A stretch of 59,051 nt of DNA, from NCBI GenBank assembly GCA_012522045.1, contig JAAYLC010000158.1:1-59051 (forward strand), read 5' to 3'. A program made the translations under genes and the position numbers. Each line of letters opens with the position of its first letter. The stretch's first letter is position 1. This DNA comes from Bacteroidota bacterium (GTDB lineage Bacteria > Bacteroidota > Bacteroidia > Flavobacteriales > Flavobacteriaceae). Below the pieces are notes generated by a model. It had not been told where the DNA came from and did not search any database. It worked only from the letters and a program-made list of their open reading frames with translations. Shown piece by piece: positions 1-59,051 of this stretch.

Positions 1-119
1 ACACGCTATGAAACAAAGTTAAGAACACAAATTAAAATAGTTTTTATTCAAACAGTTAAGGGCTGAGTGCCGGGAACGAAATGAGTTTTAAAATGCAATC
101 ATTTATTTGCAGTCTTTTT

Positions 120-127
120 TATCTTTG
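120..127 (+). promoter_or_regulatory. -7 promoter element of the HMG-CoA-lyase-like gene
   Basis: TATCTTTG fits the Bacteroidota -7 consensus TAnnTTTG. It ends five bases before the start codon at 133, so the mRNA would have almost no leader. I see no well-spaced TTTG -33 element. Confidence 0.5.
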
Positions 128-132
128 GAGTT

Positions 133-996
133 ATGCAAGAAGTTAAAATTATAGAATGTCCGCGCGATGCGATGCAGGGAATTAAAGATTGGATTCCCAC
201 CGAGAAGAAAATCGCTTACATTCAGTCGTTGTTAAATTGTGGTTTTGACACTATTGACTTTGGAAGTTTCGTTTCTCCCAAAGCTATTCCTCAGATGAAA
301 GATACTGCCGAAGTGTTGTCAAGACTGGATTTATCAAAAACAAAGAGCAAATTATTGGCAATTGTCGCAAATATTCGCGGAGCGGAAGATGCAGTACAAC
401 ATCCTGAAATACAGTATTTAGGCTATCCGTTTTCTATTTCTGAAAATTTCCAAATGCGCAATACCCATAAAACTATTGCCGAATCTATCGTGATTTTGGA
501 TGAAATACTAAATCTTGCTCATAAAACAGACAAAGAAGTTGTCGCATATTTGTCGATGGGTTTTGGAAATCCGTACGGCGATCCGTGGAATGTGGAAATT
601 GTTGCCGAATGGACAGAAAAATTAGCCGGAATGGGTGTAAAAATATTATCCTTAAGCGATACCATCGGAAGTTCCACGCCGGATATAATCACCTATTTAT
701 TTTCCAATTTGATTCCGCAATATCCCGATATCGAATTTGGTGCGCATCTGCATACCACACCTCAAGCGTGGTTTGAAAAAGTAGATGCTGCCTATCAATC
801 TGGATGTCGCCGATTTGACGGTGCCATCCAAGGATTTGGAGGGTGTCCGATGGCAAAAGATGAACTTACCGGAAATATGCCGACCGAAAAAATGCTCAGT
901 TATTTTACAACCAATAAGATTGAGACCGGAATCAATTCTTTGGCTTTTGAAAGTGCATATAATAAAGCATTAGACATTTTTACGGTTTATTTTTAA
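133..996 (+). CDS. Hydroxymethylglutaryl-CoA lyase-like protein
   Basis: A 287-residue TIM-barrel protein of the HMGL-like family. HMG-CoA lyase splits HMG-CoA into acetoacetate and acetyl-CoA in leucine breakdown. The usual EVGPRDGLQ motif reads ECPRDAMQG (residues 8-16), the metal-binding HLH is kept near 205-207, and the catalytic-loop Cys is kept in GGCPMA near 238. The stretch after it (KDELTGNMPTE) differs from the textbook GASGNVATED. The full length matches the family. The start follows a close -7 element, and the RD motif rules out a later start. No leucine-catabolism partner lies next to it in the window, so the substrate is inferred from the family. Another acyl-CoA lyase role is possible. 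Confidence 0.8.
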   Translation: MQEVKIIECPRDAMQGIKDWIPTEKKIAYIQSLLNCGFDTIDFGSFVSPKAIPQMKDTAEVLSRLDLSKTKSKLLAIVANIRGAEDAVQHPEIQYLGYPFSISENFQMRNTHKTIAESIVILDEILNLAHKTDKEVVAYLSMGFGNPYGDPWNVEIVAEWTEKLAGMGVKILSLSDTIGSSTPDIITYLFSNLIPQYPDIEFGAHLHTTPQAWFEKVDAAYQSGCRRFDGAIQGFGGCPMAKDELTGNMPTEKMLSYFTTNKIETGINSLAFESAYNKALDIFTVYF

Positions 997-1036
997 AATG
1001 TTTTTTCATAAAATATAACCCTTCAAATTCATTACG

Positions 1037-2566
1037 ATGAAAAAAATTATTACGTTACTCATCTGTGGATTCCTGTTTTCGTGTACTGCCACAAAACCTA
1101 CAGTTTCAACAACTTCCGACGGGAAAATTACATTTAAAATAGTACAATTAAACGATGTTTATGAAATAGCACCATTAAATAACGGGCAGTATGGAGGAAT
1201 GGCACGGGTAGCTTATTTAAGAGATTCTATTCAAAAGGAAAATCCGAATACGTTTTTGGTGATGGCAGGAGATTTTTTAAATCCTTCTCTTTTGAGTTCG
1301 TTAAAACACCAAGGCAAAGGCATTCAGGGAAAACAAATGATAGAAGTGATGAACGCCATGAATTTCGATTTGGTCACTTTTGGAAATCACGAATTTGATT
1401 TTAGCGAAACCGTTTTGCAAAATCGTTTGAATGAATCCGAATTTGAGTGGACATCGGCAAATACACGTCATGTGAATAACGGTGAAGTGGATTTTTTTTA
1501 CGTCGAAAATAATGGCAGGAGAAATCAAGTGACTGATTATTCAATTCTTACCATTGAAGATGCCGACGGTGACCGTATGAATTTGGGCATTTTCGGGGTG
1601 ACGATTGCCTCAAATCCAAAAGATTATGTTTATTACGGCGATGTTTATGAAGAATCCGAACGTGTTTACAATGAAATGAAAAATCAAACCGATATTATCA
1701 TCGGATTGACACATATAGCATTGGATCAAGACAAAAATGTCGCCAGACGTCTGCCGGATTTGCCATTGATTATGGGAGGCCATGAACATCATAACATGCT
1801 TGTGAAAGAAGGAAACACGATGATTGCCAAAGCCGATGCAAATGCCAAAACCATGTATGTGCATACGTTTACTTATGACAAAAACTCAGAAAATTTTACG
1901 TTGGATTCCGAATTGGTTTGGATAACCGATAAAGTTTCATCGAATGCGGAAATAGATGCGATTGTTGAAAAATGGGATCGGATTATGGAAGAGAATTTAA
2001 GAAAAGTAATTTCAAATCCGGATGAAATAATTTATCATGCAGCAGTCCCTTGGGACGGTACCGACAGTTCAAGTCGTGGGAAACAGACAAATCTGGGTGA
2101 GATTATAACAAAATCGATGAAATTTGCATATGACGATGATGCAGAAGCTGCCCTTGTAAACGGTGGCTCTATCCGCGTGGACGATGAACTGCACGGCGCA
2201 ATTTCAAGCAAAGACATTTTTAGAATTTTATTGTTTGGAGGCAGTGTGGTAAAAGTCAAGTTAAAAGGAAAATTACTCATCGAAGTCTTGGATTATGGTG
2301 TGAAAAGCAGAGGAACCGGTGCTTATCTGCAACGGTATAACTTTTCTAAATCGGACGAAAACAAATGGGAAATTGGAGGAAAACAGATTCTTCCTAACGA
2401 GATTTATACCATAGCCATGAGTGACTTTTTGTTACGTGGTTTAGACATTTCTTTTCTCACTGCCAAGCATCCGGATGTCTTGGAGGTCTACTTCCCCGAT
2501 GAGGACGAAATCCCCGGAGATATCAGACGTGCCGTCATAAATTATTTAAAGTCTCTTAAAAATTAA
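1037..2566 (+). CDS. 5'-nucleotidase/UshA-type metallophosphatase lipoprotein
   Basis: A 509-residue secreted phosphoesterase. The N-terminus has a hydrophobic stretch ending LLICGFLFSC, a lipoprotein signal with the lipidated Cys at 16. The calcineurin-like catalytic domain shows GDFLNPS, GNHEFD, GLTH and GGHEHH. The C-terminal 5'-nucleotidase domain shows ALVNGGSIRVD. The first metal motif, normally NDxHG, reads NDVYEI, so one His ligand is Tyr. This marks a divergent branch of the family whose substrate is not settled. It probably acts at the cell surface or in the periplasm on nucleotides or other phosphate esters. It lies 40 bases after the HMGL-like gene on the same strand and could share its transcript. 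Confidence 0.85.
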   Translation: MKKIITLLICGFLFSCTATKPTVSTTSDGKITFKIVQLNDVYEIAPLNNGQYGGMARVAYLRDSIQKENPNTFLVMAGDFLNPSLLSSLKHQGKGIQGKQMIEVMNAMNFDLVTFGNHEFDFSETVLQNRLNESEFEWTSANTRHVNNGEVDFFYVENNGRRNQVTDYSILTIEDADGDRMNLGIFGVTIASNPKDYVYYGDVYEESERVYNEMKNQTDIIIGLTHIALDQDKNVARRLPDLPLIMGGHEHHNMLVKEGNTMIAKADANAKTMYVHTFTYDKNSENFTLDSELVWITDKVSSNAEIDAIVEKWDRIMEENLRKVISNPDEIIYHAAVPWDGTDSSSRGKQTNLGEIITKSMKFAYDDDAEAALVNGGSIRVDDELHGAISSKDIFRILLFGGSVVKVKLKGKLLIEVLDYGVKSRGTGAYLQRYNFSKSDENKWEIGGKQILPNEIYTIAMSDFLLRGLDISFLTAKHPDVLEVYFPDEDEIPGDIRRAVINYLKSLKN

Positions 2567-2618
2567 ATAAACAGTTATTATTTATTGACCAACAACGCCT
2601 TTGCTTTGCTATTTTTGT

Positions 2619-2626
2619 TATATTTG
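2619..2626 (+). promoter_or_regulatory. -7 promoter element of guaB
   Basis: TATATTTG fits TAnnTTTG and lies 72 bases before the ATG at 2699. A TTTG at 2600-2603 is only 15 bases upstream, shorter than usual, so only the -7 box is well supported. Confidence 0.5.
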
Positions 2627-2698
2627 CATGCAATTAATAACAATCATAACTTTTTGCAACGTGCTAAGTTTTAATTGTTTATGCTAAAATTAATTGCA

Positions 2699-4171
2699 AT
2701 GACTACACAAGATGATAAAATAGTTGGAGAGGGATTGACTTATGATGATGTTTTACTGATTCCTGCATATTCTGAAGTTCTCCCACGCGAAGTTTCTGTA
2801 AAAACGCGTTTTTCTAAAAATATAACACTTAACATCCCCATCGTTTCTGCGGCGATGGATACTGTTACGGAAAGTGCCATGGCAGTGGCTATGGCGCGTG
2901 AAGGTGGGATTGGCGTGATTCATCAAAACATGACCATCGATGCGCAGGCGGCAGAAGTGAGAAAAGTAAAACGTGCTGAAAGCGGAATGATTATCGATCC
3001 GGTAACATTAAAAAAACACAATACGGTTCGCGATGCACAACAAACCATGAAGGAATACAGCATTGGCGGCATTCCGATAATTGATGATGAAGGCATATTA
3101 ATCGGAATTGTTACCAACAGAGATTTGAGGTTTGAAAAAGATCTAGACCATCGTTTGGAAGAGGTGATGACTTCAAAAAATTTAGTGACCGTAATTCCCG
3201 GGACTTCGATGGAAGAAGCCGAAACGATTCTTCAGCAACATAAAATTGAAAAGCTTCCCGTGGTGGATCAAAACGGAAAATTAGAAGGATTAATCACTTT
3301 TAGAGACATTACCAAACTCACTCAAAAACCTTTTGCAAATAAGGATCAATTTGGTCGTCTTCGGGTGGCTGCAGCATTGGGAGTAACGCCCGATGTCATG
3401 GAACGAACCGAAGCGTTGGTAAATGCTCAAGTAGATGCGGTAATTGTGGATACTGCGCACGGACATACAAAAGGAGTGGTTCAGGTTTTAAAACAGATTA
3501 AAGAAAAATATCCTGATTTGGATGTGATTGTAGGAAATATAGCTACTGCCGAAGCTGCAAAATATTTGGTAGATGCCGGTGCGGATGCGGTAAAAGTAGG
3601 AATTGGTCCCGGTTCAATTTGCACTACTCGCGTCGTAGCCGGAGTTGGATATCCTCAGTTTTCTGCTGTTTTGGAAGTTGCAAAAGCAATTAAAGGTTCC
3701 GGAATTCCTGTAATTGCTGACGGTGGCATCCGATATACCGGTGACATTCCCAAAGCTATTGCTGCCGGTGCGGATTGTGTGATGCTCGGTTCGCTTTTGG
3801 CAGGAACCAAAGAGTCTCCCGGTGAAACCATTATTTACGAAGGAAGAAAATACAAATCCTACCGTGGTATGGGCTCGGTTGAAGCCATGAAGCAAGGCTC
3901 AAAAGATCGTTATTTCCAAGATGTTGAAGATGATATTAAAAAACTAGTCCCCGAAGGAATTGTTGGAAGAGTGCCTTATAAAGGGGAACTATACGAAAGT
4001 ATGACACAATTTATCGGCGGACTTAAAGCCGGAATGGGATATTGCGGAGCGAAAAATATCGAAGCTTTAAAAGAAAACGGAAAATTCGTAAAAGTTACCT
4101 TTTCCGGAATTGCTGAAAGTCATCCGCATGACGTAACCATTACAAAAGAAGCTCCAAATTACAGTAGATAG
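2699..4171 (+). CDS. guaB: IMP dehydrogenase
   Basis: Oxidises IMP to XMP with NAD+, the committed step of guanine nucleotide synthesis in the cytoplasm. The 490-residue protein has the usual layout: an N-terminal barrel strand with [11 protein letters not shown], two CBS domains at about residues 95-215, then the rest of the barrel with the catalytic Cys308 in [10 protein letters not shown] and the flap with YRGMGS. I chose the ATG at 2699 over a TTG at 2675 because the protein then starts directly before the conserved motif. It is probably a single-gene transcript, ending at the hairpin at 4201-4233. Confidence 0.97.
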
Positions 4172-4200
4172 TTAAAATTGATACACAATCATAAAGGTAA

Positions 4201-4233
4201 ATGCCCGAAGGAGTTTTTCTTTCGGGTATTTTA
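4201..4233. terminator. Bidirectional terminator between guaB and the convergent small gene
   Basis: ATGCCCGAA pairs with TTCGGGTAT (one G-U pair) around an 11-base loop and is followed by TTTT. It lies between the convergent stop codons of guaB (4171) and the small membrane protein gene (4242). Confidence 0.8.
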
Positions 4234-4241
4234 TGTTGTTG

Positions 4242-4484
4242 CTATTTTACTTTTTTTCCAAATACCGATTCTACAATCGTATTGATTCCTGAAAACGCAA
4301 AATAAACCGCACTAATTGCTACAGTCAATCCTAAAGCCAAAAATACATACAACATGATGTTGTCTTTATTTAAAAATGACAGCGTAATTAAATAAGGTCC
4401 CAAAAACATTAAAGGGAGCGATATCGCTAATTTTTTGATTCCTTTTTTTAAGATAGACATTTTAGTTCCGTTGCTCATGGTCAT
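4242..4484 (-). CDS. Small two-helix membrane protein, DUF6095-like
   Basis: An 80-residue protein with two predicted membrane helices, about residues 20-38 and 45-66, separated by LNKDN, and a basic tail ending FGKKVK. It resembles the flavobacterial DUF6095 family, which has no known function. It overlaps the end of murQ by 23 bases on the same strand, so the two are probably co-transcribed and translationally linked. Other starts at 4478 or 4460 are possible; the last would remove the overlap and leave 72 residues. Confidence 0.65.
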   Translation of the reverse strand: MTMSNGTKMSILKKGIKKLAISLPLMFLGPYLITLSFLNKDNIMLYVFLALGLTVAISAVYFAFSGINTIVESVFGKKVK

Positions 4485-5289
4485 AGTTGTTTATAGCGTC
4501 ACGCACATTTTTATACTTATGAAGCAAATCTGAAGCTTCTTCTTTGGATACTTTTAATTCTTCTTGAATCATTCGGATGCCCCGTTCTATTAATTTGTGA
4601 TTGCTAAGTTGCATGTCAATCATGCGATTTCCTTTGATGCGACCAAGTTTAATCATGGTTGTCGTAGAAATCATATTCAGAATCATTTTTTGAGCCGTTC
4701 CGGATTTCATTCGTGAACTTCCCGACACAAATTCAGGTCCTACTACCGCCACAATCGGATATTTTGCAGCCAAAGCCAAGGGACTTCCTTCATTGCAAGT
4801 AATACAAGCAGTCTCGATGTTATGTCGATTGCAATATTCAATCGCTCCAACTACATACGGCGTTGTTCCGGATGCTGCAATTCCAATTACAAAATCGCTG
4901 TCAGAAACCTGATGAGACAGAAGGTCTTTCCAGCCTTCTTCAGCGGAATCTTCTGCAAACTCAACAGCTTTGCGAATGGCAGCATCTCCTCCGGCAATTA
5001 ATCCGATAACCAAATCCTCATGTACTCCGAAAGTAGGAGGACATTCACTGGCATCTACAATTCCTAACCGTCCACTGGTTCCCGCACCAAGATAAAACAA
5101 ACGACCGCCGTTTTTAAGTTTTTCAACAATTACCGAAACTGCAGCTTCAATCTGAGGAATTGTCTTTGAAACGGAATGCGCAACCGTTTGATCTTCTCGG
5201 TTAATGTTAGTCAACAATTCCCGAACACTCATCGATTCCAAATGATTATAATGCGAATCCGCTTCAGTGGTTTTTATAAAATTCATCAA
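4462..5289 (-). CDS. murQ: N-acetylmuramic acid 6-phosphate etherase
   Basis: Cleaves the lactyl ether of MurNAc-6-phosphate to give GlcNAc-6-phosphate and lactate, a step in cell-wall sugar recycling. The 275-residue SIS-fold protein starts with the family signature TTEADSHYNHLESMSV and has the sugar-phosphate loop GAGTSGRLG, followed by DASECPPTF and the SRMKSGTAQK segment. Length and motifs are complete. Its neighbours are not other recycling genes, apart from the overlapping small membrane protein downstream. A second Met directly follows the first, so the start may be three bases further in. Confidence 0.95.
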   Translation of the reverse strand: MMNFIKTTEADSHYNHLESMSVRELLTNINREDQTVAHSVSKTIPQIEAAVSVIVEKLKNGGRLFYLGAGTSGRLGIVDASECPPTFGVHEDLVIGLIAGGDAAIRKAVEFAEDSAEEGWKDLLSHQVSDSDFVIGIAASGTTPYVVGAIEYCNRHNIETACITCNEGSPLALAAKYPIVAVVGPEFVSGSSRMKSGTAQKMILNMISTTTMIKLGRIKGNRMIDMQLSNHKLIERGIRMIQEELKVSKEEASDLLHKYKNVRDAINNYDHEQRN

Positions 5290-5379
5290 GATGATTTTGT
5301 GCGAAGATACGGATTTTGAAAGGAGTTTTTTTATTTCATAACGATCTATTGCAAATGAATCTGTGAGCGTGTAAAATGC

Positions 5380-5414
5380 AAAAAGCCATTTTCAAACAAA
5401 TGAAAACAGCTTTT
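5380..5414 (-). terminator. Terminator of the secreted-protein gene at 5440-5961
   Basis: On the minus strand AAAAGC/GCTTTT and TTTTC/GAAAA pair around a small symmetrical mismatch and an 8-base loop, and the hairpin runs into T-rich DNA. It lies 26 bases past the stop codon. Confidence 0.6.
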
Positions 5415-5439
5415 AACGGTTAAATTAGCTATATAGGTG

Positions 5440-5961
5440 CTAGTCTCTTTTTAAGGAACTTTCTTGCAAATGATAGACATCAGAAATTACTTTTCCGGTT
5501 TTTTCGTCATACCGTTCCACGACGAAATTTCCTTCAGCATTAAAATAGCCGAAAGAAGATTTGCCTTCTCTGGAAATAATATAATATCCGTCTTGAGAAC
5601 TGGGTTTAATGATTGCATATTCTTTATCGGCAACATTATCTCTGATGGTCATTAAACGATATCCGTCACGATTTTCTTCGTTTAAAAATTGAAAATAATT
5701 TCCTTCAAATTCATAACTGACATTCGTATCGACCTCAACGGGTTCCATCACTACCGATTGATTAATTTTGTTGGCGTCTTGTTCATCCAAGCGCATTTTT
5801 TGACTTTTCGTTTGCGACGCACGTTCTGTTGAAGTTCGCGTTCCTTTGTGATCCGTAATTGTCTTTTTGGTAATTACTGTTTCTTTTGTCGTATTTTGAG
5901 TCTTTTGAGCAAAGGTAACCGTACTTAATAATAATGCTCCAATCATGATAAGGTGTCTCAT
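5440..5961 (-). CDS. Secreted protein of unknown function
   Basis: A 173-residue protein with a clear signal peptide (hydrophobic IMIGALLLSTVTFAQ, cleavage likely after FA). The mature part starts with a Thr/Lys-rich low-complexity stretch (about residues 19-60). A compact, mixed beta-rich region with many aromatic and charged residues follows. I recognise no domain. It is flanked by its own -7 element and terminator, so it is probably transcribed alone. Confidence 0.75.
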   Translation of the reverse strand: MRHLIMIGALLLSTVTFAQKTQNTTKETVITKKTITDHKGTRTSTERASQTKSQKMRLDEQDANKINQSVVMEPVEVDTNVSYEFEGNYFQFLNEENRDGYRLMTIRDNVADKEYAIIKPSSQDGYYIISREGKSSFGYFNAEGNFVVERYDEKTGKVISDVYHLQESSLKRD

Positions 5962-5985
5962 AACTATTTAATTAATATTTGATAT

Positions 5986-5993
5986 CAAAATTA
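5986..5993 (-). promoter_or_regulatory. -7 promoter element of the secreted-protein gene
   Basis: TAATTTTG on the minus strand fits TAnnTTTG and lies 24 bases upstream of the ATG at 5961. No clear -33 TTTG is seen. Confidence 0.4.
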
Positions 5994-6062
5994 GTTTGGA
6001 GTTGTGTTAAATAATTATAATATCAATATAATTCTTTAATAAAAAATGATTATTGATGGTTT

Positions 6063-6092
6063 TTTGTGCAACCTGCATAAAACGTATATTTG
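6063..6092 (+). promoter_or_regulatory. Promoter of ychF
   Basis: TTTG at 6063-6066 and TATATTTG at 6085-6092 are separated by 18 bases, a very good match to the Bacteroidota vegetative promoter. The start codon is 22 bases downstream. Confidence 0.75.
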
Positions 6093-6114
6093 CACCTTTT
6101 AAATCTGAAAAATC

Positions 6115-7209
6115 ATGAAAGCAGGAATTGTAGGGTTGCCAAATGTAGGTAAATCGACGTTGTTTAATTGTCTGAGCAATGCAAAAGCACAAAGTGCAAA
6201 TTTTCCGTTTTGTACTATTGAGCCCAATGTGGGAGTGGTCAATGTTCCGGACAAACGTCTTGAAAAATTAGAAGAGTTGGTAAAACCCGAACGTGTTCTT
6301 CCTGCAACTGTAGAAATTGTGGATATTGCCGGACTCGTTAAAGGGGCGAGTAAAGGAGAAGGGTTGGGAAATCAGTTTTTGGCAAACATACGCGAAACAG
6401 ATGCTATTTTACATGTGTTGCGATGTTTTGACAATGACAATATCGTTCACGTGGATGGAAGTGTGAATCCCATTCGTGACAAAGAAACTATTGATATGGA
6501 ACTTCAATTGAAAGACTTGGAAACAGTAGAGAAAAAATTGGAGAAAGTCAAACGTGTCGCTCGAACGGGAAACAAAGAAGCTCAAAAAGAAGAAGCTGTG
6601 CTTGTAAAATTAAAACAAGGTTTAGAAGCAGGCGTATCGGTTCGTGCAATAGCCCTTTCTGAAGACGAACGAAAAGATTTTGTAGATGACATGCAACTCA
6701 TCACCGACAAACCTGTACTTTATGTGTGCAATGTCGATGAAGCCTCAGCAGTATCCGGAAATGCCTATGTGGATCAGGTTAAAGAAGCTGTTGCGGATGA
6801 AAATGCAGAAGTTTTGGTGCTCGCTGTGGGAACGGAAGCCGATATCACAGAATTGGAAACCTACGAGGAACGTCAAATGTTTTTAGAGGATTTAGGATTG
6901 GATGAAGCCGGATCTTCCAAACTGATTCGAAGTGCCTATAAATTACTCAATCTTCAAACTTATTTTACGGCGGGAGTAAAAGAAGTTCGCGCATGGACAA
7001 TCCCCGTGGGCGCAACAGCACCCCAAGCTGCAGGAGTGATTCATTCCGATTTTGAAAAAGGATTTATTCGTGCGGAGGTAATTAAGTATGACGACTTTGT
7101 GAAATACGGAAGCGAAGCCAAAGTTAAAGAAGCCGGTAAAATGGGTGTGGAAGGGAAAGATTACATTGTGCAAGACGGCGATATCATGCACTTTCGATTT
7201 AATGTTTAA
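6115..7209 (+). CDS. ychF: Ribosome-associated Obg-like ATPase YchF
   Basis: A universally conserved P-loop protein of the Obg family (YchF/OLA1) that binds ribosomes and prefers ATP to GTP. The P-loop is GLPNVGKST (residues 7-15), the G3 motif lies in [10 protein letters not shown], and the G4 motif is NVDE in place of NKxD, as is typical for this ATP-using branch. A coiled-coil insert lies at about residues 125-160 and a C-terminal TGS domain ends with [11 protein letters not shown]. The 364-residue length is standard. It has its own strong promoter. Confidence 0.96.
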
Positions 7210-7218
7210 AAGGACTTG

Positions 7219-7509
7219 TTATTCATAAAGATTCAATCTTTGTTGTAATTGATTCATCTTTGCTTCCAAACGTTGGATGCGCGCTAACATATCGTTGACG
7301 GTGCATAATCCTTCAAAATTAATTCCAAGATCGCGGTGCAATCGGAAAAGTCGTTCGATGATTACAATGTCATTTTCATCGATGAAAACCTCGTTGTCTT
7401 TGGTTTTTGGAACAATTAAATCGTGTTCAAATAGTTCTTGAACAAACGCTGATTCTATCTTTGAATAACGTGTGTACGTGCTCAATAATATATATTTTTC
7501 TGTATTCAT
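7219..7509 (-). CDS. cbpM: Chaperone modulator CbpM-like
   Basis: A 96-residue protein with a MerR-like helical N-terminal half (residues 1-60, including a LFEHDLIVP stretch) and a C-terminal coiled coil (RIQRLEAKMNQLQQRLN). CbpM binds the J-domain of CbpA and blocks it from stimulating DnaK. It starts three bases after the stop of the cbpA-like gene, the usual cbpA-cbpM operon order. The sequence match to characterised CbpM is modest, so the call leans partly on the context. Confidence 0.8.
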   Translation of the reverse strand: MNTEKYILLSTYTRYSKIESAFVQELFEHDLIVPKTKDNEVFIDENDIVIIERLFRLHRDLGINFEGLCTVNDMLARIQRLEAKMNQLQQRLNLYE

Positions 7510-7512
7510 AAA

Positions 7513-8421
7513 TTACATTTTTGCAAGTTGTTCAAACAATTCTCTTTCTTTTGCAGATAGGTTTGTGGGAATTTTTACTTTATAGGTGAGAATCAAATCA
7601 CCAAATTGTCCTTCTTTTTTATAAACCGGAAGTCCTTTGCCTGTTAGTTTTACTTTTGTATCGTTTTGAGTTCCGGCTTTAACGTCGAGCTTAACTTTGC
7701 CTGTAAGCGTATCTACTGTTATCGCACCGCCGAGAACCGCCGTGTAAAGGGGGATTTCTTTATCTAAATACAAGTTGCTTCCCAAACGTTTGAAAGCGGT
7801 GTTGTTAAAAATCTCAAAAGTAATGTATAAATCGCCGTTCGGTCCTCCGTTCATTCCTTCGCCTCCATATCCTTTAATTCGTATGGTTTGACCGTCTTCT
7901 ACACCGGCGGGAATAGTCAATCTGATTTTTTTGTCACCCAATGAAATGGTTTGTTTTTCGCTTTTGAGTACATCGGTTAAATTAAGCCGTAAAGTGGCAT
8001 TGACATCTGCTCCTTTAAAACGGGTAGTTCCCGAATGACGCCTGCCGGTAAAGCCGCTTCCGAACATGGATTCAAAAAAATCGGAGAATGGGCTTTCATC
8101 AAAACCTTCACCATCCGAAGTGTACGTATATTGACGACCAAATCCGTCAAAATCATTGGACTGACGTTGTTTTTTGGCTTGTTCGTAGGCTTCAGAATGT
8201 TGCCAGTCTTTCCCGTACTTGTCGTATTTTTTACGTTTTTCGGGATCGCTCAACACTTCATGGGCTTCATTTAATTCTTGAAATTTTTGCTGTGCCTGAG
8301 GATCGTTTGGATTTAAATCGGGATGAAGTTTACGAGCCAATTTTCGATAGGCTTTTTTAATTTCGTTCGGTGTGGCATTTTTATCCACCCCTAAAATTTT
8401 ATAATAATCTATAAATTCCAT
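7513..8421 (-). CDS. cbpA: J-domain co-chaperone, CbpA type
   Basis: A 302-residue DnaJ-family protein without the Cys-rich zinc-finger. The J-domain covers residues 4-70 with HPD at 33-35, the motif that stimulates the DnaK ATPase. A Gly/Phe-rich linker with [12 protein letters not shown] follows, then two C-terminal substrate-binding beta domains with [10 protein letters not shown] and KGLPVY. It probably delivers unfolded proteins to DnaK. It is co-transcribed with cbpM and divergent from parE; the 255-base gap between them must hold both promoters. Confidence 0.93.
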
Positions 8422-8676
8422 TTAAGAATAAATTGAAATATCTATTGCGTTATGAAATTAAAAAATATTATTCAGATTATCGCCATTTGATTTATAATTT
8501 TAATTTTGAGTCGGTTCAAACAATATAACAACATTTGCATTATTGTAATAAGAATGGTATATTTCCTTCAATTGAATTGAACACTTATCTCACTTAAAAA
8601 AGTGTTTATTATTTTCGCAGAAAGAATTTCAAACCTTAGCGCGAATCCTTATATTTAGCACATTTACAAAAGCATT

Positions 8677-10524
8677 ATGAGCAGTACATATACAGAAGAA
8701 AATATTCGTTCCCTGGATTGGAAAGAACACATTCGCATGCGACCGGGAATGTATATCGGAAAACTTGGTGACGGCTCTTCTCCTGATGATGGAATCTATA
8801 TTTTACTCAAAGAAGTTATTGACAATTCCATTGATGAGTTTGTGATGGGGTCGGGAAAAACCATTGAAGTAAGAATTAAAGACAATGAAGTAAAGGTACG
8901 CGACTTCGGACGGGGGATTCCACTCGGCAAAGTGGTTGATGTGGTTTCTAAAATGAATACCGGAGGAAAATATGACACCAGAGCTTTTAAAAAATCAGTG
9001 GGGCTAAACGGGGTGGGAACAAAAGCGGTGAATGCTTTATCTTCATTTTTCAGAGTAGAATCCGTGCGGGAAAATAAACTGAAAGTAGCCGAATTTTCAA
9101 CCGGTGATTTAACTTTTGAGTCGGATATTGAAGAATCGGGACGCCGAAAAGGAACAAAAGTTACTTTTTGTCCGGATGAAACGATTTTCAAGAATTTTAA
9201 ATTCAGAACAGAATATGTAGTTCGGATGCTTAAAAATTACGTCTATCTCAATCCGGGATTGACTATTGATTTTAATGGCGAAAAATTTTATTCTGAAAAC
9301 GGATTAAAAGATTTGTTGTTGGAAACGATTCGTGAAGAAGAAAGTGCTTATCCGATAATTCACCTTCGCGGAGAGGATATTGAAGTTGCTTTGACACACA
9401 GCAAAACACAATACAGCGAAGAATATCACAGTTTTGTAAACGGTCAAAATACAACGCAAGGCGGAACGCATTTAAACGCATTTCGAGAAGCTTTGGTGAA
9501 AACCATCCGAGAATTTTATAATAAAAATTACGATGCAAGTGATATTCGTAAATCGATTGTTGCCGCAATCAGTATAAAAGTGATGGAACCGGTTTTTGAA
9601 AGTCAAACGAAAACCAAACTCGGTAGTACGGATATGGGTGGAAATCTGCCGACAGTTCGGACGTATGTTAATGATTTTGTCAAGACGCAGCTGGACAATT
9701 ATTTGCATAAAAACCCGGATGTAGCCGAGGAAATTCAAAAGAAAATTATTCAGGCGGAACGCGAGCGTAAAGATTTAAGCGGCATTCGGAAATTGGCGCG
9801 CGAACGTGCCAAAAAAGCGAGCCTTCACAATAAAAAATTAAGAGATTGCAGGATTCACCTTCAAGACATTAAGAATGAGCGAAATTTGGAAACTACTTTG
9901 TTCATTACGGAAGGAGATTCCGCCAGCGGAAGCATTACCAAAAGTAGAGACGTCAACACCCAAGCCGTTTTTTCATTAAGAGGAAAACCGTTGAATACTT
10001 ATGGAATGAGTAAAAAAATTGTTTACGAGAATGAAGAATTCAACCTTTTACAAGCTGCGTTAAACATTGAAGATTCCATTGAAAATCTCCGTTATAATAA
10101 CATTGTCATCGCAACAGATGCGGATGTTGACGGAATGCATATTCGGCTGCTGTTAATCACTTTTTTTCTGCAATTTTTTCCGGAAATTATCAAAGAAGGG
10201 CATTTGTATATTTTGCAAACGCCTCTTTTCAGAGTTCGCAATAAAAAAGAAACCATCTATTGTTATTCCGAAGAAGAACGAATTGCCGCTATCGAAAAGA
10301 TAAAGCCAAATCCAGAAATAACCCGTTTTAAAGGAGTTGGAGAAATTTCGCCCGATGAGTTTAAGGATTTTATTGGCGATAATATTCGGTTAGATCCTGT
10401 AATGTTGGACAAATCAATGAGTATTGAAGAATTACTTTCGTTCTATATGGGAAAAAACACACCGGACAGGCAAGAATTTATCATTGAAAATCTAAAAGTA
10501 GAATTGGACGAAGTGGAAGTTTAA
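8677..10524 (+). CDS. parE: DNA topoisomerase IV subunit B
   Basis: The ATPase subunit of topoisomerase IV, which unlinks daughter chromosomes. The 615-residue protein has a GHKL ATPase with RPGMYIG and [10 protein letters not shown], the lid [13 protein letters not shown], a transducer domain, and a TOPRIM domain with TEGDSASGS near residue 411 and DADVDG near 481. It is called ParE rather than GyrB because of its shorter length and the parC-type gene 0.5 kb downstream on the same strand. A small lipoprotein gene lies between the two. A near-consensus TATATTTA at 8650-8657 may be the -7 box. Confidence 0.95.
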
Positions 10525-10542
10525 TCTTTAATAATAGTTGTT

Positions 10543-10983
10543 ATGAAACAGAAACTTTTATTCGTAGTTGCCATTTGCTTAATGTTCTTTACTTCTTGTG
10601 AAACACGAGATGATGAGTGTGACTTTGTTTTTCCCAAACAACCAATCGCAGGGATTTCTATCGTGGATAGCGAAGGAAATTCATTAATAGGTGAGGATAA
10701 TGTGTATAAGCCTTCAGAAATAACTTTATCTGATGGAGCCGAGGAAATTCCTTTGGAGTTTATTGAATTTCGTGAAGTTACCAGAATGAGCTTTTATTTT
10801 GGTTTTATGATTTCTGAGAAAAAATATTTTCTAAAACTCAATGAAACGGAAACAGACACGATCAATATGACAATACATGCATACCCGACCAAATGTTTTG
10901 GAATGATGAAAGAAATTGAAAAATTCAGTGTAAACGGAGAGGAAATTGAAGGAGAGGGAGATATTTACGTAATTCAAAAATAA
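10543..10983 (+). CDS. Small lipoprotein between parE and parC
   Basis: A 146-residue protein with a lipoprotein signal peptide ending LMFFTSC (Cys about residue 19). The mature part looks beta-rich (EITLSDGAEEIPLEF; KYFLKLNETETDTINMTI), like small Bacteroidota surface lipoproteins, but I recognise no named family. It lies 18 bases after parE and 44 bases before parC on the same strand, so it is probably co-transcribed with them. No role in DNA topology is implied by its sequence. Confidence 0.75.
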   Translation: MKQKLLFVVAICLMFFTSCETRDDECDFVFPKQPIAGISIVDSEGNSLIGEDNVYKPSEITLSDGAEEIPLEFIEFREVTRMSFYFGFMISEKKYFLKLNETETDTINMTIHAYPTKCFGMMKEIEKFSVNGEEIEGEGDIYVIQK

Positions 10984-11027
10984 TAAGTTAGAAAACAACT
11001 TTTTAAAAATACAGTTGATAGCAAACG

Positions 11028-13685
11028 ATGAGTGACGAACTCGAAAAAGAAGGTCAAGCGGCCTTTAACGACGATAATAAAACAGAAGAAACCATCACCA
11101 AAGTTACCGGCATGTACCGGGATTGGTTTTTGGATTATGCAAGTTACGTCATTTTGGAACGTGCGGTTCCGGCAATTGAAGACGGATTTAAGCCTGTTCA
11201 ACGTCGGATTATGCAATCGATGAAAGATTTGGATGACGGTCGTTACAACAAAGTAGCCAATATCGTAGGACATACGATGCAGTATCATCCGCACGGCGAT
11301 GCAAGTATTGGTGATGCGATGGTGCAAATCGGGCAAAAAGATTTGTTGATTGACACCCAAGGAAACTGGGGAAACATCCTTACCGGTGATGGAGCGGCTG
11401 CACCGCGATACATCGAAGCACGACTTTCAAAGTTCGCTTTAGAAATTCTCTTTAATCCAAAAATCACAAATTGGCAGGCTTCGTATGACGGTCGTAAAAA
11501 AGAACCCATCAATCTGCCGGTAAAATTTCCATTGCTGCTGCATCAAGGAGCAGAAGGAATTGCCGTGGGTCTTTCTACAAAAATCCTTCCTCACAACTTT
11601 AATGAATTAATAGACGCGTCGATAAAACATTTACAAGGAAAAAAATTTCAGCTGTTCCCTGATTTTCCTACCGGCGGAATTATCGATGTAACAGGGTATA
11701 ATGACGGACTTCGCGGCGGGAGAATACGCAGTCGCGCTCGAATCAATCAGTTGGATAAAAATACCTTGGTGATTACCGAAATTCCTTTTGGAACAAATAC
11801 TTCTTCACTTATTGATACCATTCTGAAAGCAAACGAAAAAGGGAAGATAAAAATTAAAAAAATTGAAGACAATACCGCGGCAGAAGTAGAAATTCTGATT
11901 CATTTGCCATCCGGAATTTCTCCTGACAAAACGATTGACGCACTATATGCGTTTACCGCTTGCGAAACATCGATTTCACCCTTAGGTTGTGTCATTGAAG
12001 ACAACAAACCGTTGTTTATCGGCGTGACTGAAATGTTAAAAAGAAGTACAGACAGAACAGTGCAACTTATTAAGCAGGAGCTTGAAATTCAGCTTGATGA
12101 GGTGGAAGAACAATGGCATTTTGCTTCTTTGGAGCGAATTTTTATTGAAAAGAGAATTTATCGTGATATTGAAGAAGAAGAAACTTGGGAAGGTGTTATT
12201 GAAGCGATTGACAAAGGACTTCAACCACATATCGGACATTTAAAGCGGGCAGTTACCAAAGAAGATATCATCCGATTGACAGAAATCAGAATCAAACGGA
12301 TATCCAAATTTGATATCGATAAAGCACAACAGCGTATTGAAGCTTTAGAAGACCAAATCGCAGAATTAAAAAATCATTTAAATAATTTAATCGATTACGT
12401 AATTGATTTTTTCAAAAGAATAAAGAAAAACTACGGAGCGAATCGCGGAAGAAAATCTGAAATCAGAATTTTTGATGAAATTGAAGCTACAAAGGTTGTC
12501 ATCCGAAACACCAAACTCTACGTAAATCGGAAAGAAGGATTTGTGGGAACCAGTTTGCGTCGGGATGAATACGTAACCGATTGCAGTGATATTGACGATA
12601 TCATCATTTTTACGCAAGACGGAAAAATGATGGTTACGCGTGTAGATGCCAAAACCTTTGTGGGCAAAGACATCATTCATGTGGCTGTTTTTAAAAAGAA
12701 AGACAAACGTACCATTTACAATATGATTTATCGTGACGGAACCAAAGGCGCATCCTATGTAAAACGTTTTGCCGTTACTTCCATTACACGGGACAGAGAA
12801 TATGATATGACCAACGGAAGCAAAGGATCAAAAGTTCTGTATTTTACTGCCAATCCGAATGGGGAAGCAGAAATGGTCACCATTTATTTACGACAAACCG
12901 GAAGCATCAAGAAATTGAAGTTTGATTTGGATTTTGCCGACCAACTCGTAAAAGGGCGTAATTCCAAAGGGAATATTGTAACCAAACATCCTATTAAAAG
13001 AGTCGAGTTAAAAGAAAAAGGATTGTCAACCTTAAAACCACGAAAAATATGGTTTGATGACACTGTTCAACGGTTGAATGTGGATGAACGTGGAGAACTT
13101 CTCGGAGAATTTAAAAAAGATGACAGATTGTTGATTATCAATCAGAAAGGGCTGGTAAAAACGGTGATTCCTGATTTGCTTCTCCGATTTGATGATGATG
13201 TTATAGTATTGGAAAAGTGGGTGCCCGATAAACCGATTACTGCAATTTATTGGGAAGGAGAAAAAGAATTGTTTTATGTCAAAAGGTTTTTAATAGAAAA
13301 TCCCGACAGAGAAGAAGTCATTATCACCGATCATCCCAATTCTTATCTTGAAAAAATTTTCACGGATTATCGTCCGGTAGCAGAAGTGGTATTTGTCAAA
13401 AAACGCGGTCAGGAACGCGAAGACAATCTGGAGGTGGATTTGGAGTCTTTTATTGCAGTCAAAGGAATTACCGCGATGGGGAATCAACTTACCAAAGAAA
13501 AAGTATTGGAAATTAATCCACTTGAACCCTTGCCTTACGCGGAGCCAGAGCAATTAGCTCCCGAGGAAATGGAAGTTGAAGTTACAGACATAGCTAAAAC
13601 GGACGACCAAACGGATAACCCTGAAGAATCCGATAAAAAAAAAGATTTAAAAACTGATGAAACCGGTCAAGGATTGTTGTTTTAG
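11028..13685 (+). CDS. parC: DNA topoisomerase IV subunit A
   Basis: The DNA-cutting subunit of topoisomerase IV. The winged-helix domain carries the catalytic Tyr at about residue 128 in GAAAPRYIEARLS, preceded by the quinolone-contact region HPHGDASIGDAMV. A tower and coiled-coil region follows (about 340-480), then a degenerate C-terminal beta-propeller and an acidic low-complexity tail rich in Glu, Asp and Lys from about residue 840. The 885-residue length is normal for flavobacterial ParC. It forms an operon with parE and the lipoprotein gene. Confidence 0.95.
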   Translation: MSDELEKEGQAAFNDDNKTEETITKVTGMYRDWFLDYASYVILERAVPAIEDGFKPVQRRIMQSMKDLDDGRYNKVANIVGHTMQYHPHGDASIGDAMVQIGQKDLLIDTQGNWGNILTGDGAAAPRYIEARLSKFALEILFNPKITNWQASYDGRKKEPINLPVKFPLLLHQGAEGIAVGLSTKILPHNFNELIDASIKHLQGKKFQLFPDFPTGGIIDVTGYNDGLRGGRIRSRARINQLDKNTLVITEIPFGTNTSSLIDTILKANEKGKIKIKKIEDNTAAEVEILIHLPSGISPDKTIDALYAFTACETSISPLGCVIEDNKPLFIGVTEMLKRSTDRTVQLIKQELEIQLDEVEEQWHFASLERIFIEKRIYRDIEEEETWEGVIEAIDKGLQPHIGHLKRAVTKEDIIRLTEIRIKRISKFDIDKAQQRIEALEDQIAELKNHLNNLIDYVIDFFKRIKKNYGANRGRKSEIRIFDEIEATKVVIRNTKLYVNRKEGFVGTSLRRDEYVTDCSDIDDIIIFTQDGKMMVTRVDAKTFVGKDIIHVAVFKKKDKRTIYNMIYRDGTKGASYVKRFAVTSITRDREYDMTNGSKGSKVLYFTANPNGEAEMVTIYLRQTGSIKKLKFDLDFADQLVKGRNSKGNIVTKHPIKRVELKEKGLSTLKPRKIWFDDTVQRLNVDERGELLGEFKKDDRLLIINQKGLVKTVIPDLLLRFDDDVIVLEKWVPDKPITAIYWEGEKELFYVKRFLIENPDREEVIITDHPNSYLEKIFTDYRPVAEVVFVKKRGQEREDNLEVDLESFIAVKGITAMGNQLTKEKVLEINPLEPLPYAEPEQLAPEEMEVEVTDIAKTDDQTDNPEESDKKKDLKTDETGQGLLF

Positions 13686-13734
13686 AAAGTAAACACTGCA
13701 TTTTTGAAGAATTTCGTAATTCCTTACTCAAGAG

Positions 13735-13765
13735 TTTGAAAATCAAAAGAAAAAATGTATCTTTG
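13735..13765 (+). promoter_or_regulatory. Promoter of rpsA
   Basis: TTTG at 13735-13738 and TATCTTTG at 13758-13765 are 19 bases apart, an almost ideal flavobacterial promoter. Transcription would start near 13772, giving a leader of about 150 bases. Confidence 0.8.
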
Positions 13766-13771
13766 CACCCC

Positions 13772-13923
13772 TTTTGGCAGCGAATCAGAAACAAAAGGAA
13801 TAAGAATTAAAAAAATAATAACCTCTTCTGCGGGATGGCTGCGTCAAATTCTGTAACAACGTAGAATACAAACAATTGATTTCAAGTATATCATAAAAAT
13901 CAGAAATCAATTTTTATTAACAA
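13772..13923 (+). promoter_or_regulatory. Structured 5' leader of rpsA
   Basis: The 5' UTR of about 150 bases is unusually long for the window. TTCTGCG (13826-13832) pairs with CGTAGAA (13860-13866, one G-U), and inside it GATG (13834-13837) pairs with CGTC (13842-13845) around GCTG. A site for S1 feedback control of its own synthesis is a reasonable guess; S1 autoregulates in other bacteria. The fold is by eye. Confidence 0.45.
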
Positions 13924-15822
13924 ATGGCTGAAAAAGCAAAAAACGAAACAACAGCTGAAGAAACAGCTGGAACACAAGCAGAACAAACTCAAAACCAAGT
14001 AACTGCTGAAGAAACTCAACAAAAAGAAGCAGAAGACACAAAACCAGCTGCTGAAGTATCTCTGAAAGAACGAGATCCTGAAAAATTTCTGGAAGAATTT
14101 AACTGGCACAACTACGAAGAAGGAATCGATTTAATTGATGACAAAAAGTTAGAGGAATTTGAAAGACTGGTTAAAGAAAACTTTGTAGACACGCTTGATA
14201 ACGAAGTTGTGGAAGGAACCGTGGTTCACATCACTGATCGTGATGCAATTATCGATATCAATGCAAAAAGTGAAGGTGTTATTTCTTTAAACGAGTTTCG
14301 TTACAACCCGGATTTAAAAGTAGGAGACAAGGTAGAAGTATTGATTGATGTTCGTGAAGACAGCACCGGACAACTAATTTTAAGTCACAGAAAAGCCAGA
14401 ATCATCAAAGCTTGGGATCGTGTAAACGAAGCTCATGACAAAGGTTCTATTGTAAACGGATATGTAAAATGTCGTACCAAAGGAGGGATGATTGTTGACG
14501 TTTTCGGAATCGAAGCGTTCTTGCCGGGCTCGCAGATTGATGTGAAACCCATTCGTGATTACGATATGTATGTAGGGAAAACAATGGAATTTAAAGTGGT
14601 GAAAATCAATCACGAATTCAAAAACGTTGTCGTATCTCATAAAGCACTTATCGAAGCTGATATTGAAGAACAGAAAAAAGAAATCATCGGTCAACTTGAA
14701 AAAGGTCAAGTTCTGGAAGGAATCGTTAAGAATATTACTTCTTACGGAGTCTTTGTAGATCTTGGTGGTGTTGACGGACTTATCCACATTACCGACCTTT
14801 CTTGGTCAAGAATCAATCATCCGAATGAAATTGTTGAATTGGATGAGAAATTAAATGTGGTTATTCTTGATTTTGACGAAGACAAAACACGAATTCAATT
14901 AGGTCTTAAGCAATTGAGTCCGCATCCTTGGGAAGCCCTTGAGGATAAACTTCAAGTGGGCGATAAAGTAAAAGGAAAAGTGGTGGTAATTGCAGATTAC
15001 GGAGCTTTCGTTGAAGTTGCTGACGGGGTTGAAGGACTTATTCACGTGAGTGAGATGTCTTGGAGCACCCATTTAAGAAGTGCACAAGATTTTGTAAGTG
15101 TAGGTGATGAAGTAGAAGCAGTAGTTTTAACACTGGATAAAGACGAGCGTAAAATGAGTCTCGGAATCAAACAATTGACTCCGGATCCGTGGACAGACAT
15201 TACAGCAAAATATCCTGTAGGTTCACGTCACAAAGGAACAGTACGCAACTTTACAAACTTTGGTGTTTTTGTTGAACTTGAAGAAGGAATTGACGGACTT
15301 ATCTATATCAGCGATCTTTCTTGGACTAAGAAAATCAAACATCCGAGCGAATTCACAAATATCGGTGAAGAGTTGGATGTGGTAGTTCTAGAATTGGATG
15401 TTGAGGGCCGTAAATTGAGCCTTGGTCACAAACAAACAACAGAAAATCCGTGGGATAAATATGAAACGGAATTTGCTGTCGGAACCAAACACACAGCTGT
15501 TTTGGGAGATGTTACCGACAAAGGTGCAACCATTAACTTTAATGAGGATATTGTAGCTTTTGTTCCCAATCGTCATCTTGAAAAAGAAGATGGTTCAATG
15601 CTGAAAAAAGGAGAAGAAGCTGAATTCCAAATCATTGAGTTTAGCAAAGAGTTCAAAAAAGTAGTGGCTTCACACATGACAATTCACCGTGAGGAAGAAG
15701 CGAAAATTGTTAAAGAAGCAGTGAAAAAACAAGAAGCTGCTGAAGCTGAAGCAAAACCGACACTCGGAGATGCGAATGCGAAGTTGCAAGAACTTAAAGA
15801 CAGAATGGAAGGCGGTAAATAA
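13924..15822 (+). CDS. rpsA: 30S ribosomal protein S1
   Basis: Binds mRNA at the small ribosomal subunit. The 632-residue protein starts with an acidic, Gln/Glu-rich low-complexity extension of about 40 residues. Six S1 (OB-fold) repeats follow, visible as recurring G.V..I..YG.FV.L..G..GLIH segments, with the clearest at about 275, 360 and 445. A charged helical tail ends it. Bacteroidota mRNAs lack Shine-Dalgarno sites, so S1 is likely to matter for start selection. It has its own promoter, structured leader and strong terminator. Confidence 0.96.
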   Translation: MAEKAKNETTAEETAGTQAEQTQNQVTAEETQQKEAEDTKPAAEVSLKERDPEKFLEEFNWHNYEEGIDLIDDKKLEEFERLVKENFVDTLDNEVVEGTVVHITDRDAIIDINAKSEGVISLNEFRYNPDLKVGDKVEVLIDVREDSTGQLILSHRKARIIKAWDRVNEAHDKGSIVNGYVKCRTKGGMIVDVFGIEAFLPGSQIDVKPIRDYDMYVGKTMEFKVVKINHEFKNVVVSHKALIEADIEEQKKEIIGQLEKGQVLEGIVKNITSYGVFVDLGGVDGLIHITDLSWSRINHPNEIVELDEKLNVVILDFDEDKTRIQLGLKQLSPHPWEALEDKLQVGDKVKGKVVVIADYGAFVEVADGVEGLIHVSEMSWSTHLRSAQDFVSVGDEVEAVVLTLDKDERKMSLGIKQLTPDPWTDITAKYPVGSRHKGTVRNFTNFGVFVELEEGIDGLIYISDLSWTKKIKHPSEFTNIGEELDVVVLELDVEGRKLSLGHKQTTENPWDKYETEFAVGTKHTAVLGDVTDKGATINFNEDIVAFVPNRHLEKEDGSMLKKGEEAEFQIIEFSKEFKKVVASHMTIHREEEAKIVKEAVKKQEAAEAEAKPTLGDANAKLQELKDRMEGGK

Positions 15823-15850
15823 AACACCGACAACCGTTTATAAATACTTA

Positions 15851-15886
15851 AACCCTTTCAGTATATTTATTGAAAGGGTTTTTTGT
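15851..15886 (+). terminator. Terminator of rpsA
   Basis: AACCCTTTCA (15851-15860) and TGAAAGGGTT (15871-15880) form a perfect 10-bp stem with a 10-base loop, followed by a run of T. Confidence 0.92.
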
Positions 15887-15978
15887 TTATTTGTAAAATA
15901 AAACTTCAACCTTAGTTTTGTTTTCTGATTTCAAAGATAAAAGTGTATTTTTGATTTTTAAATTTATCCTACTATCCT

Positions 15979-16518
15979 ATGAGCCGAAAAGTGTTATTGA
16001 ACGCAAAAGAAATCCACATTGCGCTTCATCGTTTGGCTTGTCAATTAATAGAAAATCATCACGATTTTTCAGAAACCGTTCTCATCGGATTGCAGCCCCG
16101 AGGAATCTATCTTGCAGAGCGATTGAAAGAATTGCTCGCTACCGATTACCAAGTAAAAAACATTCAGTTAGGGTATCTGGACATTACTTTTTTTCGCGAT
16201 GATTTCCGACGTTCGGACAAACCTTTGGAGGCTAACAAAACGAACATTGACTTTTTGGTCGAAAATAAAAAAGTTGTGCTCATAGACGATGTATTGTTTA
16301 CCGGACGAAGCATCCGGGCGGCGCTTACCGCTATTCAATCTTTCGGAAGGCCTTCCGAAGTCGAGTTGTTAACGCTTATAGATCGTCGTTTTAGTCGCCA
16401 CTTACCCATTCAACCGGATTACAGAGGAAGACAAGTGGATGCAATTAACGGAGAAAAAGTGAAGGTGTGTTGGAAAGAAAATGAAGGAGAAGACGTCATT
16501 TATTTGATTAAAAATTAA
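15979..16518 (+). CDS. pyrR: PyrR-type phosphoribosyltransferase (pyr regulator / uracil PRTase)
   Basis: A 179-residue type I phosphoribosyltransferase with the PRPP loop VVLIDDVLFTGRS near residue 100, the PyrR-like IGLQPRGIYLAERL near 35, and LIDRRFSRHLPI. PyrR proteins bind pyr mRNA to control pyrimidine genes and often keep weak uracil phosphoribosyltransferase activity. It is four bases upstream of pyrB, in keeping with a pyr operon. No clear attenuator is seen before it; the hairpin at 15851 belongs to rpsA. Whether it regulates by attenuation here is inferred from the family. Confidence 0.92.
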   Translation: MSRKVLLNAKEIHIALHRLACQLIENHHDFSETVLIGLQPRGIYLAERLKELLATDYQVKNIQLGYLDITFFRDDFRRSDKPLEANKTNIDFLVENKKVVLIDDVLFTGRSIRAALTAIQSFGRPSEVELLTLIDRRFSRHLPIQPDYRGRQVDAINGEKVKVCWKENEGEDVIYLIKN

Positions 16519-16522
16519 AGAC

Positions 16523-17452
16523 ATGGAATTAAGTGTCAATCACTTATTGGGAATTAAATATCTAAATGAAGAAGATATTCAATTAATTTTTAGTACGGCA
16601 GATCAATTTAAAGAAGTCATCAACAGACCCATAAAAAAAGTGCCGTCGCTAAGAGATATTACTATTGCTAATTTATTTTTTGAAAATAGTACGCGAACCA
16701 AACTTTCTTTTGAGCTTGCAGAAAAAAGACTGTCTGCAGACGTAATTAATTTTTCCTCCTCCGGATCTTCGGTTTCAAAAGGTGAAACACTAATTGATAC
16801 GGTAAACAACATTCTTTCAATGAAAGTTGACATGGTTGTTATGCGGCATTCCAGTGCAGGAGCCGGAATTTTTCTTTCCAGACACGTAAATGCAAGTATC
16901 GTCAATGCCGGTGATGGCGCTCATGAACATCCTACACAGGCATTGTTAGATTGCTATTCGATTCGTGAAAAACTCGGAGATGTTGCCGGAAAAAAAGTTG
17001 TTATCGTCGGAGATATTTTGCATTCTCGGGTCGCATTATCCAATATTTTTGCTCTTCAAAAGCTGGGAGCTGAAGTTAAAGTTTGCGGACCTAAAACGCT
17101 GATTCCTAAATTTATCGACAAATTGAATGTTGCGGTTGAAGACAATCTCATCAAAGCATTGCAATGGTGTGATGTAGCAAATATGCTCCGTGTACAACAC
17201 GAGCGTATGGACAACAGCTATTTCCCGTCAACACGCGAATATGTTCAACAGTTCGGACTCAATAAAAAGATTTTAGATTCATTGGATAAAGAGATTGTAG
17301 TAATGCACCCCGGACCCATCAACAGAGGCGTTGAAATAACTTCAGATGTCGCCGACAGCAAACAGTCAATTATACTAAATCAAGTGGAAAACGGAGTGGC
17401 TATCCGAATGGCGGTTATTTATTTGTTAGCATCAAAAATTAAAACATCATGA
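16523..17452 (+). CDS. pyrB: Aspartate carbamoyltransferase catalytic subunit
   Basis: Joins carbamoyl phosphate and aspartate, the first dedicated step of pyrimidine synthesis. The 309-residue protein has the carbamoyl-phosphate motif ENSTRTKLSFE (STRT at about 56) and HPTQALLD at about 136, followed by the aspartate-binding domain with MLRVQHERM and HPGPINRGVEI. No regulatory pyrI follows; the next gene overlaps it by four bases (ATGA). The pyrR-pyrB spacing implies co-transcription. Confidence 0.96.
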   Translation: MELSVNHLLGIKYLNEEDIQLIFSTADQFKEVINRPIKKVPSLRDITIANLFFENSTRTKLSFELAEKRLSADVINFSSSGSSVSKGETLIDTVNNILSMKVDMVVMRHSSAGAGIFLSRHVNASIVNAGDGAHEHPTQALLDCYSIREKLGDVAGKKVVIVGDILHSRVALSNIFALQKLGAEVKVCGPKTLIPKFIDKLNVAVEDNLIKALQWCDVANMLRVQHERMDNSYFPSTREYVQQFGLNKKILDSLDKEIVVMHPGPINRGVEITSDVADSKQSIILNQVENGVAIRMAVIYLLASKIKTS

Positions 17453-17784
17453 AAATCACTAATTTTCCAAACTATGTTGTTCTTGAAGATGAAAAATCTG
17501 ACATTAAAGATTTTGTTTCATTTCTAGAAAAACAAATAAAAGACAAGTATCAAAACCAAAATGTAGTTGTAAATTTACTTCCGTACAAATCGTTTGAACT
17601 TAAAGACTTGCTATTGTTTTTAAAGATTTCTGATGAACACAGAAAAAATAAAAATTCGTTTGTACTTGTAAACAACCTTATTGAAATAGATGATATTCCT
17701 CCAGAACTCGTAGTGGTTCCAACGTTACAGGAAGCCGGGGATATTATCGAAATGGAAGAAATTGAACGTGATCTCGGTTTTTAA
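17449..17784 (+). CDS. Conserved small protein coupled to pyrB, unknown function
   Basis: A 111-residue cytoplasmic protein. The alternation of hydrophobic strands and amphipathic helices (YVVLEDE, DFVSFLEKQIKDKY, VVVNLLPY, LKDLLLFLKISDEHRK, SFVLVNN) suggests a small alpha/beta fold, somewhat STAS-like, and the C-terminus is acidic (EMEEIERDLGF). It overlaps pyrB through ATGA, so its translation is probably coupled. rnz follows 177 bases later. I do not recognise a characterised family. Confidence 0.8.
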   Translation: MKITNFPNYVVLEDEKSDIKDFVSFLEKQIKDKYQNQNVVVNLLPYKSFELKDLLLFLKISDEHRKNKNSFVLVNNLIEIDDIPPELVVVPTLQEAGDIIEMEEIERDLGF

Positions 17785-17961
17785 GCGCTTATATTTGAAT
17801 ATAAGATAAAATTAATTTACAGCAATTTAACTTTTTTTTATCTGATTGTTGCTAACTTGAATTCCATTGAAAATAAACGCAAAAAATTTTTCGTTTCAAT
17901 TAAAAGTATTGAAAATAAGCGTTTTGTAGTTTAAGATATAAGCATAGATAATAATTATTTT

Positions 17962-18867
17962 ATGCTTCTTACAATTCTCGGTAGTCATTCTGCAACTCCA
18001 TTGGCATCGGCACATCCAACCGCGCAAATATTGGAAATGAAAGGACATATTTTCCTGATTGACTGTGGTGAAGGAACGCAAATGCAACTGAGAAAATACA
18101 AAATAAAATTTTCGAGAATCAAGCATATTTTTATTTCCCATTTGCACGGAGATCATTTTTTTGGTTTGCCCGGTTTGATCACGACTTTTATGTTGATGGG
18201 AAGAGAAACAGAAGTACATATTTACGGACCGAAAGGAATCAAAAATGCCATCCTTACGTTCTTAAAAGTAGGAAAAGTTTATACCAATTATCCGCTTTAT
18301 TTCCACGAATTGGAAACAACGACTTCCGAGATGATTTTTGAAGATGAAAAAGTAAGCGTGGAAACCATTCCTTTAGACCATCGGGTTTATACTAACGGGT
18401 ATCTTTTTAAAGAAAAACCCAATGACAGAAAACTCAATGTAGAAGCTGCACGTGCTGCCAAAGTGGATTTGGTGTATTACAACAGGATAAAAAAAGGTGA
18501 AGATGTGGTTAATCGGGAAGGTGTCCTTATTCCAAATGAAGAAATTACGTTTGACCCGGAACCTCCAAAATCATATGCATTTTGCAGCGATACTGTTTAC
18601 AAACCTGAAATTGCAATACAAATTCGTCAAACTACAGTGTTGTATCACGAATCTACATTTCTTGAAGACAGGAAAGATCTCGCCGAAAAGACCATGCACA
18701 GTACCGCAAAACAAGCAGCTTTAATAGCAAAAGCTGCGGATGTAAACACTTTGATTTTAGGGCATTATTCGGCACGATATGGCGATTTGAATTTATTTAA
18801 AAAAGAAGCAGAAACGGTTTTTCCAAATGTGTATTTGGCTGAAGACGGCAAACGTTTTGAATTTTAA
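17962..18867 (+). CDS. rnz: Ribonuclease Z
   Basis: A metallo-beta-lactamase-fold endonuclease that trims the 3' ends of tRNA precursors. The zinc motif HLHGDH is at residues 60-65, and further ligands are expected from FCSDTVY (about 212) and GHYSARY near the C-terminus. HESTFL and KTMHSTAKQAA are typical of the RNase Z/ElaC branch. The 301-residue length matches the short bacterial form. The start is the first ATG after a 177-base AT-rich gap, where no convincing promoter is visible. Confidence 0.94.
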   Translation: MLLTILGSHSATPLASAHPTAQILEMKGHIFLIDCGEGTQMQLRKYKIKFSRIKHIFISHLHGDHFFGLPGLITTFMLMGRETEVHIYGPKGIKNAILTFLKVGKVYTNYPLYFHELETTTSEMIFEDEKVSVETIPLDHRVYTNGYLFKEKPNDRKLNVEAARAAKVDLVYYNRIKKGEDVVNREGVLIPNEEITFDPEPPKSYAFCSDTVYKPEIAIQIRQTTVLYHESTFLEDRKDLAEKTMHSTAKQAALIAKAADVNTLILGHYSARYGDLNLFKKEAETVFPNVYLAEDGKRFEF

Positions 18868-18903
18868 TTATTTAACTTACAATTATTGTTATAAAAACAG
18901 AAT

Positions 18904-19545
18904 ATGCGAAAAGATTTAAGCGATTTCAGAAAATCTTATGAAAAAGGAGCATTGGACGAAGATAAGATAGCATCAAATCCGATGCAGCAATTTCATAAAT
19001 GGTTTCACGAAGTATTAGAAGTCGGAGGGGTGGAAGAAGCCAATGCAATGACGATTTCTACCAAAGGGTTGGATGGTTTTCCCAAAGGCAGGGTGGTTTT
19101 ACTTAAAAAATTTGATGAAAACGGATTTTATTTTTACACCAATTATAAAAGTGAAAAAGGCCGTGCGATTGAAGCTGATAATAGAATTTCCATATCTTTC
19201 TTTTGGCCCAATTTGGAACGTCAAGTGATAATTAAAGGAATGGCGAAGAAAACTTCAATAGAAAACTCGAATGATTATTTTCAAATCCGTCCGCGAGGAA
19301 GTCAATTGGGAGCCGCGGCTTCGCCACAAAGTGAAATTATCTCAAAAGAAACGCTGATTGACAATCTAAAACAATTGGAAGAAAAGTATAAAGCTCAAGA
19401 AGTCCCACGACCGGAACATTGGGGAGGCTACTGCGTCAAACCCATTTCCATTGAATTTTGGCAAGGTCGTGAAAACCGCCTCCACGATAGAATCCGCTAC
19501 ACTTTGGAAGATGCTGATTGGAAAATCGAAAGGCTCGCTCCTTAA
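18904..19545 (+). CDS. pdxH: Pyridoxamine 5'-phosphate oxidase
   Basis: FMN enzyme that oxidises pyridoxamine/pyridoxine 5'-phosphate to pyridoxal phosphate (PLP). The 213-residue protein shows the FMN-contact stretch GRVVLLKKFDENGFYFYTNY, RPRGSQLGAAASPQS, and the C-terminal signature EFWQGRENRLHDR. Length and ends are complete. It follows rnz by 36 bases and is convergent with the kynurenine operon, whose first enzyme, kynureninase, needs PLP. That link may be chance. Confidence 0.96.
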   Translation: MRKDLSDFRKSYEKGALDEDKIASNPMQQFHKWFHEVLEVGGVEEANAMTISTKGLDGFPKGRVVLLKKFDENGFYFYTNYKSEKGRAIEADNRISISFFWPNLERQVIIKGMAKKTSIENSNDYFQIRPRGSQLGAAASPQSEIISKETLIDNLKQLEEKYKAQEVPRPEHWGGYCVKPISIEFWQGRENRLHDRIRYTLEDADWKIERLAP

Positions 19546-19551
19546 TTTTAT

Positions 19552-21006
19552 TTATTCATAACGGATACAAACGTTTTTCTGTTCCGTAAAAAATTTGAGT
19601 GCTTCAAAACCTCCTTCTCTTCCGATTCCGCTGTTTTTAACACCTCCGAAAGGCGTCCTTAAATCACGATTTAACCACGTATTTACCCAAACGATGCCGG
19701 CTTCTAATGCTTTAGACATGCGCAAAGATCGATCGAGATTGGAAGTCCAAACCGTTGCAGATAATCCGTAAACCACAGAATTTGCCATTTTAATAACCTC
19801 TTCCTCAGTTTCAAAAGGTATTAAAGTAACAACCGGTCCAAAAATTTCTTCCTGATTCACACGACAATACGCATCATGAAGCTCAATAACAGTGGGTTCA
19901 AGATAATATCCGTTTTCATAACCTTCGGGATGCACTGTATTTCCTCCTGTTAAGATTTTCCCGCCTTCTTCCTGAGCAAGCCGGATGTAGCTGCGAACTT
20001 TTTCTAAATGTGGTTTTGAAACCAAAGCACCAATATCGGTTTGCTTATCAAAAGGATTTCCGATTTTAAGTGCTTGGGTTTTAGCGATAAAATCTTTTTT
20101 AAATCGCTCGAAAATTGATTTCTCCACAAAAATCCGACTTCCACAAAGACAAATCTGTCCTTGATTTGCAAACGACGATCGGACGGTAACGGCAAGCATT
20201 TTATCATAATTGCAATCGGCAAAAATGACATTCGGATTTTTTCCGCCTAATTCCAAAGACAATTTTTTAAACATTGGTGCTGCGGTACGAGCGATATGTT
20301 CGCCGGTTTTGGTTCCTCCCGTAAACGAAATAGCTTTGATTTTCGGGTGACTTACAATGGCTTCTCCGGCTTTAGGCCCAAGCCCGTGAACAATGTTTAA
20401 AACACCCGGAGGCAATCCGGCTTTATTGCAGATATCACCCAATAAAGAAGCTGTCATCGGCGTGATTTCACTGGGTTTTGCCACCACTGTATTTCCGGCA
20501 GCCAAAGCAGGAGCTATTTTCCAACTGAACAAATACAAAGGCAAGTTCCATGGAGAAATACAACCCACGACGCCCAAAGGTTCGCGTAAGGTAAAATTGA
20601 TGGTCTGCAATCCTGTACTTTCATGAGCTTCACTTGCAAATTGGGTAATGGCATTTCCGTAAAATCTAAAATTTGCCGAAGCACGTGGAATATCGACAAG
20701 ATTGGAAAGCGACAGCGGTTTTCCGTTGTCGCGACTTTCCGCTTCGGCTAAAACCTGTTGATTCTCCTCAATTAAATCCGCAATTTTAATCAGAATTCTG
20801 CTTCTTTTTTCAATGGGGGTTTCTGACCAATTAAGAAACGCTTTTTGTGCTGCTTCATAAGCATTTGCTACATCTTTTTCATCAGAATCGGCAATGTGGG
20901 AATAGACATTTCCGCTCATCGGTTCGTAATTGTCAATCCATTTGCCGGAAATAGCATCGACATAATTACCATTGATAAAATTGCGAATTTTTATGGGAGC
21001 ACTCAT
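19552..21006 (-). CDS. 2-aminomuconate semialdehyde dehydrogenase
   Basis: A 484-residue NAD+-dependent aldehyde dehydrogenase. The catalytic Cys lies in GQICLCGSR and the general-base Glu in LELGGKNPN, with the NAD+ loop FTGGTKTGEH. Its place as the last gene of a kynU-kmo-ridA operon makes aminomuconate semialdehyde, formed from 3-hydroxyanthranilate, the likely substrate. The closely related 2-hydroxymuconate semialdehyde dehydrogenases have similar sequences, so specificity is inferred from context. It is six bases after the RidA gene. Confidence 0.88.
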   Translation of the reverse strand: MSAPIKIRNFINGNYVDAISGKWIDNYEPMSGNVYSHIADSDEKDVANAYEAAQKAFLNWSETPIEKRSRILIKIADLIEENQQVLAEAESRDNGKPLSLSNLVDIPRASANFRFYGNAITQFASEAHESTGLQTINFTLREPLGVVGCISPWNLPLYLFSWKIAPALAAGNTVVAKPSEITPMTASLLGDICNKAGLPPGVLNIVHGLGPKAGEAIVSHPKIKAISFTGGTKTGEHIARTAAPMFKKLSLELGGKNPNVIFADCNYDKMLAVTVRSSFANQGQICLCGSRIFVEKSIFERFKKDFIAKTQALKIGNPFDKQTDIGALVSKPHLEKVRSYIRLAQEEGGKILTGGNTVHPEGYENGYYLEPTVIELHDAYCRVNQEEIFGPVVTLIPFETEEEVIKMANSVVYGLSATVWTSNLDRSLRMSKALEAGIVWVNTWLNRDLRTPFGGVKNSGIGREGGFEALKFFTEQKNVCIRYE

Positions 21007-21012
21007 TTTGGA

Positions 21013-21441
21013 TTATTTTTTTAAAGGAAAGTAAGCAATTGCCTTAATCTCAACAACTAAATGCGGATGTGGCAATTGATGTACGGCAACAGTAGTTCGT
21101 GTCGGACCGGTTTCTTTGTTAAAATATTCGGCGTAAACTTCATTGTAACCTGCAAAATCATTCATATTTACCAAAAAACTGGTAATATCAATCACATCGG
21201 CAAGGGTTGCACCTTCAGCAGCTAAATAATCTTTGATGTTTTCAATAACTGCACGGGTTTGCTCACGAATATCCAATCGATAAGTATCCATGCCGTCAAT
21301 TTTATAAACACCTGCAAAAGTGTTGTCCGGCAATCGCGAACTGGCTCCGCTGACATATATAAAATCTCCTGCTCGTTTGATGTGCGGATATGCACCGCGA
21401 GGCGTGGCTTTTCCTTCTATTAATTTGCTTTTATTTTCCAT
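21013..21441 (-). CDS. RidA-family protein, probable 2-aminomuconate deaminase
   Basis: A 142-residue trimeric RidA/YjgF-fold protein. It has the family features [26 protein letters not shown] and, near the C-terminus, [10 protein letters not shown]. RidA members hydrolyse enamines and imines. Inside kynurenine clusters this branch acts as 2-aminomuconate deaminase, giving 4-oxalocrotonate and ammonia. It is six bases from both the kmo and dehydrogenase genes in terms of tight operon spacing. A general imine-deaminase role is the alternative. Confidence 0.85.
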
Positions 21442-21447
21442 AATTAT

Positions 21448-22872
21448 TTAAAAATCACTGTTTGTATAATGTAAATATCCGGGTTTGTTTTCTTGTTCTA
21501 AAATTAATTCGGTTCGTTCTTTTACTATCTCAAGTTTTTCTTCTAAGGACAATGTATCGTCTAATTTATGTTCGTGTAACAGACTTAAAATAGCATTGTC
21601 TTGCGCTCTTCCCAAACGTTTTGCTTCAGCATAGGGGAGATCCTCGCGAAAAGTCACAAGCGAATACTTGCTGTAATAGATATCGGGAAATTCCGATTCA
21701 AAAGCTAATTCCAGTTTGCGTTTCTTCTGAAACAATTCCATGCCGGTATGTGCTTTCATTTCATCAAAATTATCCAAAGAAAGTTCGCCGATGGCTTGTG
21801 CGTCGGCAATTCGCGCTTTTTCAAACGTTTCAAAAATGGTATTCCAATTCCATTCTGACGATGTCGTTTTATAATTTTCAATAATACGGTCTAAAACTCC
21901 TACATCTTCAAAGCTGGCATTCATTCCTTGACCGTAAAAAGGGACCATCGCATGCGCAGCATCGCCCATCAACAGAACTTTTCCTTCATAATGAAGCGGA
22001 GCACATTTTACGGTTCCCATGAGGCCGATGGGATTGGTAAAAAACTGTTCGGTAAGATTGGGAATCAATTGCAAAACATCGGGAAATTCATTTTGAAAAA
22101 ATTCGGTTACTTTTTCTGAGGTAGTCAAATTTTCAAAACTGTAATAACTTTTTTTATGAGGCAAAAAAAGCGTCACCGTAAAACTTCCGTTGAGATTCGG
22201 CAAAGCAATCAGCATGTTTTCTCCACGGGGCCAAATATGCAAAGCGTTTTTATAAATCTTATAACCGTTATTTTTGTCAGGCAGGATTTCCAATTCTTTA
22301 TATCCGTGACTCAACCATTGGTGGGAAATACTAAACAGAAAATCGGGATTGTTTATCATCGCACTTCGAATCACTGAACCGGCGCCATCGGTTCCGAAAA
22401 TTACATCGGCTTGAAAAGTTACTTCCTTTTGAGTTTCGGTATTATCGCATACGATGGTTGTGTTTTCAAAATCAATGGATTTGCAAGGGTGATTAAAATA
22501 AATCTTGACCCCTTCTTCTTCGGCAGCGTTTAAAAGGACTTTGTTTAATCCGGGACGTGAAACGGAATTAATATATTCGTCATTTCGTCCACTGTAAGGA
22601 CTTAAAAAAGTTTTTCCGGAACTTTTTTCATGAATCATTCTTCCGGTCATGGGAATTAACAGCTTGTTTACTTCATCCTCAATTCCGGCAGTTTTAAGCG
22701 CCCTCATTCCACGATTGCTCAGGGCCAAATTGATTGAACGTCCTGCATCGAGCACTGTGGTACGCAAATCGGGGCGTTTTTCGACTACCGTAACTTTAAA
22801 TCCTTTTTGTGCCATTCGAAGCGCTAACAGACTTCCGCAAAGTCCTGCTCCGACAATAAGTATATTTTTCAT
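21448..22872 (-). CDS. kmo: Kynurenine 3-monooxygenase
   Basis: FAD enzyme that hydroxylates kynurenine to 3-hydroxykynurenine using NADPH and O2. The 474-residue protein opens with the FAD motif VGAGLCG (GxGxxG at 8-13) and carries the second FAD motif GDAAHAMVPFYGQGMNA near residue 305. DAGRSINLALSNRGMRAL is characteristic of the KMO branch. Unlike eukaryotic KMO it has no obvious C-terminal membrane helix. It starts eight bases after kynU. Confidence 0.95.
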   Translation of the reverse strand: MKNILIVGAGLCGSLLALRMAQKGFKVTVVEKRPDLRTTVLDAGRSINLALSNRGMRALKTAGIEDEVNKLLIPMTGRMIHEKSSGKTFLSPYSGRNDEYINSVSRPGLNKVLLNAAEEEGVKIYFNHPCKSIDFENTTIVCDNTETQKEVTFQADVIFGTDGAGSVIRSAMINNPDFLFSISHQWLSHGYKELEILPDKNNGYKIYKNALHIWPRGENMLIALPNLNGSFTVTLFLPHKKSYYSFENLTTSEKVTEFFQNEFPDVLQLIPNLTEQFFTNPIGLMGTVKCAPLHYEGKVLLMGDAAHAMVPFYGQGMNASFEDVGVLDRIIENYKTTSSEWNWNTIFETFEKARIADAQAIGELSLDNFDEMKAHTGMELFQKKRKLELAFESEFPDIYYSKYSLVTFREDLPYAEAKRLGRAQDNAILSLLHEHKLDDTLSLEEKLEIVKERTELILEQENKPGYLHYTNSDF

Positions 22873-22880
22873 GGAAAGCG

Positions 22881-24149
22881 TTATTTTTCGTCAACTATCT
22901 TTTTTAATTTTTCACAAAACAGACAAGCATCTTCAAAACTGTTGTAAAGCGGAGTAGGAGCAATGCGAATCACATCCGGTTCACGCCAATCGCTAATTAC
23001 TCCTGCTTCCGTAAGTTGGTCGTGAAGTTTTCTGTTGGCATTTTTCACTTGAATTGAAAGCTGACAACCGCGTTCCTCCGGATTTTCCGGAGTGATAATA
23101 GTGATTTTTTCATTGTCAATGGCTTTAATCAGTTGCTCCAAATAGCCCGTGAGTTTTATCGATTTTGCTCTCAAGGCATCCATTCCAACTTCGTGGAAAA
23201 TATCCAAGGAAGCCCGAACTGCTGCCATAGATAAAATGGGCGGATTGCTCAATTGCCAACCTTCTGCGCCGGGAAGCATTTCAAAATCGTCCCGCATCTG
23301 AAATCGCGTTTTTTTGTTGTGTCCCCACCATCCCGAAAATTTCTTTAAAGCTGTATCCGTAGCGTGTTTTTCGTGAACAAAACAGCCGCCGAGACTCCCC
23401 GGACCGCTGTTTAAATATTTATACGTGCACCACACCGCAAAATCAGCCTCTGAATCGTGTAAATTCGGTTGAATGTTTCCGGCACCATGCGCCAAATCAA
23501 ATCCGACTTTACAGCCGTAGTGATGCCCAAGTGCTGCTATTTTTTTTAAAGGAAACGATTGTCCGGTGTAATAATTTGGACTTCCGATGAGAATTAATGC
23601 TATCGAATGACCTTCCTCTTCAAGAATTTGTTCCAAATCTTCCATGCGACAAAGATTTTCTCCCGGTCTCGGTTTCCATAGAATCAGACTTTCCTCCGGA
23701 TTGTATCCGTGAAATTTCAATTGACTTTCAACCGCATATTTGTCACTGGGGAAAGCATCGCTTTCAATCAGAATTTTATAGCGTTTTGAAGTCGGCCGAT
23801 AGAAAGAAACCATCATTAAATGCAAATTGGTAGTCAGCGTATTCATAATAACCACCTCAAGGGGTTTTGCACCGACTACGGCTGCCATTTGTTCGGTTAA
23901 AAACTCATGATACGGCATCCACGGATGTTTTCCTTTGGTATGTCCTTCCACACCGTACGTTGCCCAAGCATCAAGTTCTTCTTGGAGATACGTAGAGACA
24001 GTTTTTGGTTGTAACCCTAAAGAATTTCCACAAAAATAAATCAACTTGTTTCCGTCAGCATCTGTTGGAAATAAAAACTGGTTTCTATAGGAGGCCAAAG
24101 TATCTTGTTTGTCTTGTTCTTTGGCATAAGCGATAGAATTAAAATGCAT
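22881..24149 (-). CDS. kynU: Kynureninase
   Basis: PLP enzyme that splits 3-hydroxykynurenine or kynurenine into (hydroxy)anthranilate and alanine. The 422-residue fold-type I protein shows FCGNSLGLQPK near the N-terminus, the PLP-phosphate region NTLTTNLHL, GFDLAHGAGN, and the Schiff-base Lys in WCTYKYLNSGPGS. I start it at the ATG at 24149, not the one at 24173, because a TATTTTTG -7 element covers 24171-24178. It is the first gene of a four-gene operon. No tryptophan dioxygenase, hydroxyanthranilate dioxygenase or ACMS decarboxylase gene is present in the window. Confidence 0.95.
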   Translation of the reverse strand: MHFNSIAYAKEQDKQDTLASYRNQFLFPTDADGNKLIYFCGNSLGLQPKTVSTYLQEELDAWATYGVEGHTKGKHPWMPYHEFLTEQMAAVVGAKPLEVVIMNTLTTNLHLMMVSFYRPTSKRYKILIESDAFPSDKYAVESQLKFHGYNPEESLILWKPRPGENLCRMEDLEQILEEEGHSIALILIGSPNYYTGQSFPLKKIAALGHHYGCKVGFDLAHGAGNIQPNLHDSEADFAVWCTYKYLNSGPGSLGGCFVHEKHATDTALKKFSGWWGHNKKTRFQMRDDFEMLPGAEGWQLSNPPILSMAAVRASLDIFHEVGMDALRAKSIKLTGYLEQLIKAIDNEKITIITPENPEERGCQLSIQVKNANRKLHDQLTEAGVISDWREPDVIRIAPTPLYNSFEDACLFCEKLKKIVDEK

Positions 24150-24170
24150 GGAGTAAAAATTATTGAGCAA

Positions 24171-24178
24171 CAAAAATA
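24171..24178 (-). promoter_or_regulatory. -7 promoter element of the kynurenine operon
   Basis: TATTTTTG on the minus strand fits TAnnTTTG. It lies 21 bases before the ATG at 24149 and overlaps the alternative ATG at 24173, which decides the start. No clear -33 box is visible. Confidence 0.5.
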
Positions 24179-24318
24179 GAAATTAATATCCTTATTTAAA
24201 TTATTCCGGCTATTTAAGTGTGTTATTGAATGTCAATATGAAACCAAAAGCGCAATTTCTTTTTTGAAATTTGAATTTTTCTTAGCTTTATAGATTAGAA
24301 ATTGATACCAAAAAAATT

Positions 24319-24591
24319 ATGCAAGTAAAAGATAACAAAGTTAAACAGCGTTTTGAAGCGGAAGTGGATGGATATACGGCATTTATTGATTATAAAATTG
24401 TAAAAGATGTTATTGATTTAATTCATACGGAAGTGCCCAAAGAAATTGGTGGGAGGGGTGTTGCCGGTGAGATGACCGAAACTGTATTGATGCAAATAGA
24501 ACTTCTCGGATATAAAGTAAAGCCACTGTGTCCATACATTAAAAAATATATTGAAAGAAATCCGGAATGGCAGGAAATCGTGGCGGAATAA
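24319..24591 (+). CDS. Small GNAT-like N-acetyltransferase (YjdJ type)
   Basis: A 90-residue protein of the short GNAT branch. It has the acetyl-CoA-binding segment EIGGRGVAGEMTETVL, the C-terminal PLCPYIKKYIERNPEW typical of this group, and the N-terminal strand pair FEAEVDGYTAFIDY. These mini-acetyltransferases have no well-defined substrates. It is a single gene closed by a bidirectional hairpin. Confidence 0.9.
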   Translation: MQVKDNKVKQRFEAEVDGYTAFIDYKIVKDVIDLIHTEVPKEIGGRGVAGEMTETVLMQIELLGYKVKPLCPYIKKYIERNPEWQEIVAE

Positions 24592-24629
24592 AAAAAGGCT
24601 GATTTTCTCTCAGCCTCTTCTTATTTTTC
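24591..24629. terminator. Bidirectional terminator between the GNAT gene and the small membrane protein
   Basis: AGGCTGA (24596-24602) and TCAGCCT (24610-24616) form a 7-bp stem with A-run before and T-rich DNA after, between two convergent genes. Confidence 0.8.
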
Positions 24630-24637
24630 TAAATCTG

Positions 24638-24790
24638 TTACACTCTACGACCTGTGGCAAGTCTCCAAAGTACGCCGATAATGGCAAGTACCAAAAGAAT
24701 GTGAATAAATGCGCCAAGATTGAATACAAAGGCTCCAAGTAACCAGCCTACAATCATAATTACTACTATTAACCAAATTAAATCGCTCAT
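24638..24790 (-). CDS. Lmo0937-family small membrane protein
   Basis: A 50-residue protein made of two membrane helices: one starting LIWLIVVIMIVGWLLG, the other LVLAIIGVLWRLATG, with a short FVFNLGAF link and a basic end (GRRV). This is the pattern of the Lmo0937 family, short proteins common in Bacteroidota and Firmicutes and often linked to envelope stress; the function is unproven. A TACATTTG -7 box (24819-24826) precedes it. Confidence 0.8.
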   Translation of the reverse strand: MSDLIWLIVVIMIVGWLLGAFVFNLGAFIHILLVLAIIGVLWRLATGRRV

Positions 24791-24818
24791 AATATTAAGT
24801 TTTTTGTTGTTTGTTTTT

Positions 24819-24826
24819 CAAATGTA
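24819..24826 (-). promoter_or_regulatory. -7 promoter element of the Lmo0937-family gene
   Basis: TACATTTG on the minus strand fits TAnnTTTG, 28 bases upstream of the ATG at 24790. Confidence 0.5.
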
Positions 24827-24924
24827 CAACACAACCTTTCTTAGGCTTAGGTTTTTAACTTGTATTTAGAATTAAATTAGCGAAAACAGTTAAAAAAATA
24901 GATTAATCTTAATTTCTATTAATT

Positions 24925-25575
24925 TTATTCGCTTTTTAGTAGTTCCGGATGTTTGTTTTTAAAGTTTTCTTTTCTCGGCTTGGATACATTTCGGATATAA
25001 GGCTGATTGGGATTTTTCTTTGCATAATTTTGATGATATTCTTCAGCACGATAGAATTTTTGAAAAGGCATGACGTGTGCCGCTACCTTTAGTGAACCTT
25101 CCAATTGTAAGTTCAGAGCCGCAATTTTCGCATCGATGATTGCTTTTTCATTTGCATCTCTATAAAATACAATAGAGCGATAATTAATCCCGCGATCGGG
25201 ACCTTGACCATTTACTTGCGTGATGTTTTGAGAAGCAAAATAAACATCTAATAATGTTTCAAAAGTGACGCGATTCGGGTCGTAAATAACCTCGACGGTC
25301 TCGGCATGATTTCCTTGATTTTTATAAGTAGGATTGGGCGTAGTACCACCGCTGTAACCTGAAACAGCTTCTTTGACACCGATTACCGATTCATAAATCC
25401 CTTCGACACACCAAAAACAACCGCTTGCAAAATATGCCCGTTTGTAGCCGTCTTGATAAATTTCTTTGACAGGGTCAACAGTTTGTCCGGAAATTTGTAC
25501 GACTTGCTTATCGGATTTAGATTCCGCGCAATTTGAAAAGAGAAACAAAACAAAAAAGAGTTGAAAGAATTTCAT
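24925..25575 (-). CDS. msrA: Peptide-methionine (S)-S-oxide reductase, lipoprotein form
   Basis: Repairs methionine S-sulfoxide in oxidised proteins. The start at 25575 gives 216 residues with a lipoprotein signal ending LFLFSNC; the longer start at 25605 would put ten residues before it. The catalytic motif GCFWC lies at about residues 51-55, with YSGGTTPNPTY and the C-terminal EEYHQNY. The lipoprotein signal suggests it acts outside the cytoplasm on envelope proteins. The upstream coiled-coil gene ends in a strong terminator, so msrA is probably transcribed alone. Confidence 0.93.
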   Translation of the reverse strand: MKFFQLFFVLFLFSNCAESKSDKQVVQISGQTVDPVKEIYQDGYKRAYFASGCFWCVEGIYESVIGVKEAVSGYSGGTTPNPTYKNQGNHAETVEVIYDPNRVTFETLLDVYFASQNITQVNGQGPDRGINYRSIVFYRDANEKAIIDAKIAALNLQLEGSLKVAAHVMPFQKFYRAEEYHQNYAKKNPNQPYIRNVSKPRKENFKNKHPELLKSE

Positions 25576-25600
25576 AGCAAAACTTTTGAAGACTATAAGA

Positions 25601-25635
25601 TACAAAAAAAAGCTTTCGTTAAAAATGAAAGCTTT
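25601..25635 (-). terminator. Terminator of the Nif3/coiled-coil operon
   Basis: On the minus strand AAAGCTTTC and GAAAGCTTT form a perfect 9-bp stem with a 9-base loop followed by eight T. It separates this operon from msrA. Confidence 0.9.
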
Positions 25636-25661
25636 CTTGAGTTTTATAGTTTGAGTGAATT

Positions 25662-26444
25662 TTATTTCAGCTTGGCAAAAAGCGTTTCCATTTTTTCACG
25701 TTCTTCATTGGCAAGATTGATGTCTACCAAGATTCTTCCACTGTGTTCGTCGGTAATAATTTTCTTGCGTCCGGCAATTTCCATTTGCACTTGTGGCGGA
25801 ATGGTAAAATATGATCCGGCAGCAGCACCTCGTTCAATAGGTACAACGGCAAGTCCGTTTTTTACGCTGTTTCTGATTTTTTTATAAGCTTTGACCAATC
25901 TCGGTTCAATAGTGGCTTCCAGTTTTTTGGACTCTTCCATAAGTGCCAGCTCTTCTTTTTCCGTTTCCTGAAGAATGGCATCCAATTCTCCTTTTTTATG
26001 GATCAAATGTTCCGCGCGTTCATTTTTTCGTGCTTCTGTCTCTTCAATGACTTGTTTTTTATGTTCAATTTGCGCTTTAAATTCACGAATGTGCTTTTCG
26101 GCCAATTGAATTTCCAATTCTTGATATTCAATTTCTTTGCTCAAAGAATTAAACTCGCGATTATTACGAACCGTATCTTGCTGAGCGGTGTATTTTTTAA
26201 TCAAGTTTTTAGACTCTTCAATGCTGTTTTTCTTCTCACTGATTTGAGTTTCCAACAATTCGAGGTCATTGTTTAATTTTGCCAGTCGTGCAATCATTCC
26301 TTCTACTTCATCTTCGAGGTCGCGTACTTCAAGAGGAAGCTCTCCTCGCATGTTGCGGATTTCATCAATTCTGGAATCGATTAATTGAAGATCGTAGAGC
26401 GCTCTCAACTTTTCTTCAACTGTAATTTCTTTTTTTGTGACCAT
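25662..26444 (-). CDS. Coiled-coil protein of the C4 zinc-ribbon (DUF164-like) family lacking the cysteines
   Basis: A 260-residue protein that is almost entirely a long antiparallel coiled coil (about residues 10-190). A small C-terminal domain follows with RGAAAGSYFTIPPQ and DEHSGRILVD. In many bacteria the C-terminal part is a four-Cys zinc ribbon; here no Cys is present, so it should not bind zinc that way. It starts four bases after the Nif3-like gene, a common pairing in Bacteroidota. Its function is unknown; a structural or nucleic-acid-binding scaffold has been suggested for relatives. Confidence 0.88.
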   Translation of the reverse strand: MVTKKEITVEEKLRALYDLQLIDSRIDEIRNMRGELPLEVRDLEDEVEGMIARLAKLNNDLELLETQISEKKNSIEESKNLIKKYTAQQDTVRNNREFNSLSKEIEYQELEIQLAEKHIREFKAQIEHKKQVIEETEARKNERAEHLIHKKGELDAILQETEKEELALMEESKKLEATIEPRLVKAYKKIRNSVKNGLAVVPIERGAAAGSYFTIPPQVQMEIAGRKKIITDEHSGRILVDINLANEEREKMETLFAKLK

Positions 26445-26448
26445 ATAT

Positions 26449-27564
26449 TTAATAATAGCTAACAGGATTGGTATTGATATCGGAAATCATTATCTTATCT
26501 TCCGATAAAGCAGGTGCAAAATTAGTAATTTTTTTTGTAAGGAACGAATACAAAAGTTCTTTTGTAAATTGCTCACTTTCATAATGCCCGATGTCTGCCA
26601 ACAGAATCGCTTTTTCAGCTTTAAAAAAATCGTGGTATTTAAAATCGGCAGAAACGAAAACATCGGCTCCCGCCGCTTTGGCAGCATCGATTGCAAAACT
26701 TCCACTGCCGCCCAATACGGCTACCTTTTTTATGTTTTTGTCCAAAAATTCGGAATGGCGAATGCCATGCGCATGCATCCTTACTTTAAGGTGATTTAAA
26801 AATTCCGATTCGGTCATTTCACTTTCCAATTCGCCAATCATTCCCATTCCAATATGTTGATTTACATTGTCTAAAGTCGTAATTTCATACGCAACTTCTT
26901 CATAAGGATGTGAATCAAATAACGCTTTAAGTATTGTTTTTTCCATGTGTTTTGGAAAGGTGACGCCCAGTTGGATTTCTTTTTCAAAATGGAGCGTGCC
27001 GCGTTCTCCCAAAGTCGGATTGGAGGCTTCATTGCCCCTGAAGCTTCCTTCGCCTTCAATGTTAAAACTACAAGAATCATAATTTCCAATGCTTCCTGCG
27101 CCTTTTGCAAAGAGTGCGTTTCGAACAGTGTCAATGGCATTTACAGGCACAAAGGTGATGAGTTTTTTGATTGTGTGTTTTTTCGGAAGTAATATGTGCG
27201 GATTTTGTATTTCCAGTTTCTCACATATTTTGGCATTTACGCCGTAACGGGAATTGTCCAAAGCCGTGTGATTTGAATAAATTGCAATATCGTTCTTAAT
27301 GGCTTTCAGCACCACGCGTTCCACATAATTTTTGCCGGTAATTTGTTTTAGTCCGGAAAAAATTATCGGATGAAAACTTACGATTAGATTGCAATTTTTT
27401 GCAATTGCTTCGTCCACCACATTTTCCAGTGTGTCCAGTGTAACCAAAATTCCCCTGAGTTCGGATTCCGGATTGCCCACAAGAAGTCCCGTATTGTCAA
27501 AATCTTCGGCATATGCCAAAGGTGAAAGTTGATTTAAAATGGCTGTGACTTCGTGACTTTTCAT
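26449..27564 (-). CDS. Nif3-like dinuclear metal protein (DUF34)
   Basis: A 371-residue protein of the Nif3/YqfO family. The metal-binding residues are expected in SFHPIIF near 65, NHTALDN near 100 and GHYESE near 325. A middle insert of about 110 residues, including LITFVPVNAIDTVRNALF, matches the PII/CutA-like domain of the long YqfO form. It carries GGSGSFAIDAAKAAGADVFVSAD in two separated parts of the conserved core. The family is sometimes labelled GTP cyclohydrolase I type 2, but the true role is uncertain. It leads an operon with the coiled-coil protein. Confidence 0.9.
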   Translation of the reverse strand: MKSHEVTAILNQLSPLAYAEDFDNTGLLVGNPESELRGILVTLDTLENVVDEAIAKNCNLIVSFHPIIFSGLKQITGKNYVERVVLKAIKNDIAIYSNHTALDNSRYGVNAKICEKLEIQNPHILLPKKHTIKKLITFVPVNAIDTVRNALFAKGAGSIGNYDSCSFNIEGEGSFRGNEASNPTLGERGTLHFEKEIQLGVTFPKHMEKTILKALFDSHPYEEVAYEITTLDNVNQHIGMGMIGELESEMTESEFLNHLKVRMHAHGIRHSEFLDKNIKKVAVLGGSGSFAIDAAKAAGADVFVSADFKYHDFFKAEKAILLADIGHYESEQFTKELLYSFLTKKITNFAPALSEDKIMISDINTNPVSYY

Positions 27565-27639
27565 TTTTTTGCTTTTTGATGTAAAGATAAGCTTTTGTGT
27601 AGTGTTTAAATATGAAATCTATTTTGTTAATTTCGCTTT

Positions 27640-28638
27640 ATGAAATACATCCGTTTTCTTTTATTTCCATTTTCGTTGCTTTATGGGCTGATTTTACACC
27701 TCAGAAACAAGTGTTATGACTATGGAATTCTAAAAAGTTATTCATTTTCGATACCTGTCATTGTCGTGGGAAATTTAGCTACGGGTGGTACCGGAAAATC
27801 GCCGATGATTGAATTTTTATTGAATCATTTTAAAACCAAGCATCGTTTGGGAGTCGTCAGTCGCGGATACAAACGGCAAAGCAAAGGATATCGTGAAGTT
27901 TTTGAAGACAGTACAGTTGGTGAAGTAGGAGATGAGCCTCTGCAAATCAAACGAAAATTTCCCGATGTGGTGGTTGCTGTAAGCGAAAAACGCACCACAG
28001 GCATTGAAAAAATAAAAAATCGCGTGGAAGCCGTACTCTTGGACGATGCATTCCAACACCGCGAAGTAAAAGCGTCCCAATACATTTTACTCACGACCTA
28101 TTATGACCGTTACAGCAAAGATTTTGTGTTGCCCACGGGAAATCTTCGCGAATTCAGAAATGGTGCAAAACGTGCAGATATCATTGTCGTCACAAAATGT
28201 CCGCCCGATTTAAGTCGCCGGGAAAGTGAACAAATCAAAAAGGAATTAAACCTGCGGAACCCTCAAAAATGTTATTTTTCTACGATTGCGTATGCTTCGG
28301 AAATTGTAAACCATACAGCTAAAAAATCGCTGACTGAATTAAAGCAACAAATTTTTACATTGGTTACCGGTATTGCGAATCCGGATTCGTTAGTAGCTCA
28401 TTTGAAGAACCTCGGACTTACGTTTAAACATTCCGATTTTCCTGACCATCATTATTTTTCGGATGACGAGCTTGAGAAAATACAACAAGAACCACTGATC
28501 GTCACTACAGAAAAGGATTATATGCGTATGGCGCCACGTTTAAAAAATCCCAATGTTTATTTCCTGCCTATTTCAGTAAAAATTTTATTTGATGAAACAC
28601 CGGATTTTCTGCAAGCTGTGAACATTGAAAAGCGGTAA
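27640..28638 (+). CDS. lpxK: Tetraacyldisaccharide 4'-kinase
   Basis: Phosphorylates the lipid A disaccharide precursor at the inner membrane. The 332-residue protein has an N-terminal hydrophobic segment (FLLFPFSLLYGLILHL) that anchors it, the Walker A motif NLATGGTGKSP near 48-58, and DDAFQHR, the catalytic-site signature of LpxK. It is divergent from the Nif3-like gene. This is the last clearly core gene on the left; everything to its right looks acquired. Confidence 0.94.
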   Translation: MKYIRFLLFPFSLLYGLILHLRNKCYDYGILKSYSFSIPVIVVGNLATGGTGKSPMIEFLLNHFKTKHRLGVVSRGYKRQSKGYREVFEDSTVGEVGDEPLQIKRKFPDVVVAVSEKRTTGIEKIKNRVEAVLLDDAFQHREVKASQYILLTTYYDRYSKDFVLPTGNLREFRNGAKRADIIVVTKCPPDLSRRESEQIKKELNLRNPQKCYFSTIAYASEIVNHTAKKSLTELKQQIFTLVTGIANPDSLVAHLKNLGLTFKHSDFPDHHYFSDDELEKIQQEPLIVTTEKDYMRMAPRLKNPNVYFLPISVKILFDETPDFLQAVNIEKR

Positions 28639-28782
28639 GCGAAACTTTATTTAAAGACTGATTAATTACTGTTTAAACAGGATTTATTGTTGTTTATAAA
28701 CCTTTTTCAGAACAGGATGTAAATTAAAGCCATTTTTTGATGAAGTTGGGTTTTGAAAAGACTTTGTAAAAGATATATGAAA

Positions 28783-28953
28783 TTATTCATTGTATTCTTC
28801 AATCTTGGTTGTTACATAATCTTCACTATTTAAAACGATTTCTTCTTTTTTGTACATTTCTTTCACTTTTGAAATAGCTTCATTTACGTTAGAAGCCTCA
28901 ACTTCAATTATTTTGGATAAAAATTCTTGAATTTCGATTTTAAATGTTTCCAT
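28783..28953 (-). CDS. DpnD-like small protein
   Basis: A 56-residue acidic, helical protein beginning METFKIEIQEFLSKIIEVEA and continuing with NEAISKVKEMYKKEEIVL. It resembles DpnD/PcfM-type proteins; in Streptococcus pneumoniae dpnD accompanies the DpnI endonuclease gene (dpnC). It overlaps the end of the DpnI-like reading frame by 14 bases on the same strand, as expected for a two-gene cassette. Its function is unknown even in pneumococcus. It looks intact although the nuclease gene upstream is broken. Confidence 0.75.
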   Translation of the reverse strand: METFKIEIQEFLSKIIEVEASNVNEAISKVKEMYKKEEIVLNSEDYVTTKIEEYNE

Positions 28954-29732
28954 AATTTATTTTTTTATATTTTCCTGGACTAACAAATTCAATAATTCCC
29001 TTATCTCTTAATGCTTGTAATTGCTGTCTTATTTTATCTTTTATAAAATTATTGTTTGGATATTTTAATTTCAGTTTTGTTTCAAATTTATAAACGTCAT
29101 CAAGCGTAAAGGTTTCTTTTTTAATTAAATCGACGCAATGCATAATATCTAAAATCCATCCTTTAGCAACTTTTTCTTTTAGACCTTAAAAACAAAGTTT
29201 TATTGAAGGTTTCTTTTACAATTTGTTGATTCACTACTACTTCATTCTTAACAAGAAATACTTTTCCTGCATCTGAAATTTTTGAAATATTAATATTGCG
29301 ACCAATCCAACCTGCTCTTTATACTACCTCGATTCTTTAGACCGGTAATAAGTTTTCTTTTGATTATTATTTCAGGTGTGAAAAATTGTTTGGGAATAAT
29401 GAAAAAGTTACTGACTGTCCAGTTTTTGTGTACGTTAAAAAGAAAAAATTCGGATTGTTTTCTGCATTTATTCGCTCAATCATTGTAGAAAAAGCACCAT
29501 CTGGAATTATATTAGAAAGTTTTCCTTTTTTGCTTTTCAATTCATATTCCTCACTACATTTATTACAATAAAAATCAGCAACAGGACGATTGTTTTCAAA
29601 TTCATTCAATGGGATTTCACCACAACTCGGACAATACGAATTATTTAAAACCCAATTTTCTGATAGAAGTTTTGCGATTTGAGAATTGCTTGTGTAGTGG
29701 TGTGCTAAATTTGTATCAAACGCTAAATTCAT
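28940..29732 (-). pseudogene. Broken DpnI-like restriction endonuclease (cleaves methylated GATC)
   Basis: The N-terminal part (29367-29732) matches DpnI closely from recall: a CPSCG...CNKC zinc site, FENNRPVADFYC, ELKSKKGK (the PD-(D/E)XK core) and NNPNFFFLTYTK. The C-terminal winged-helix part (28940-29143) has FTLDDVYKFE and IRQQLQALRDKGIIEF. Between them homology continues in other frames: PKQFFTPEIIIKRK, then RAGWIGRNINISKI and KVFLVKNEVVV, then AKGWILDIMHC. That implies at least three frameshifts, near 29390, 29320 and 29180. DpnI cuts Gm6ATC only, so the intact ancestor would have attacked Dam-methylated DNA. The region is more AT-rich than its neighbours. Confidence 0.85.
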
Positions 29733-29767
29733 TTTATAAAGCCATTTGCGTTAGGAGATTAAAGTTT

Positions 29768-29962
29768 TTATTTCTTCCATTCAAAATTTAATTCAGTTTC
29801 ACATTTCAAACTTACAATAATTTTCAGTACCCTGAGAATTTGAAGTACCTCCTCAGGTGTTGTAATGGTTTTCGATAGTGTAAGTTTTGGCATCGGCTGA
29901 CATCCGATACCTTCGCGAAGGTAAGCTATTTGAAATCCTTCACCTGAAAATCTATATAAAAG
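29768..29962 (-). pseudogene. Unidentified gene fragment
   Basis: An open minus-strand frame of 64 codons ends with a stop at 29768 and includes GFQIAYLREGIGCQPMPKL and TPEEVLQILRVLKIIV. It has no good start except an internal ATG at 29893 (41 residues). It looks like the C-terminal end of a larger gene cut at the edge of the accessory region. I cannot name the family; a transposase tail is possible but unproven. Confidence 0.35.
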
Positions 29963-30200
29963 TTAATAGTTGCGCTTATGAGCGCTTGTATTAATTAATC
30001 GCATATGTGGTGATAACAAGGTTTATTTCCCGATGCAAAATGTAATGCACTATTGATTATCAATTAATTAGACGTTAATAGATACAAATAAGCAACAAAA
30101 AGTGTTGAATTATAGCTAATTAAGGACTAAAGATAGGAAGAACAGGAGAGCTTTTAACTGCCAAAAGCTTCACAAATATTTTATTACGGAAATAATAATA
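29963..30200. other. AT-rich stretch without a gene
   Basis: No convincing reading frame. It contains a hairpin GCGCT/AGCGC near 29972-29985 and a 7-bp inverted repeat AGCTTTT/AAAAGCT (30149-30155, 30163-30169) upstream of the copper-block promoter, which could be an operator. Confidence 0.4.
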
Positions 30201-30233
30201 AGTACTGAAATTTTGAAAGTACTGAAATTTTGA
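30201..30233 (+). repeat. Tandem 16-base direct repeat over the -33 region of the copper operon
   Basis: AGTACTGAAATTTTGA occurs at 30201-30216 and again at 30218-30233, one base apart (17-base period). The first copy contains the TTTG used as the -33 element. The layout suits a regulator binding site or alternative -33 boxes. Confidence 0.75.
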
Positions 30234-30242
30234 CTACATTTG
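30212..30242 (+). promoter_or_regulatory. Promoter of the copper-resistance block
   Basis: TTTG at 30212-30215 and TACATTTG at 30235-30242 are 19 bases apart. The -7 box ends six bases before the ATG at 30249, so the transcript should start at or next to the start codon. Confidence 0.7.
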
Positions 30243-30248
30243 CAGTTG

Positions 30249-30668
30249 ATGAAAAAGGGATTGCATAAAATAGCATCTGTACTGATGGCATTTGTAGTGA
30301 TGTTCACTACGATGTCCTTTACCGTGGATATGCATTTTTGCGGAGACTCTTTGGTTGATTTCAGCTTGTTCGCAAAAGCTGAAAGCTGCGGAATGGAAAA
30401 AGAACAACCGGTTGAAAGTTGTGAGAATCCTTCTATGACTGATAATTCGTGCTGTAGTGACCAACAAGTTGTAAAAGAAGGCTCAGACGACCTTAAAACA
30501 GCATTCCATCAACTTAATATAGAGCAGCAGACCTTTGTTGCCACCTTTTTTTACAGCTATATAAATCTTTTTGAGGGACTTGATGAAAGTATAGTTCCTT
30601 TCAAGTATTATTCGCCACCGTTTATTGAACGGGATATCCAAAAGCTTCACGAGACTTATTTAATTTGA
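30249..30668 (+). CDS. HYC_CC_PP-type small envelope protein
   Basis: A 139-residue protein with an N-terminal hydrophobic signal (IASVLMAFVVMFTTMSFTV), then MHFCG, a Cys pair in NSCCSDQQ, and a conserved PP in YYSPPFIERD. The pattern matches the Bacteroidota HYC_CC_PP proteins found beside metal-efflux genes. The conserved His, Cys and Met residues suggest metal binding in the periplasm, possibly as a metallochaperone, but no function is proven. I use the ATG at 30249, not a TTG at 30240 that lies inside the promoter. The CusA-like gene follows 145 bases later. Confidence 0.8.
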   Translation: MKKGLHKIASVLMAFVVMFTTMSFTVDMHFCGDSLVDFSLFAKAESCGMEKEQPVESCENPSMTDNSCCSDQQVVKEGSDDLKTAFHQLNIEQQTFVATFFYSYINLFEGLDESIVPFKYYSPPFIERDIQKLHETYLI

Positions 30669-30813
30669 TTTTAAACAGTTCCGTCGCCGATTGTTATCGG
30701 CACGGAAAGATTTGCCTAATGGTTGCGACCATTTTGGGCTCATTTTGTTGTATTTAATATTCTGACCTCTCAGGATTTTTATTCAATGTGTAACTGTTTA
30801 ACAATCAATACCA

Positions 30814-33800
30814 ATGCTGAATAAAAGCATAAAATTTTTAATAGAAAATAAGTTAGTTGCTGTTTTATTGCTTGCGCTTTTCGTAGGATGGGGCATCGTA
30901 AACGCACCGTTTAATTGGGATATCCCCTTTCTTCCCAACGACCCCGTAGCTGTGGATGCTATCCCGGATATTGGTGAAAACCAGCAAATCGTCTTTACCA
31001 ATTGGCAAGGGCGTTCGCCACAGAATATCGAGGACCAGATTACGTATCCGCTCACAACTTCTCTACTCGGGATTCCCGGAGTCAAAACCATCAGAAGTTC
31101 GTCGATGTTCGGGTTTTCGAGTATATATGTCATTTTTGAAGAGGATGTTGAATTCTACTGGAGTCGCAGCAGAATTTTGGAAAAGCTTAATTCCTTACCG
31201 GCAGGACTGTTGCCCGAGGGTGTAAATCCAACCTTGGGACCCGATGCCACAGGATTGGGGCAGATTTTCTGGTATACTTTGGAAGGCCGTGACAAGGATG
31301 GTAACGTTACGGGTGGATGGGATTTGCACGAACTGCGGAGCATACAAGATTACTATATAAAATATGCCCTGGCATCGGCAAGCGGTGTTTCGGAAGTGGC
31401 ATCTATTGGCGGTTATGTACAGGAATACCAGGTGGATGTAAATCCGGAGTTGATGCGCCAATACAACATTGGTCTGACGGACATTGTAAAAGCAGTAAAA
31501 GAGAGCAATCAGGATATCGGTGCCCAGACCCTGGAAATGAACCAAGCCGAATATCTTGTGCGGGGACTGGGCTACGTAAAATCTATTGAGGACATTGAGA
31601 ATGCGGTGGTAACTTCAGAAGATTTCACTTCCATTCGGATTAAGGATGTGGGAAAAGTTCATATAGGGCCAGCGCCCCGCAGGGGAATTTTAGACAAAGA
31701 AGGTGCCGAAGTCGTGGGCGGTGTGGTGGTTGCCCGTTACGGTGCAAACCCCTTGGAAGTCATCAACAATGTCAAAGAACAGATTGCCGAACTCTCGGCA
31801 GGTCTGCCATCAAAAGAATTGGCAGATGGCCGTATTTCACAGCTTACTATTGTTCCATTTTACGACCGTACGGAACTTATACAGGAAACATTAGGTACGC
31901 TCAACGAAGCCCTGACCTTGGAAATTCTGATTACTATTCTGGTCATTATCATTATGGTGTTCAACCTTCGGGCGTCCCTATTGATTTCTGGACTTTTGCC
32001 CGTTGCGGTTTTGATGGTCTTTATTTCGATGAAGCTATTCAATGTAGATGCTAATATCGTCGCCTTGTCGGGTATTGCGATTGCCATTGGAACTATGGTG
32101 GATGTGGGCGTTATTCTTTCAGAAAATATCATCAGGCATCTGGATATGGAAAACACCGATGCCGAAGGAAATAAATTGCCAATCAATACCGTAGTCTATA
32201 ACGCTACCGCAGAAGTATCGGGTGCAATCCTTACCGCCGTCCTTACGACCATCATCAGTTTTCTTCCAGTGTTTACGATGGTGGGTGCAGAAGGAAAACT
32301 GTTCCGTCCATTGGCATTTACCAAAACAATGGCGCTCACCGCATCCATAATTGTAGCCCTTTTTCTTATTCCCCCGTTTGCCGCATTTCTCTTCCGAAAG
32401 AAAAATCTAAAAGGCTCATTGAGATATATTCTCAATATTTCTTTGGTAATAGCGGGAATATTTGCTTTGGTTTATGGCTATTGGCTCGGTTTAATATTAA
32501 TTGCCTTTGGCGCATCCGGTATTGCCAGCTTGCAGGGCAAACTTTCAGAAAAGCGGGCCAATCTCATCAATATCATTATTTCCTCCGTGGCCATCATCTT
32601 GCTCTTGGCCGAATATTGGCGTCCCCTGGGTTTTGATAGAAGCATCATAATGAACCTGATTTTTGTGAGCATCATCTGCTTTGGCCTATTGGGAGCCTTC
32701 TGGATATTCCACCATTACTATACCCGTATCCTTAGATGGGCCTTGCGCAACAAGTTCCTGTTTTTGTCCGTGCCCACCCTTATCGTGATTTTCGGAATGC
32801 TGATAATGCAAAACACAGGCAAGGAATTTATGCCCTCGCTCAACGAAGGATCTTTCCTCTTGATGCCCACCTCCTTGCCACACGCAGGGGTAGAAGAAAA
32901 TAAACGGGTATTGCAGCAATTGGATATGGCCGTTGCAACCATCCCGGAGATTGAAACTGTGGTGGGTAAAGCAGGCAGAACAGAATCTGCCCTTGATCCG
33001 GCCCCTCTTTCAATGTATGAAAATATCATTCAGTATAAACCGGAATATATGTTGAACGCCGATGGGAATCGACAACGTTATAAAATCAATGAAGATGGGC
33101 TTTTCGTACTGAAGAATGGGCGTTTTGTGGTAAATCCAAACAATGAGGTCAAGAACAATGTGAACTACGAGACGTCCCAATTGCAAACCACCGCCACAAG
33201 GGAGGAACTCATTCCTGATAAAGACGGCGAATACTACCGAAATTGGCGACCGGAAATCAATAATCCGGATGATATTTGGAATGAAATTGTTCGGGTCACC
33301 AAATTGCCCGGCATTACTTCGGCACCCAAACTACAGCCCATTGAAACCCGATTGGTGATGCTACAAACTGGAATGCGTGCGCCAATGGGTATTAAAATAA
33401 AGGGGCAGGATTTACGGCAAATTGAAGCATTCGGACTGGAACTGGAAAGTATTTTAAAACAGGCTGAAGGTGTGAAAGAATCGGCAGTGTTTGCGGACCG
33501 AATTGTGGGTAAACCCTATTTGCTGATAGATATAAAGAGGGAACAGCTTGCCCGCTATGGCATTTCTATTATGGATGTACAGGAAATTTTGCAGGTTGCC
33601 GTTGGCGGAATGCCTTTGACCCAGACCGTAGAAGGCAGGGAACGCTATTCAGTAAGGGTGCGCTATCCGCGTGAGCTGCGCCAAAGCCCCGCCGACCTTA
33701 AAAATATTTATGTCCCTGTGGAAAAAGGTAGTCCTGTCCCACTTGGCGAACTGGTGGAGATTAGATATGAGCAGGGGCCGCAGGTCATTAATAGTGAAGA

Positions 33801-34560
33801 CACCTTCTTGGTGGGCTATGTTCTCTTTGATAAGCTGGACGGTTTTGCCGAAGTGGATGTGGTGGAAAATGCCCAGGCACGCATCCAGGACAAAATTGAC
33901 GCCGGCGAGCTAACGGTGCCAAAAGGCATCAGTTATGCATTCACGGGAACCTATGAAAATCAGCTTCGCGCAGAAAAGACATTGTCCGTGGTGGTGCCTT
34001 TGGCACTCCTTATCATCTTCCTCATTCTTTATTTCCAGTTCCGTTCAGTAGCTACCTCCTTAATAGTATTTACAGGTATTGCAGTAGCCTTTGCTGGAGG
34101 ATTTTTAATGATTTGGTTCTATGGCCAGGATTGGTTTATGAACTTCAATTTCTTTGGTGAAAACCTAAGGGATTTGTTCCAGATGCATACCATAAATTTA
34201 AGTGTAGCCGTATGGGTCGGATTTATCGCCCTGTTCGGTATTGCTACCGATGACGGGGTGGTAATGGCGACCTATCTAACCCAAACCTTTGACCGAAACA
34301 GTCCCAATACAAAAAATGAAATTCGCGATTCGATAGTGGAAGCTGGTGAAAAACGAATCCGACCCTGCTTGATGACAACGGCCACAACCATATTGGCCTT
34401 GTTACCGATTTTGACTTCCACCGGCAGGGGAAGCGATATAATGATACCAATGGCCATTCCCAGCTTTGGCGGAATGCTCATCGCCCTCATTACGCTGTTC
34501 GTAGTGCCGGTATTGTTCAGTATGAAAAAGGAATTTCAACTTAAAAGAGCGAGCAAATGA
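30814..34560 (+). CDS. cusA: CusA-type Cu/Ag efflux RND pump with extra membrane helices
   Basis: A 1248-residue inner-membrane proton-driven pump of the heavy-metal RND family. FNWDIPFLPNDPVAVDAIPD and GENQQIVFTNWQGRSPQ near the N-terminus and the Met-rich LVMLQTGMRAPMGIK are typical of the Cu/Ag (CusA) branch. It is about 200 residues longer than E. coli CusA. The excess lies at about residues 530-650, where four additional hydrophobic segments (such as LVIAGIFALVYGYWLGLILIAF in two parts) sit between transmembrane helices 6 and 7, and in an extended porter-domain loop near 745-830. The next gene starts inside its last codons (four-base overlap), so translation is coupled. Confidence 0.93.
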   Translation: MLNKSIKFLIENKLVAVLLLALFVGWGIVNAPFNWDIPFLPNDPVAVDAIPDIGENQQIVFTNWQGRSPQNIEDQITYPLTTSLLGIPGVKTIRSSSMFGFSSIYVIFEEDVEFYWSRSRILEKLNSLPAGLLPEGVNPTLGPDATGLGQIFWYTLEGRDKDGNVTGGWDLHELRSIQDYYIKYALASASGVSEVASIGGYVQEYQVDVNPELMRQYNIGLTDIVKAVKESNQDIGAQTLEMNQAEYLVRGLGYVKSIEDIENAVVTSEDFTSIRIKDVGKVHIGPAPRRGILDKEGAEVVGGVVVARYGANPLEVINNVKEQIAELSAGLPSKELADGRISQLTIVPFYDRTELIQETLGTLNEALTLEILITILVIIIMVFNLRASLLISGLLPVAVLMVFISMKLFNVDANIVALSGIAIAIGTMVDVGVILSENIIRHLDMENTDAEGNKLPINTVVYNATAEVSGAILTAVLTTIISFLPVFTMVGAEGKLFRPLAFTKTMALTASIIVALFLIPPFAAFLFRKKNLKGSLRYILNISLVIAGIFALVYGYWLGLILIAFGASGIASLQGKLSEKRANLINIIISSVAIILLLAEYWRPLGFDRSIIMNLIFVSIICFGLLGAFWIFHHYYTRILRWALRNKFLFLSVPTLIVIFGMLIMQNTGKEFMPSLNEGSFLLMPTSLPHAGVEENKRVLQQLDMAVATIPEIETVVGKAGRTESALDPAPLSMYENIIQYKPEYMLNADGNRQRYKINEDGLFVLKNGRFVVNPNNEVKNNVNYETSQLQTTATREELIPDKDGEYYRNWRPEINNPDDIWNEIVRVTKLPGITSAPKLQPIETRLVMLQTGMRAPMGIKIKGQDLRQIEAFGLELESILKQAEGVKESAVFADRIVGKPYLLIDIKREQLARYGISIMDVQEILQVAVGGMPLTQTVEGRERYSVRVRYPRELRQSPADLKNIYVPVEKGSPVPLGELVEIRYEQGPQVINSEDTFLVGYVLFDKLDGFAEVDVVENAQARIQDKIDAGELTVPKGISYAFTGTYENQLRAEKTLSVVVPLALLIIFLILYFQFRSVATSLIVFTGIAVAFAGGFLMIWFYGQDWFMNFNFFGENLRDLFQMHTINLSVAVWVGFIALFGIATDDGVVMATYLTQTFDRNSPNTKNEIRDSIVEAGEKRIRPCLMTTATTILALLPILTSTGRGSDIMIPMAIPSFGGMLIALITLFVVPVLFSMKKEFQLKRASK

Positions 34561-35768
34561 AAAATACAATCTTAATATTAAGCCTGTTTTTAGTTTCGGG
34601 TTTTGCTAAAGCCCAGGTTTTGGAAGACCTTATTCAGGAGGCATATACTAATAGTCCGGAAATCCAAAAGTTTGATGTGCAATATAAAATTGCTTCTGAA
34701 ATAGTAAATGAAGCCAATAGTTTGCGAAATACCGATTTCAATTTTGGATATATGGCAGTAGCTCCCGAAATGGAGATGCCGATGGAACGGTTTAGAGTCT
34801 CTGTAATGCAAATGCTGCCTTGGTTTGGAACCATTTCCGCAAGGAAAAATTATGCTGCATCAATGGCCGAAGCTCAATATGTGGAAGTGGTCATCGCAAA
34901 GCGAAAGCTCGCACTTTCCATTTCCCAACGCTATTATCAGCTTTACGAAATACGGGCCAAACAGGAAGTTCTTGATAAAAATATTACCCTTTTACAGACC
35001 TATGAACGTTTGGCTTTAAATTCTTTGGAAGTGGGCAAGGCATCTGCTGTAGATGTGTTGCGCTTGCAGATAAGACAGAATGAATTAAGACAACAAAAGG
35101 AAGTATTGCTTCAGGAAAACAAGGAGATTCAGGCCGCTATCAATAGTTTGATGAACCTCCCATACGATAAAGAGGTGGTTGTGGTGGGGTCTTTTGAAAT
35201 TCCTGAAGAAGAGAATTATTATAATTATGAAAACTTGGATGTAAATCCCGAGTTGCTCAAATACGATAAGCTGTATCAGTCTGTGGAGCAGGCAGAGGTC
35301 TTAAACCAAAAAGAAAGTGCGCCAATGCTTGGATTCGGAGTTGAATATGTCAACCAGGAAAACAGCCCAATGATAACCAGTCCTTATAAAGATATGGTGA
35401 TGCCGATGGTTTCCCTGTCCATTCCCATCTTCAACAATAAATACAAGTCACAGACCCGGCAAAACGAATTGCGGAAACAGGAGATTCAATTTCAGAAAGA
35501 AGAGCGCTTGAATGTTTTAAAGGCAGATTTGTCCAAGGCAATATCGCAACAGAACCAGGCGCGCATAAAATTCTCGATACAAAAGCAAAACCTAAAACAG
35601 GCGGAAGATGCTGAGGAAATACTTATCAAGAATTACGAAACGGGGATCATTGATTTTAAAGATATACTGGATATTCAGGAATTGCAATTAAAATTCCAAA
35701 TGGCTCAAATCGAGAGCGTAACAATGTATTATGTGCAATCGGCAATTATCAATTATTTAAGTAACTAG
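34557..35768 (+). CDS. cusC: TolC-family outer-membrane channel of the Cu/Ag pump
   Basis: A 403-residue outer-membrane efflux protein. A signal peptide (LILSLFLVSGFAKAQ) is followed by two repeats of long alpha-hairpins with interspersed beta strands, seen as IAKRKLALSISQRYYQLYEI and NELRQQKEVLLQ in the first half and IQFQKEERLNVLKADLSKAI in the second. It should form the trimeric exit duct for the CusA-CusB pump. It overlaps cusA by four bases (ATGA). Confidence 0.9.
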   Translation: MKNTILILSLFLVSGFAKAQVLEDLIQEAYTNSPEIQKFDVQYKIASEIVNEANSLRNTDFNFGYMAVAPEMEMPMERFRVSVMQMLPWFGTISARKNYAASMAEAQYVEVVIAKRKLALSISQRYYQLYEIRAKQEVLDKNITLLQTYERLALNSLEVGKASAVDVLRLQIRQNELRQQKEVLLQENKEIQAAINSLMNLPYDKEVVVVGSFEIPEEENYYNYENLDVNPELLKYDKLYQSVEQAEVLNQKESAPMLGFGVEYVNQENSPMITSPYKDMVMPMVSLSIPIFNNKYKSQTRQNELRKQEIQFQKEERLNVLKADLSKAISQQNQARIKFSIQKQNLKQAEDAEEILIKNYETGIIDFKDILDIQELQLKFQMAQIESVTMYYVQSAIINYLSN

Positions 35769-35796
35769 AACCAAGTTTAATTTAAAATTTATAACA

Positions 35797-36390
35797 ATGA
35801 AAAAAGTAAGATTAACAACAACAATTATGGTAATGGCATTTTTAAGTCTAACAGCGATGTCTTGTAAAGACAATAAAAAGCAAGATTCCCAAGATGCGAT
35901 GCATTCTGGAATGAATAACGATAAAATGAATACATCCAATGATATGATGGATGCTAATGCGCAAAATTCAGAAGCAGAAAAAATATTGGCAGATTATATG
36001 ACACTTAAAGACGCTTTAGTGGCAACCGATGAAAGTGCTTCAGCAAAGGCCGGAAAGCAGCTTGAAAATACGTTGAAATCCTTCGATGTTAGTTCTTACA
36101 CTCCTGAACAACAAAAGGAATTGAAAGACATCATTGAAGTTGCAACGGAACACGCAGAACATATTAGCAGAAGCGATGTTGCACACCAGCGTGAGCATTT
36201 TCAAATGTTGACCAAAGATATTACAGATATGGTGGCTATTACCGGAACAGAAAACACCCTATACGAACAATTCTGCCCGATGTACGAGGATGACGGTGGA
36301 GCTTGGTTAAGTATGAATAAGGAAATAAGAAATCCTTATTTCGGTGACAAAATGTTGAAATGTGGAGAAGTTAAAAGAGAAATAAATTAA
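35797..36390 (+). CDS. DUF3347 lipoprotein of the copper block
   Basis: A 197-residue protein with a lipoprotein signal (FLSLTAMSC), a Met/His/Asp-rich linker (SGMNNDKMNTSNDMMD) suited to binding soft metals, and one DUF3347 domain. The domain ends with the motif FCPMYEDDGGAWLS and EIRNPYFGDKMLKCG, holding two Cys and two Met. The same motif closes the CusB-like adaptor at 40744-42465, so the two are paralogous modules. It is likely periplasmic, 28 bases after cusC in the same operon. A copper-capture role is inferred. Confidence 0.85.
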   Translation: MKKVRLTTTIMVMAFLSLTAMSCKDNKKQDSQDAMHSGMNNDKMNTSNDMMDANAQNSEAEKILADYMTLKDALVATDESASAKAGKQLENTLKSFDVSSYTPEQQKELKDIIEVATEHAEHISRSDVAHQREHFQMLTKDITDMVAITGTENTLYEQFCPMYEDDGGAWLSMNKEIRNPYFGDKMLKCGEVKREIN

Positions 36391-36407
36391 GAAATTAATC
36401 TGCAAGG

Positions 36408-36434
36408 TGCTCCCCCGTGCATTAGCGGGGGGCT
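36408..36434. other. GC-rich hairpin between the DUF3347 and haem-binding-domain genes
   Basis: GCTCCCCCG (36409-36417) pairs with CGGGGGGC (36426-36433) around an 8-base loop, a very strong stem in AT-rich DNA. There is no T-run after it, so it looks more like an mRNA-stability or processing hairpin than a terminator. Confidence 0.6.
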
Positions 36435-36458
36435 TGTAGCTTTAATAAAAATAATTTA

Positions 36459-36914
36459 ATGAGATTTCTAAAAATTATAGCCCTGGTTTTATTTGTGGTC
36501 TTTGTCGGAATTCAGTTTATACCCACAGAGCGCAATCAGAGCGATGTTGTGCAAAAATCCGATTTTTTGTTAGTAAACAATTCACCGGAGAATATCGGGA
36601 GCCTACTGCAAGTGTCTTGTTATGATTGCCACAGCAATAATACCCGATATCCGTGGTACAACAAGGTACAGCCGATAGCCTATTTTCTGGAACGTCATAT
36701 AAAGGAAGGAAAAGCAGAATTGAATTTCAGTGAATGGGAAGCGTATTCCAACCGCAGGAAGAACAGTAAACTTAGGTCGATTATCAGTCAGATTCAAGAT
36801 GATGAAATGCCGCTTTATTCCTATACGTTGATTCACAGAGATGCAGTGTATTCAGATTCTGAGAAAGAAATGGTTATAGAATATATGAGGGATTTAAAAG
36901 ATAAGTTAAAATAA
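36459..36914 (+). CDS. Haem-binding-domain (c-type-like) membrane-anchored protein
   Basis: A 151-residue protein with one N-terminal membrane helix or signal (IIALVLFVVFVGIQFI) and the motif SCYDCHSNNTRYPWYN at about residues 49-64. CxxCH is the covalent haem-c signature, and the surrounding sequence is the Haem_bd family found in Bacteroidota. It probably faces the periplasm. A role next to copper efflux could be redox handling of Cu(I)/Cu(II), but this is inference. It is separated from the DUF3347 gene by a GC-rich hairpin. Confidence 0.85.
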   Translation: MRFLKIIALVLFVVFVGIQFIPTERNQSDVVQKSDFLLVNNSPENIGSLLQVSCYDCHSNNTRYPWYNKVQPIAYFLERHIKEGKAELNFSEWEAYSNRRKNSKLRSIISQIQDDEMPLYSYTLIHRDAVYSDSEKEMVIEYMRDLKDKLK

Positions 36915-36917
36915 AGT

Positions 36918-36971
36918 CCTGATTGAGGAGGAAAGTTGTAGGGTAAAATAGGTATCCCTCCTCAGGTCAGG
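36918..36971. other. Inverted repeat after the haem-binding-domain gene
   Basis: CCTGA pairs with TCAGG and TGAGGAGG with CCTCCTCA around a loop of about 25 bases, starting four bases after the stop codon. It may end or stabilise the cus transcript; there is no T-run. Confidence 0.5.
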
Positions 36972-37118
36972 CACTATTAAAATTAGACATTAGTTTTAAT
37001 TTAACTATAATAGAACATGGCAGATTAATTAAAAATATTATTCAGCATAGTTTTAAAAGTATTATAAATAGCAGAACAAATCATATAAAAAAGACAACGA
37101 TAACGCTTTATATATAAA

Positions 37119-37958
37119 ATGGAAAAAACAATAAATATCATTAAATATTCAGGCGAAATTGAGGCATTCAACATCGAAAAGCTAAAACGTTCTTTAAGGT
37201 GTTCTAGAGCGAGTGAGCAACTTGTAACGGAAATTGCTGAAGAAATCCAGACACAGTTATCCGATGGGATGACTACCAAACGGATTTATGAAATAGCGTA
37301 TAGGATGCTGAAACGCAAATCAAAATCTGGTTCTGCTCGATACAAACTTAAAAAAGCCATATTGGAATTGGGTCCAACCGGCTATCCTTTTGAAAGGTTT
37401 GTGGGAAAAATTCTTGAATACGAAGGTTTCAAAACAGAGGTGGGTGTGGTAATGCAAGGACATTGTGTTACCCACGAAGTAGATGTTACCGCTTTGAAAA
37501 CCAATGAACATTATTTAGTAGAATGTAAATTTCATAATCACCAAGGCAGAAACTGTAATGTAAAAAACCCGCTTTATGTACTATCACGGTTTAAGGATTT
37601 GGAAACCCAATGGCTAAAGCAAAAAGAGCATTCTCTAAAATTTCACAAAGGTTGGCTATATACCAACACAAGGTTTTCATCTGATGCTATACAATTTGGC
37701 GAATGTGCAGGACTCGGAATGGTAAGTTGGGATTACCCGATGCAAAATGGTTTAAAAGATAAGATTGACCGATTAAGATTGTATCCTATTACCGCATTGC
37801 CGTCGTTGACTAATAAAGAAAAACAAAAAATACTAGATTTAGGAGTTGTACTTTGTATAGAAATTTGTGATAACCCAGCGTTATTAGATTCTATAAATAT
37901 ATCAACATCGAAAAGAAAAACAATTTTAAGAGAAGCGAATGATTTATGCAAAGAATAA
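37119..37958 (+). CDS. ATP-cone plus restriction-endonuclease-like (PD-(D/E)XK) protein
   Basis: A 279-residue protein. Residues 1-90 form an ATP-cone, the nucleotide-sensing domain of ribonucleotide reductases and NrdR (INIIKYSGEIEAFNIEKL, ending in helices with IYEIAYRML). Residues 95-190 look like an Mrr-type nuclease domain: YPFERFVGKILEYEGF, the Asp in THEVDV and the ECK of YLVECKFH give the D...ExK active site. A C-terminal part of unknown fold contains CAGLGMVSWDYP. It could be a nucleotide-regulated DNA- or RNA-cutting enzyme. Its place inside a copper cluster is unexplained; it may be cargo defence or damage response. Confidence 0.8.
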   Translation: MEKTINIIKYSGEIEAFNIEKLKRSLRCSRASEQLVTEIAEEIQTQLSDGMTTKRIYEIAYRMLKRKSKSGSARYKLKKAILELGPTGYPFERFVGKILEYEGFKTEVGVVMQGHCVTHEVDVTALKTNEHYLVECKFHNHQGRNCNVKNPLYVLSRFKDLETQWLKQKEHSLKFHKGWLYTNTRFSSDAIQFGECAGLGMVSWDYPMQNGLKDKIDRLRLYPITALPSLTNKEKQKILDLGVVLCIEICDNPALLDSINISTSKRKTILREANDLCKE

Positions 37959-38111
37959 AATTCAGTTTTAAAGGTGTAAGAATTTCTGATATTAATCACA
38001 GCCTTTAACCATAAAAAAAGAAGGTGAAAATATGACAACTGTATAGATGTGAAAGAAAAGGACTTCAAAGCACTAAAAGAAGATGAGAGTTTAATATTAA
38101 ACGACAAAAAA

Positions 38112-40127
38112 ATGAAACAAGAAAATCATAAGAAAATGGACCATTCCGATCATCATGCAAATCACGACGATATGGACCATACTGATCATCATAGAATGAT
38201 GATAGAGGACTTTAAACGAAGATTTTGGATATCGCTCGTTTTGACGATTCCTATTTTGGCACTATCGCCAATGATTCAAGGAGTATTGGGAGTAGAATGG
38301 ATTTTCCCTGGAAGCGATTATGTGCTCTTTGGTTTATCGACCATCGTATATTTTTATGGAGGATGGCCATTTTTAGCAGGATTGGTAGACGAGATCAAAT
38401 CCAAAGCGATAGGAATGATGACGCTAATTGCCATTGCGATTACGGCAGCTTATTTCTATAGCTCAGCGGTCATTTTTGGTTTCGAAGGGCAAACTTTCTT
38501 TTGGGAATTAGCTACGCTTATCGTCGTGATGCTAATTGGACATTGGCTCGAAATGCGTTCTATTTTGGGAGCTAGTAAAGCATTGGAAGCCTTGGCAGCC
38601 TTAATGCCTAATGAAGCAAATCTAGTGGATGGCAGCCAAACACGAAAAGTAAAAATAAGTGAGCTGAACGAAGGCGACATCATTTTAATCAGACCTGGAG
38701 AAAAAGTTCCCGCCGATGGAATAATTATTGAAGGTGAAAGCGATCTAAATGAAAGTATGCTCACAGGCGAGAGCAGGCCCGTTAGTAAAACTATTGGAGA
38801 GGAAGTTATCGGTGGTGCCATAAATGGAAACGGAGTTGTAAAAGTACAGGTTAAAGGGATTGGTGAGGATGCTTATTTATCCAAGGTTATAAATATGGTG
38901 CAGGAAGCCCAAAAACAAAAGTCCAAATCGCAACGCCTAGCCGATGTGGCTGCCAAATGGCTTACCATAATAGCATTGGTATTGGGTTTTGGTACATTTT
39001 TCACGTGGTTGGCATTGGGCGAAACGATGGCTTTTGCTATGGAACGTATGGTAACCGTTATGGTAATTTCTTGTCCACACGCATTAGGATTGGCAGTTCC
39101 ACTAGTAGCTTCCATATCTACAAGTGTTTCGGCTAGAAACGGACTATTAATTCGCAATAGAACTGCTTTTGAGGCATCTCGTAAAATATCGACTATAGTA
39201 TTTGATAAAACAGGAACCCTGACCATAGGTTCACACGAAGTTACACGTATAGTACCCCTATCTACAAAATATGATGAAACAGAGCTTCTAAAATATGCTA
39301 CTGCCGTTGAAAGTCCATCCGAACATCATATTTCTAAAGGGTTAAGACGAAAGGCAAAAGAAGAAAAAATAGAAGTCCCTTCAGTAACAGAATTCAAGTA
39401 CAATGCGGGTGTTGGTGTAAGTGGAATGGTGAATGGTAAAAAAGTACAAGCTGGAGGATATTTATTGCTGGAGCAAGTAAATAAGTCTGTTGCCGAAGAT
39501 AAAGAAGAAGGAATTGAAACTAAGATTTTTATCCTAATAGACGATGAGTTAATTGGCTTCATAACCTTTGCGGACGAAATCAGGGAAAGTTCCTATGGCG
39601 CTATTAAAACGCTTCACGAAAACAACATTAAGGTATCCTTGCTCACCGGCGATAATGAAATTGTGGCCAAGGACGTGGCCGAGAAACTCGGGCTCGACGA
39701 TTATATGGCAGAAGTATTGCCCGACCAAAAACTTGAACAGATAAAAAAACTTCAATCTAAAGGCGAATTTGTTGCAATGGTAGGTGATGGTGTTAACGAT
39801 GCGCCTGCTTTGGCACAAGCAGATGTGGGCATAGCTATTGGTTCGGGAACGGATGTGGCTGCCGAGACTGCGGATATCATATTAATGGAGAGTGATCCTA
39901 AAGATATCGTCAATTTGATATTGTTTGGGAAAGCGACCTATCGTAAAATGGTTCAAAATTTAGGTTGGGCAACGGGTTATAACATAATAGCCATTCCATT
40001 GGCAACAGGCTTCATACCGGGGCTTATGATCAGTCCAGCCTTTGGTGCCGCATTGATGAGTATCAGTACGATTATCGCAGCAGGAAATGCACAATTACTT
40101 AAAGGAAGTATGAAAACCAAAAATTAA
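38112..40127 (+). CDS. copB: CopB-type copper P-type ATPase
   Basis: A 671-residue P1B-3-type metal pump. It has a His-rich N-terminal tail (MDHSDHHANHDDMDH) instead of a Cys-based HMA domain, the membrane motif CPH in VISCPHALGLA, phosphorylation site DKTGTLT, and the ATP/hinge motif GDGVNDAPAL. The last helices carry NLGWATGYN and MSISTIIAAGNAQLL. These features fit export of Cu2+ or Ag+. An upstream GTG at 38049 is in frame, but the ATG at 38112 gives the usual His-rich start. The DUF305 gene follows four bases later. Confidence 0.93.
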   Translation: MKQENHKKMDHSDHHANHDDMDHTDHHRMMIEDFKRRFWISLVLTIPILALSPMIQGVLGVEWIFPGSDYVLFGLSTIVYFYGGWPFLAGLVDEIKSKAIGMMTLIAIAITAAYFYSSAVIFGFEGQTFFWELATLIVVMLIGHWLEMRSILGASKALEALAALMPNEANLVDGSQTRKVKISELNEGDIILIRPGEKVPADGIIIEGESDLNESMLTGESRPVSKTIGEEVIGGAINGNGVVKVQVKGIGEDAYLSKVINMVQEAQKQKSKSQRLADVAAKWLTIIALVLGFGTFFTWLALGETMAFAMERMVTVMVISCPHALGLAVPLVASISTSVSARNGLLIRNRTAFEASRKISTIVFDKTGTLTIGSHEVTRIVPLSTKYDETELLKYATAVESPSEHHISKGLRRKAKEEKIEVPSVTEFKYNAGVGVSGMVNGKKVQAGGYLLLEQVNKSVAEDKEEGIETKIFILIDDELIGFITFADEIRESSYGAIKTLHENNIKVSLLTGDNEIVAKDVAEKLGLDDYMAEVLPDQKLEQIKKLQSKGEFVAMVGDGVNDAPALAQADVGIAIGSGTDVAAETADIILMESDPKDIVNLILFGKATYRKMVQNLGWATGYNIIAIPLATGFIPGLMISPAFGAALMSISTIIAAGNAQLLKGSMKTKN

Positions 40128-40131
40128 TATT

Positions 40132-40626
40132 ATGAAAAAAGACAAAATGAACCACGACAAAAAAAACAATGATAATTATACGCGATTTTTCTTAATGCTG
40201 GGAGGGTCATTTATCGCAATGTACATTACAATGTATTTGAACACTTATGCAATCGACCACGTCTATTTTAGCCTTACCCGCTTTTATATGACCTGTTTGG
40301 GCATTGCTGCAATGGCCGTTATAATGCTGTCCCTGATGCTCAAAATGTACAGGAACAAAAAGAAAAACATTGCGATTTATGTGGGCAGTTTGGTATTATT
40401 TATAAGCGCTCTTGGCTTGGTAAGGGCTCAAGCCCCCATTGTTGACGATGTTCTGTATATGAGAGCTATGATACCGCATCACTCCATTGCGATTCTAACC
40501 AGTAAAAGAGCTGATATAAAGGATCCGGAAGTAAGAAAGTTAGCGGATGATATTATTGAAGCTCAGGAAAGGGAAATCGCTGAAATGAAAAAGTATATCA
40601 AGCGTTTGGAAAATAAGATACAATAG
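40132..40626 (+). CDS. DUF305 membrane protein of the copper block
   Basis: A 164-residue protein with three membrane helices in the first half (MLGGSFIAMYITMYL; YMTCLGIAAMAVIMLSLML; IYVGSLVLFISALGLV) and a soluble DUF305 end containing MRAMIPHHSIAILTSKRA. The MIPHH motif with neighbouring Met is the conserved core of DUF305, a ferritin-like helical fold linked to copper resistance. It probably handles copper at the outer face of the membrane. It follows copB by four bases. Confidence 0.88.
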   Translation: MKKDKMNHDKKNNDNYTRFFLMLGGSFIAMYITMYLNTYAIDHVYFSLTRFYMTCLGIAAMAVIMLSLMLKMYRNKKKNIAIYVGSLVLFISALGLVRAQAPIVDDVLYMRAMIPHHSIAILTSKRADIKDPEVRKLADDIIEAQEREIAEMKKYIKRLENKIQ

Positions 40627-40743
40627 TTTGTATAAAATAAATAACACAAATTAATCCCAAGTACAACGAGGTCGCGGTAAAAAGCTCGAAAAGTTTCTGA
40701 AACTATTGGAATTTGGGAAGGGTTTAAAATCAATATTATAACA

Positions 40744-42465
40744 ATGAAAAAATACATTATTTATATCGCCATTTTAGCCGTAGGACTTGTCCTTGGTTAT
40801 GTGTTTTTTGGGAATTCGAATGACGGAACTTCTAATGCCAACACCTCTGAAGTTTCACAAAACTCCAAAAAAGAAACCCAGATGTGGACCTGCTCAATGC
40901 ATCCACAGATTATGCAGCCAGAACCGGGTGACTGCCCCATTTGCGGAATGGACTTGATTCCGGCAGAATCAGGTGCAGATGGTCTTGCGGCGAACGAAAT
41001 AAAAATGACCGACAATGCAATGGCACTGGCCAATATCCAGACCACTATCGTGGGAACCAAAACGGCTGAAAACGATAATATGATTTCGCTTTCGGGAAAA
41101 ATTAAGGCCAGTGAAGAAGAAAGCGCTGTCCAAGCCAGTTACTTTGATGGAAGGATTGAACGGCTCAACGTCAATTATGAAGGCCAGGAAGTGAGAAAGG
41201 GTCAAATATTGGCTACTATCTATGCGCCCAACCTTGTAGTGGCACAGCAGGAGCTGATTACAGCCGCGTCGCTCAAAGAATCACAGCCTTCACTATACAA
41301 AGCGGTAAGGAATAAACTGAAACTGTGGAAATTGACGGAAGCACAAATCAACAGTATCGAGGAATCGGGTAAAGTACGCGAAAACTTTCCCATCTATGCT
41401 ACTGTTTCGGGCACTGTAAGTGAAAAATTGGCTTCTGAAGGCGACTACGTTAAACAAGGGCAGCCCATAGTGAAATTAAATAATCTAAATACTGTTTGGG
41501 CAGAATTTGATGCTTATGAAAACCAGATTTCCCAATTCAAAAAAGGTCAAAAAATCAAGGTTACTACTAATGCATATCCAAACAAGGAATTTGATGCAAC
41601 AATTTCCTTTATAGACCCTGTTTTAAATACCCAGACCAGAACCGTAACAGTGCGTGCGAACCTGCAAAATACTGAAGGAATTTTTAAACCTGGTATGTTC
41701 GTGACCGGCAAAGTGGAAGGTAAATCCAACGGGTCTGAATCACTCCTAACTGTTCCTGCAAGTGCCGTGATGTGGACGGGCGAACGCTCTTTGGTCTATA
41801 AAAAAATGAATCCCAATGAACCTGTTTTTGAAATGCAGGAAGTAACACTCGGCAGCCGTACGGGCGATAATTTCACAATAGTTTCGGGTCTTGAAAAAGG
41901 AGATGAAGTTGTTACCAACGGCACATTTACCGTAGATGCGGCCGCTCAGTTGCAGGGCAAGAAATCGATGATGAACCAACGGGAATCGAATACAGATAAA
42001 AATTCAATGGAGGGTATGAAAATGGAACTTTCAAATGAAGTTCAAAATGTTCTTATGGAAAGTATGAAACCCTATTTACAGATGAAGAATGCTTTTGTAG
42101 AGAGTGATGCAAAAAGAGTATCAGCCTTTGCAAATTCTACCTTGCAAAAAATCAATTCCATTCCCGAATCAGAATTGGGAAAGATGGAAAAATCGCATTT
42201 AGGGCAAATTGAGAAAATGCTGACTGCCATTGCCGAAAATGATGACCTAGAGAACCAACGCAGTCATTTTGTAGTCTTGAATCAAAATATGGTGCCCTTG
42301 GTTATGAATGTTGATGCGCCAGATCAACAATTTTATATTCAAAATTGTCCGATGACCAATAACAACAACGGGGCTTTCTGGATAAGCACAGATAAAGAAA
42401 TCAGAAACCCTTATTATGGAGATGCTATGTTGACGTGTGGTAGTGTGATTGATTCTATTCAGTAA
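40744..42465 (+). CDS. cusB: CusB-type adaptor with heavy-metal-binding and C-terminal DUF3347 domains
   Basis: A 573-residue periplasmic membrane-fusion protein. It has a single N-terminal anchor (IIYIAILAVGLVLGYVFF) and a heavy-metal-binding domain, MWTCSMHP...GDCPICGMDLIPA, near residues 46-75. The barrel-sandwich, alpha-hairpin and beta-barrel domains follow (about 100-400). The C-terminal DUF3347 domain (about 430-573) ends QNCPMTNNNNGAFWIS and EIRNPYYGDAMLTCG. It should link CusA and CusC and pass copper to the pump. It is unusual that it lies 5 kb downstream of cusA-cusC with copB in between. Confidence 0.92.
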   Translation: MKKYIIYIAILAVGLVLGYVFFGNSNDGTSNANTSEVSQNSKKETQMWTCSMHPQIMQPEPGDCPICGMDLIPAESGADGLAANEIKMTDNAMALANIQTTIVGTKTAENDNMISLSGKIKASEEESAVQASYFDGRIERLNVNYEGQEVRKGQILATIYAPNLVVAQQELITAASLKESQPSLYKAVRNKLKLWKLTEAQINSIEESGKVRENFPIYATVSGTVSEKLASEGDYVKQGQPIVKLNNLNTVWAEFDAYENQISQFKKGQKIKVTTNAYPNKEFDATISFIDPVLNTQTRTVTVRANLQNTEGIFKPGMFVTGKVEGKSNGSESLLTVPASAVMWTGERSLVYKKMNPNEPVFEMQEVTLGSRTGDNFTIVSGLEKGDEVVTNGTFTVDAAAQLQGKKSMMNQRESNTDKNSMEGMKMELSNEVQNVLMESMKPYLQMKNAFVESDAKRVSAFANSTLQKINSIPESELGKMEKSHLGQIEKMLTAIAENDDLENQRSHFVVLNQNMVPLVMNVDAPDQQFYIQNCPMTNNNNGAFWISTDKEIRNPYYGDAMLTCGSVIDSIQ

Positions 42466-42551
42466 TCAATTTTGAACTCCCATCAATTATTTTCGATATA
42501 GAAGGTTGCATAAAAATAGGCGGAAAGGGAAACAAGCTTTTTCAAAAGACG

Positions 42552-42583
42552 ATAAAAAAAACCGCCCCTAAAAAAGGACGGTT
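42552..42583 (-). terminator. Terminator of the DUF6266 gene
   Basis: On the minus strand AACCGTCC pairs with GGGCGGTT (one G-U) around an A/T loop and runs into a run of T. It may also stop transcription arriving from cusB. Confidence 0.8.
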
Positions 42584-42606
42584 TTCCAAGAAAACGTCAA
42601 TCGCTA

Positions 42607-43248
42607 TTAAGCAACTGTTACAGAACCTAAATAAGAGCTATTCGCTACTTTAGAGCCATCTTCTGAGATAAACCCTAAGAATACCTCAACATCTTCACCA
42701 GTGTACTCTGAAGGCACGGAAATACTTTCTGTACTGGCTGATCTATCTGGACCAGCTGTAGTAAATACACATTCCCCTCTTGTAGCGTTGAAAAGCAAAA
42801 TCAATGCTTTATCAGTAGCTAAGGCACTACCACTTCCAGAATTATCTGTCCAGGTAACATCTACTGTTGCAGCACTTGGGGAAGTAGCCACTCCACCAAC
42901 TGCACCTGTAAGATTTCCACGAGTCACTAAAGCATTAGCGTAATCAATGGTATAGTTAGGGTAAGCCCCTGTAATACCATTGTTTAAGTTGTAAGACATT
43001 GCAGCATTAAACTGTGTCATCTTGTTAGCATACAATTTGAAACCAACACGCAAGAAGTCTGTCATTGGTTGCAAGAAGCGAAGCACGGTTGAAAACTTTG
43101 AGCGTTGGTCAACTTGTCCTTCGGTTCTTGGGTTCGCTACACTGGAAGGTTTAATTCTTAGGTAATCAATGCCCTTCCAAGACGCACCGATTACATTCCC
43201 TACTTGGCCTGATACGCCACCGAGAATACCTTGATTAATTTTTCCCAT
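42607..43248 (-). CDS. DUF6266 family protein
   Basis: A 213-residue protein starting MGKINQGILGGVSGQVGNVI, the typical N-terminus of DUF6266, followed by GASWKGIDYLRIKP and a C-terminal half that looks like an immunoglobulin-like beta sandwich (TVDVTWTDNSGSG; KALILLFNATRGE). The family occurs in Bacteroidota mobile elements and resembles phage or injection-apparatus structural parts, but no function is established. I chose the ATG at 43248; the frame is open 45 bases further upstream. Confidence 0.85.
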   Translation of the reverse strand: MGKINQGILGGVSGQVGNVIGASWKGIDYLRIKPSSVANPRTEGQVDQRSKFSTVLRFLQPMTDFLRVGFKLYANKMTQFNAAMSYNLNNGITGAYPNYTIDYANALVTRGNLTGAVGGVATSPSAATVDVTWTDNSGSGSALATDKALILLFNATRGECVFTTAGPDRSASTESISVPSEYTGEDVEVFLGFISEDGSKVANSSYLGSVTVA

Positions 43249-43425
43249 CTTTTCTAAATTATTTGGGGTTAAACAAATGTTCGGACTTGGCACGGACTTG
43301 ACTCGGCTTTGTCCCTTTTCATCTAAGATACTTCAATAAGTATGCAGTAGTTCAGTCGGGGTTTCTATTGCTTTTCTTTGCTCTTTTTTGCCTATAAGAA
43401 ATTGATTTTATGACAGATGCAGTGT

Positions 43426-43860
43426 TCAAACTGCACCTGTTTTATTCATCAACTTATAGAAGATTGCCTTTTTGGCGGTATCAATCATTTTTAATGAAAG
43501 CTTGAGTTTTTCTTCATTAATTTCTAAGAGTTTTAAGTGGTGAATTGACTGGTGAAATAACTGCGGATGTTTACTTGCAATACATTCACTATCTCGAAGG
43601 TGCTTTTTAATATCTCCAATCGTTATAAATGGAATTACAGAACCTTTTAGATAGTAATGGAATGATTTAGATTTCCATAATCCGAAGCAAAGCCAATACA
43701 TAAAATCCTTATCGGTTTCATTGGTCGTGATGCAGACAAAGCAATTCGGACAAGGTTTATTTAGTGGTTTTCCACTATTCAATCCTTTATTTAGGATAAA
43801 GAAATGAGGTTCGGAATAATTCTGTTGTAATCGGTGGGTTTTGATACGAAACGTTTTCAT
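43426..43860 (-). CDS. DUF6943-like protein of integrative elements
   Basis: A 144-residue protein starting MKTFRIKTHRLQQNYSEPHF. It contains KPCPNCFVCI, a possible metal site with a later Cys in YWLCFGLW, then a helical basic C-terminus. It matches my recollection of DUF6943, a family of unknown function carried by Bacteroidota conjugative elements. It lies next to DUF6266 and excisionase-like genes, which fits such an element. Start at 43860 rather than 43872 on the basis of the conserved beginning. Confidence 0.75.
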   Translation of the reverse strand: MKTFRIKTHRLQQNYSEPHFFILNKGLNSGKPLNKPCPNCFVCITTNETDKDFMYWLCFGLWKSKSFHYYLKGSVIPFITIGDIKKHLRDSECIASKHPQLFHQSIHHLKLLEINEEKLKLSLKMIDTAKKAIFYKLMNKTGAV

Positions 43861-43983
43861 ATAGTGAGTCATTTAAATTATGCTCGCTACGCTTCGCTAA
43901 TATTTTTTCAAAAGAGAAAAGAAAAAAAAAGAAAAAAAGAAAAGAGAAAGCTTTTGAAAAGGCGGGTAAGGCACGGTTGTCAA

Positions 43984-44103
43984 GGTTTTTGGTGAAAATA
44001 CTATCCAGCCAGAGGCGGATGGAGATTTTCATCAAAACCCGTAGGGCTTGACCTTTACAATCCGTATGTGCGGTGGAATTGTGCGAACCCGCCTAACTTT
44101 GCT
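43984..44103. repeat. Structured duplicated element, copy 1
   Basis: Bases 44033-44103 recur exactly at 44756-44826 (71 bases). Directly before it a long hairpin spans 43984-44039: TGAAAAT/ATTTTCA extended by TTTT/AAAA and GG/CC, then a conserved internal loop ACT/GGAG, then ATCC-A-GCC/GGC-GGAT with an AGA loop. Copy 2 keeps the same shape with different paired bases. No gene explains it. Confidence 0.8.
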
Positions 44104-44136
44104 TTCGTCTTTTTATTTTTATTTGAAAAAATCGGA

Positions 44137-44427
44137 TTAATGTCTTAAAATATTATCTGAAAGGAGTTCCACCAACTCCTTTTTATTGTAATATCGGCGA
44201 CCACCCATTCCGTAACAATTTATCTTTTTATTTTTTGTCCAACGCCAAAGAGTACCCCTGCTAATTTTTAAAAACTCTGCTGTTTCTTTCGGGGATAGAA
44301 AAACATCTTCTTCAGAAGATTTATAATCCGCTAAATACATTTTAAGTTTATTAAATAATTTTTCTGCTATAATGTCGGTAAGTTCGTTAACAGATATTTC
44401 TGTAATTTCAATTGTTTTCGTTATCAT
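44137..44427 (-). CDS. Helix-turn-helix excisionase-like DNA-binding protein
   Basis: A 96-residue protein. The N-terminal half is helical (NELTDIIAEKLFNKLKMYL) and the C-terminal half is a MerR/excisionase-type winged helix: FLSPKETAEFLKISRGTLWRWTKNKKINCYGMGGRRYYNK in two parts, with the wing at GGRRYY. Such proteins control excision or transfer in Bacteroidota conjugative transposons. It lies between the two copies of the structured repeat, which could contain its targets. No integrase is visible nearby. Confidence 0.85.
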   Translation of the reverse strand: MITKTIEITEISVNELTDIIAEKLFNKLKMYLADYKSSEEDVFLSPKETAEFLKISRGTLWRWTKNKKINCYGMGGRRYYNKKELVELLSDNILRH

Positions 44428-44474
44428 TTAATCGGTTTTTAGGTTACTTAAAAATATCTGTTTTTCTAACGAGT

Positions 44475-44501
44475 AAAAAAAAGCCCCCTAAAAAGGGAGC
44501 T
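44475..44501 (-). terminator. Minus-strand terminator in the excisionase-repeat interval
   Basis: AGCTCCCT pairs with AGGGGGCT (one G-U) and is followed by eight T on the minus strand. No confident gene ends here, so it may close a small RNA or a short reading frame coming from about 44680. Confidence 0.7.
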
Positions 44502-44720
44502 CTGACAAGGTAACCTCTAACCAAAAGAGGCGAATGGTATAATCTACAACACCGCAACGGACGATGCCTGCAAAGAAAGGACGACCGGACAACCTAAAGC
44601 CGACCAACAACCAACGATTGCCACAACGGACTGAAAAAAGTGATTTATACATAATAGAAAAAATTAAATTAAACATAATGCCGCATCACAGGAACGGTGC
44701 GATTGATGCAAGGGATGTAT
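44502..44720 (-). ncRNA. Possible small transcript of unknown kind
   Basis: This gap between the excisionase-like gene and repeat copy 2 ends in a strong minus-strand terminator. The only reading frame (44488-44676, 62 codons) ends inside the terminator stem and has no recognisable protein features. A non-coding RNA or an attenuator leader is as likely as a peptide. No promoter box is clear. Confidence 0.3.
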
Positions 44721-44826
44721 AAAAAAAATACTACCCGCAGGGTGGAGATTTTTTTCAAAACCCGTAGGGCTTGACCTTTACAATCCGTATGTGCGGTGGA
44801 ATTGTGCGAACCCGCCTAACTTTGCT
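44721..44826. repeat. Structured duplicated element, copy 2
   Basis: Bases 44756-44826 equal 44033-44103. The preceding hairpin has AAAAAAAT/ATTTTTTT, the same ACT/GGAG internal loop and ACCC/GGGT around GCA. The stems differ from copy 1 (TGAAAAT/ATTTTCA; ATCC/GGAT) but still pair, a compensatory pattern. Confidence 0.8.
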
Positions 44827-44837
44827 ATTCTCATTTT

Positions 44838-44868
44838 TTTGAATATTCTAATTTTATTTATACTTTTG
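44838..44868 (+). promoter_or_regulatory. Promoter upstream of the 44934 gene
   Basis: TTTG at 44838-44841 and TACTTTTG at 44861-44868 are 19 bases apart, immediately after repeat copy 2. Transcription would start near 44875. Confidence 0.65.
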
Positions 44869-44933
44869 TAAACAGGTATTAAAAGGATGCCTGTACTCAC
44901 GAAAGACGATGTCACCTTTTCTTTTCAATATTT

Positions 44934-45506
44934 ATGAGTTTCATAAATCCGCCAATTGTGAGTAATGGCAATAAAAAGGATATTATGAAAGAATTACATC
45001 CTGTTCGGCTTAATCAACTTAAAGTTGAAGCCAAATTACTTCACAAGAATTTTAAATCAGATTTTGACATCACTGTCAATAAGTATTTAAATAATCCATT
45101 TTTTAATAACCTATCTTCTACACAAATTGAGGAAAATGGAAAAAATATTCGATTAAAAGATATCTATCACATCATTGCTACAGAATACGGTTTTTCTTGT
45201 TGGGAGGACTTAAAGCGATATGTTGTAAAAAATGATATGCTTTTTAGAAGTAATGGGGTTGGGTTAATACATAAATGGTTCAAAAATTATACAGAAGCAA
45301 ATAAATACCATATTAAATACGGAGGTTATTTACTGCAATTTTGGGCTGATTATGTAATATGTGGAATTGAATATATTCAATTGTTAGAATTACATCATTA
45401 CACTGAAGAATGGGAGGCAATTAGTTATAACTGGATTGAACCCACCAACAAACAGGCATTTCAAAAGCTTTATCAAAAGGCAATTTTGCAGTACAACATA
45501 CTGTAA
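44934..45506 (+). CDS. Hypothetical protein upstream of a VOC protein
   Basis: A 190-residue, mostly helical soluble protein. The stretch HPVRLNQLKVEAKLLHKNF followed by YGFSCWEDLKRYV resembles the short N-terminal region found ahead of glyoxalase-like or ankyrin proteins in some bacteria. The C-terminal half (IHKWFKNYTEANKY; EEWEAISYNWIEPTNKQ) is rich in aromatic residues. I recognise no established family. A start at 44985 would drop 17 residues. It precedes the VOC gene by 35 bases. Confidence 0.65.
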   Translation: MSFINPPIVSNGNKKDIMKELHPVRLNQLKVEAKLLHKNFKSDFDITVNKYLNNPFFNNLSSTQIEENGKNIRLKDIYHIIATEYGFSCWEDLKRYVVKNDMLFRSNGVGLIHKWFKNYTEANKYHIKYGGYLLQFWADYVICGIEYIQLLELHHYTEEWEAISYNWIEPTNKQAFQKLYQKAILQYNIL

Positions 45507-45541
45507 TTTTCTATTATTTTATTAATCTTTAATTTTTTTTT

Positions 45542-45934
45542 ATGAAAAACTATTTAGGTAGAATAGTTCTGCTTGTAGAGGACTATGAGAAATCAGCTAA
45601 TTTCTATGAAACAAACTTTGGTTTTAAAAGAATCTTTGATGTGACTACTGATGTCGGACAACGATTCTTACATATTGGTAGTGAACCACTTGATTCTTTA
45701 GGAATTTGGTTTTTAAAAGCTGATACTAAAAGACAAAGAGAACGTGTTGGGAACCAAACTGGAGAACAGCCTACAATGGTAATATATACCACTGAAATTG
45801 AAGCACTTTATGAACGACTTAAAAGTAATGGCGTTAAATTGAAAACAGAAATCATAAAAACACCGGAATATGCTTTTCTTCATTGTTATGATTTAGATGG
45901 CAATGAAATTGTCGTAACTGAACTAAAAGAGTAA
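45542..45934 (+). CDS. VOC (glyoxalase/bleomycin-resistance) superfamily protein
   Basis: A 130-residue protein with two beta-alpha-beta-beta-beta units: GRIVLLVEDYEKSANFYETN at the start and VIYTTEIEALYERLKSNGV followed by HCYDLDGNEIVV at the end. VOC proteins are metal-dependent isomerases, dioxygenases or drug-binding proteins. The Glu in the last strand and the central His are possible metal ligands. The substrate cannot be told; a resistance function is possible given the setting. Confidence 0.88.
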   Translation: MKNYLGRIVLLVEDYEKSANFYETNFGFKRIFDVTTDVGQRFLHIGSEPLDSLGIWFLKADTKRQRERVGNQTGEQPTMVIYTTEIEALYERLKSNGVKLKTEIIKTPEYAFLHCYDLDGNEIVVTELKE

Positions 45935-46001
45935 TAAACGGATAAATCATAATACTTATTAAGACGGTAAGCGTGTGTAAACGCAGGTAAACAAGCGTAG
46001 C

Positions 46002-46052
46002 TATAGCGGAAGCACGGAATGGAGAGTAACGGAATGGAGTGCTGGAGCTATA
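46002..46052. other. Two-helix hairpin with GGA/GGA internal loop
   Basis: TATAGC (46002-46007) pairs with GCTATA (46047-46052) and AGCAC (46011-46015) with GTGCT (46039-46043), separated by a symmetrical GGA/GGA internal loop and capped by 23 bases. The layout copies that of modules A to C but with different stem sequence. Confidence 0.65.
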
Positions 46053-46110
46053 ATGCGAGCCGCCTGCGAGCGGAGCAAGGGTGGTGGCTGCAGAAGCCCG
46101 AAGAATGAGG

Positions 46111-46153
46111 GCGGCAGACGCCTACGGTTTACCGCAGGGCTGGCGGGTCTTTT
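46111..46153 (+). terminator. Terminator-like hairpin inside the non-coding region
   Basis: AGAC...GCC pairs with GGC...GTCT around an inner CGGT/ACCG hairpin and is followed by five T. If the region is transcribed rightward, an RNA could end here. Confidence 0.4.
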
Positions 46154-46319
46154 TGCTTCAGCGTTGGGAAAGGCAAGGGTAGCGTTTGAACGCAACGAAA
46201 CGATGCCGGAGCCGTAATGGAGCAATACCTGAGTGCTATAAATATTATGGATTTACATTTCGTTTATATTATCCAAGATGAATCTTAGGAATCAAAATCG
46301 TATTGCGTAATGAAGGTAC

Positions 46320-46430
46320 GTAGGCTCGTGTAGTGAAGAGAATGAGCTACTCTTGCGCGCGTTGCCGAAAGTGGCTGAGTTGAGGGAAGGAGGCACGATT
46401 GAGCGAAATGAAGCGACTGTAGGCAAATGG
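46320..46430. repeat. Structured module A (divergent copy)
   Basis: A hairpin GTAG-CTC/GAG-CTAC (46320-46350) is followed by the main stem: TTGCC (46362-46366)/GGCAA (46422-46426), GAA/GTA loop, AGTGGCT (46370-46376)/AGCGACT (46412-46418) and a 35-base cap. It is a diverged relative of B and C with compensated changes. Confidence 0.7.
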
Positions 46431-46880
46431 GATTGCAAAAATCGTGACAGCCCGATCAGCCCGCAGCGACCCGCAGGCTCGCACAATTAACAAGTGGCGG
46501 CAGACCCCCAATTAAAAAAGTGGTGAGCGGAGCGAACACCTTATTGGGGTTTGCGGTGCGCAACGTTGGCTGCGGCTCAGCAAAGCTTCAGCGAGCTGAG
46601 CTTTGCGTTCGCCTTGCGCACCGTTTGGGGGGATGGAGTAGCCACGGGTGAGGAAGGAGAGTAGCGTGTGAAGCAAAACAAGTGAACGGCAGGTGGCGAG
46701 CACCCACTGGAGCGCAAGGCACCTGGTAAGTGAACGGTATATGCAAGGGCGACCGCAGGGAGTTCATTTTACCCTTGCAGATATGTTTTTGCGGAACAAA
46801 GCGGAACGACTGACGAACACCGCTTTACCTGCGTTTGGATGCGCGTGGGAAAAAGCAAGGGTGCGACTGATTGAGGTGGA

Positions 46881-47012
46881 GAGTAACGGAACCGATTGAA
46901 GGAGTACTCTTGCTGCGCGTTGCTGGAAGTGGGTGATTGTAGAGAGTGAGGCACGAACGAACGAAAAGAACCGACTGGAAGCAAATGGCTGTGCGGTGGG
47001 TTTTTTTCCTTA
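46881..47012. repeat. Structured module B, left boundary repeat of the zinc block
   Basis: Bases 46905-47012 match 58316-58423 at 105 of 108 positions by eye, same orientation. Folding: GAGTA/TACTC (46881/46905), then TTGCT (46920-46924)/AGCAA (46980-46984), GGA/GGA loop, AGTGGGT (46928-46934)/ACCGACT (46970-46976), 35-base cap, and a T-run at the end. Confidence 0.85.
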
Positions 47013-47268
47013 AATTGGAATCATCTAATTCCGCTATAGAAGGAATAAGGTTAGCTTTAGTGGTGAGGAAATTAGGGTCAGTATATTAAGCACAATAATA
47101 CAATATGATTTGTGATGTCAAAATCAAACTGGAAGTTCAACCAATGGTTCAATAATTAATGATAATGCAATTAATGGTTCATAAGAAAAAGCAGAAACGG
47201 CAATGGCTAATGAAATAGGTGAATTTCTTGCCGTAGTAGTTAATGTCAGGCTTACCCTGTCTGAATAG
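47013..47268. other. Gene debris or empty stretch
   Basis: No intact gene. A plus-strand frame with an internal stop contains NGSIINDNAINGS, then AMANEIGEFLAVVVNVRL, which could be decayed coding sequence. I recognise no family. Confidence 0.3.
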
Positions 47269-47457
47269 CTAAACGTTAAGGATTTGCCTGAGGATTTGAC
47301 CAATAATAAATATCACAATGAAAAATATCAGTAGAGGAATGAGCAATTTATAAATGACATCTGGGTTGTCTATTAAGTTTTTGAGGCGAACATAGCAACA
47401 ACCGCTAGAGCAAGGAACATTTTTTTCGTTCGAGAAAAACAATCTTTTTGAAGCCAA
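47269..47457 (-). CDS. Possible small membrane protein with a Cys cluster
   Basis: A 62-residue frame 16 bases after the P-type ATPase on the same strand. It has VPCSSGCCYVRL near residues 14-25 and a single C-terminal membrane helix (YKLLIPLLIFFIVIFIIG). The Cys cluster would suit metal binding beside a zinc/cadmium pump, but the frame could also be chance. A second short frame (47373-47555) overlaps it and looks less likely. Confidence 0.4.
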   Translation of the reverse strand: MASKRLFFSNEKNVPCSSGCCYVRLKNLIDNPDVIYKLLIPLLIFFIVIFIIGQILRQILNV

Positions 47458-47473
47458 GATAAGTATGCGGATG

Positions 47474-49378
47474 TTATAAATCCTTCCGTTGTATTCTCAC
47501 AGCATTCAATATAGCCAAAAGAGCTACACCCACATCTGCGATAACGGCTTCCCATAAAGTAGCAACACCGCCTGCACCTAATGCAAGTACTATAATTTTG
47601 ACTGTCATAGCGAGAATGATATTTTGCCAGACAATGTTTTTGGTGATTTTACCCGCCTTTATTGCTGCAACGATCTTTGACGGCTGGTCGTTTTGAATAA
47701 CTACATCTGCTGTTTCGATGGTGGCATCACTACCGAGACCGCCCATTGCAATACCAACATCGGCGAGGGCAATAACCGGAGCATCGTTAACACCATCGCC
47801 TACAAAGGCCAATTTTACTCCTTCTTTTTTAAGAGCCTCCACTTTCTCCACTTTTTCATCCGGAAGCAGTCCACCATAAGCTTCATCAATTCCCAAAACT
47901 TTTGCCACCTGATCTACCACTGTTTGTTTATCACCAGATAACATTACGGTTTTTATGTTTAGACGGTGCATTTCCTTGATGGCCTGATATGCATCTTCCT
48001 TTATTTCATCGGCAATAGTGATATAACCGGCGTACTTATTATCAATGGACAATACCACTATGGTATCTACAATCTGTTCGACTTCGGCAGGATAAGCTAT
48101 GTCATATTTCTTTAAAAGTTTAAGGTTTCCAGCCAATACTTCCTTATTACCAACGATGCCTTTCAAGCCGTGTCCTGCTATTTCTTCAATGTTTGAAGTT
48201 TGTAGGCCTTGGTGTTTATTATCGGCATAATCCGTTACAGCTATGGCTATGGGATGGGTCGAGTTCTTTTCCAAAGCTGCTGCTACTTTGATCAGTTCTT
48301 CTTTTTCAATTCCTTCGGATACTACTTGCTGAACTTTAAAGACCCCTTTGGTCAAGGTGCCTGTTTTGTCCATCACCACTGTTTTTACTTGGGTCATAAC
48401 ATCCAAATAGTTTCCGCCTTTGAACAGGATTCCATTTCGGGAAGCAAGGCCGATACCTCCAAAGTAGCCCAGAGGTATGGAAACAACCAATGCACAGGGA
48501 CAACTGATCACCAAGAATACCAATGCACGATAAAACCATTCCCGAAACACATAATCATCCACAAAAAATATTGGGGTTACACAAAGTGCCAGTGCAAGGA
48601 AAAATACGATTGGGGTATATACTTTGGCAAAACGGGATATGAAGAGTTGGGTCTGTGATTTACGTGCGGTGGCATCCTGTACCATTTCCAAGATCTTGCT
48701 GAGTTTACTATCCCTAAACAGGGCGGTTACCTTTACTTCTGCAAGTGTGTTTTGATTGATCATCCCGGCCAGTACCTGTTCACCTTTATATTTGGTATCT
48801 GGTTTGCTCTCCCCTGTTAATGCCGCAGTGTTGAAAGAGGCTTTTTCAGAAATGAGATCACCATCCAAGGCAACCTTTTCACCAGGTTTCACTTGTATCT
48901 TTTCTCCTATTTCTACTTCTGAAGGATGTATAACCTGTGATTTTCCGTTTCTTAGAACGATAACTTCATCAGGCCTTATATCAAGCAAGGCTTTAATGCT
49001 TCTTTTGGCGCGCTTAACTGCCGAGTCCTGAAACCATTCGCCTATTTGGTAAAATACCATTACGGCAACACCTTCTTCATATTCTCCAATGATGAATGCG
49101 CCGATTGTTGCCACACTCATCAATACAAATTCATTGAAGAAATCGCCTCTTTTTGACTTTCGCCAAGCGAGATCTAAAACTTTTCTTCCGGCGAGAAGAT
49201 AAGCAATGAGGTTAATTGCCAATAAAGGTATAGTGGGTATGGCGAGGTTAAACCCATATTCCAATGTTAACAGTATAACCAAAATCAGCAAGGCAAGCAG
49301 AAGGTCCCAGTGGGTTTTCCAGCCTGTTTTTTCTTTATTAACTTTTGGGCTTAAGGGCCGGGATGTAGCTGCTTTCAT
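47474..49378 (-). CDS. Zn/Cd/Pb-type P-type ATPase without an HMA domain
   Basis: A 634-residue P1B-type metal pump. The membrane metal site is CPC in VISCPCALVVSIPLG, the phosphorylation site DKTGTLT, the A-domain TGES and hinge GDGVNDAPVIALADVGIAMGG. The last helix has IADVGVALLAILNAVR, whose Asp matches the zinc-contact Asp of ZntA, so zinc, cadmium or lead export is most likely. It lacks the N-terminal Cys-based metal-binding domain that most ZntA/CadA proteins have. It lies at the distal end of the czc-like operon. Confidence 0.93.
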   Translation of the reverse strand: MKAATSRPLSPKVNKEKTGWKTHWDLLLALLILVILLTLEYGFNLAIPTIPLLAINLIAYLLAGRKVLDLAWRKSKRGDFFNEFVLMSVATIGAFIIGEYEEGVAVMVFYQIGEWFQDSAVKRAKRSIKALLDIRPDEVIVLRNGKSQVIHPSEVEIGEKIQVKPGEKVALDGDLISEKASFNTAALTGESKPDTKYKGEQVLAGMINQNTLAEVKVTALFRDSKLSKILEMVQDATARKSQTQLFISRFAKVYTPIVFFLALALCVTPIFFVDDYVFREWFYRALVFLVISCPCALVVSIPLGYFGGIGLASRNGILFKGGNYLDVMTQVKTVVMDKTGTLTKGVFKVQQVVSEGIEKEELIKVAAALEKNSTHPIAIAVTDYADNKHQGLQTSNIEEIAGHGLKGIVGNKEVLAGNLKLLKKYDIAYPAEVEQIVDTIVVLSIDNKYAGYITIADEIKEDAYQAIKEMHRLNIKTVMLSGDKQTVVDQVAKVLGIDEAYGGLLPDEKVEKVEALKKEGVKLAFVGDGVNDAPVIALADVGIAMGGLGSDATIETADVVIQNDQPSKIVAAIKAGKITKNIVWQNIILAMTVKIIVLALGAGGVATLWEAVIADVGVALLAILNAVRIQRKDL

Positions 49379-49437
49379 TTTATTAAAATTTTCTTTAAAG
49401 ATACTTTAAAAGGTTATGCACAGGAATTGCATTTGCA

Positions 49438-49647
49438 TCAGCATTCATCTTTTCTTGTTAACTGGATAGGAGGACAGGGCAAAGAACCATAAGAACAGTA
49501 AACGCAACAGTCACCTTCTTTTGGTTTTAGAACAGTTTTACACTTCTCGCATTCATAAAAGAATTGACAGGAATTTGTTGGCATATCTTCTACTTTTTTG
49601 TGTCCGCAGTTTGGACAGGTAATTTCTGATTTTAATATAGCTTCCAT
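49438..49647 (-). CDS. Small GDCCVYCSYG-type zinc-ribbon protein
   Basis: A 69-residue protein with eleven Cys: CPNCGHKK near 11-18, CQFFYECEKC near 27-36, and the signature GDCCVYCSYGSLPCPPIQ near 45-62. The first two Cys pairs should form a zinc ribbon; the last cluster could bind another metal ion. This small family is common beside metal-efflux genes in environmental bacteria, but its role is unknown. It lies 59 bases upstream of the Zn/Cd ATPase in the same direction. Confidence 0.85.
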   Translation of the reverse strand: MEAILKSEITCPNCGHKKVEDMPTNSCQFFYECEKCKTVLKPKEGDCCVYCSYGSLPCPPIQLTRKDEC

Positions 49648-49698
49648 TGATTTTTATTTTTTCTTGTTACCTTGTAATTTGTTGCATTAATTGCTTCC

Positions 49699-49812
49699 TC
49701 AATTTTCACCTTCATTCGTTTTAGTATCGTCAAACTCAATGATCGCGTTACCATTTTCGTAAGGATTTAGGTTATCCAGTTCGGTTTTAAAATCTTCAAA
49801 CATCCAGTCCAT
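49699..49812 (-). CDS. Possible 37-residue acidic peptide
   Basis: A short frame beginning MDWMFEDFKTELDNLN and ending TKTNEGEN. It is strongly acidic with no membrane segment. It starts nine bases after the APC permease stop and points the same way as the operon, which supports it as real, but nothing in the sequence suggests a function. Confidence 0.45.
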   Translation of the reverse strand: MDWMFEDFKTELDNLNPYENGNAIIEFDDTKTNEGEN

Positions 49813-49821
49813 AACATTAGA

Positions 49822-51138
49822 TTAATGGTTAAAAAGCTCCTTTTCTTTTTCAGGGTCTATTTCATCTTTTGACTTTTTGTCCAAAAAATAATCCAAGATA
49901 ATGCCTACTGCAATAGCTCCCACAAATGCTGTATATACTTCCCAATCATATTGAATTACCAAGGACAAACTAATGAGTATCGCCAATATGGGCAATACTG
50001 GAACTTTTCCAATGGATAAAGGAACTTTGAATGGTCTTTCTTTATTGGGTGCTTTGAAACGCAATACGATAAGTGCAATGTTCACGGCAACAAAAACAAG
50101 CAATGCACCCAAAGATGACATTCCCGCTACGATTTTGATATCTCCCAACAATATAAATCCAGGAACTGCTACCATAACTACAAGGGTAGTTGCCCACGGA
50201 ACTTTCTGTGCATTGGTTTTGGTCATAAATTTTGGTAGTTCGCCCACGCTTGCCATTCCAAAAAGCAACCTGCTAATAGAAATTATACCACTAAAAGCCG
50301 CATTGGCAGTGGCGAAAAGTGCTGCTACGGCCAAGGCAACGGGCAACCAACTGTTGAGGTTGGATGCCGCAAGTGAAAGTGGCGAATCCACTTTTGCCAG
50401 TTCTGACGGGTCGGCAATGTTGAGTACCGTAAAAGATATGAGCAAATAGATGACGGTTGTAAAAACCATTGTCAATAGAAAGGCACGAGGAATTGTCTTG
50501 CCAGGGTTTTTTACCTCTGAACCCAAAGCCGCCATATGTTCAAAGCCAGTATAAACAAAAAACAAGGTAGCCGTTGCTGCCAAAGTACCGGAAAAGGATT
50601 CAACTTTAAAAAATGCTGCTTTTGGTGGGCCTGTTTCCAAAAGTCCGAACGCTATAAGAAGGAACAATCCCAAGAGCTGAATACTAACCATAATGATATT
50701 AGCGGTAGATGATTTCTTGATGCCCGTAATGCTTATCAACGAGAGCATAACCAAAACACCATAACTGACAAGTAGGGAAGGAATACTAAAAAAAGTGTTG
50801 AAATAGCCTGAAAAAGCCAGTAGCACCGCAGCGATGGTGGCCGAACTGTGGAACGCAATCGTCCAGCCCGTGAGAAAAGACGGAATATCAATTTTAGGAA
50901 ACGCCTTGCGTACAAAAATAAATTCCGCACCCGCATTCGGATAGGTTGAGGATAATTCAGCATAAGACATTGCCGACACACTTGCCGCAATAGCCGCAAA
51001 AATAAAACTCAACCAAAGGTCTGTTCCAGCTTGACCAGCTGCGGCACCAATTACCGTGTATATTCCTGCGCCCACAATAGTACCTACACCGTAAAAAGTG
51101 AGGCGAAGGGTTCCCAATGATTTTTTTAGTTCAGCCAT
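49822..51138 (-). CDS. APC-superfamily permease
   Basis: A 438-residue membrane protein with about twelve helices and the APC start KSLGTLRLTFYGVGTIVGAG, where the broken first helix (GVGTIVGAG) binds substrate. The consensus GFEHMAALGSEVKNPGKTIP follows helix 6. It most resembles amino-acid permeases of the CAT/YfnA type. Its place between a Fur-family regulator and metal-export genes suggests uptake of a metal-binding amino acid or a metal-linked solute, but this is a guess. It starts 12 bases after the fur-like gene. Confidence 0.88.
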   Translation of the reverse strand: MAELKKSLGTLRLTFYGVGTIVGAGIYTVIGAAAGQAGTDLWLSFIFAAIAASVSAMSYAELSSTYPNAGAEFIFVRKAFPKIDIPSFLTGWTIAFHSSATIAAVLLAFSGYFNTFFSIPSLLVSYGVLVMLSLISITGIKKSSTANIIMVSIQLLGLFLLIAFGLLETGPPKAAFFKVESFSGTLAATATLFFVYTGFEHMAALGSEVKNPGKTIPRAFLLTMVFTTVIYLLISFTVLNIADPSELAKVDSPLSLAASNLNSWLPVALAVAALFATANAAFSGIISISRLLFGMASVGELPKFMTKTNAQKVPWATTLVVMVAVPGFILLGDIKIVAGMSSLGALLVFVAVNIALIVLRFKAPNKERPFKVPLSIGKVPVLPILAILISLSLVIQYDWEVYTAFVGAIAVGIILDYFLDKKSKDEIDPEKEKELFNH

Positions 51139-51150
51139 AATACTGTTCTT

Positions 51151-51576
51151 TTAATTTCTGGAATGGCCGCTGCATTTTTCGCAAATACCTTTTACTACTA
51201 AGTTGATATCCTCCGTGATATAACCATCGGGTAAGTTGATATGAGGGATTTTATGCTCTGTTAAACAGACCGTTTCATTACAATTGTTGCAACGAAAGTG
51301 TAAATGAAGGTCGTTGCCGACCTCGCACTCACAATTTTCTTCGCAAAGAGCGTATTTTATGACTCCTGTACCGTCCTCAATTTGATGCACAACACCTTTT
51401 TTTTCTAAGGTTTTCATAGTTCTAAATAGGGTACTTCTTTCACTGACCTTAAAATCCTTTTCCAAATCGCCAAGGCTGATGGCCACATTCAACTCTGCCA
51501 ACCGCTTATAGGTCAAAAGGCGCATTGCAGTAGGCCTTATTCCTTTGCTTTCTAAAAATTGAACTATTTTTTCCAT
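51151..51576 (-). CDS. Fur-family metal-responsive repressor
   Basis: A 141-residue regulator. The winged helix occupies residues 1-80 (RPTAMRLLTYKRLAEL; SERSTLFRTMKTLEKKG). The C-terminal dimer domain has HLHFRCNNCNETVCL and ICEKCSGH, giving a CxxC...CxxC structural zinc site. Overall it fits Zur or a related Fur-type sensor. It is inside the zinc-type efflux operon, so it may regulate that operon by zinc level. No obvious palindromic box is visible just upstream. It starts 16 bases after the PII-like gene. Confidence 0.9.
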   Translation of the reverse strand: MEKIVQFLESKGIRPTAMRLLTYKRLAELNVAISLGDLEKDFKVSERSTLFRTMKTLEKKGVVHQIEDGTGVIKYALCEENCECEVGNDLHLHFRCNNCNETVCLTEHKIPHINLPDGYITEDINLVVKGICEKCSGHSRN

Positions 51577-51592
51577 TTGTTTATAAATTGAT

Positions 51593-51931
51593 TTACAGGT
51601 CGAAACGTTTTAAGGATTCCCCCGTTTTAATGTGAAAGGCATCCTCAATATTTGCGATATAAATAATCCCGTCTCCTGGTTCTTCCGTTTTACCATTTCT
51701 TAGAATTGTTTCAATTGCGGCTTGGGCTTCCTCATTTTGACAAACCAGTTCCAGCTTGACCACCGGACTATCTGTCACGTGAAAATCCAGCGACGGTCTT
51801 GCGCCTTTTGCCTTGAACGCCCCCGTGCCTTCTGCCTGTGAAAGTGTCATACTTTTAAAACCACTATCAGCAAGAGCTTCAATTACCCTTTGGATCCGGT
51901 TCGGTTTTATAAATGCTTTTATTTCCTTCAT
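51593..51931 (-). CDS. PII-like protein of metal-efflux operons
   Basis: A 112-residue ferredoxin-like protein of the PII superfamily. The start KEIKAFIKPNRIQRVIEAL and the end GDGIIYIANIEDAFHIKTGE match PII. The T-loop is altered (GTGAFKAKGARPSLDFHV), without the Tyr that is uridylylated in GlnB/GlnK. This is the pattern of the PII-NG group found next to RND metal pumps. It probably senses nucleotide or metal and acts on a membrane partner such as the pump or the APC permease, not on nitrogen metabolism. Confidence 0.85.
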   Translation of the reverse strand: MKEIKAFIKPNRIQRVIEALADSGFKSMTLSQAEGTGAFKAKGARPSLDFHVTDSPVVKLELVCQNEEAQAAIETILRNGKTEEPGDGIIYIANIEDAFHIKTGESLKRFDL

Positions 51932-52039
51932 TTTTTTAAATTTTTAATCGATTTTGAACCGAGCCTGTTTTTTTAATTTTTAACTAACTTATTAAGACGA
52001 TAAACAAACCCGGAATCAAAATCTTTGATGGTGATTGAA

Positions 52040-53248
52040 TTAATGTGCGTGTTCCAGTTCGCCTTTAACCATTTCCGAAGACAGGTTATAAGCTCCACTT
52101 ATGACAACTTTGGCATCCTTTGAAACTTCGGCAGGAAGATTGACTTCAACAAAGCCTAAATCAGTAATACCAACCGTTACGGGTATCATTTTGAATTTCA
52201 TTTTGCCCGCTTCCATTTCTTCGTCTTCATCCAAAATGAAAATGAAGGATTGCTCGCCTTCTTTTATGATAGCAGCTTCAGGAATAGCGAAACCTTTTTT
52301 CTCGCCCTGCACTATGCGCCCTTCCACATACATTCCCGGCAATAGGTTTTTATCCTTGTTTTCAATATCCGCCAAGACTTCCAAAGCCTTTGGGTCGGTG
52401 TTAAAGGTTTTACCAACAGACCGAACGGTGGCTTTAAGCAAATTGTCCGGGTGGGAGGCCGTGGAAAAATATATCTGTTGTCCTTTCTGGATTTGCTTTA
52501 TGTCCTTTTCATAGACTTTGAAGTTTACATAAATTTTTGAATTATCGCTTATCGAGAACATTTTGGATTGTTGTGCCACGTAATCGCCAAGGCTAATCAT
52601 TACTTCATCCACATAACCACTTATGGGTGTGGTAATGGGAACTGCGGAATATATCTGTCCTTCCGCCACTTTGTCGGGATTAATGCCCAACAGTTTCAAT
52701 TGGGAACGCAACCCATTGACACTGGATGTGGTGGAACGAAATTTTGACTGCGCCATCTGAAATTCCTTGCCAGAAGAAACACCTTTGTCATAAAGGGTCT
52801 TTTTGCGCTCAAAATCCTGTTTCAAAAAGACCAGTTCGTCATTTTTTTCCTGATATTCCTGTTGCATTGCTATGATATCGGGATGCTCAATATATGCCAA
52901 TACCTGTCCTTTACTTACATTATCTCCAGGTACTACCTTTATGGAACTCACATTTCCACCAACAAACGGACTGATGTTCGCCTTATCCTGTGGAAAAAGT
53001 TCCAGCGTTCCTGTTACCTTAATGTTGTTTCCTAAAGTTCGTTCCTCCAGAGTTTTCGTTTTTAAACCGATGTTTTCGGCCTGTTGCTTTGTAAGCACTA
53101 CAACTCCTTCTTCCTCGTCGTGGCCTTCGCCGTGCGCATCTTCCCCAACCTCCGCTTCGTTATGCCCGAGTTCAGATTTTGGGGCATCGTTACAACTCAT
53201 AAACATAAGTGTAAACAATACGGTACTTATTACTAATATATTCTTCAT
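52040..53248 (-). CDS. czcB: CzcB-type adaptor of the zinc-block RND pump
   Basis: A 402-residue periplasmic membrane-fusion lipoprotein. The ATG at 53248 places the lipoprotein signal directly at the start (VLFTLMFMSC). An Asp/Glu/His-rich stretch follows (GEDAHGEGHDEEEG), probably a metal-binding tail. The body holds beta-barrel and lipoyl segments (VVPGDNVSKGQVLAYIEHPD) and a long alpha-hairpin with MAQSKFRSTTSSVNGLRSQL. It starts 16 bases after the czcA-czcC fusion gene ends, so the three pump parts come from one transcript. Confidence 0.92.
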   Translation of the reverse strand: MKNILVISTVLFTLMFMSCNDAPKSELGHNEAEVGEDAHGEGHDEEEGVVVLTKQQAENIGLKTKTLEERTLGNNIKVTGTLELFPQDKANISPFVGGNVSSIKVVPGDNVSKGQVLAYIEHPDIIAMQQEYQEKNDELVFLKQDFERKKTLYDKGVSSGKEFQMAQSKFRSTTSSVNGLRSQLKLLGINPDKVAEGQIYSAVPITTPISGYVDEVMISLGDYVAQQSKMFSISDNSKIYVNFKVYEKDIKQIQKGQQIYFSTASHPDNLLKATVRSVGKTFNTDPKALEVLADIENKDKNLLPGMYVEGRIVQGEKKGFAIPEAAIIKEGEQSFIFILDEDEEMEAGKMKFKMIPVTVGITDLGFVEVNLPAEVSKDAKVVISGAYNLSSEMVKGELEHAH

Positions 53249-53264
53249 TTTTCCTTTTTTTTGA

Positions 53265-56200
53265 TTATAAATTGCCCAGTTGGTATCGTATCTCAATCGT
53301 CTGCTGGTTAAACTGGTTTATGTATTGCAAATGGTTTTGTTTTATCCTGATGGCACTGTTGAGAATTGTGATATAATTGACATAATCTATTTCGCCTTCC
53401 TTGGATGCCAATTGCGCTGTGGTAATTTGCTGTTCTGCCAACAATAGTGCGCCTTCTTCGTAATATTGCAAAATCTTCTTTGTTTTTTCAAGGGATTGGA
53501 GCAATTGCGAAACACGGCTTTCCGTAACTTCTTTTTGTTCCAAATATTGATATTCTGCCATCATTGCGTCTGCCTTAGCTGACTTGACTCTTGCCTTTTG
53601 CGGAAAAAACCATAGTGGAATGCTAATGCCTGCCTGAAAAGTATTGAAGCCTGACACTTCATCTACAACTTGTCTGCCATACGATAAACTAAATTTAGGT
53701 AGAAATTGGGATTTTTCGACACCCACGTTTGCCTTGCTTACTTCGGCATTTTGCAAGGCATATTGCAACATTGGATTATTTGCCACTGAAGTTGAATCTA
53801 ATGTAGCCATAAAATCCAATGGCTCGTAAACGCCATCAACCGTCTCGATGTTTTCATCGGTTCCCAAATATTGCTTTAAGGCACGTTTGGCGATTTCAAT
53901 ATCATCGAAAGCTTGTTGTTTTAATACTTGTATCTGCTGAAATTCGGAAGAGGCTGCAATAAACTCCAACTTGCCTGTTTCTCCGGTATCATACCGAAGT
54001 TGGGCAGCGGTCTTAAAATTGGCATAAACACTGTCCAATTGATCAGCAAAACGCAACTGTGCCTTGTAATAATTAATTTGGTCATACGCCTGCATCACAT
54101 TACGCACCAACTGTTGTTCACTTGCCACAAAAAACTTTTCTCCCAATGCAATGCGCTCTTTGTAAAACTTCGATTTTGAAAACCCGGAAAGCAAATCAAT
54201 ATTTCCCTGTTGTACGCCGATAGTGGTTTGAACTCCAGGAAGATTATTGCCATATTCTTCCTTGCCTGTAAAAACTTCGGTGCTGCCAAGGTCAAAACTG
54301 GTGCCTTTCATCGCCTTTTCCCGTTCAATAAATGCCTGACTTTCCTTGAGCGTAGGATAATTCTGTTTTGCCATAGCAATGGCCTCATCAACGGTCAAGG
54401 TCTTTGGAATTGTACCATCTTGATTGGTGTTTTGGGCAAATGAAGTACCAGATGCCATCAAACCTCCAACCATCAATAATACTGTTATAATGTTGGTTGA
54501 CCTGTTGACATAGCTTACACCTCTATCGGTATTGTTTCGTTCCTTTCTCGATTCCAGCCAATAGTAAAGAATAGGAATAACCACCAAGGTCAAAAATGTT
54601 GCCGTAAGCATTCCTCCAATGACTACTGTTGCCAATGGTCGCTGTACTTCTGCACCACCAGAGGTGGAAACCGCCATTGGGATAAAGCCCATAATTGTGG
54701 TAATGGCAGTCAATAAAATGGGACGTAAACGTTCGTGCGTAGCTTCGTATATACGTTTTTTTAAATCTGTCATTCCACTTTCTTTTAGTTCATTGAATTT
54801 GTTTATGAGTATCAGACCGTTTAAAACCGCTACTCCAAAGAGTACGATAAACCCGACCCCTGCCGAAATACTGAAAGGCATTCCACGGATCAACAAAATG
54901 AAAACCCCGCCTATTGCCGCCAAAGGCACTGCCATATAAATCATCAAAGCCTGTGAAAATGAATTTAAAGCGAAATAAAGCAGGATAAATATTGTTAGTA
55001 GAACGATGGGCACTACTATCATCAATCGGTCTGATGCACGTTGCAGGTTTTCAAATGATCCTCCATAAGTGACGTAATAACCTGGTGGCAGTTCCACTTC
55101 CGTTTCCAGTTTTTGCTGAATTTCCTCGACCATCGATTTTACATCGCGTCCACGAACATTTACACCCACAGATATACGACGCATAGTGTTGTCTCTTGAA
55201 ATTTGCATTGGCCCAGCTTTATAACTGATATCCGCAACTTCCTTTAGAGGCACTTGAGCACCGTTCGGCAGGTCTATGTAAAGGTTTTTTAAGCTATTGA
55301 TGTCTTGCCTAAAGTCCTCTGCCAACCTGATAACCACATCAAAACGCTTTTCGCCTTCAAAAATCACACCTGCCTTTTCGCCTGCAAAGGCGGCACTTAC
55401 ATAATCATTCAATTTATCCACGGTTACACCGTATTGTGCCATTTTTGCGCGGTTATACACCACTGTCATTTGTGGCAAACCGCTTGTAGCCTCTACGTTA
55501 AGGTCTGCTGCACCCGGTACTTCACGTATTACCGCTGCGATTTCCTGTACCTTGTCTGCCAAAACGCCTAAATCTTCTCCGTACAGTTTGATTGCCACGT
55601 CCTCACGGACTCCAGTTAGCAACTCATTAAAACGAAGTTCCACCGGCTGGGTAAATACAAAGTTGACACCGGGAACAACCGAAATCTTTTCTTGTATTTT
55701 TTCAATGAGTTCTTCTTTGCTGTCGGCGGAAGTCCATTTGCTTTTATCTTTTTCAAGAATAATGTAACTATCCGCAATGTCCATTGGCATCGGGTCGGTT
55801 GGGATTTCGGCTACCCCGATTCTTGAAACTACAGTTTTAACTTCAGGAAATTCATTTATTAGATTTTCAAGTTTCTTTGAAGCCTCGATGGTCTCTGTAA
55901 GACTACTCCCCGGTTTTATTAATGCTTGAAAGGCAATATCGCCTTCATCAAATTTTGGGATAAATTCAGCCCCCATATTGCTGAATACAAATCCTGCAAT
56001 CAATAGCAAGGCAACCGCGCCTATTACGACCCCTGCTTTAAAACGAAGTGCAAAATTCAGTATGGGCAGATAAACGCGATTCAAAAGGCTCATAATTTTA
56101 TCGCTTATCCTATCCATCCGATTTTCAAATCTGGCAAACCAACTATTTTGGTTTTTGGCAGGTTTTAAAAATAATGACGACATCACTGGCACGTAGGTAA

Positions 56201-57680
56201 GACAAAGGATGATAGCGCCTAAAACCGCAAAACCAAAGGTGAACGCCATTGGTCGGAACATTTTCCCTTCCACACCAGTTAAAAACAGGATAGGTGTAAA
56301 AACAATAAGAACAATTAGTTGACCGAAAAAGGCAGAATTCATCATTTTACTTGAAGAATCATAGGCTATTTCATCCATCTCGGATTGTCCCATAATTGCA
56401 TTGGATTTCTTCATCCGTTGATGAATGTGAAAAACCGTTCCCTCCACTATAATTACCGCGCCGTCAACAATAATTCCAAAATCAATTGCACCCAAGGACA
56501 TTAAATTTGCCCAAATACCAAATTGCTTCATCAAAATAAATGCGAACAATAAACACAAGGGGATTATCGAAGCTGCTATCAAACCACCACGGAAGCTACC
56601 TAAAAGGAGTACCAAAACGAATATTACGATGAGTGCCCCTTCAATTAGATTTGTTTTAACGGTACTTGTGGTTCTCTCAATCAGTTCGCTTTGGCTTAAA
56701 AATGTATCGATATACACGCCTTCAGGCAAGGATTTTTGGATTTCGACTATACGCTTTTCAACATTTTCTATAACGTTACTTGGGTTCTGTCCTTTCAACA
56801 TTAATATTTGGCCACCCACAGATTCGTGACCATCCTGGGTAAATGCACCATAACGCACTTGGTTACCGTAACCCACTTTTTCGGCAACGTCCCTTACGAA
56901 AACAGGGCTTCCATTTTGAGTGGTCACAACGGTGTTTTCCAAATCGGCGATACTTCGTGCCAGCCCTTCCCCACGGATAAAATTGGCTTGGTGGTTTTTT
57001 TCAATATAAGCTCCACCCGTATTGGCATTGTTCACTTTAAGGGCTTCAAAGACCTGGTGCATTGTGATGCCAAAACTTTTTAGTTTAGCAGGATTAAGAG
57101 CGACTTCATATTGTTTTACATAGCCTCCAAAAGCATTTACTTCAACAACTCCCGGGACTAACGCCATCTGGCGTTTCACGATCCAGTCTTGAATGGTGCG
57201 CAGTTCCATTGCGTCATATTTTTCTTCGTACCCTTCTTTAACCTTTAAGGTATATTGCAATATTTCGCCCAAGCCCGTGGTAATGGGCGCCATAAAAGGC
57301 GTGCCAAAACCTTCAGGGATTTCTTCCGCAACTGCGGTTAATTTTTCTTGGACCAATTGTCGTGGCAGATAGGTTCCTGCTTCGTCTTTAAAAACAATGG
57401 TTACCACGGACAGTCCAAAACGAGAGATCGAACGCAGTTCGATAACGTCTGGAAGATTTGCCATTGCCAATTCTACGGGAAAGGTAACAAATTGCTCAAT
57501 ATCCTCCGTTCCCAAATTAGGGGCAGTTGTTATAACTTGAACTTGATTGTTGGTAATATCAGGCACGGAACCCAAATTTATAGTGGCCATTGAGTATATG
57601 CCTGTGCCAATAAGCACCACTATAAATAGCCCAATAATAAATTTATTATTAATGGAAAATGAAATGATTTTATTAATCAT
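53265..57680 (-). CDS. czcA: CzcA-type RND pump fused to a TolC/CzcC-type channel
   Basis: A 1471-residue fusion. Residues 1 to about 1040 form a heavy-metal RND pump with GSVPDITNNQVQVIT at the start, the proton-relay helix AIDFGIIVDGAVIIVE (the acidic DFGxxxDGAVVxxE of the Czc branch), and a final EVQRPLATVVIGGM. After a link with NNTDRGVSYVNRS comes a signal-peptide-like helix (ITVLLMVGGLMASGTSFAQ at about 1056-1074) and then a complete TolC-family channel of about 400 residues. Such fusions occur in other Bacteroidota. A signal-peptidase cut at the internal signal would release the channel for the outer membrane. Substrates are likely zinc, cadmium or cobalt. Confidence 0.92.
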   Translation of the reverse strand: MINKIISFSINNKFIIGLFIVVLIGTGIYSMATINLGSVPDITNNQVQVITTAPNLGTEDIEQFVTFPVELAMANLPDVIELRSISRFGLSVVTIVFKDEAGTYLPRQLVQEKLTAVAEEIPEGFGTPFMAPITTGLGEILQYTLKVKEGYEEKYDAMELRTIQDWIVKRQMALVPGVVEVNAFGGYVKQYEVALNPAKLKSFGITMHQVFEALKVNNANTGGAYIEKNHQANFIRGEGLARSIADLENTVVTTQNGSPVFVRDVAEKVGYGNQVRYGAFTQDGHESVGGQILMLKGQNPSNVIENVEKRIVEIQKSLPEGVYIDTFLSQSELIERTTSTVKTNLIEGALIVIFVLVLLLGSFRGGLIAASIIPLCLLFAFILMKQFGIWANLMSLGAIDFGIIVDGAVIIVEGTVFHIHQRMKKSNAIMGQSEMDEIAYDSSSKMMNSAFFGQLIVLIVFTPILFLTGVEGKMFRPMAFTFGFAVLGAIILCLTYVPVMSSLFLKPAKNQNSWFARFENRMDRISDKIMSLLNRVYLPILNFALRFKAGVVIGAVALLLIAGFVFSNMGAEFIPKFDEGDIAFQALIKPGSSLTETIEASKKLENLINEFPEVKTVVSRIGVAEIPTDPMPMDIADSYIILEKDKSKWTSADSKEELIEKIQEKISVVPGVNFVFTQPVELRFNELLTGVREDVAIKLYGEDLGVLADKVQEIAAVIREVPGAADLNVEATSGLPQMTVVYNRAKMAQYGVTVDKLNDYVSAAFAGEKAGVIFEGEKRFDVVIRLAEDFRQDINSLKNLYIDLPNGAQVPLKEVADISYKAGPMQISRDNTMRRISVGVNVRGRDVKSMVEEIQQKLETEVELPPGYYVTYGGSFENLQRASDRLMIVVPIVLLTIFILLYFALNSFSQALMIYMAVPLAAIGGVFILLIRGMPFSISAGVGFIVLFGVAVLNGLILINKFNELKESGMTDLKKRIYEATHERLRPILLTAITTIMGFIPMAVSTSGGAEVQRPLATVVIGGMLTATFLTLVVIPILYYWLESRKERNNTDRGVSYVNRSTNIITVLLMVGGLMASGTSFAQNTNQDGTIPKTLTVDEAIAMAKQNYPTLKESQAFIEREKAMKGTSFDLGSTEVFTGKEEYGNNLPGVQTTIGVQQGNIDLLSGFSKSKFYKERIALGEKFFVASEQQLVRNVMQAYDQINYYKAQLRFADQLDSVYANFKTAAQLRYDTGETGKLEFIAASSEFQQIQVLKQQAFDDIEIAKRALKQYLGTDENIETVDGVYEPLDFMATLDSTSVANNPMLQYALQNAEVSKANVGVEKSQFLPKFSLSYGRQVVDEVSGFNTFQAGISIPLWFFPQKARVKSAKADAMMAEYQYLEQKEVTESRVSQLLQSLEKTKKILQYYEEGALLLAEQQITTAQLASKEGEIDYVNYITILNSAIRIKQNHLQYINQFNQQTIEIRYQLGNL

Positions 57681-57768
57681 AAATATGTATTAATTCAGTT
57701 AAAAATTTACGGTGCGAATGGGTGCAACGCATTTATAAAGCAATGCTTACTTTGAGAAGCATCACGTT

Positions 57769-57784
57769 AGGATATAGCTATCCT
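57769..57784. other. Short hairpin between the HYC_CC_PP-like gene and czcA
   Basis: AGGATA and TATCCT pair around TAGC in the 118-base gap. No T-run follows on the minus strand, so it is not a clear terminator and the downstream pump genes can be read through. Confidence 0.45.
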
Positions 57785-57798
57785 TAAAAAAAACTGAA

Positions 57799-58194
57799 TT
57801 ATACTCGCGGGGGTTGGAAGAGAGATTCCAGATATCTGGAATAGAAGTTAACTGTATATAAATTGAACGGCTCTTTATCTTCAAACTTTAGTCGATTGAT
57901 TAGGGCCGAATTGTTGTTCGCAATAAATAATACTAAAGGATGACAACATTGATTATGAGAATGAACTGGTGTATTTTCCTTATCTGGGTTATTATGATGC
58001 CCTTCATTTTTTGCATCATTGTCAATGTAATCTTCAATTACATATTCAAGGAAAGAGTCGCCATAAATTTTATGGTTTTGATAATGGGTAATGATATTTG
58101 AGATATCTTTTATTGGCCCACAAAAATCCATATCAAGGCTAATTCCCTGAAAAAAGAATAAAATTGACATTGATATGGAAAAGAATATTTTCAT
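57799..58194 (-). CDS. HYC_CC_PP-like small envelope protein of the zinc block
   Basis: A 131-residue protein with a signal-like start (IFFSISMSILFFFQGISL), MDFCG in the position of MHFCG in the copper-block relative, a His-rich stretch with HHNN and VHSHNQCCHP, and a C-terminal LFQPPRV. The Cys pair, the preceding His residues and the final PP match the HYC_CC_PP pattern. It is the first gene of the zinc-type operon, as the homologue at 30249 is of the copper block. Metal binding is likely from the residues; the function is unknown. The start is set by the -7 box eight bases upstream. Confidence 0.75.
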   Translation of the reverse strand: MKIFFSISMSILFFFQGISLDMDFCGPIKDISNIITHYQNHKIYGDSFLEYVIEDYIDNDAKNEGHHNNPDKENTPVHSHNQCCHPLVLFIANNNSALINRLKFEDKEPFNLYTVNFYSRYLESLFQPPRV

Positions 58195-58202
58195 AATTTC
58201 TA

Positions 58203-58210
58203 CAAATGTA
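58203..58210 (-). promoter_or_regulatory. -7 promoter element of the zinc-type operon
   Basis: TACATTTG on the minus strand, eight bases before the ATG at 58194. The same octamer stands six bases before the copper-block gene. The -33 region is unclear (CAAA on the plus strand at 58225-58228 is too close). Confidence 0.55.
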
Positions 58211-58288
58211 CAAATAATTACGTGCAAAGGTTGTGCAATTATAATGATACTCAGGAGTTGAAATAGCAAGTGTGGCCCTGAATGAATT

Positions 58289-58423
58289 GTAGTGCAACGG
58301 AAATGAATGGTGGGCTACTCTTGCTGCGCGTTGCTGGAAGTGGGTGATTGTAGAGAGTGAGGCACGAACGAACGAAAAGAACCGACTGGAAGCAAGTGGC
58401 TGTGCGGTGGGGTTTCTTCCTTA
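58289..58423. repeat. Structured module C, right boundary repeat of the zinc block
   Basis: Bases 58316-58423 match module B (46905-47012) at 105 of 108 positions. Folding: GTAGT/GCTAC (58289/58314), TTGCT (58331-58335)/AGCAA (58391-58395), GGA/GGA loop, AGTGGGT/ACCGACT. The identity ends exactly at the stop codon of the minus-strand SRAP gene. Confidence 0.85.
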
Positions 58424-59023
58424 TGCCTCGGTTGCAATTAGGTTGTTGTTACCTAAAATCAAATCATCGCCTTGTAGCCAATTTTGTTCGGTATCGGTTG
58501 CAACGATTACGGGCATACGTTTTTTGGTGTTATGGATTTTGGCCATTAACTCGTTGGCTTCGGTTGTTAGTATGGTGTATGTGTAACGGATTTCTCCTGT
58601 TGATTTATCGACCCATTCACTCCATAGACCCGCAAATGCAAAGGCTTGATTTTCGGGCAATGTAAGTTCATATTTCTGCTTTTTTTTGCCCTTTTCATCC
58701 AACCATTGCCATTCGTAAAAACCATCTGCAAGAATTAAACAACGGTTTTTCACCACATTCCGGAAAGAGGGTTTTTCGTGGATGGTTTCCATACGTGCAT
58801 TAAGGGTATTTTTTTTAATACCATCGTCCTTTGCCCAAAATGGGATTAAACCCCAATTGTAGAGTTGGATTGTGTCTGTCTTTTGATTGGTAATGATTGG
58901 GGTTTTTGGATGTTGGAAGCCGTTGTAAACCGATGGTCTATATTCTTCTATGTTATCAAATTTGGAGTTGAAACGGTGTCGCAACTCTTGTGCTGATTTG
59001 GTTTGTTTGGTATGGTAACACAT
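58421..59023 (-). CDS. SRAP-domain protein (YedK/HMCES type)
   Basis: A 200-residue protein of the SOS-response-associated peptidase family, which forms a covalent link with abasic sites in single-stranded DNA to protect them. The catalytic Cys2 is kept (MCYH), with NARMET, RCLILADGFYEW and HNTKKRMPVIV holding the conserved Asn, Glu and His. The N-terminal Met must be removed for activity. The C-terminus (LILGNNNLIATEA) stops at the edge of repeat C; it may be slightly short compared with relatives, but the core is complete. Mobile elements often carry such genes. Confidence 0.92.
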   Translation of the reverse strand: MCYHTKQTKSAQELRHRFNSKFDNIEEYRPSVYNGFQHPKTPIITNQKTDTIQLYNWGLIPFWAKDDGIKKNTLNARMETIHEKPSFRNVVKNRCLILADGFYEWQWLDEKGKKKQKYELTLPENQAFAFAGLWSEWVDKSTGEIRYTYTILTTEANELMAKIHNTKKRMPVIVATDTEQNWLQGDDLILGNNNLIATEA

Positions 59024-59051
59024 ATTTATAGATTTATGGTTATTATATCGT

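What the first reader, a model, noticed from the sequence alone, without database searches (positions are those of the whole stretch)
46320..47012. Non-coding module family with compensatory base changes: candidate new structured RNA or ssDNA element
Modules A (46362-46426), B (46920-46984) and C (58331-58395) all read helix, 3x3 internal loop, helix, 35-base cap. Outer helix: TTGCC/GGCAA in A, TTGCT/AGCAA in B and C. Inner helix: AGTGGCT/AGCGACT in A, AGTGGGT/ACCGACT in B and C. Two positions change on both sides and keep pairing, and the cap length is identical. The hairpin at 46002-46052 (TATAGC-GGA-AGCAC / GTGCT-GGA-GCTATA) repeats the same plan with unrelated stems. This is what a conserved fold under selection looks like. 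Seen in sequence: the repeats and pairings. Inferred: function as RNA, transfer origin or recombination site.
Basis: seen in the sequence. Interest (0 to 1): 0.85.

Follow-up and report, generated by a model that had tools for sequence, protein, structure and literature searches.

The report
Large structured RNA in mobile element
The three hairpin modules are pieces of a roughly 1,000-base conserved folded element, most likely a large non-coding RNA, that matches no Rfam family and sits as a fixed part of a family of integrating gene islands that carry defence and metal-resistance genes between marine Bacteroidota.

Summary
The modules are real, but they are parts of something larger. Window 45971-47012 (+) is a ~1 kb non-coding element closed by a long-range terminal helix (45971-45991 with 46824-46844). 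BLAST finds it in 39 of 397 same-family genomes; an exact motif of its 3' end occurs at 111 places in GTDB species genomes, mostly Flavobacteriaceae, Cyclobacteriaceae and relatives (a few are chance hits). The fold is strongly supported: in 45 sequences of the 3' core 98% of pair cells pair and 17 of 27 pairs change on both sides, far above shuffled and slid controls. G-U cells far outnumber A-C cells, so + is the folded strand. No Rfam family matches. The element is a core part of integrative elements: attL, DUF6266, DUF6943, HTH_17, RNA, cargo, tyrosine integrase, attR at the mnmE 3' end. The window holds the left end (30023); contig C65 of the same genome starts in a matching integrase. 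In other genomes the same slot holds an unrelated structured element ('type 2') sharing the loop GAGGYACGA. Transcription and function are untested; I favour a trans-acting structural RNA, comparable in role to GOLLD/ROOL.

The parts
45971..47012 (+). Whole structured element (type 1): core plus 3' module, no ORF of 80 aa or more inside
   Evidence: Collinear homologues; sharp ends at about -3 and +165; ORF list
45971..45991 (+). 5' strand of terminal helix, pairs with 46824-46844
   Evidence: Inverted repeat, coordinates; 5'/3' ends pair in 32 elements with an A-T/T-A swap at the ninth pair
46824..46844 (+). 3' strand of terminal helix
46002..46052 (+). Peripheral hairpin with GGA/GGA internal loop; absent, short or long in other members
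   Evidence: z -4.4; variants; covariation 0.455 vs 0.171
46055..46068 (+). Conserved GCGAGCC block, predicted to pair with 46470-46482 (GGCTCGC)
   Evidence: Alignment and RNAalifold, coordinates
46362..46426 (+). Module A, in the variable middle domain; duplicate of module B
46638..46832 (+). Conserved 3' core domain used for alignment A4 and model R1
46852..47001 (+). 3' module: hairpin AGCAAG...CTTGCT followed by module B (46920-46984)
58265..58411 (+). Module C: stand-alone copy of the 3' module beyond the cargo
46390..46398 (+). GAGGCACGA loop motif in module A (also 46948-46956 and 58359-58367)
30023..30040 (+). attL core (mnmE 3' end-like) at the left end of the integrative element
   Evidence: 16/18 to att core; next 60 nt closely match the left end in G338
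42607..43248 (-). DUF6266 gene, left-terminal conserved gene of the elements
   Evidence: Pfam PF19781; linkage
43426..43872 (-). DUF6943 gene
   Evidence: Pfam PF22105; linkage
44137..44427 (-). HTH_17 excisionase-like gene
   Evidence: Pfam, phage excisionase family match
47474..58269 (-). Metal-efflux cargo (P-type ATPase, permease, HlyD, AcrB-type and others) between module B and module C
   Evidence: Pfam

Best explanation
Window 45971-47012 encodes, on the + strand, a large structured non-coding RNA of a family not in Rfam. Its ends are held by a terminal helix, its 5' and 3' domains are conserved, and its middle and peripheral hairpins vary. The gene is a core component of a family of tyrosine-recombinase integrative elements in Bacteroidota that insert at the 3' end of mnmE, and in some hosts probably elsewhere. 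It lies between the element's conserved left end (attL, DUF6266, DUF6943, HTH_17) and its exchangeable defence or metal cargo. Most likely mechanism (inferred): the RNA is made when the element is active and folds into a compact particle through its GA-rich internal loops and GAGGYACGA loops, perhaps with element proteins. It then acts in trans for the element (maintenance, induction or transfer), as is supposed for the phage RNAs GOLLD and ROOL. Because it is nearly invariant next to changing cargo, it also serves as a homology block through which cargo is exchanged. Shown by sequence: fold, strand, family, element membership, cargo exchange. Inferred: transcription, particle formation and trans function.
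For: Covariation in three independent parts, with G-U 359 against A-C 55 cells over the whole element. Peripheral arms vary in length and type while the core is kept. No Rfam match. Present in dozens of species of several families, with near-identical copies across families. Linked to DUF6266, the 251-aa protein set or DUF6943 in 38 of 38 named loci with both ends and at least 3.5 kb of left flank (my count). Integrase 12-27 kb to the right in 8 of 12 genomes; att pairs at mnmE and beside DUF6266 in 6 of 6 checked; att beside DUF6266 in 23 of 39 loci against 0.4% of shuffles; window attL and own-genome integrase contig. A second structured element type in the same slot, which suggests that the slot itself needs a structured RNA. 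Crossovers inside the element with cargo exchange.
Against: No transcript data. No convincing promoter upstream of the 5' end. No homology to any RNA of known function. The role as a particle or trans-acting RNA rests on analogy. A folded DNA strand would show the same pairing and the same strand bias.
Confidence: 0.62

Rival explanations
1. It is a DNA element: one strand folds as ssDNA and serves as a recombination, transfer or replication site (attC-, oriT- or ssDNA-origin-like), and gene cassettes join at its ends.
For: Cargo abuts the element ends closely: one left gene stops right at the 5' end, and several start 22-45 nt from it. The terminal inverted repeat resembles element ends. Module copies B and C flank the 11 kb metal cargo. 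Strand bias would also arise from a folded DNA strand.
Against: The elements' actual attachment sites and integrase lie elsewhere, at mnmE and beside DUF6266. The fold spans 500-1050 nt, far larger than such sites usually are (my knowledge). Peripheral helices come and go as in folded RNAs.
Confidence: 0.15
2. It is a long untranslated or regulatory region that controls the neighbouring cargo or the HTH_17/DUF6943/DUF6266 genes in cis, with no trans role.
For: Several left genes on the minus strand start 22-45 nt from its 5' end, so a promoter may lie at this junction. It always lies between left core and cargo.
Against: Neighbours and their orientations vary greatly, and 0.5-1 kb of conserved fold with + as the folded strand is hard to explain by cis control of minus-strand genes.
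Confidence: 0.14
3. It is a self-splicing or otherwise self-mobile ribozyme (intron-like) that inserted here.
For: Sharp ends, terminal helix, horizontal spread.
Against: No match to group I or II introns or any ribozyme in Rfam; it lies between genes, in one conserved slot, not within exons.
Confidence: 0.06
4. Chance hairpins in a GC-rich, purine-rich intergenic island.
For: Hairpins of this plan with other loop sequences occur by chance elsewhere in the window.
Against: Covariation against shuffled and slid controls and conservation across families.
Confidence: 0.01

Closest known systems
GOLLD RNA (PMC12286853)
   [quoted passage not shown] encoded in mobile DNA (phages, prophages), often near tRNAs; function unknown.
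   Different: No sequence or covariance-model match; Bacteroidota integrative elements rather than phages; no match in IMG/VR or the phage collection; oligomeric cage untested.
ROOL RNA (PMC12286853)
   Same: Large ornate RNA of phages and prophages without known protein partner.
   Different: No covariance-model match; different hosts and gene context.
OLE RNA
   Same: Large structured bacterial RNA.
   [quoted passage not shown] no covariance-model match.
Integrative islands at mnmE/thdF such as SGI1 (from my own knowledge)
   Same: Integration at the mnmE 3' end by a tyrosine recombinase; accessory cargo; tens of kilobases.
   Different: Different host phylum and gene content (DUF6266, DUF6943, DUF6617), plus a large structured RNA as a core part.
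Integron attC sites (from my own knowledge)
   Same: Imperfect hairpins with internal loops next to gene cassettes.
   Different: Much larger; no integron integrase found next to it; the tyrosine integrase present acts at mnmE.

Membership tests
GOLLD / ROOL / OLE / any Rfam family | Covariance-model match at or above the family's gathering score | tested here: not met
   cmscan of the window: none; three homologous loci at E up to 5: only three weak sub-threshold hits, none of them a large RNA family
GOLLD / ROOL | Encoded in phages or prophages | tested here: not met
   No DNA match in the phage collection; 3' motif absent from IMG/VR; found in integrative elements instead
GOLLD / ROOL | Homo-oligomeric RNA cage | not testable with these tools
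   Needs cryo-EM or similar
Structured non-coding RNA | Compensatory base changes above controls | tested here: met
Structured non-coding RNA | Transcribed from the folded strand | not testable with these tools
   No expression data held; strand bias fits +; promoter search inconclusive
Group I/II intron or known ribozyme | Match to intron/ribozyme models, flanking exons | tested here: not met
   No Rfam match; lies between genes
Tyrosine-recombinase integrative element | Integrase gene and flanking att repeats | tested here: met
   in the window's own genome attL is in the window and the integrase on another contig
Phage satellite (PICI-like) | Phage-related core genes, helper-phage induction and packaging | tested here: inconclusive
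   Only hints: DUF5675 matches a phage family, and a DUF6266 relative lies beside holin-, lysozyme- and spanin-like genes (my reading); induction not testable here

The most novel reading that the evidence does not exclude
Bacteroidota carry a family of integrative elements whose core includes a large ornate RNA drawn from at least two unrelated RNA classes that occupy the same slot and share a recurrent GAGGYACGA loop. The RNA would be a structural particle or helper without which the element does not propagate, and the swap of one RNA class for the other would show that the role, not the sequence, is kept.
Probability: 0.4. Interest if true: 0.88.

Novelty: new variant of a known kind. Interest (0 to 1): 0.76.

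Why it matters
Very few bacterial RNAs of this size and complexity are known, and the function of most (GOLLD, ROOL) is still open. This family is linked to a defined integrative element with identified ends, integrase and culturable hosts (Aequorivita, Bizionia, Lutibacter, Winogradskyella), so function can be tested by deletion and by following excision and transfer. Two different structured elements in the same slot offer a natural comparison. It also points to a route by which defence and metal-resistance genes are exchanged among marine Bacteroidota.

Tried and rejected
Plasmid and phage collections: no DNA match. IMG/VR: no match for the 3' motif. Reading the terminal inverted repeats as transposon ends: rejected as the main reading, because the element stays in one slot of a larger island whose own att sites were found. 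Promoter search upstream of the 5' end: inconclusive. Structure prediction of DUF6266 (pLDDT 58) and of the 251-aa protein (pLDDT 71): only an Ig/C2-like C-terminal sandwich, no functional lead. Covariance-model search at phylum scale used strict prefilters and drew mainly on the same family, so it gives no useful frequency. Literature: nothing on DUF6266, DUF6943 or DUF6617, and nothing that describes this element.

Full report
What was checked. Modules A (46362-46426), B (46920-46984), C (58331-58395) and the 46002-46052 hairpin are present as written and fold as described on the + strand. Two details of the finding need correction. The inner stem has a G.G or G.U middle position, and the fifth outer pair is not maintained across homologues.

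The unit is larger. A DNA search of 397 same-family genomes with window 45940-47040 found collinear conserved blocks in 39 of them. Aligning the elements showed sharp ends: 5' GCAGGTAA and 3' TTACCTGC, which pair with each other. In the window this helix is 45971-45991 with 46824-46844. Many members continue for another 160-230 nt in a 3' module, which is where module B sits. Many pairs of similar elements in different hosts lose all similarity at about -3 and about +165, so core plus 3' module is the unit. In the window that is 45971 to 47012.

It is a folded element with + as the folded strand. RNAalifold on 32 elements gave a multi-domain fold with 359 G-U and 55 A-C cells. A 45-sequence alignment of the 3' core gave 98.2% paired cells, 17 of 27 pairs with two-sided changes and covariation 0.421 against 0.179 shuffled; sliding the partner by 1-3 columns dropped it below 0.09. 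That structure was derived from the same alignment, which favours it on cells paired, but not to this extent on covariation. The module B homologues gave 0.187 against 0.074, and the 46002 hairpin homologues 0.455 against 0.171. Length differences fall in peripheral arms: the 5' arm is absent, a short hairpin, or the long GGA-looped hairpin of the window. No Rfam family matches. The strand bias is what an RNA gives; a folded DNA strand could give it too, and no transcript data were available.

Distribution. The motif GACGAACACCNNNTTACCTGC hits 111 stretches in one-per-species GTDB genomes, 80 of them listed. Most are Flavobacteriaceae (Aequorivita, Bizionia, Lutibacter, Winogradskyella, Xanthomarina and others); the rest include Algoriphagus, Marinoscillum, Ekhidna, Marivirga, Gynurincola, Crocinitomicaceae and Saprospiraceae. 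A few hits lack the rest of the element (for example L109, L120, L121) and L084 is very weak. The locus of Marinoscillum furvescens (L085) is 99% identical to that of Algoriphagus sediminis (L103) over 6 kb including the element, which means recent horizontal transfer.

Neighbourhood. Left of the element lies DUF6266 (20 of 38 mapped loci) or a 251-aa protein followed by DUF5675 and a small protein. All 38 named loci with both ends and at least 3.5 kb of left flank carry one of these sets or DUF6943 (my count). The cargo on either side changes: defence-like genes (AbiEii, CARF nucleases, type I restriction, a DrmA match, PIN) and metal efflux. Two left sets and two right sets occur in all four combinations. 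Window and Aequorivita elements share the right half and right cargo at about 99% while the left halves are 86-93% identical, so crossovers fall inside the RNA gene.

The mobile element. Eight of twelve genomes have a tyrosine integrase 12-27 kb to the right of the RNA, beyond the cargo and on the minus strand relative to it. Six of these have it next to mnmE (identified by me from its translation), with a 16-18 nt repeat of the mnmE 3' end about 190-220 nt from the DUF6266 stop, so these elements are 17-32 kb and DUF6266 is their left-terminal gene. In the one right end scanned (G053) the genes are two HTH_17 proteins, DUF6617, the integrase (Arm_5, SAM_5, Phage_integrase) and a further HTH_17 protein; genes of the same sizes recur in most of the other five. 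The att core scores 15/18 or better beside DUF6266 in 23 of 39 loci, against 0.4% of shuffles. In the window the att core lies at 30023 and the following 60 nt match the left end in genome G338 closely. The window's DUF6266 is therefore 12.6 kb from attL, with metal genes between. The same genome has a contig (C65) that begins inside an integrase 73% identical to the elements' own; that it is the missing right end is an inference.

A second class. Loci with DUF6266 but no R1 or convincing BLAST match were fetched from 19 genomes. In nearly all the 18 with enough sequence, the same slot holds a 0.5-1.4 kb non-coding gap rich in G over C. In most of them it is a different element that starts GGGNATNAACNCTTAAAAAAATAGG and usually ends TGTGGGG. 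It is also highly structured: 93% of cells paired in 204 predicted pairs, 53 pairs with two-sided changes, 318 G-U and 30 A-C cells. Both types carry the loop GAGGYACGA: 8 in type 1 against 0.07 expected, 21 in type 2, none in 313 kb of type-1 flanks. Members within a type are related, so these counts are not independent; the motif does occupy several different hairpins.

Mechanism and confidence. Shown by sequence: a large structured + strand element, its family, its place in an integrative element, and cargo exchange around it. Inferred: that it is transcribed and acts as a structural, trans-acting RNA for the element, in the manner supposed for GOLLD and ROOL (PMC12286853). The main rival is a DNA-level site. 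The att sites lying elsewhere and the multi-domain peripheral variation speak against it, but only transcript and mutant data will settle it.

Noticed in passing
Window 44017-44117 and 44740-44840: A second non-coding direct repeat (101 nt, 92% identical) flanks the HTH_17 gene, and similar sequence lies upstream of DUF6943 in other loci (for example L228, L239), so there may be a further structured element.
   Followed up: partly
L224-L242, slot right of DUF6266/DUF6943: An unrelated G-rich, highly structured element of about 0.6-0.8 kb (type 2) takes the place of the window's RNA; it has its own long helices and the GAGGYACGA loop.
   Followed up: partly
L243 (G180 contig 19), 2587-2856 and 13222-13462: Two complete type 1 elements in direct orientation 10.6 kb apart flank cargo and the 251-aa/DUF5675 genes.
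   Followed up: no
L191 (IMG/VR contig, 4.3 kb): A DUF6266 relative is followed by genes that read like holin, lysozyme and spanin and then, in reverse, by genes that read like cas2 and cas1 (identities are my reading, not a database match).
   Followed up: no
L040, L061, L072, L232: tRNA-Ser(TGA) lies in the left flank of several element loci, 160-2000 nt from DUF6266 in L040, L061 and L232, so some elements may use a tRNA as target.
   Followed up: partly
L068, about 10140-10370 and 17160-17350 (oriented as the RNA): An about 190-nt non-coding repeat (86% identical) ending near ATAACACGTT recurs between genes to the right of the RNA and may mark another cassette-type array.
   Followed up: no
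Window 30814-42465 and 47474-57680: Two metal-efflux gene sets on opposite strands lie on either side of the DUF6266-RNA core.
   Followed up: no
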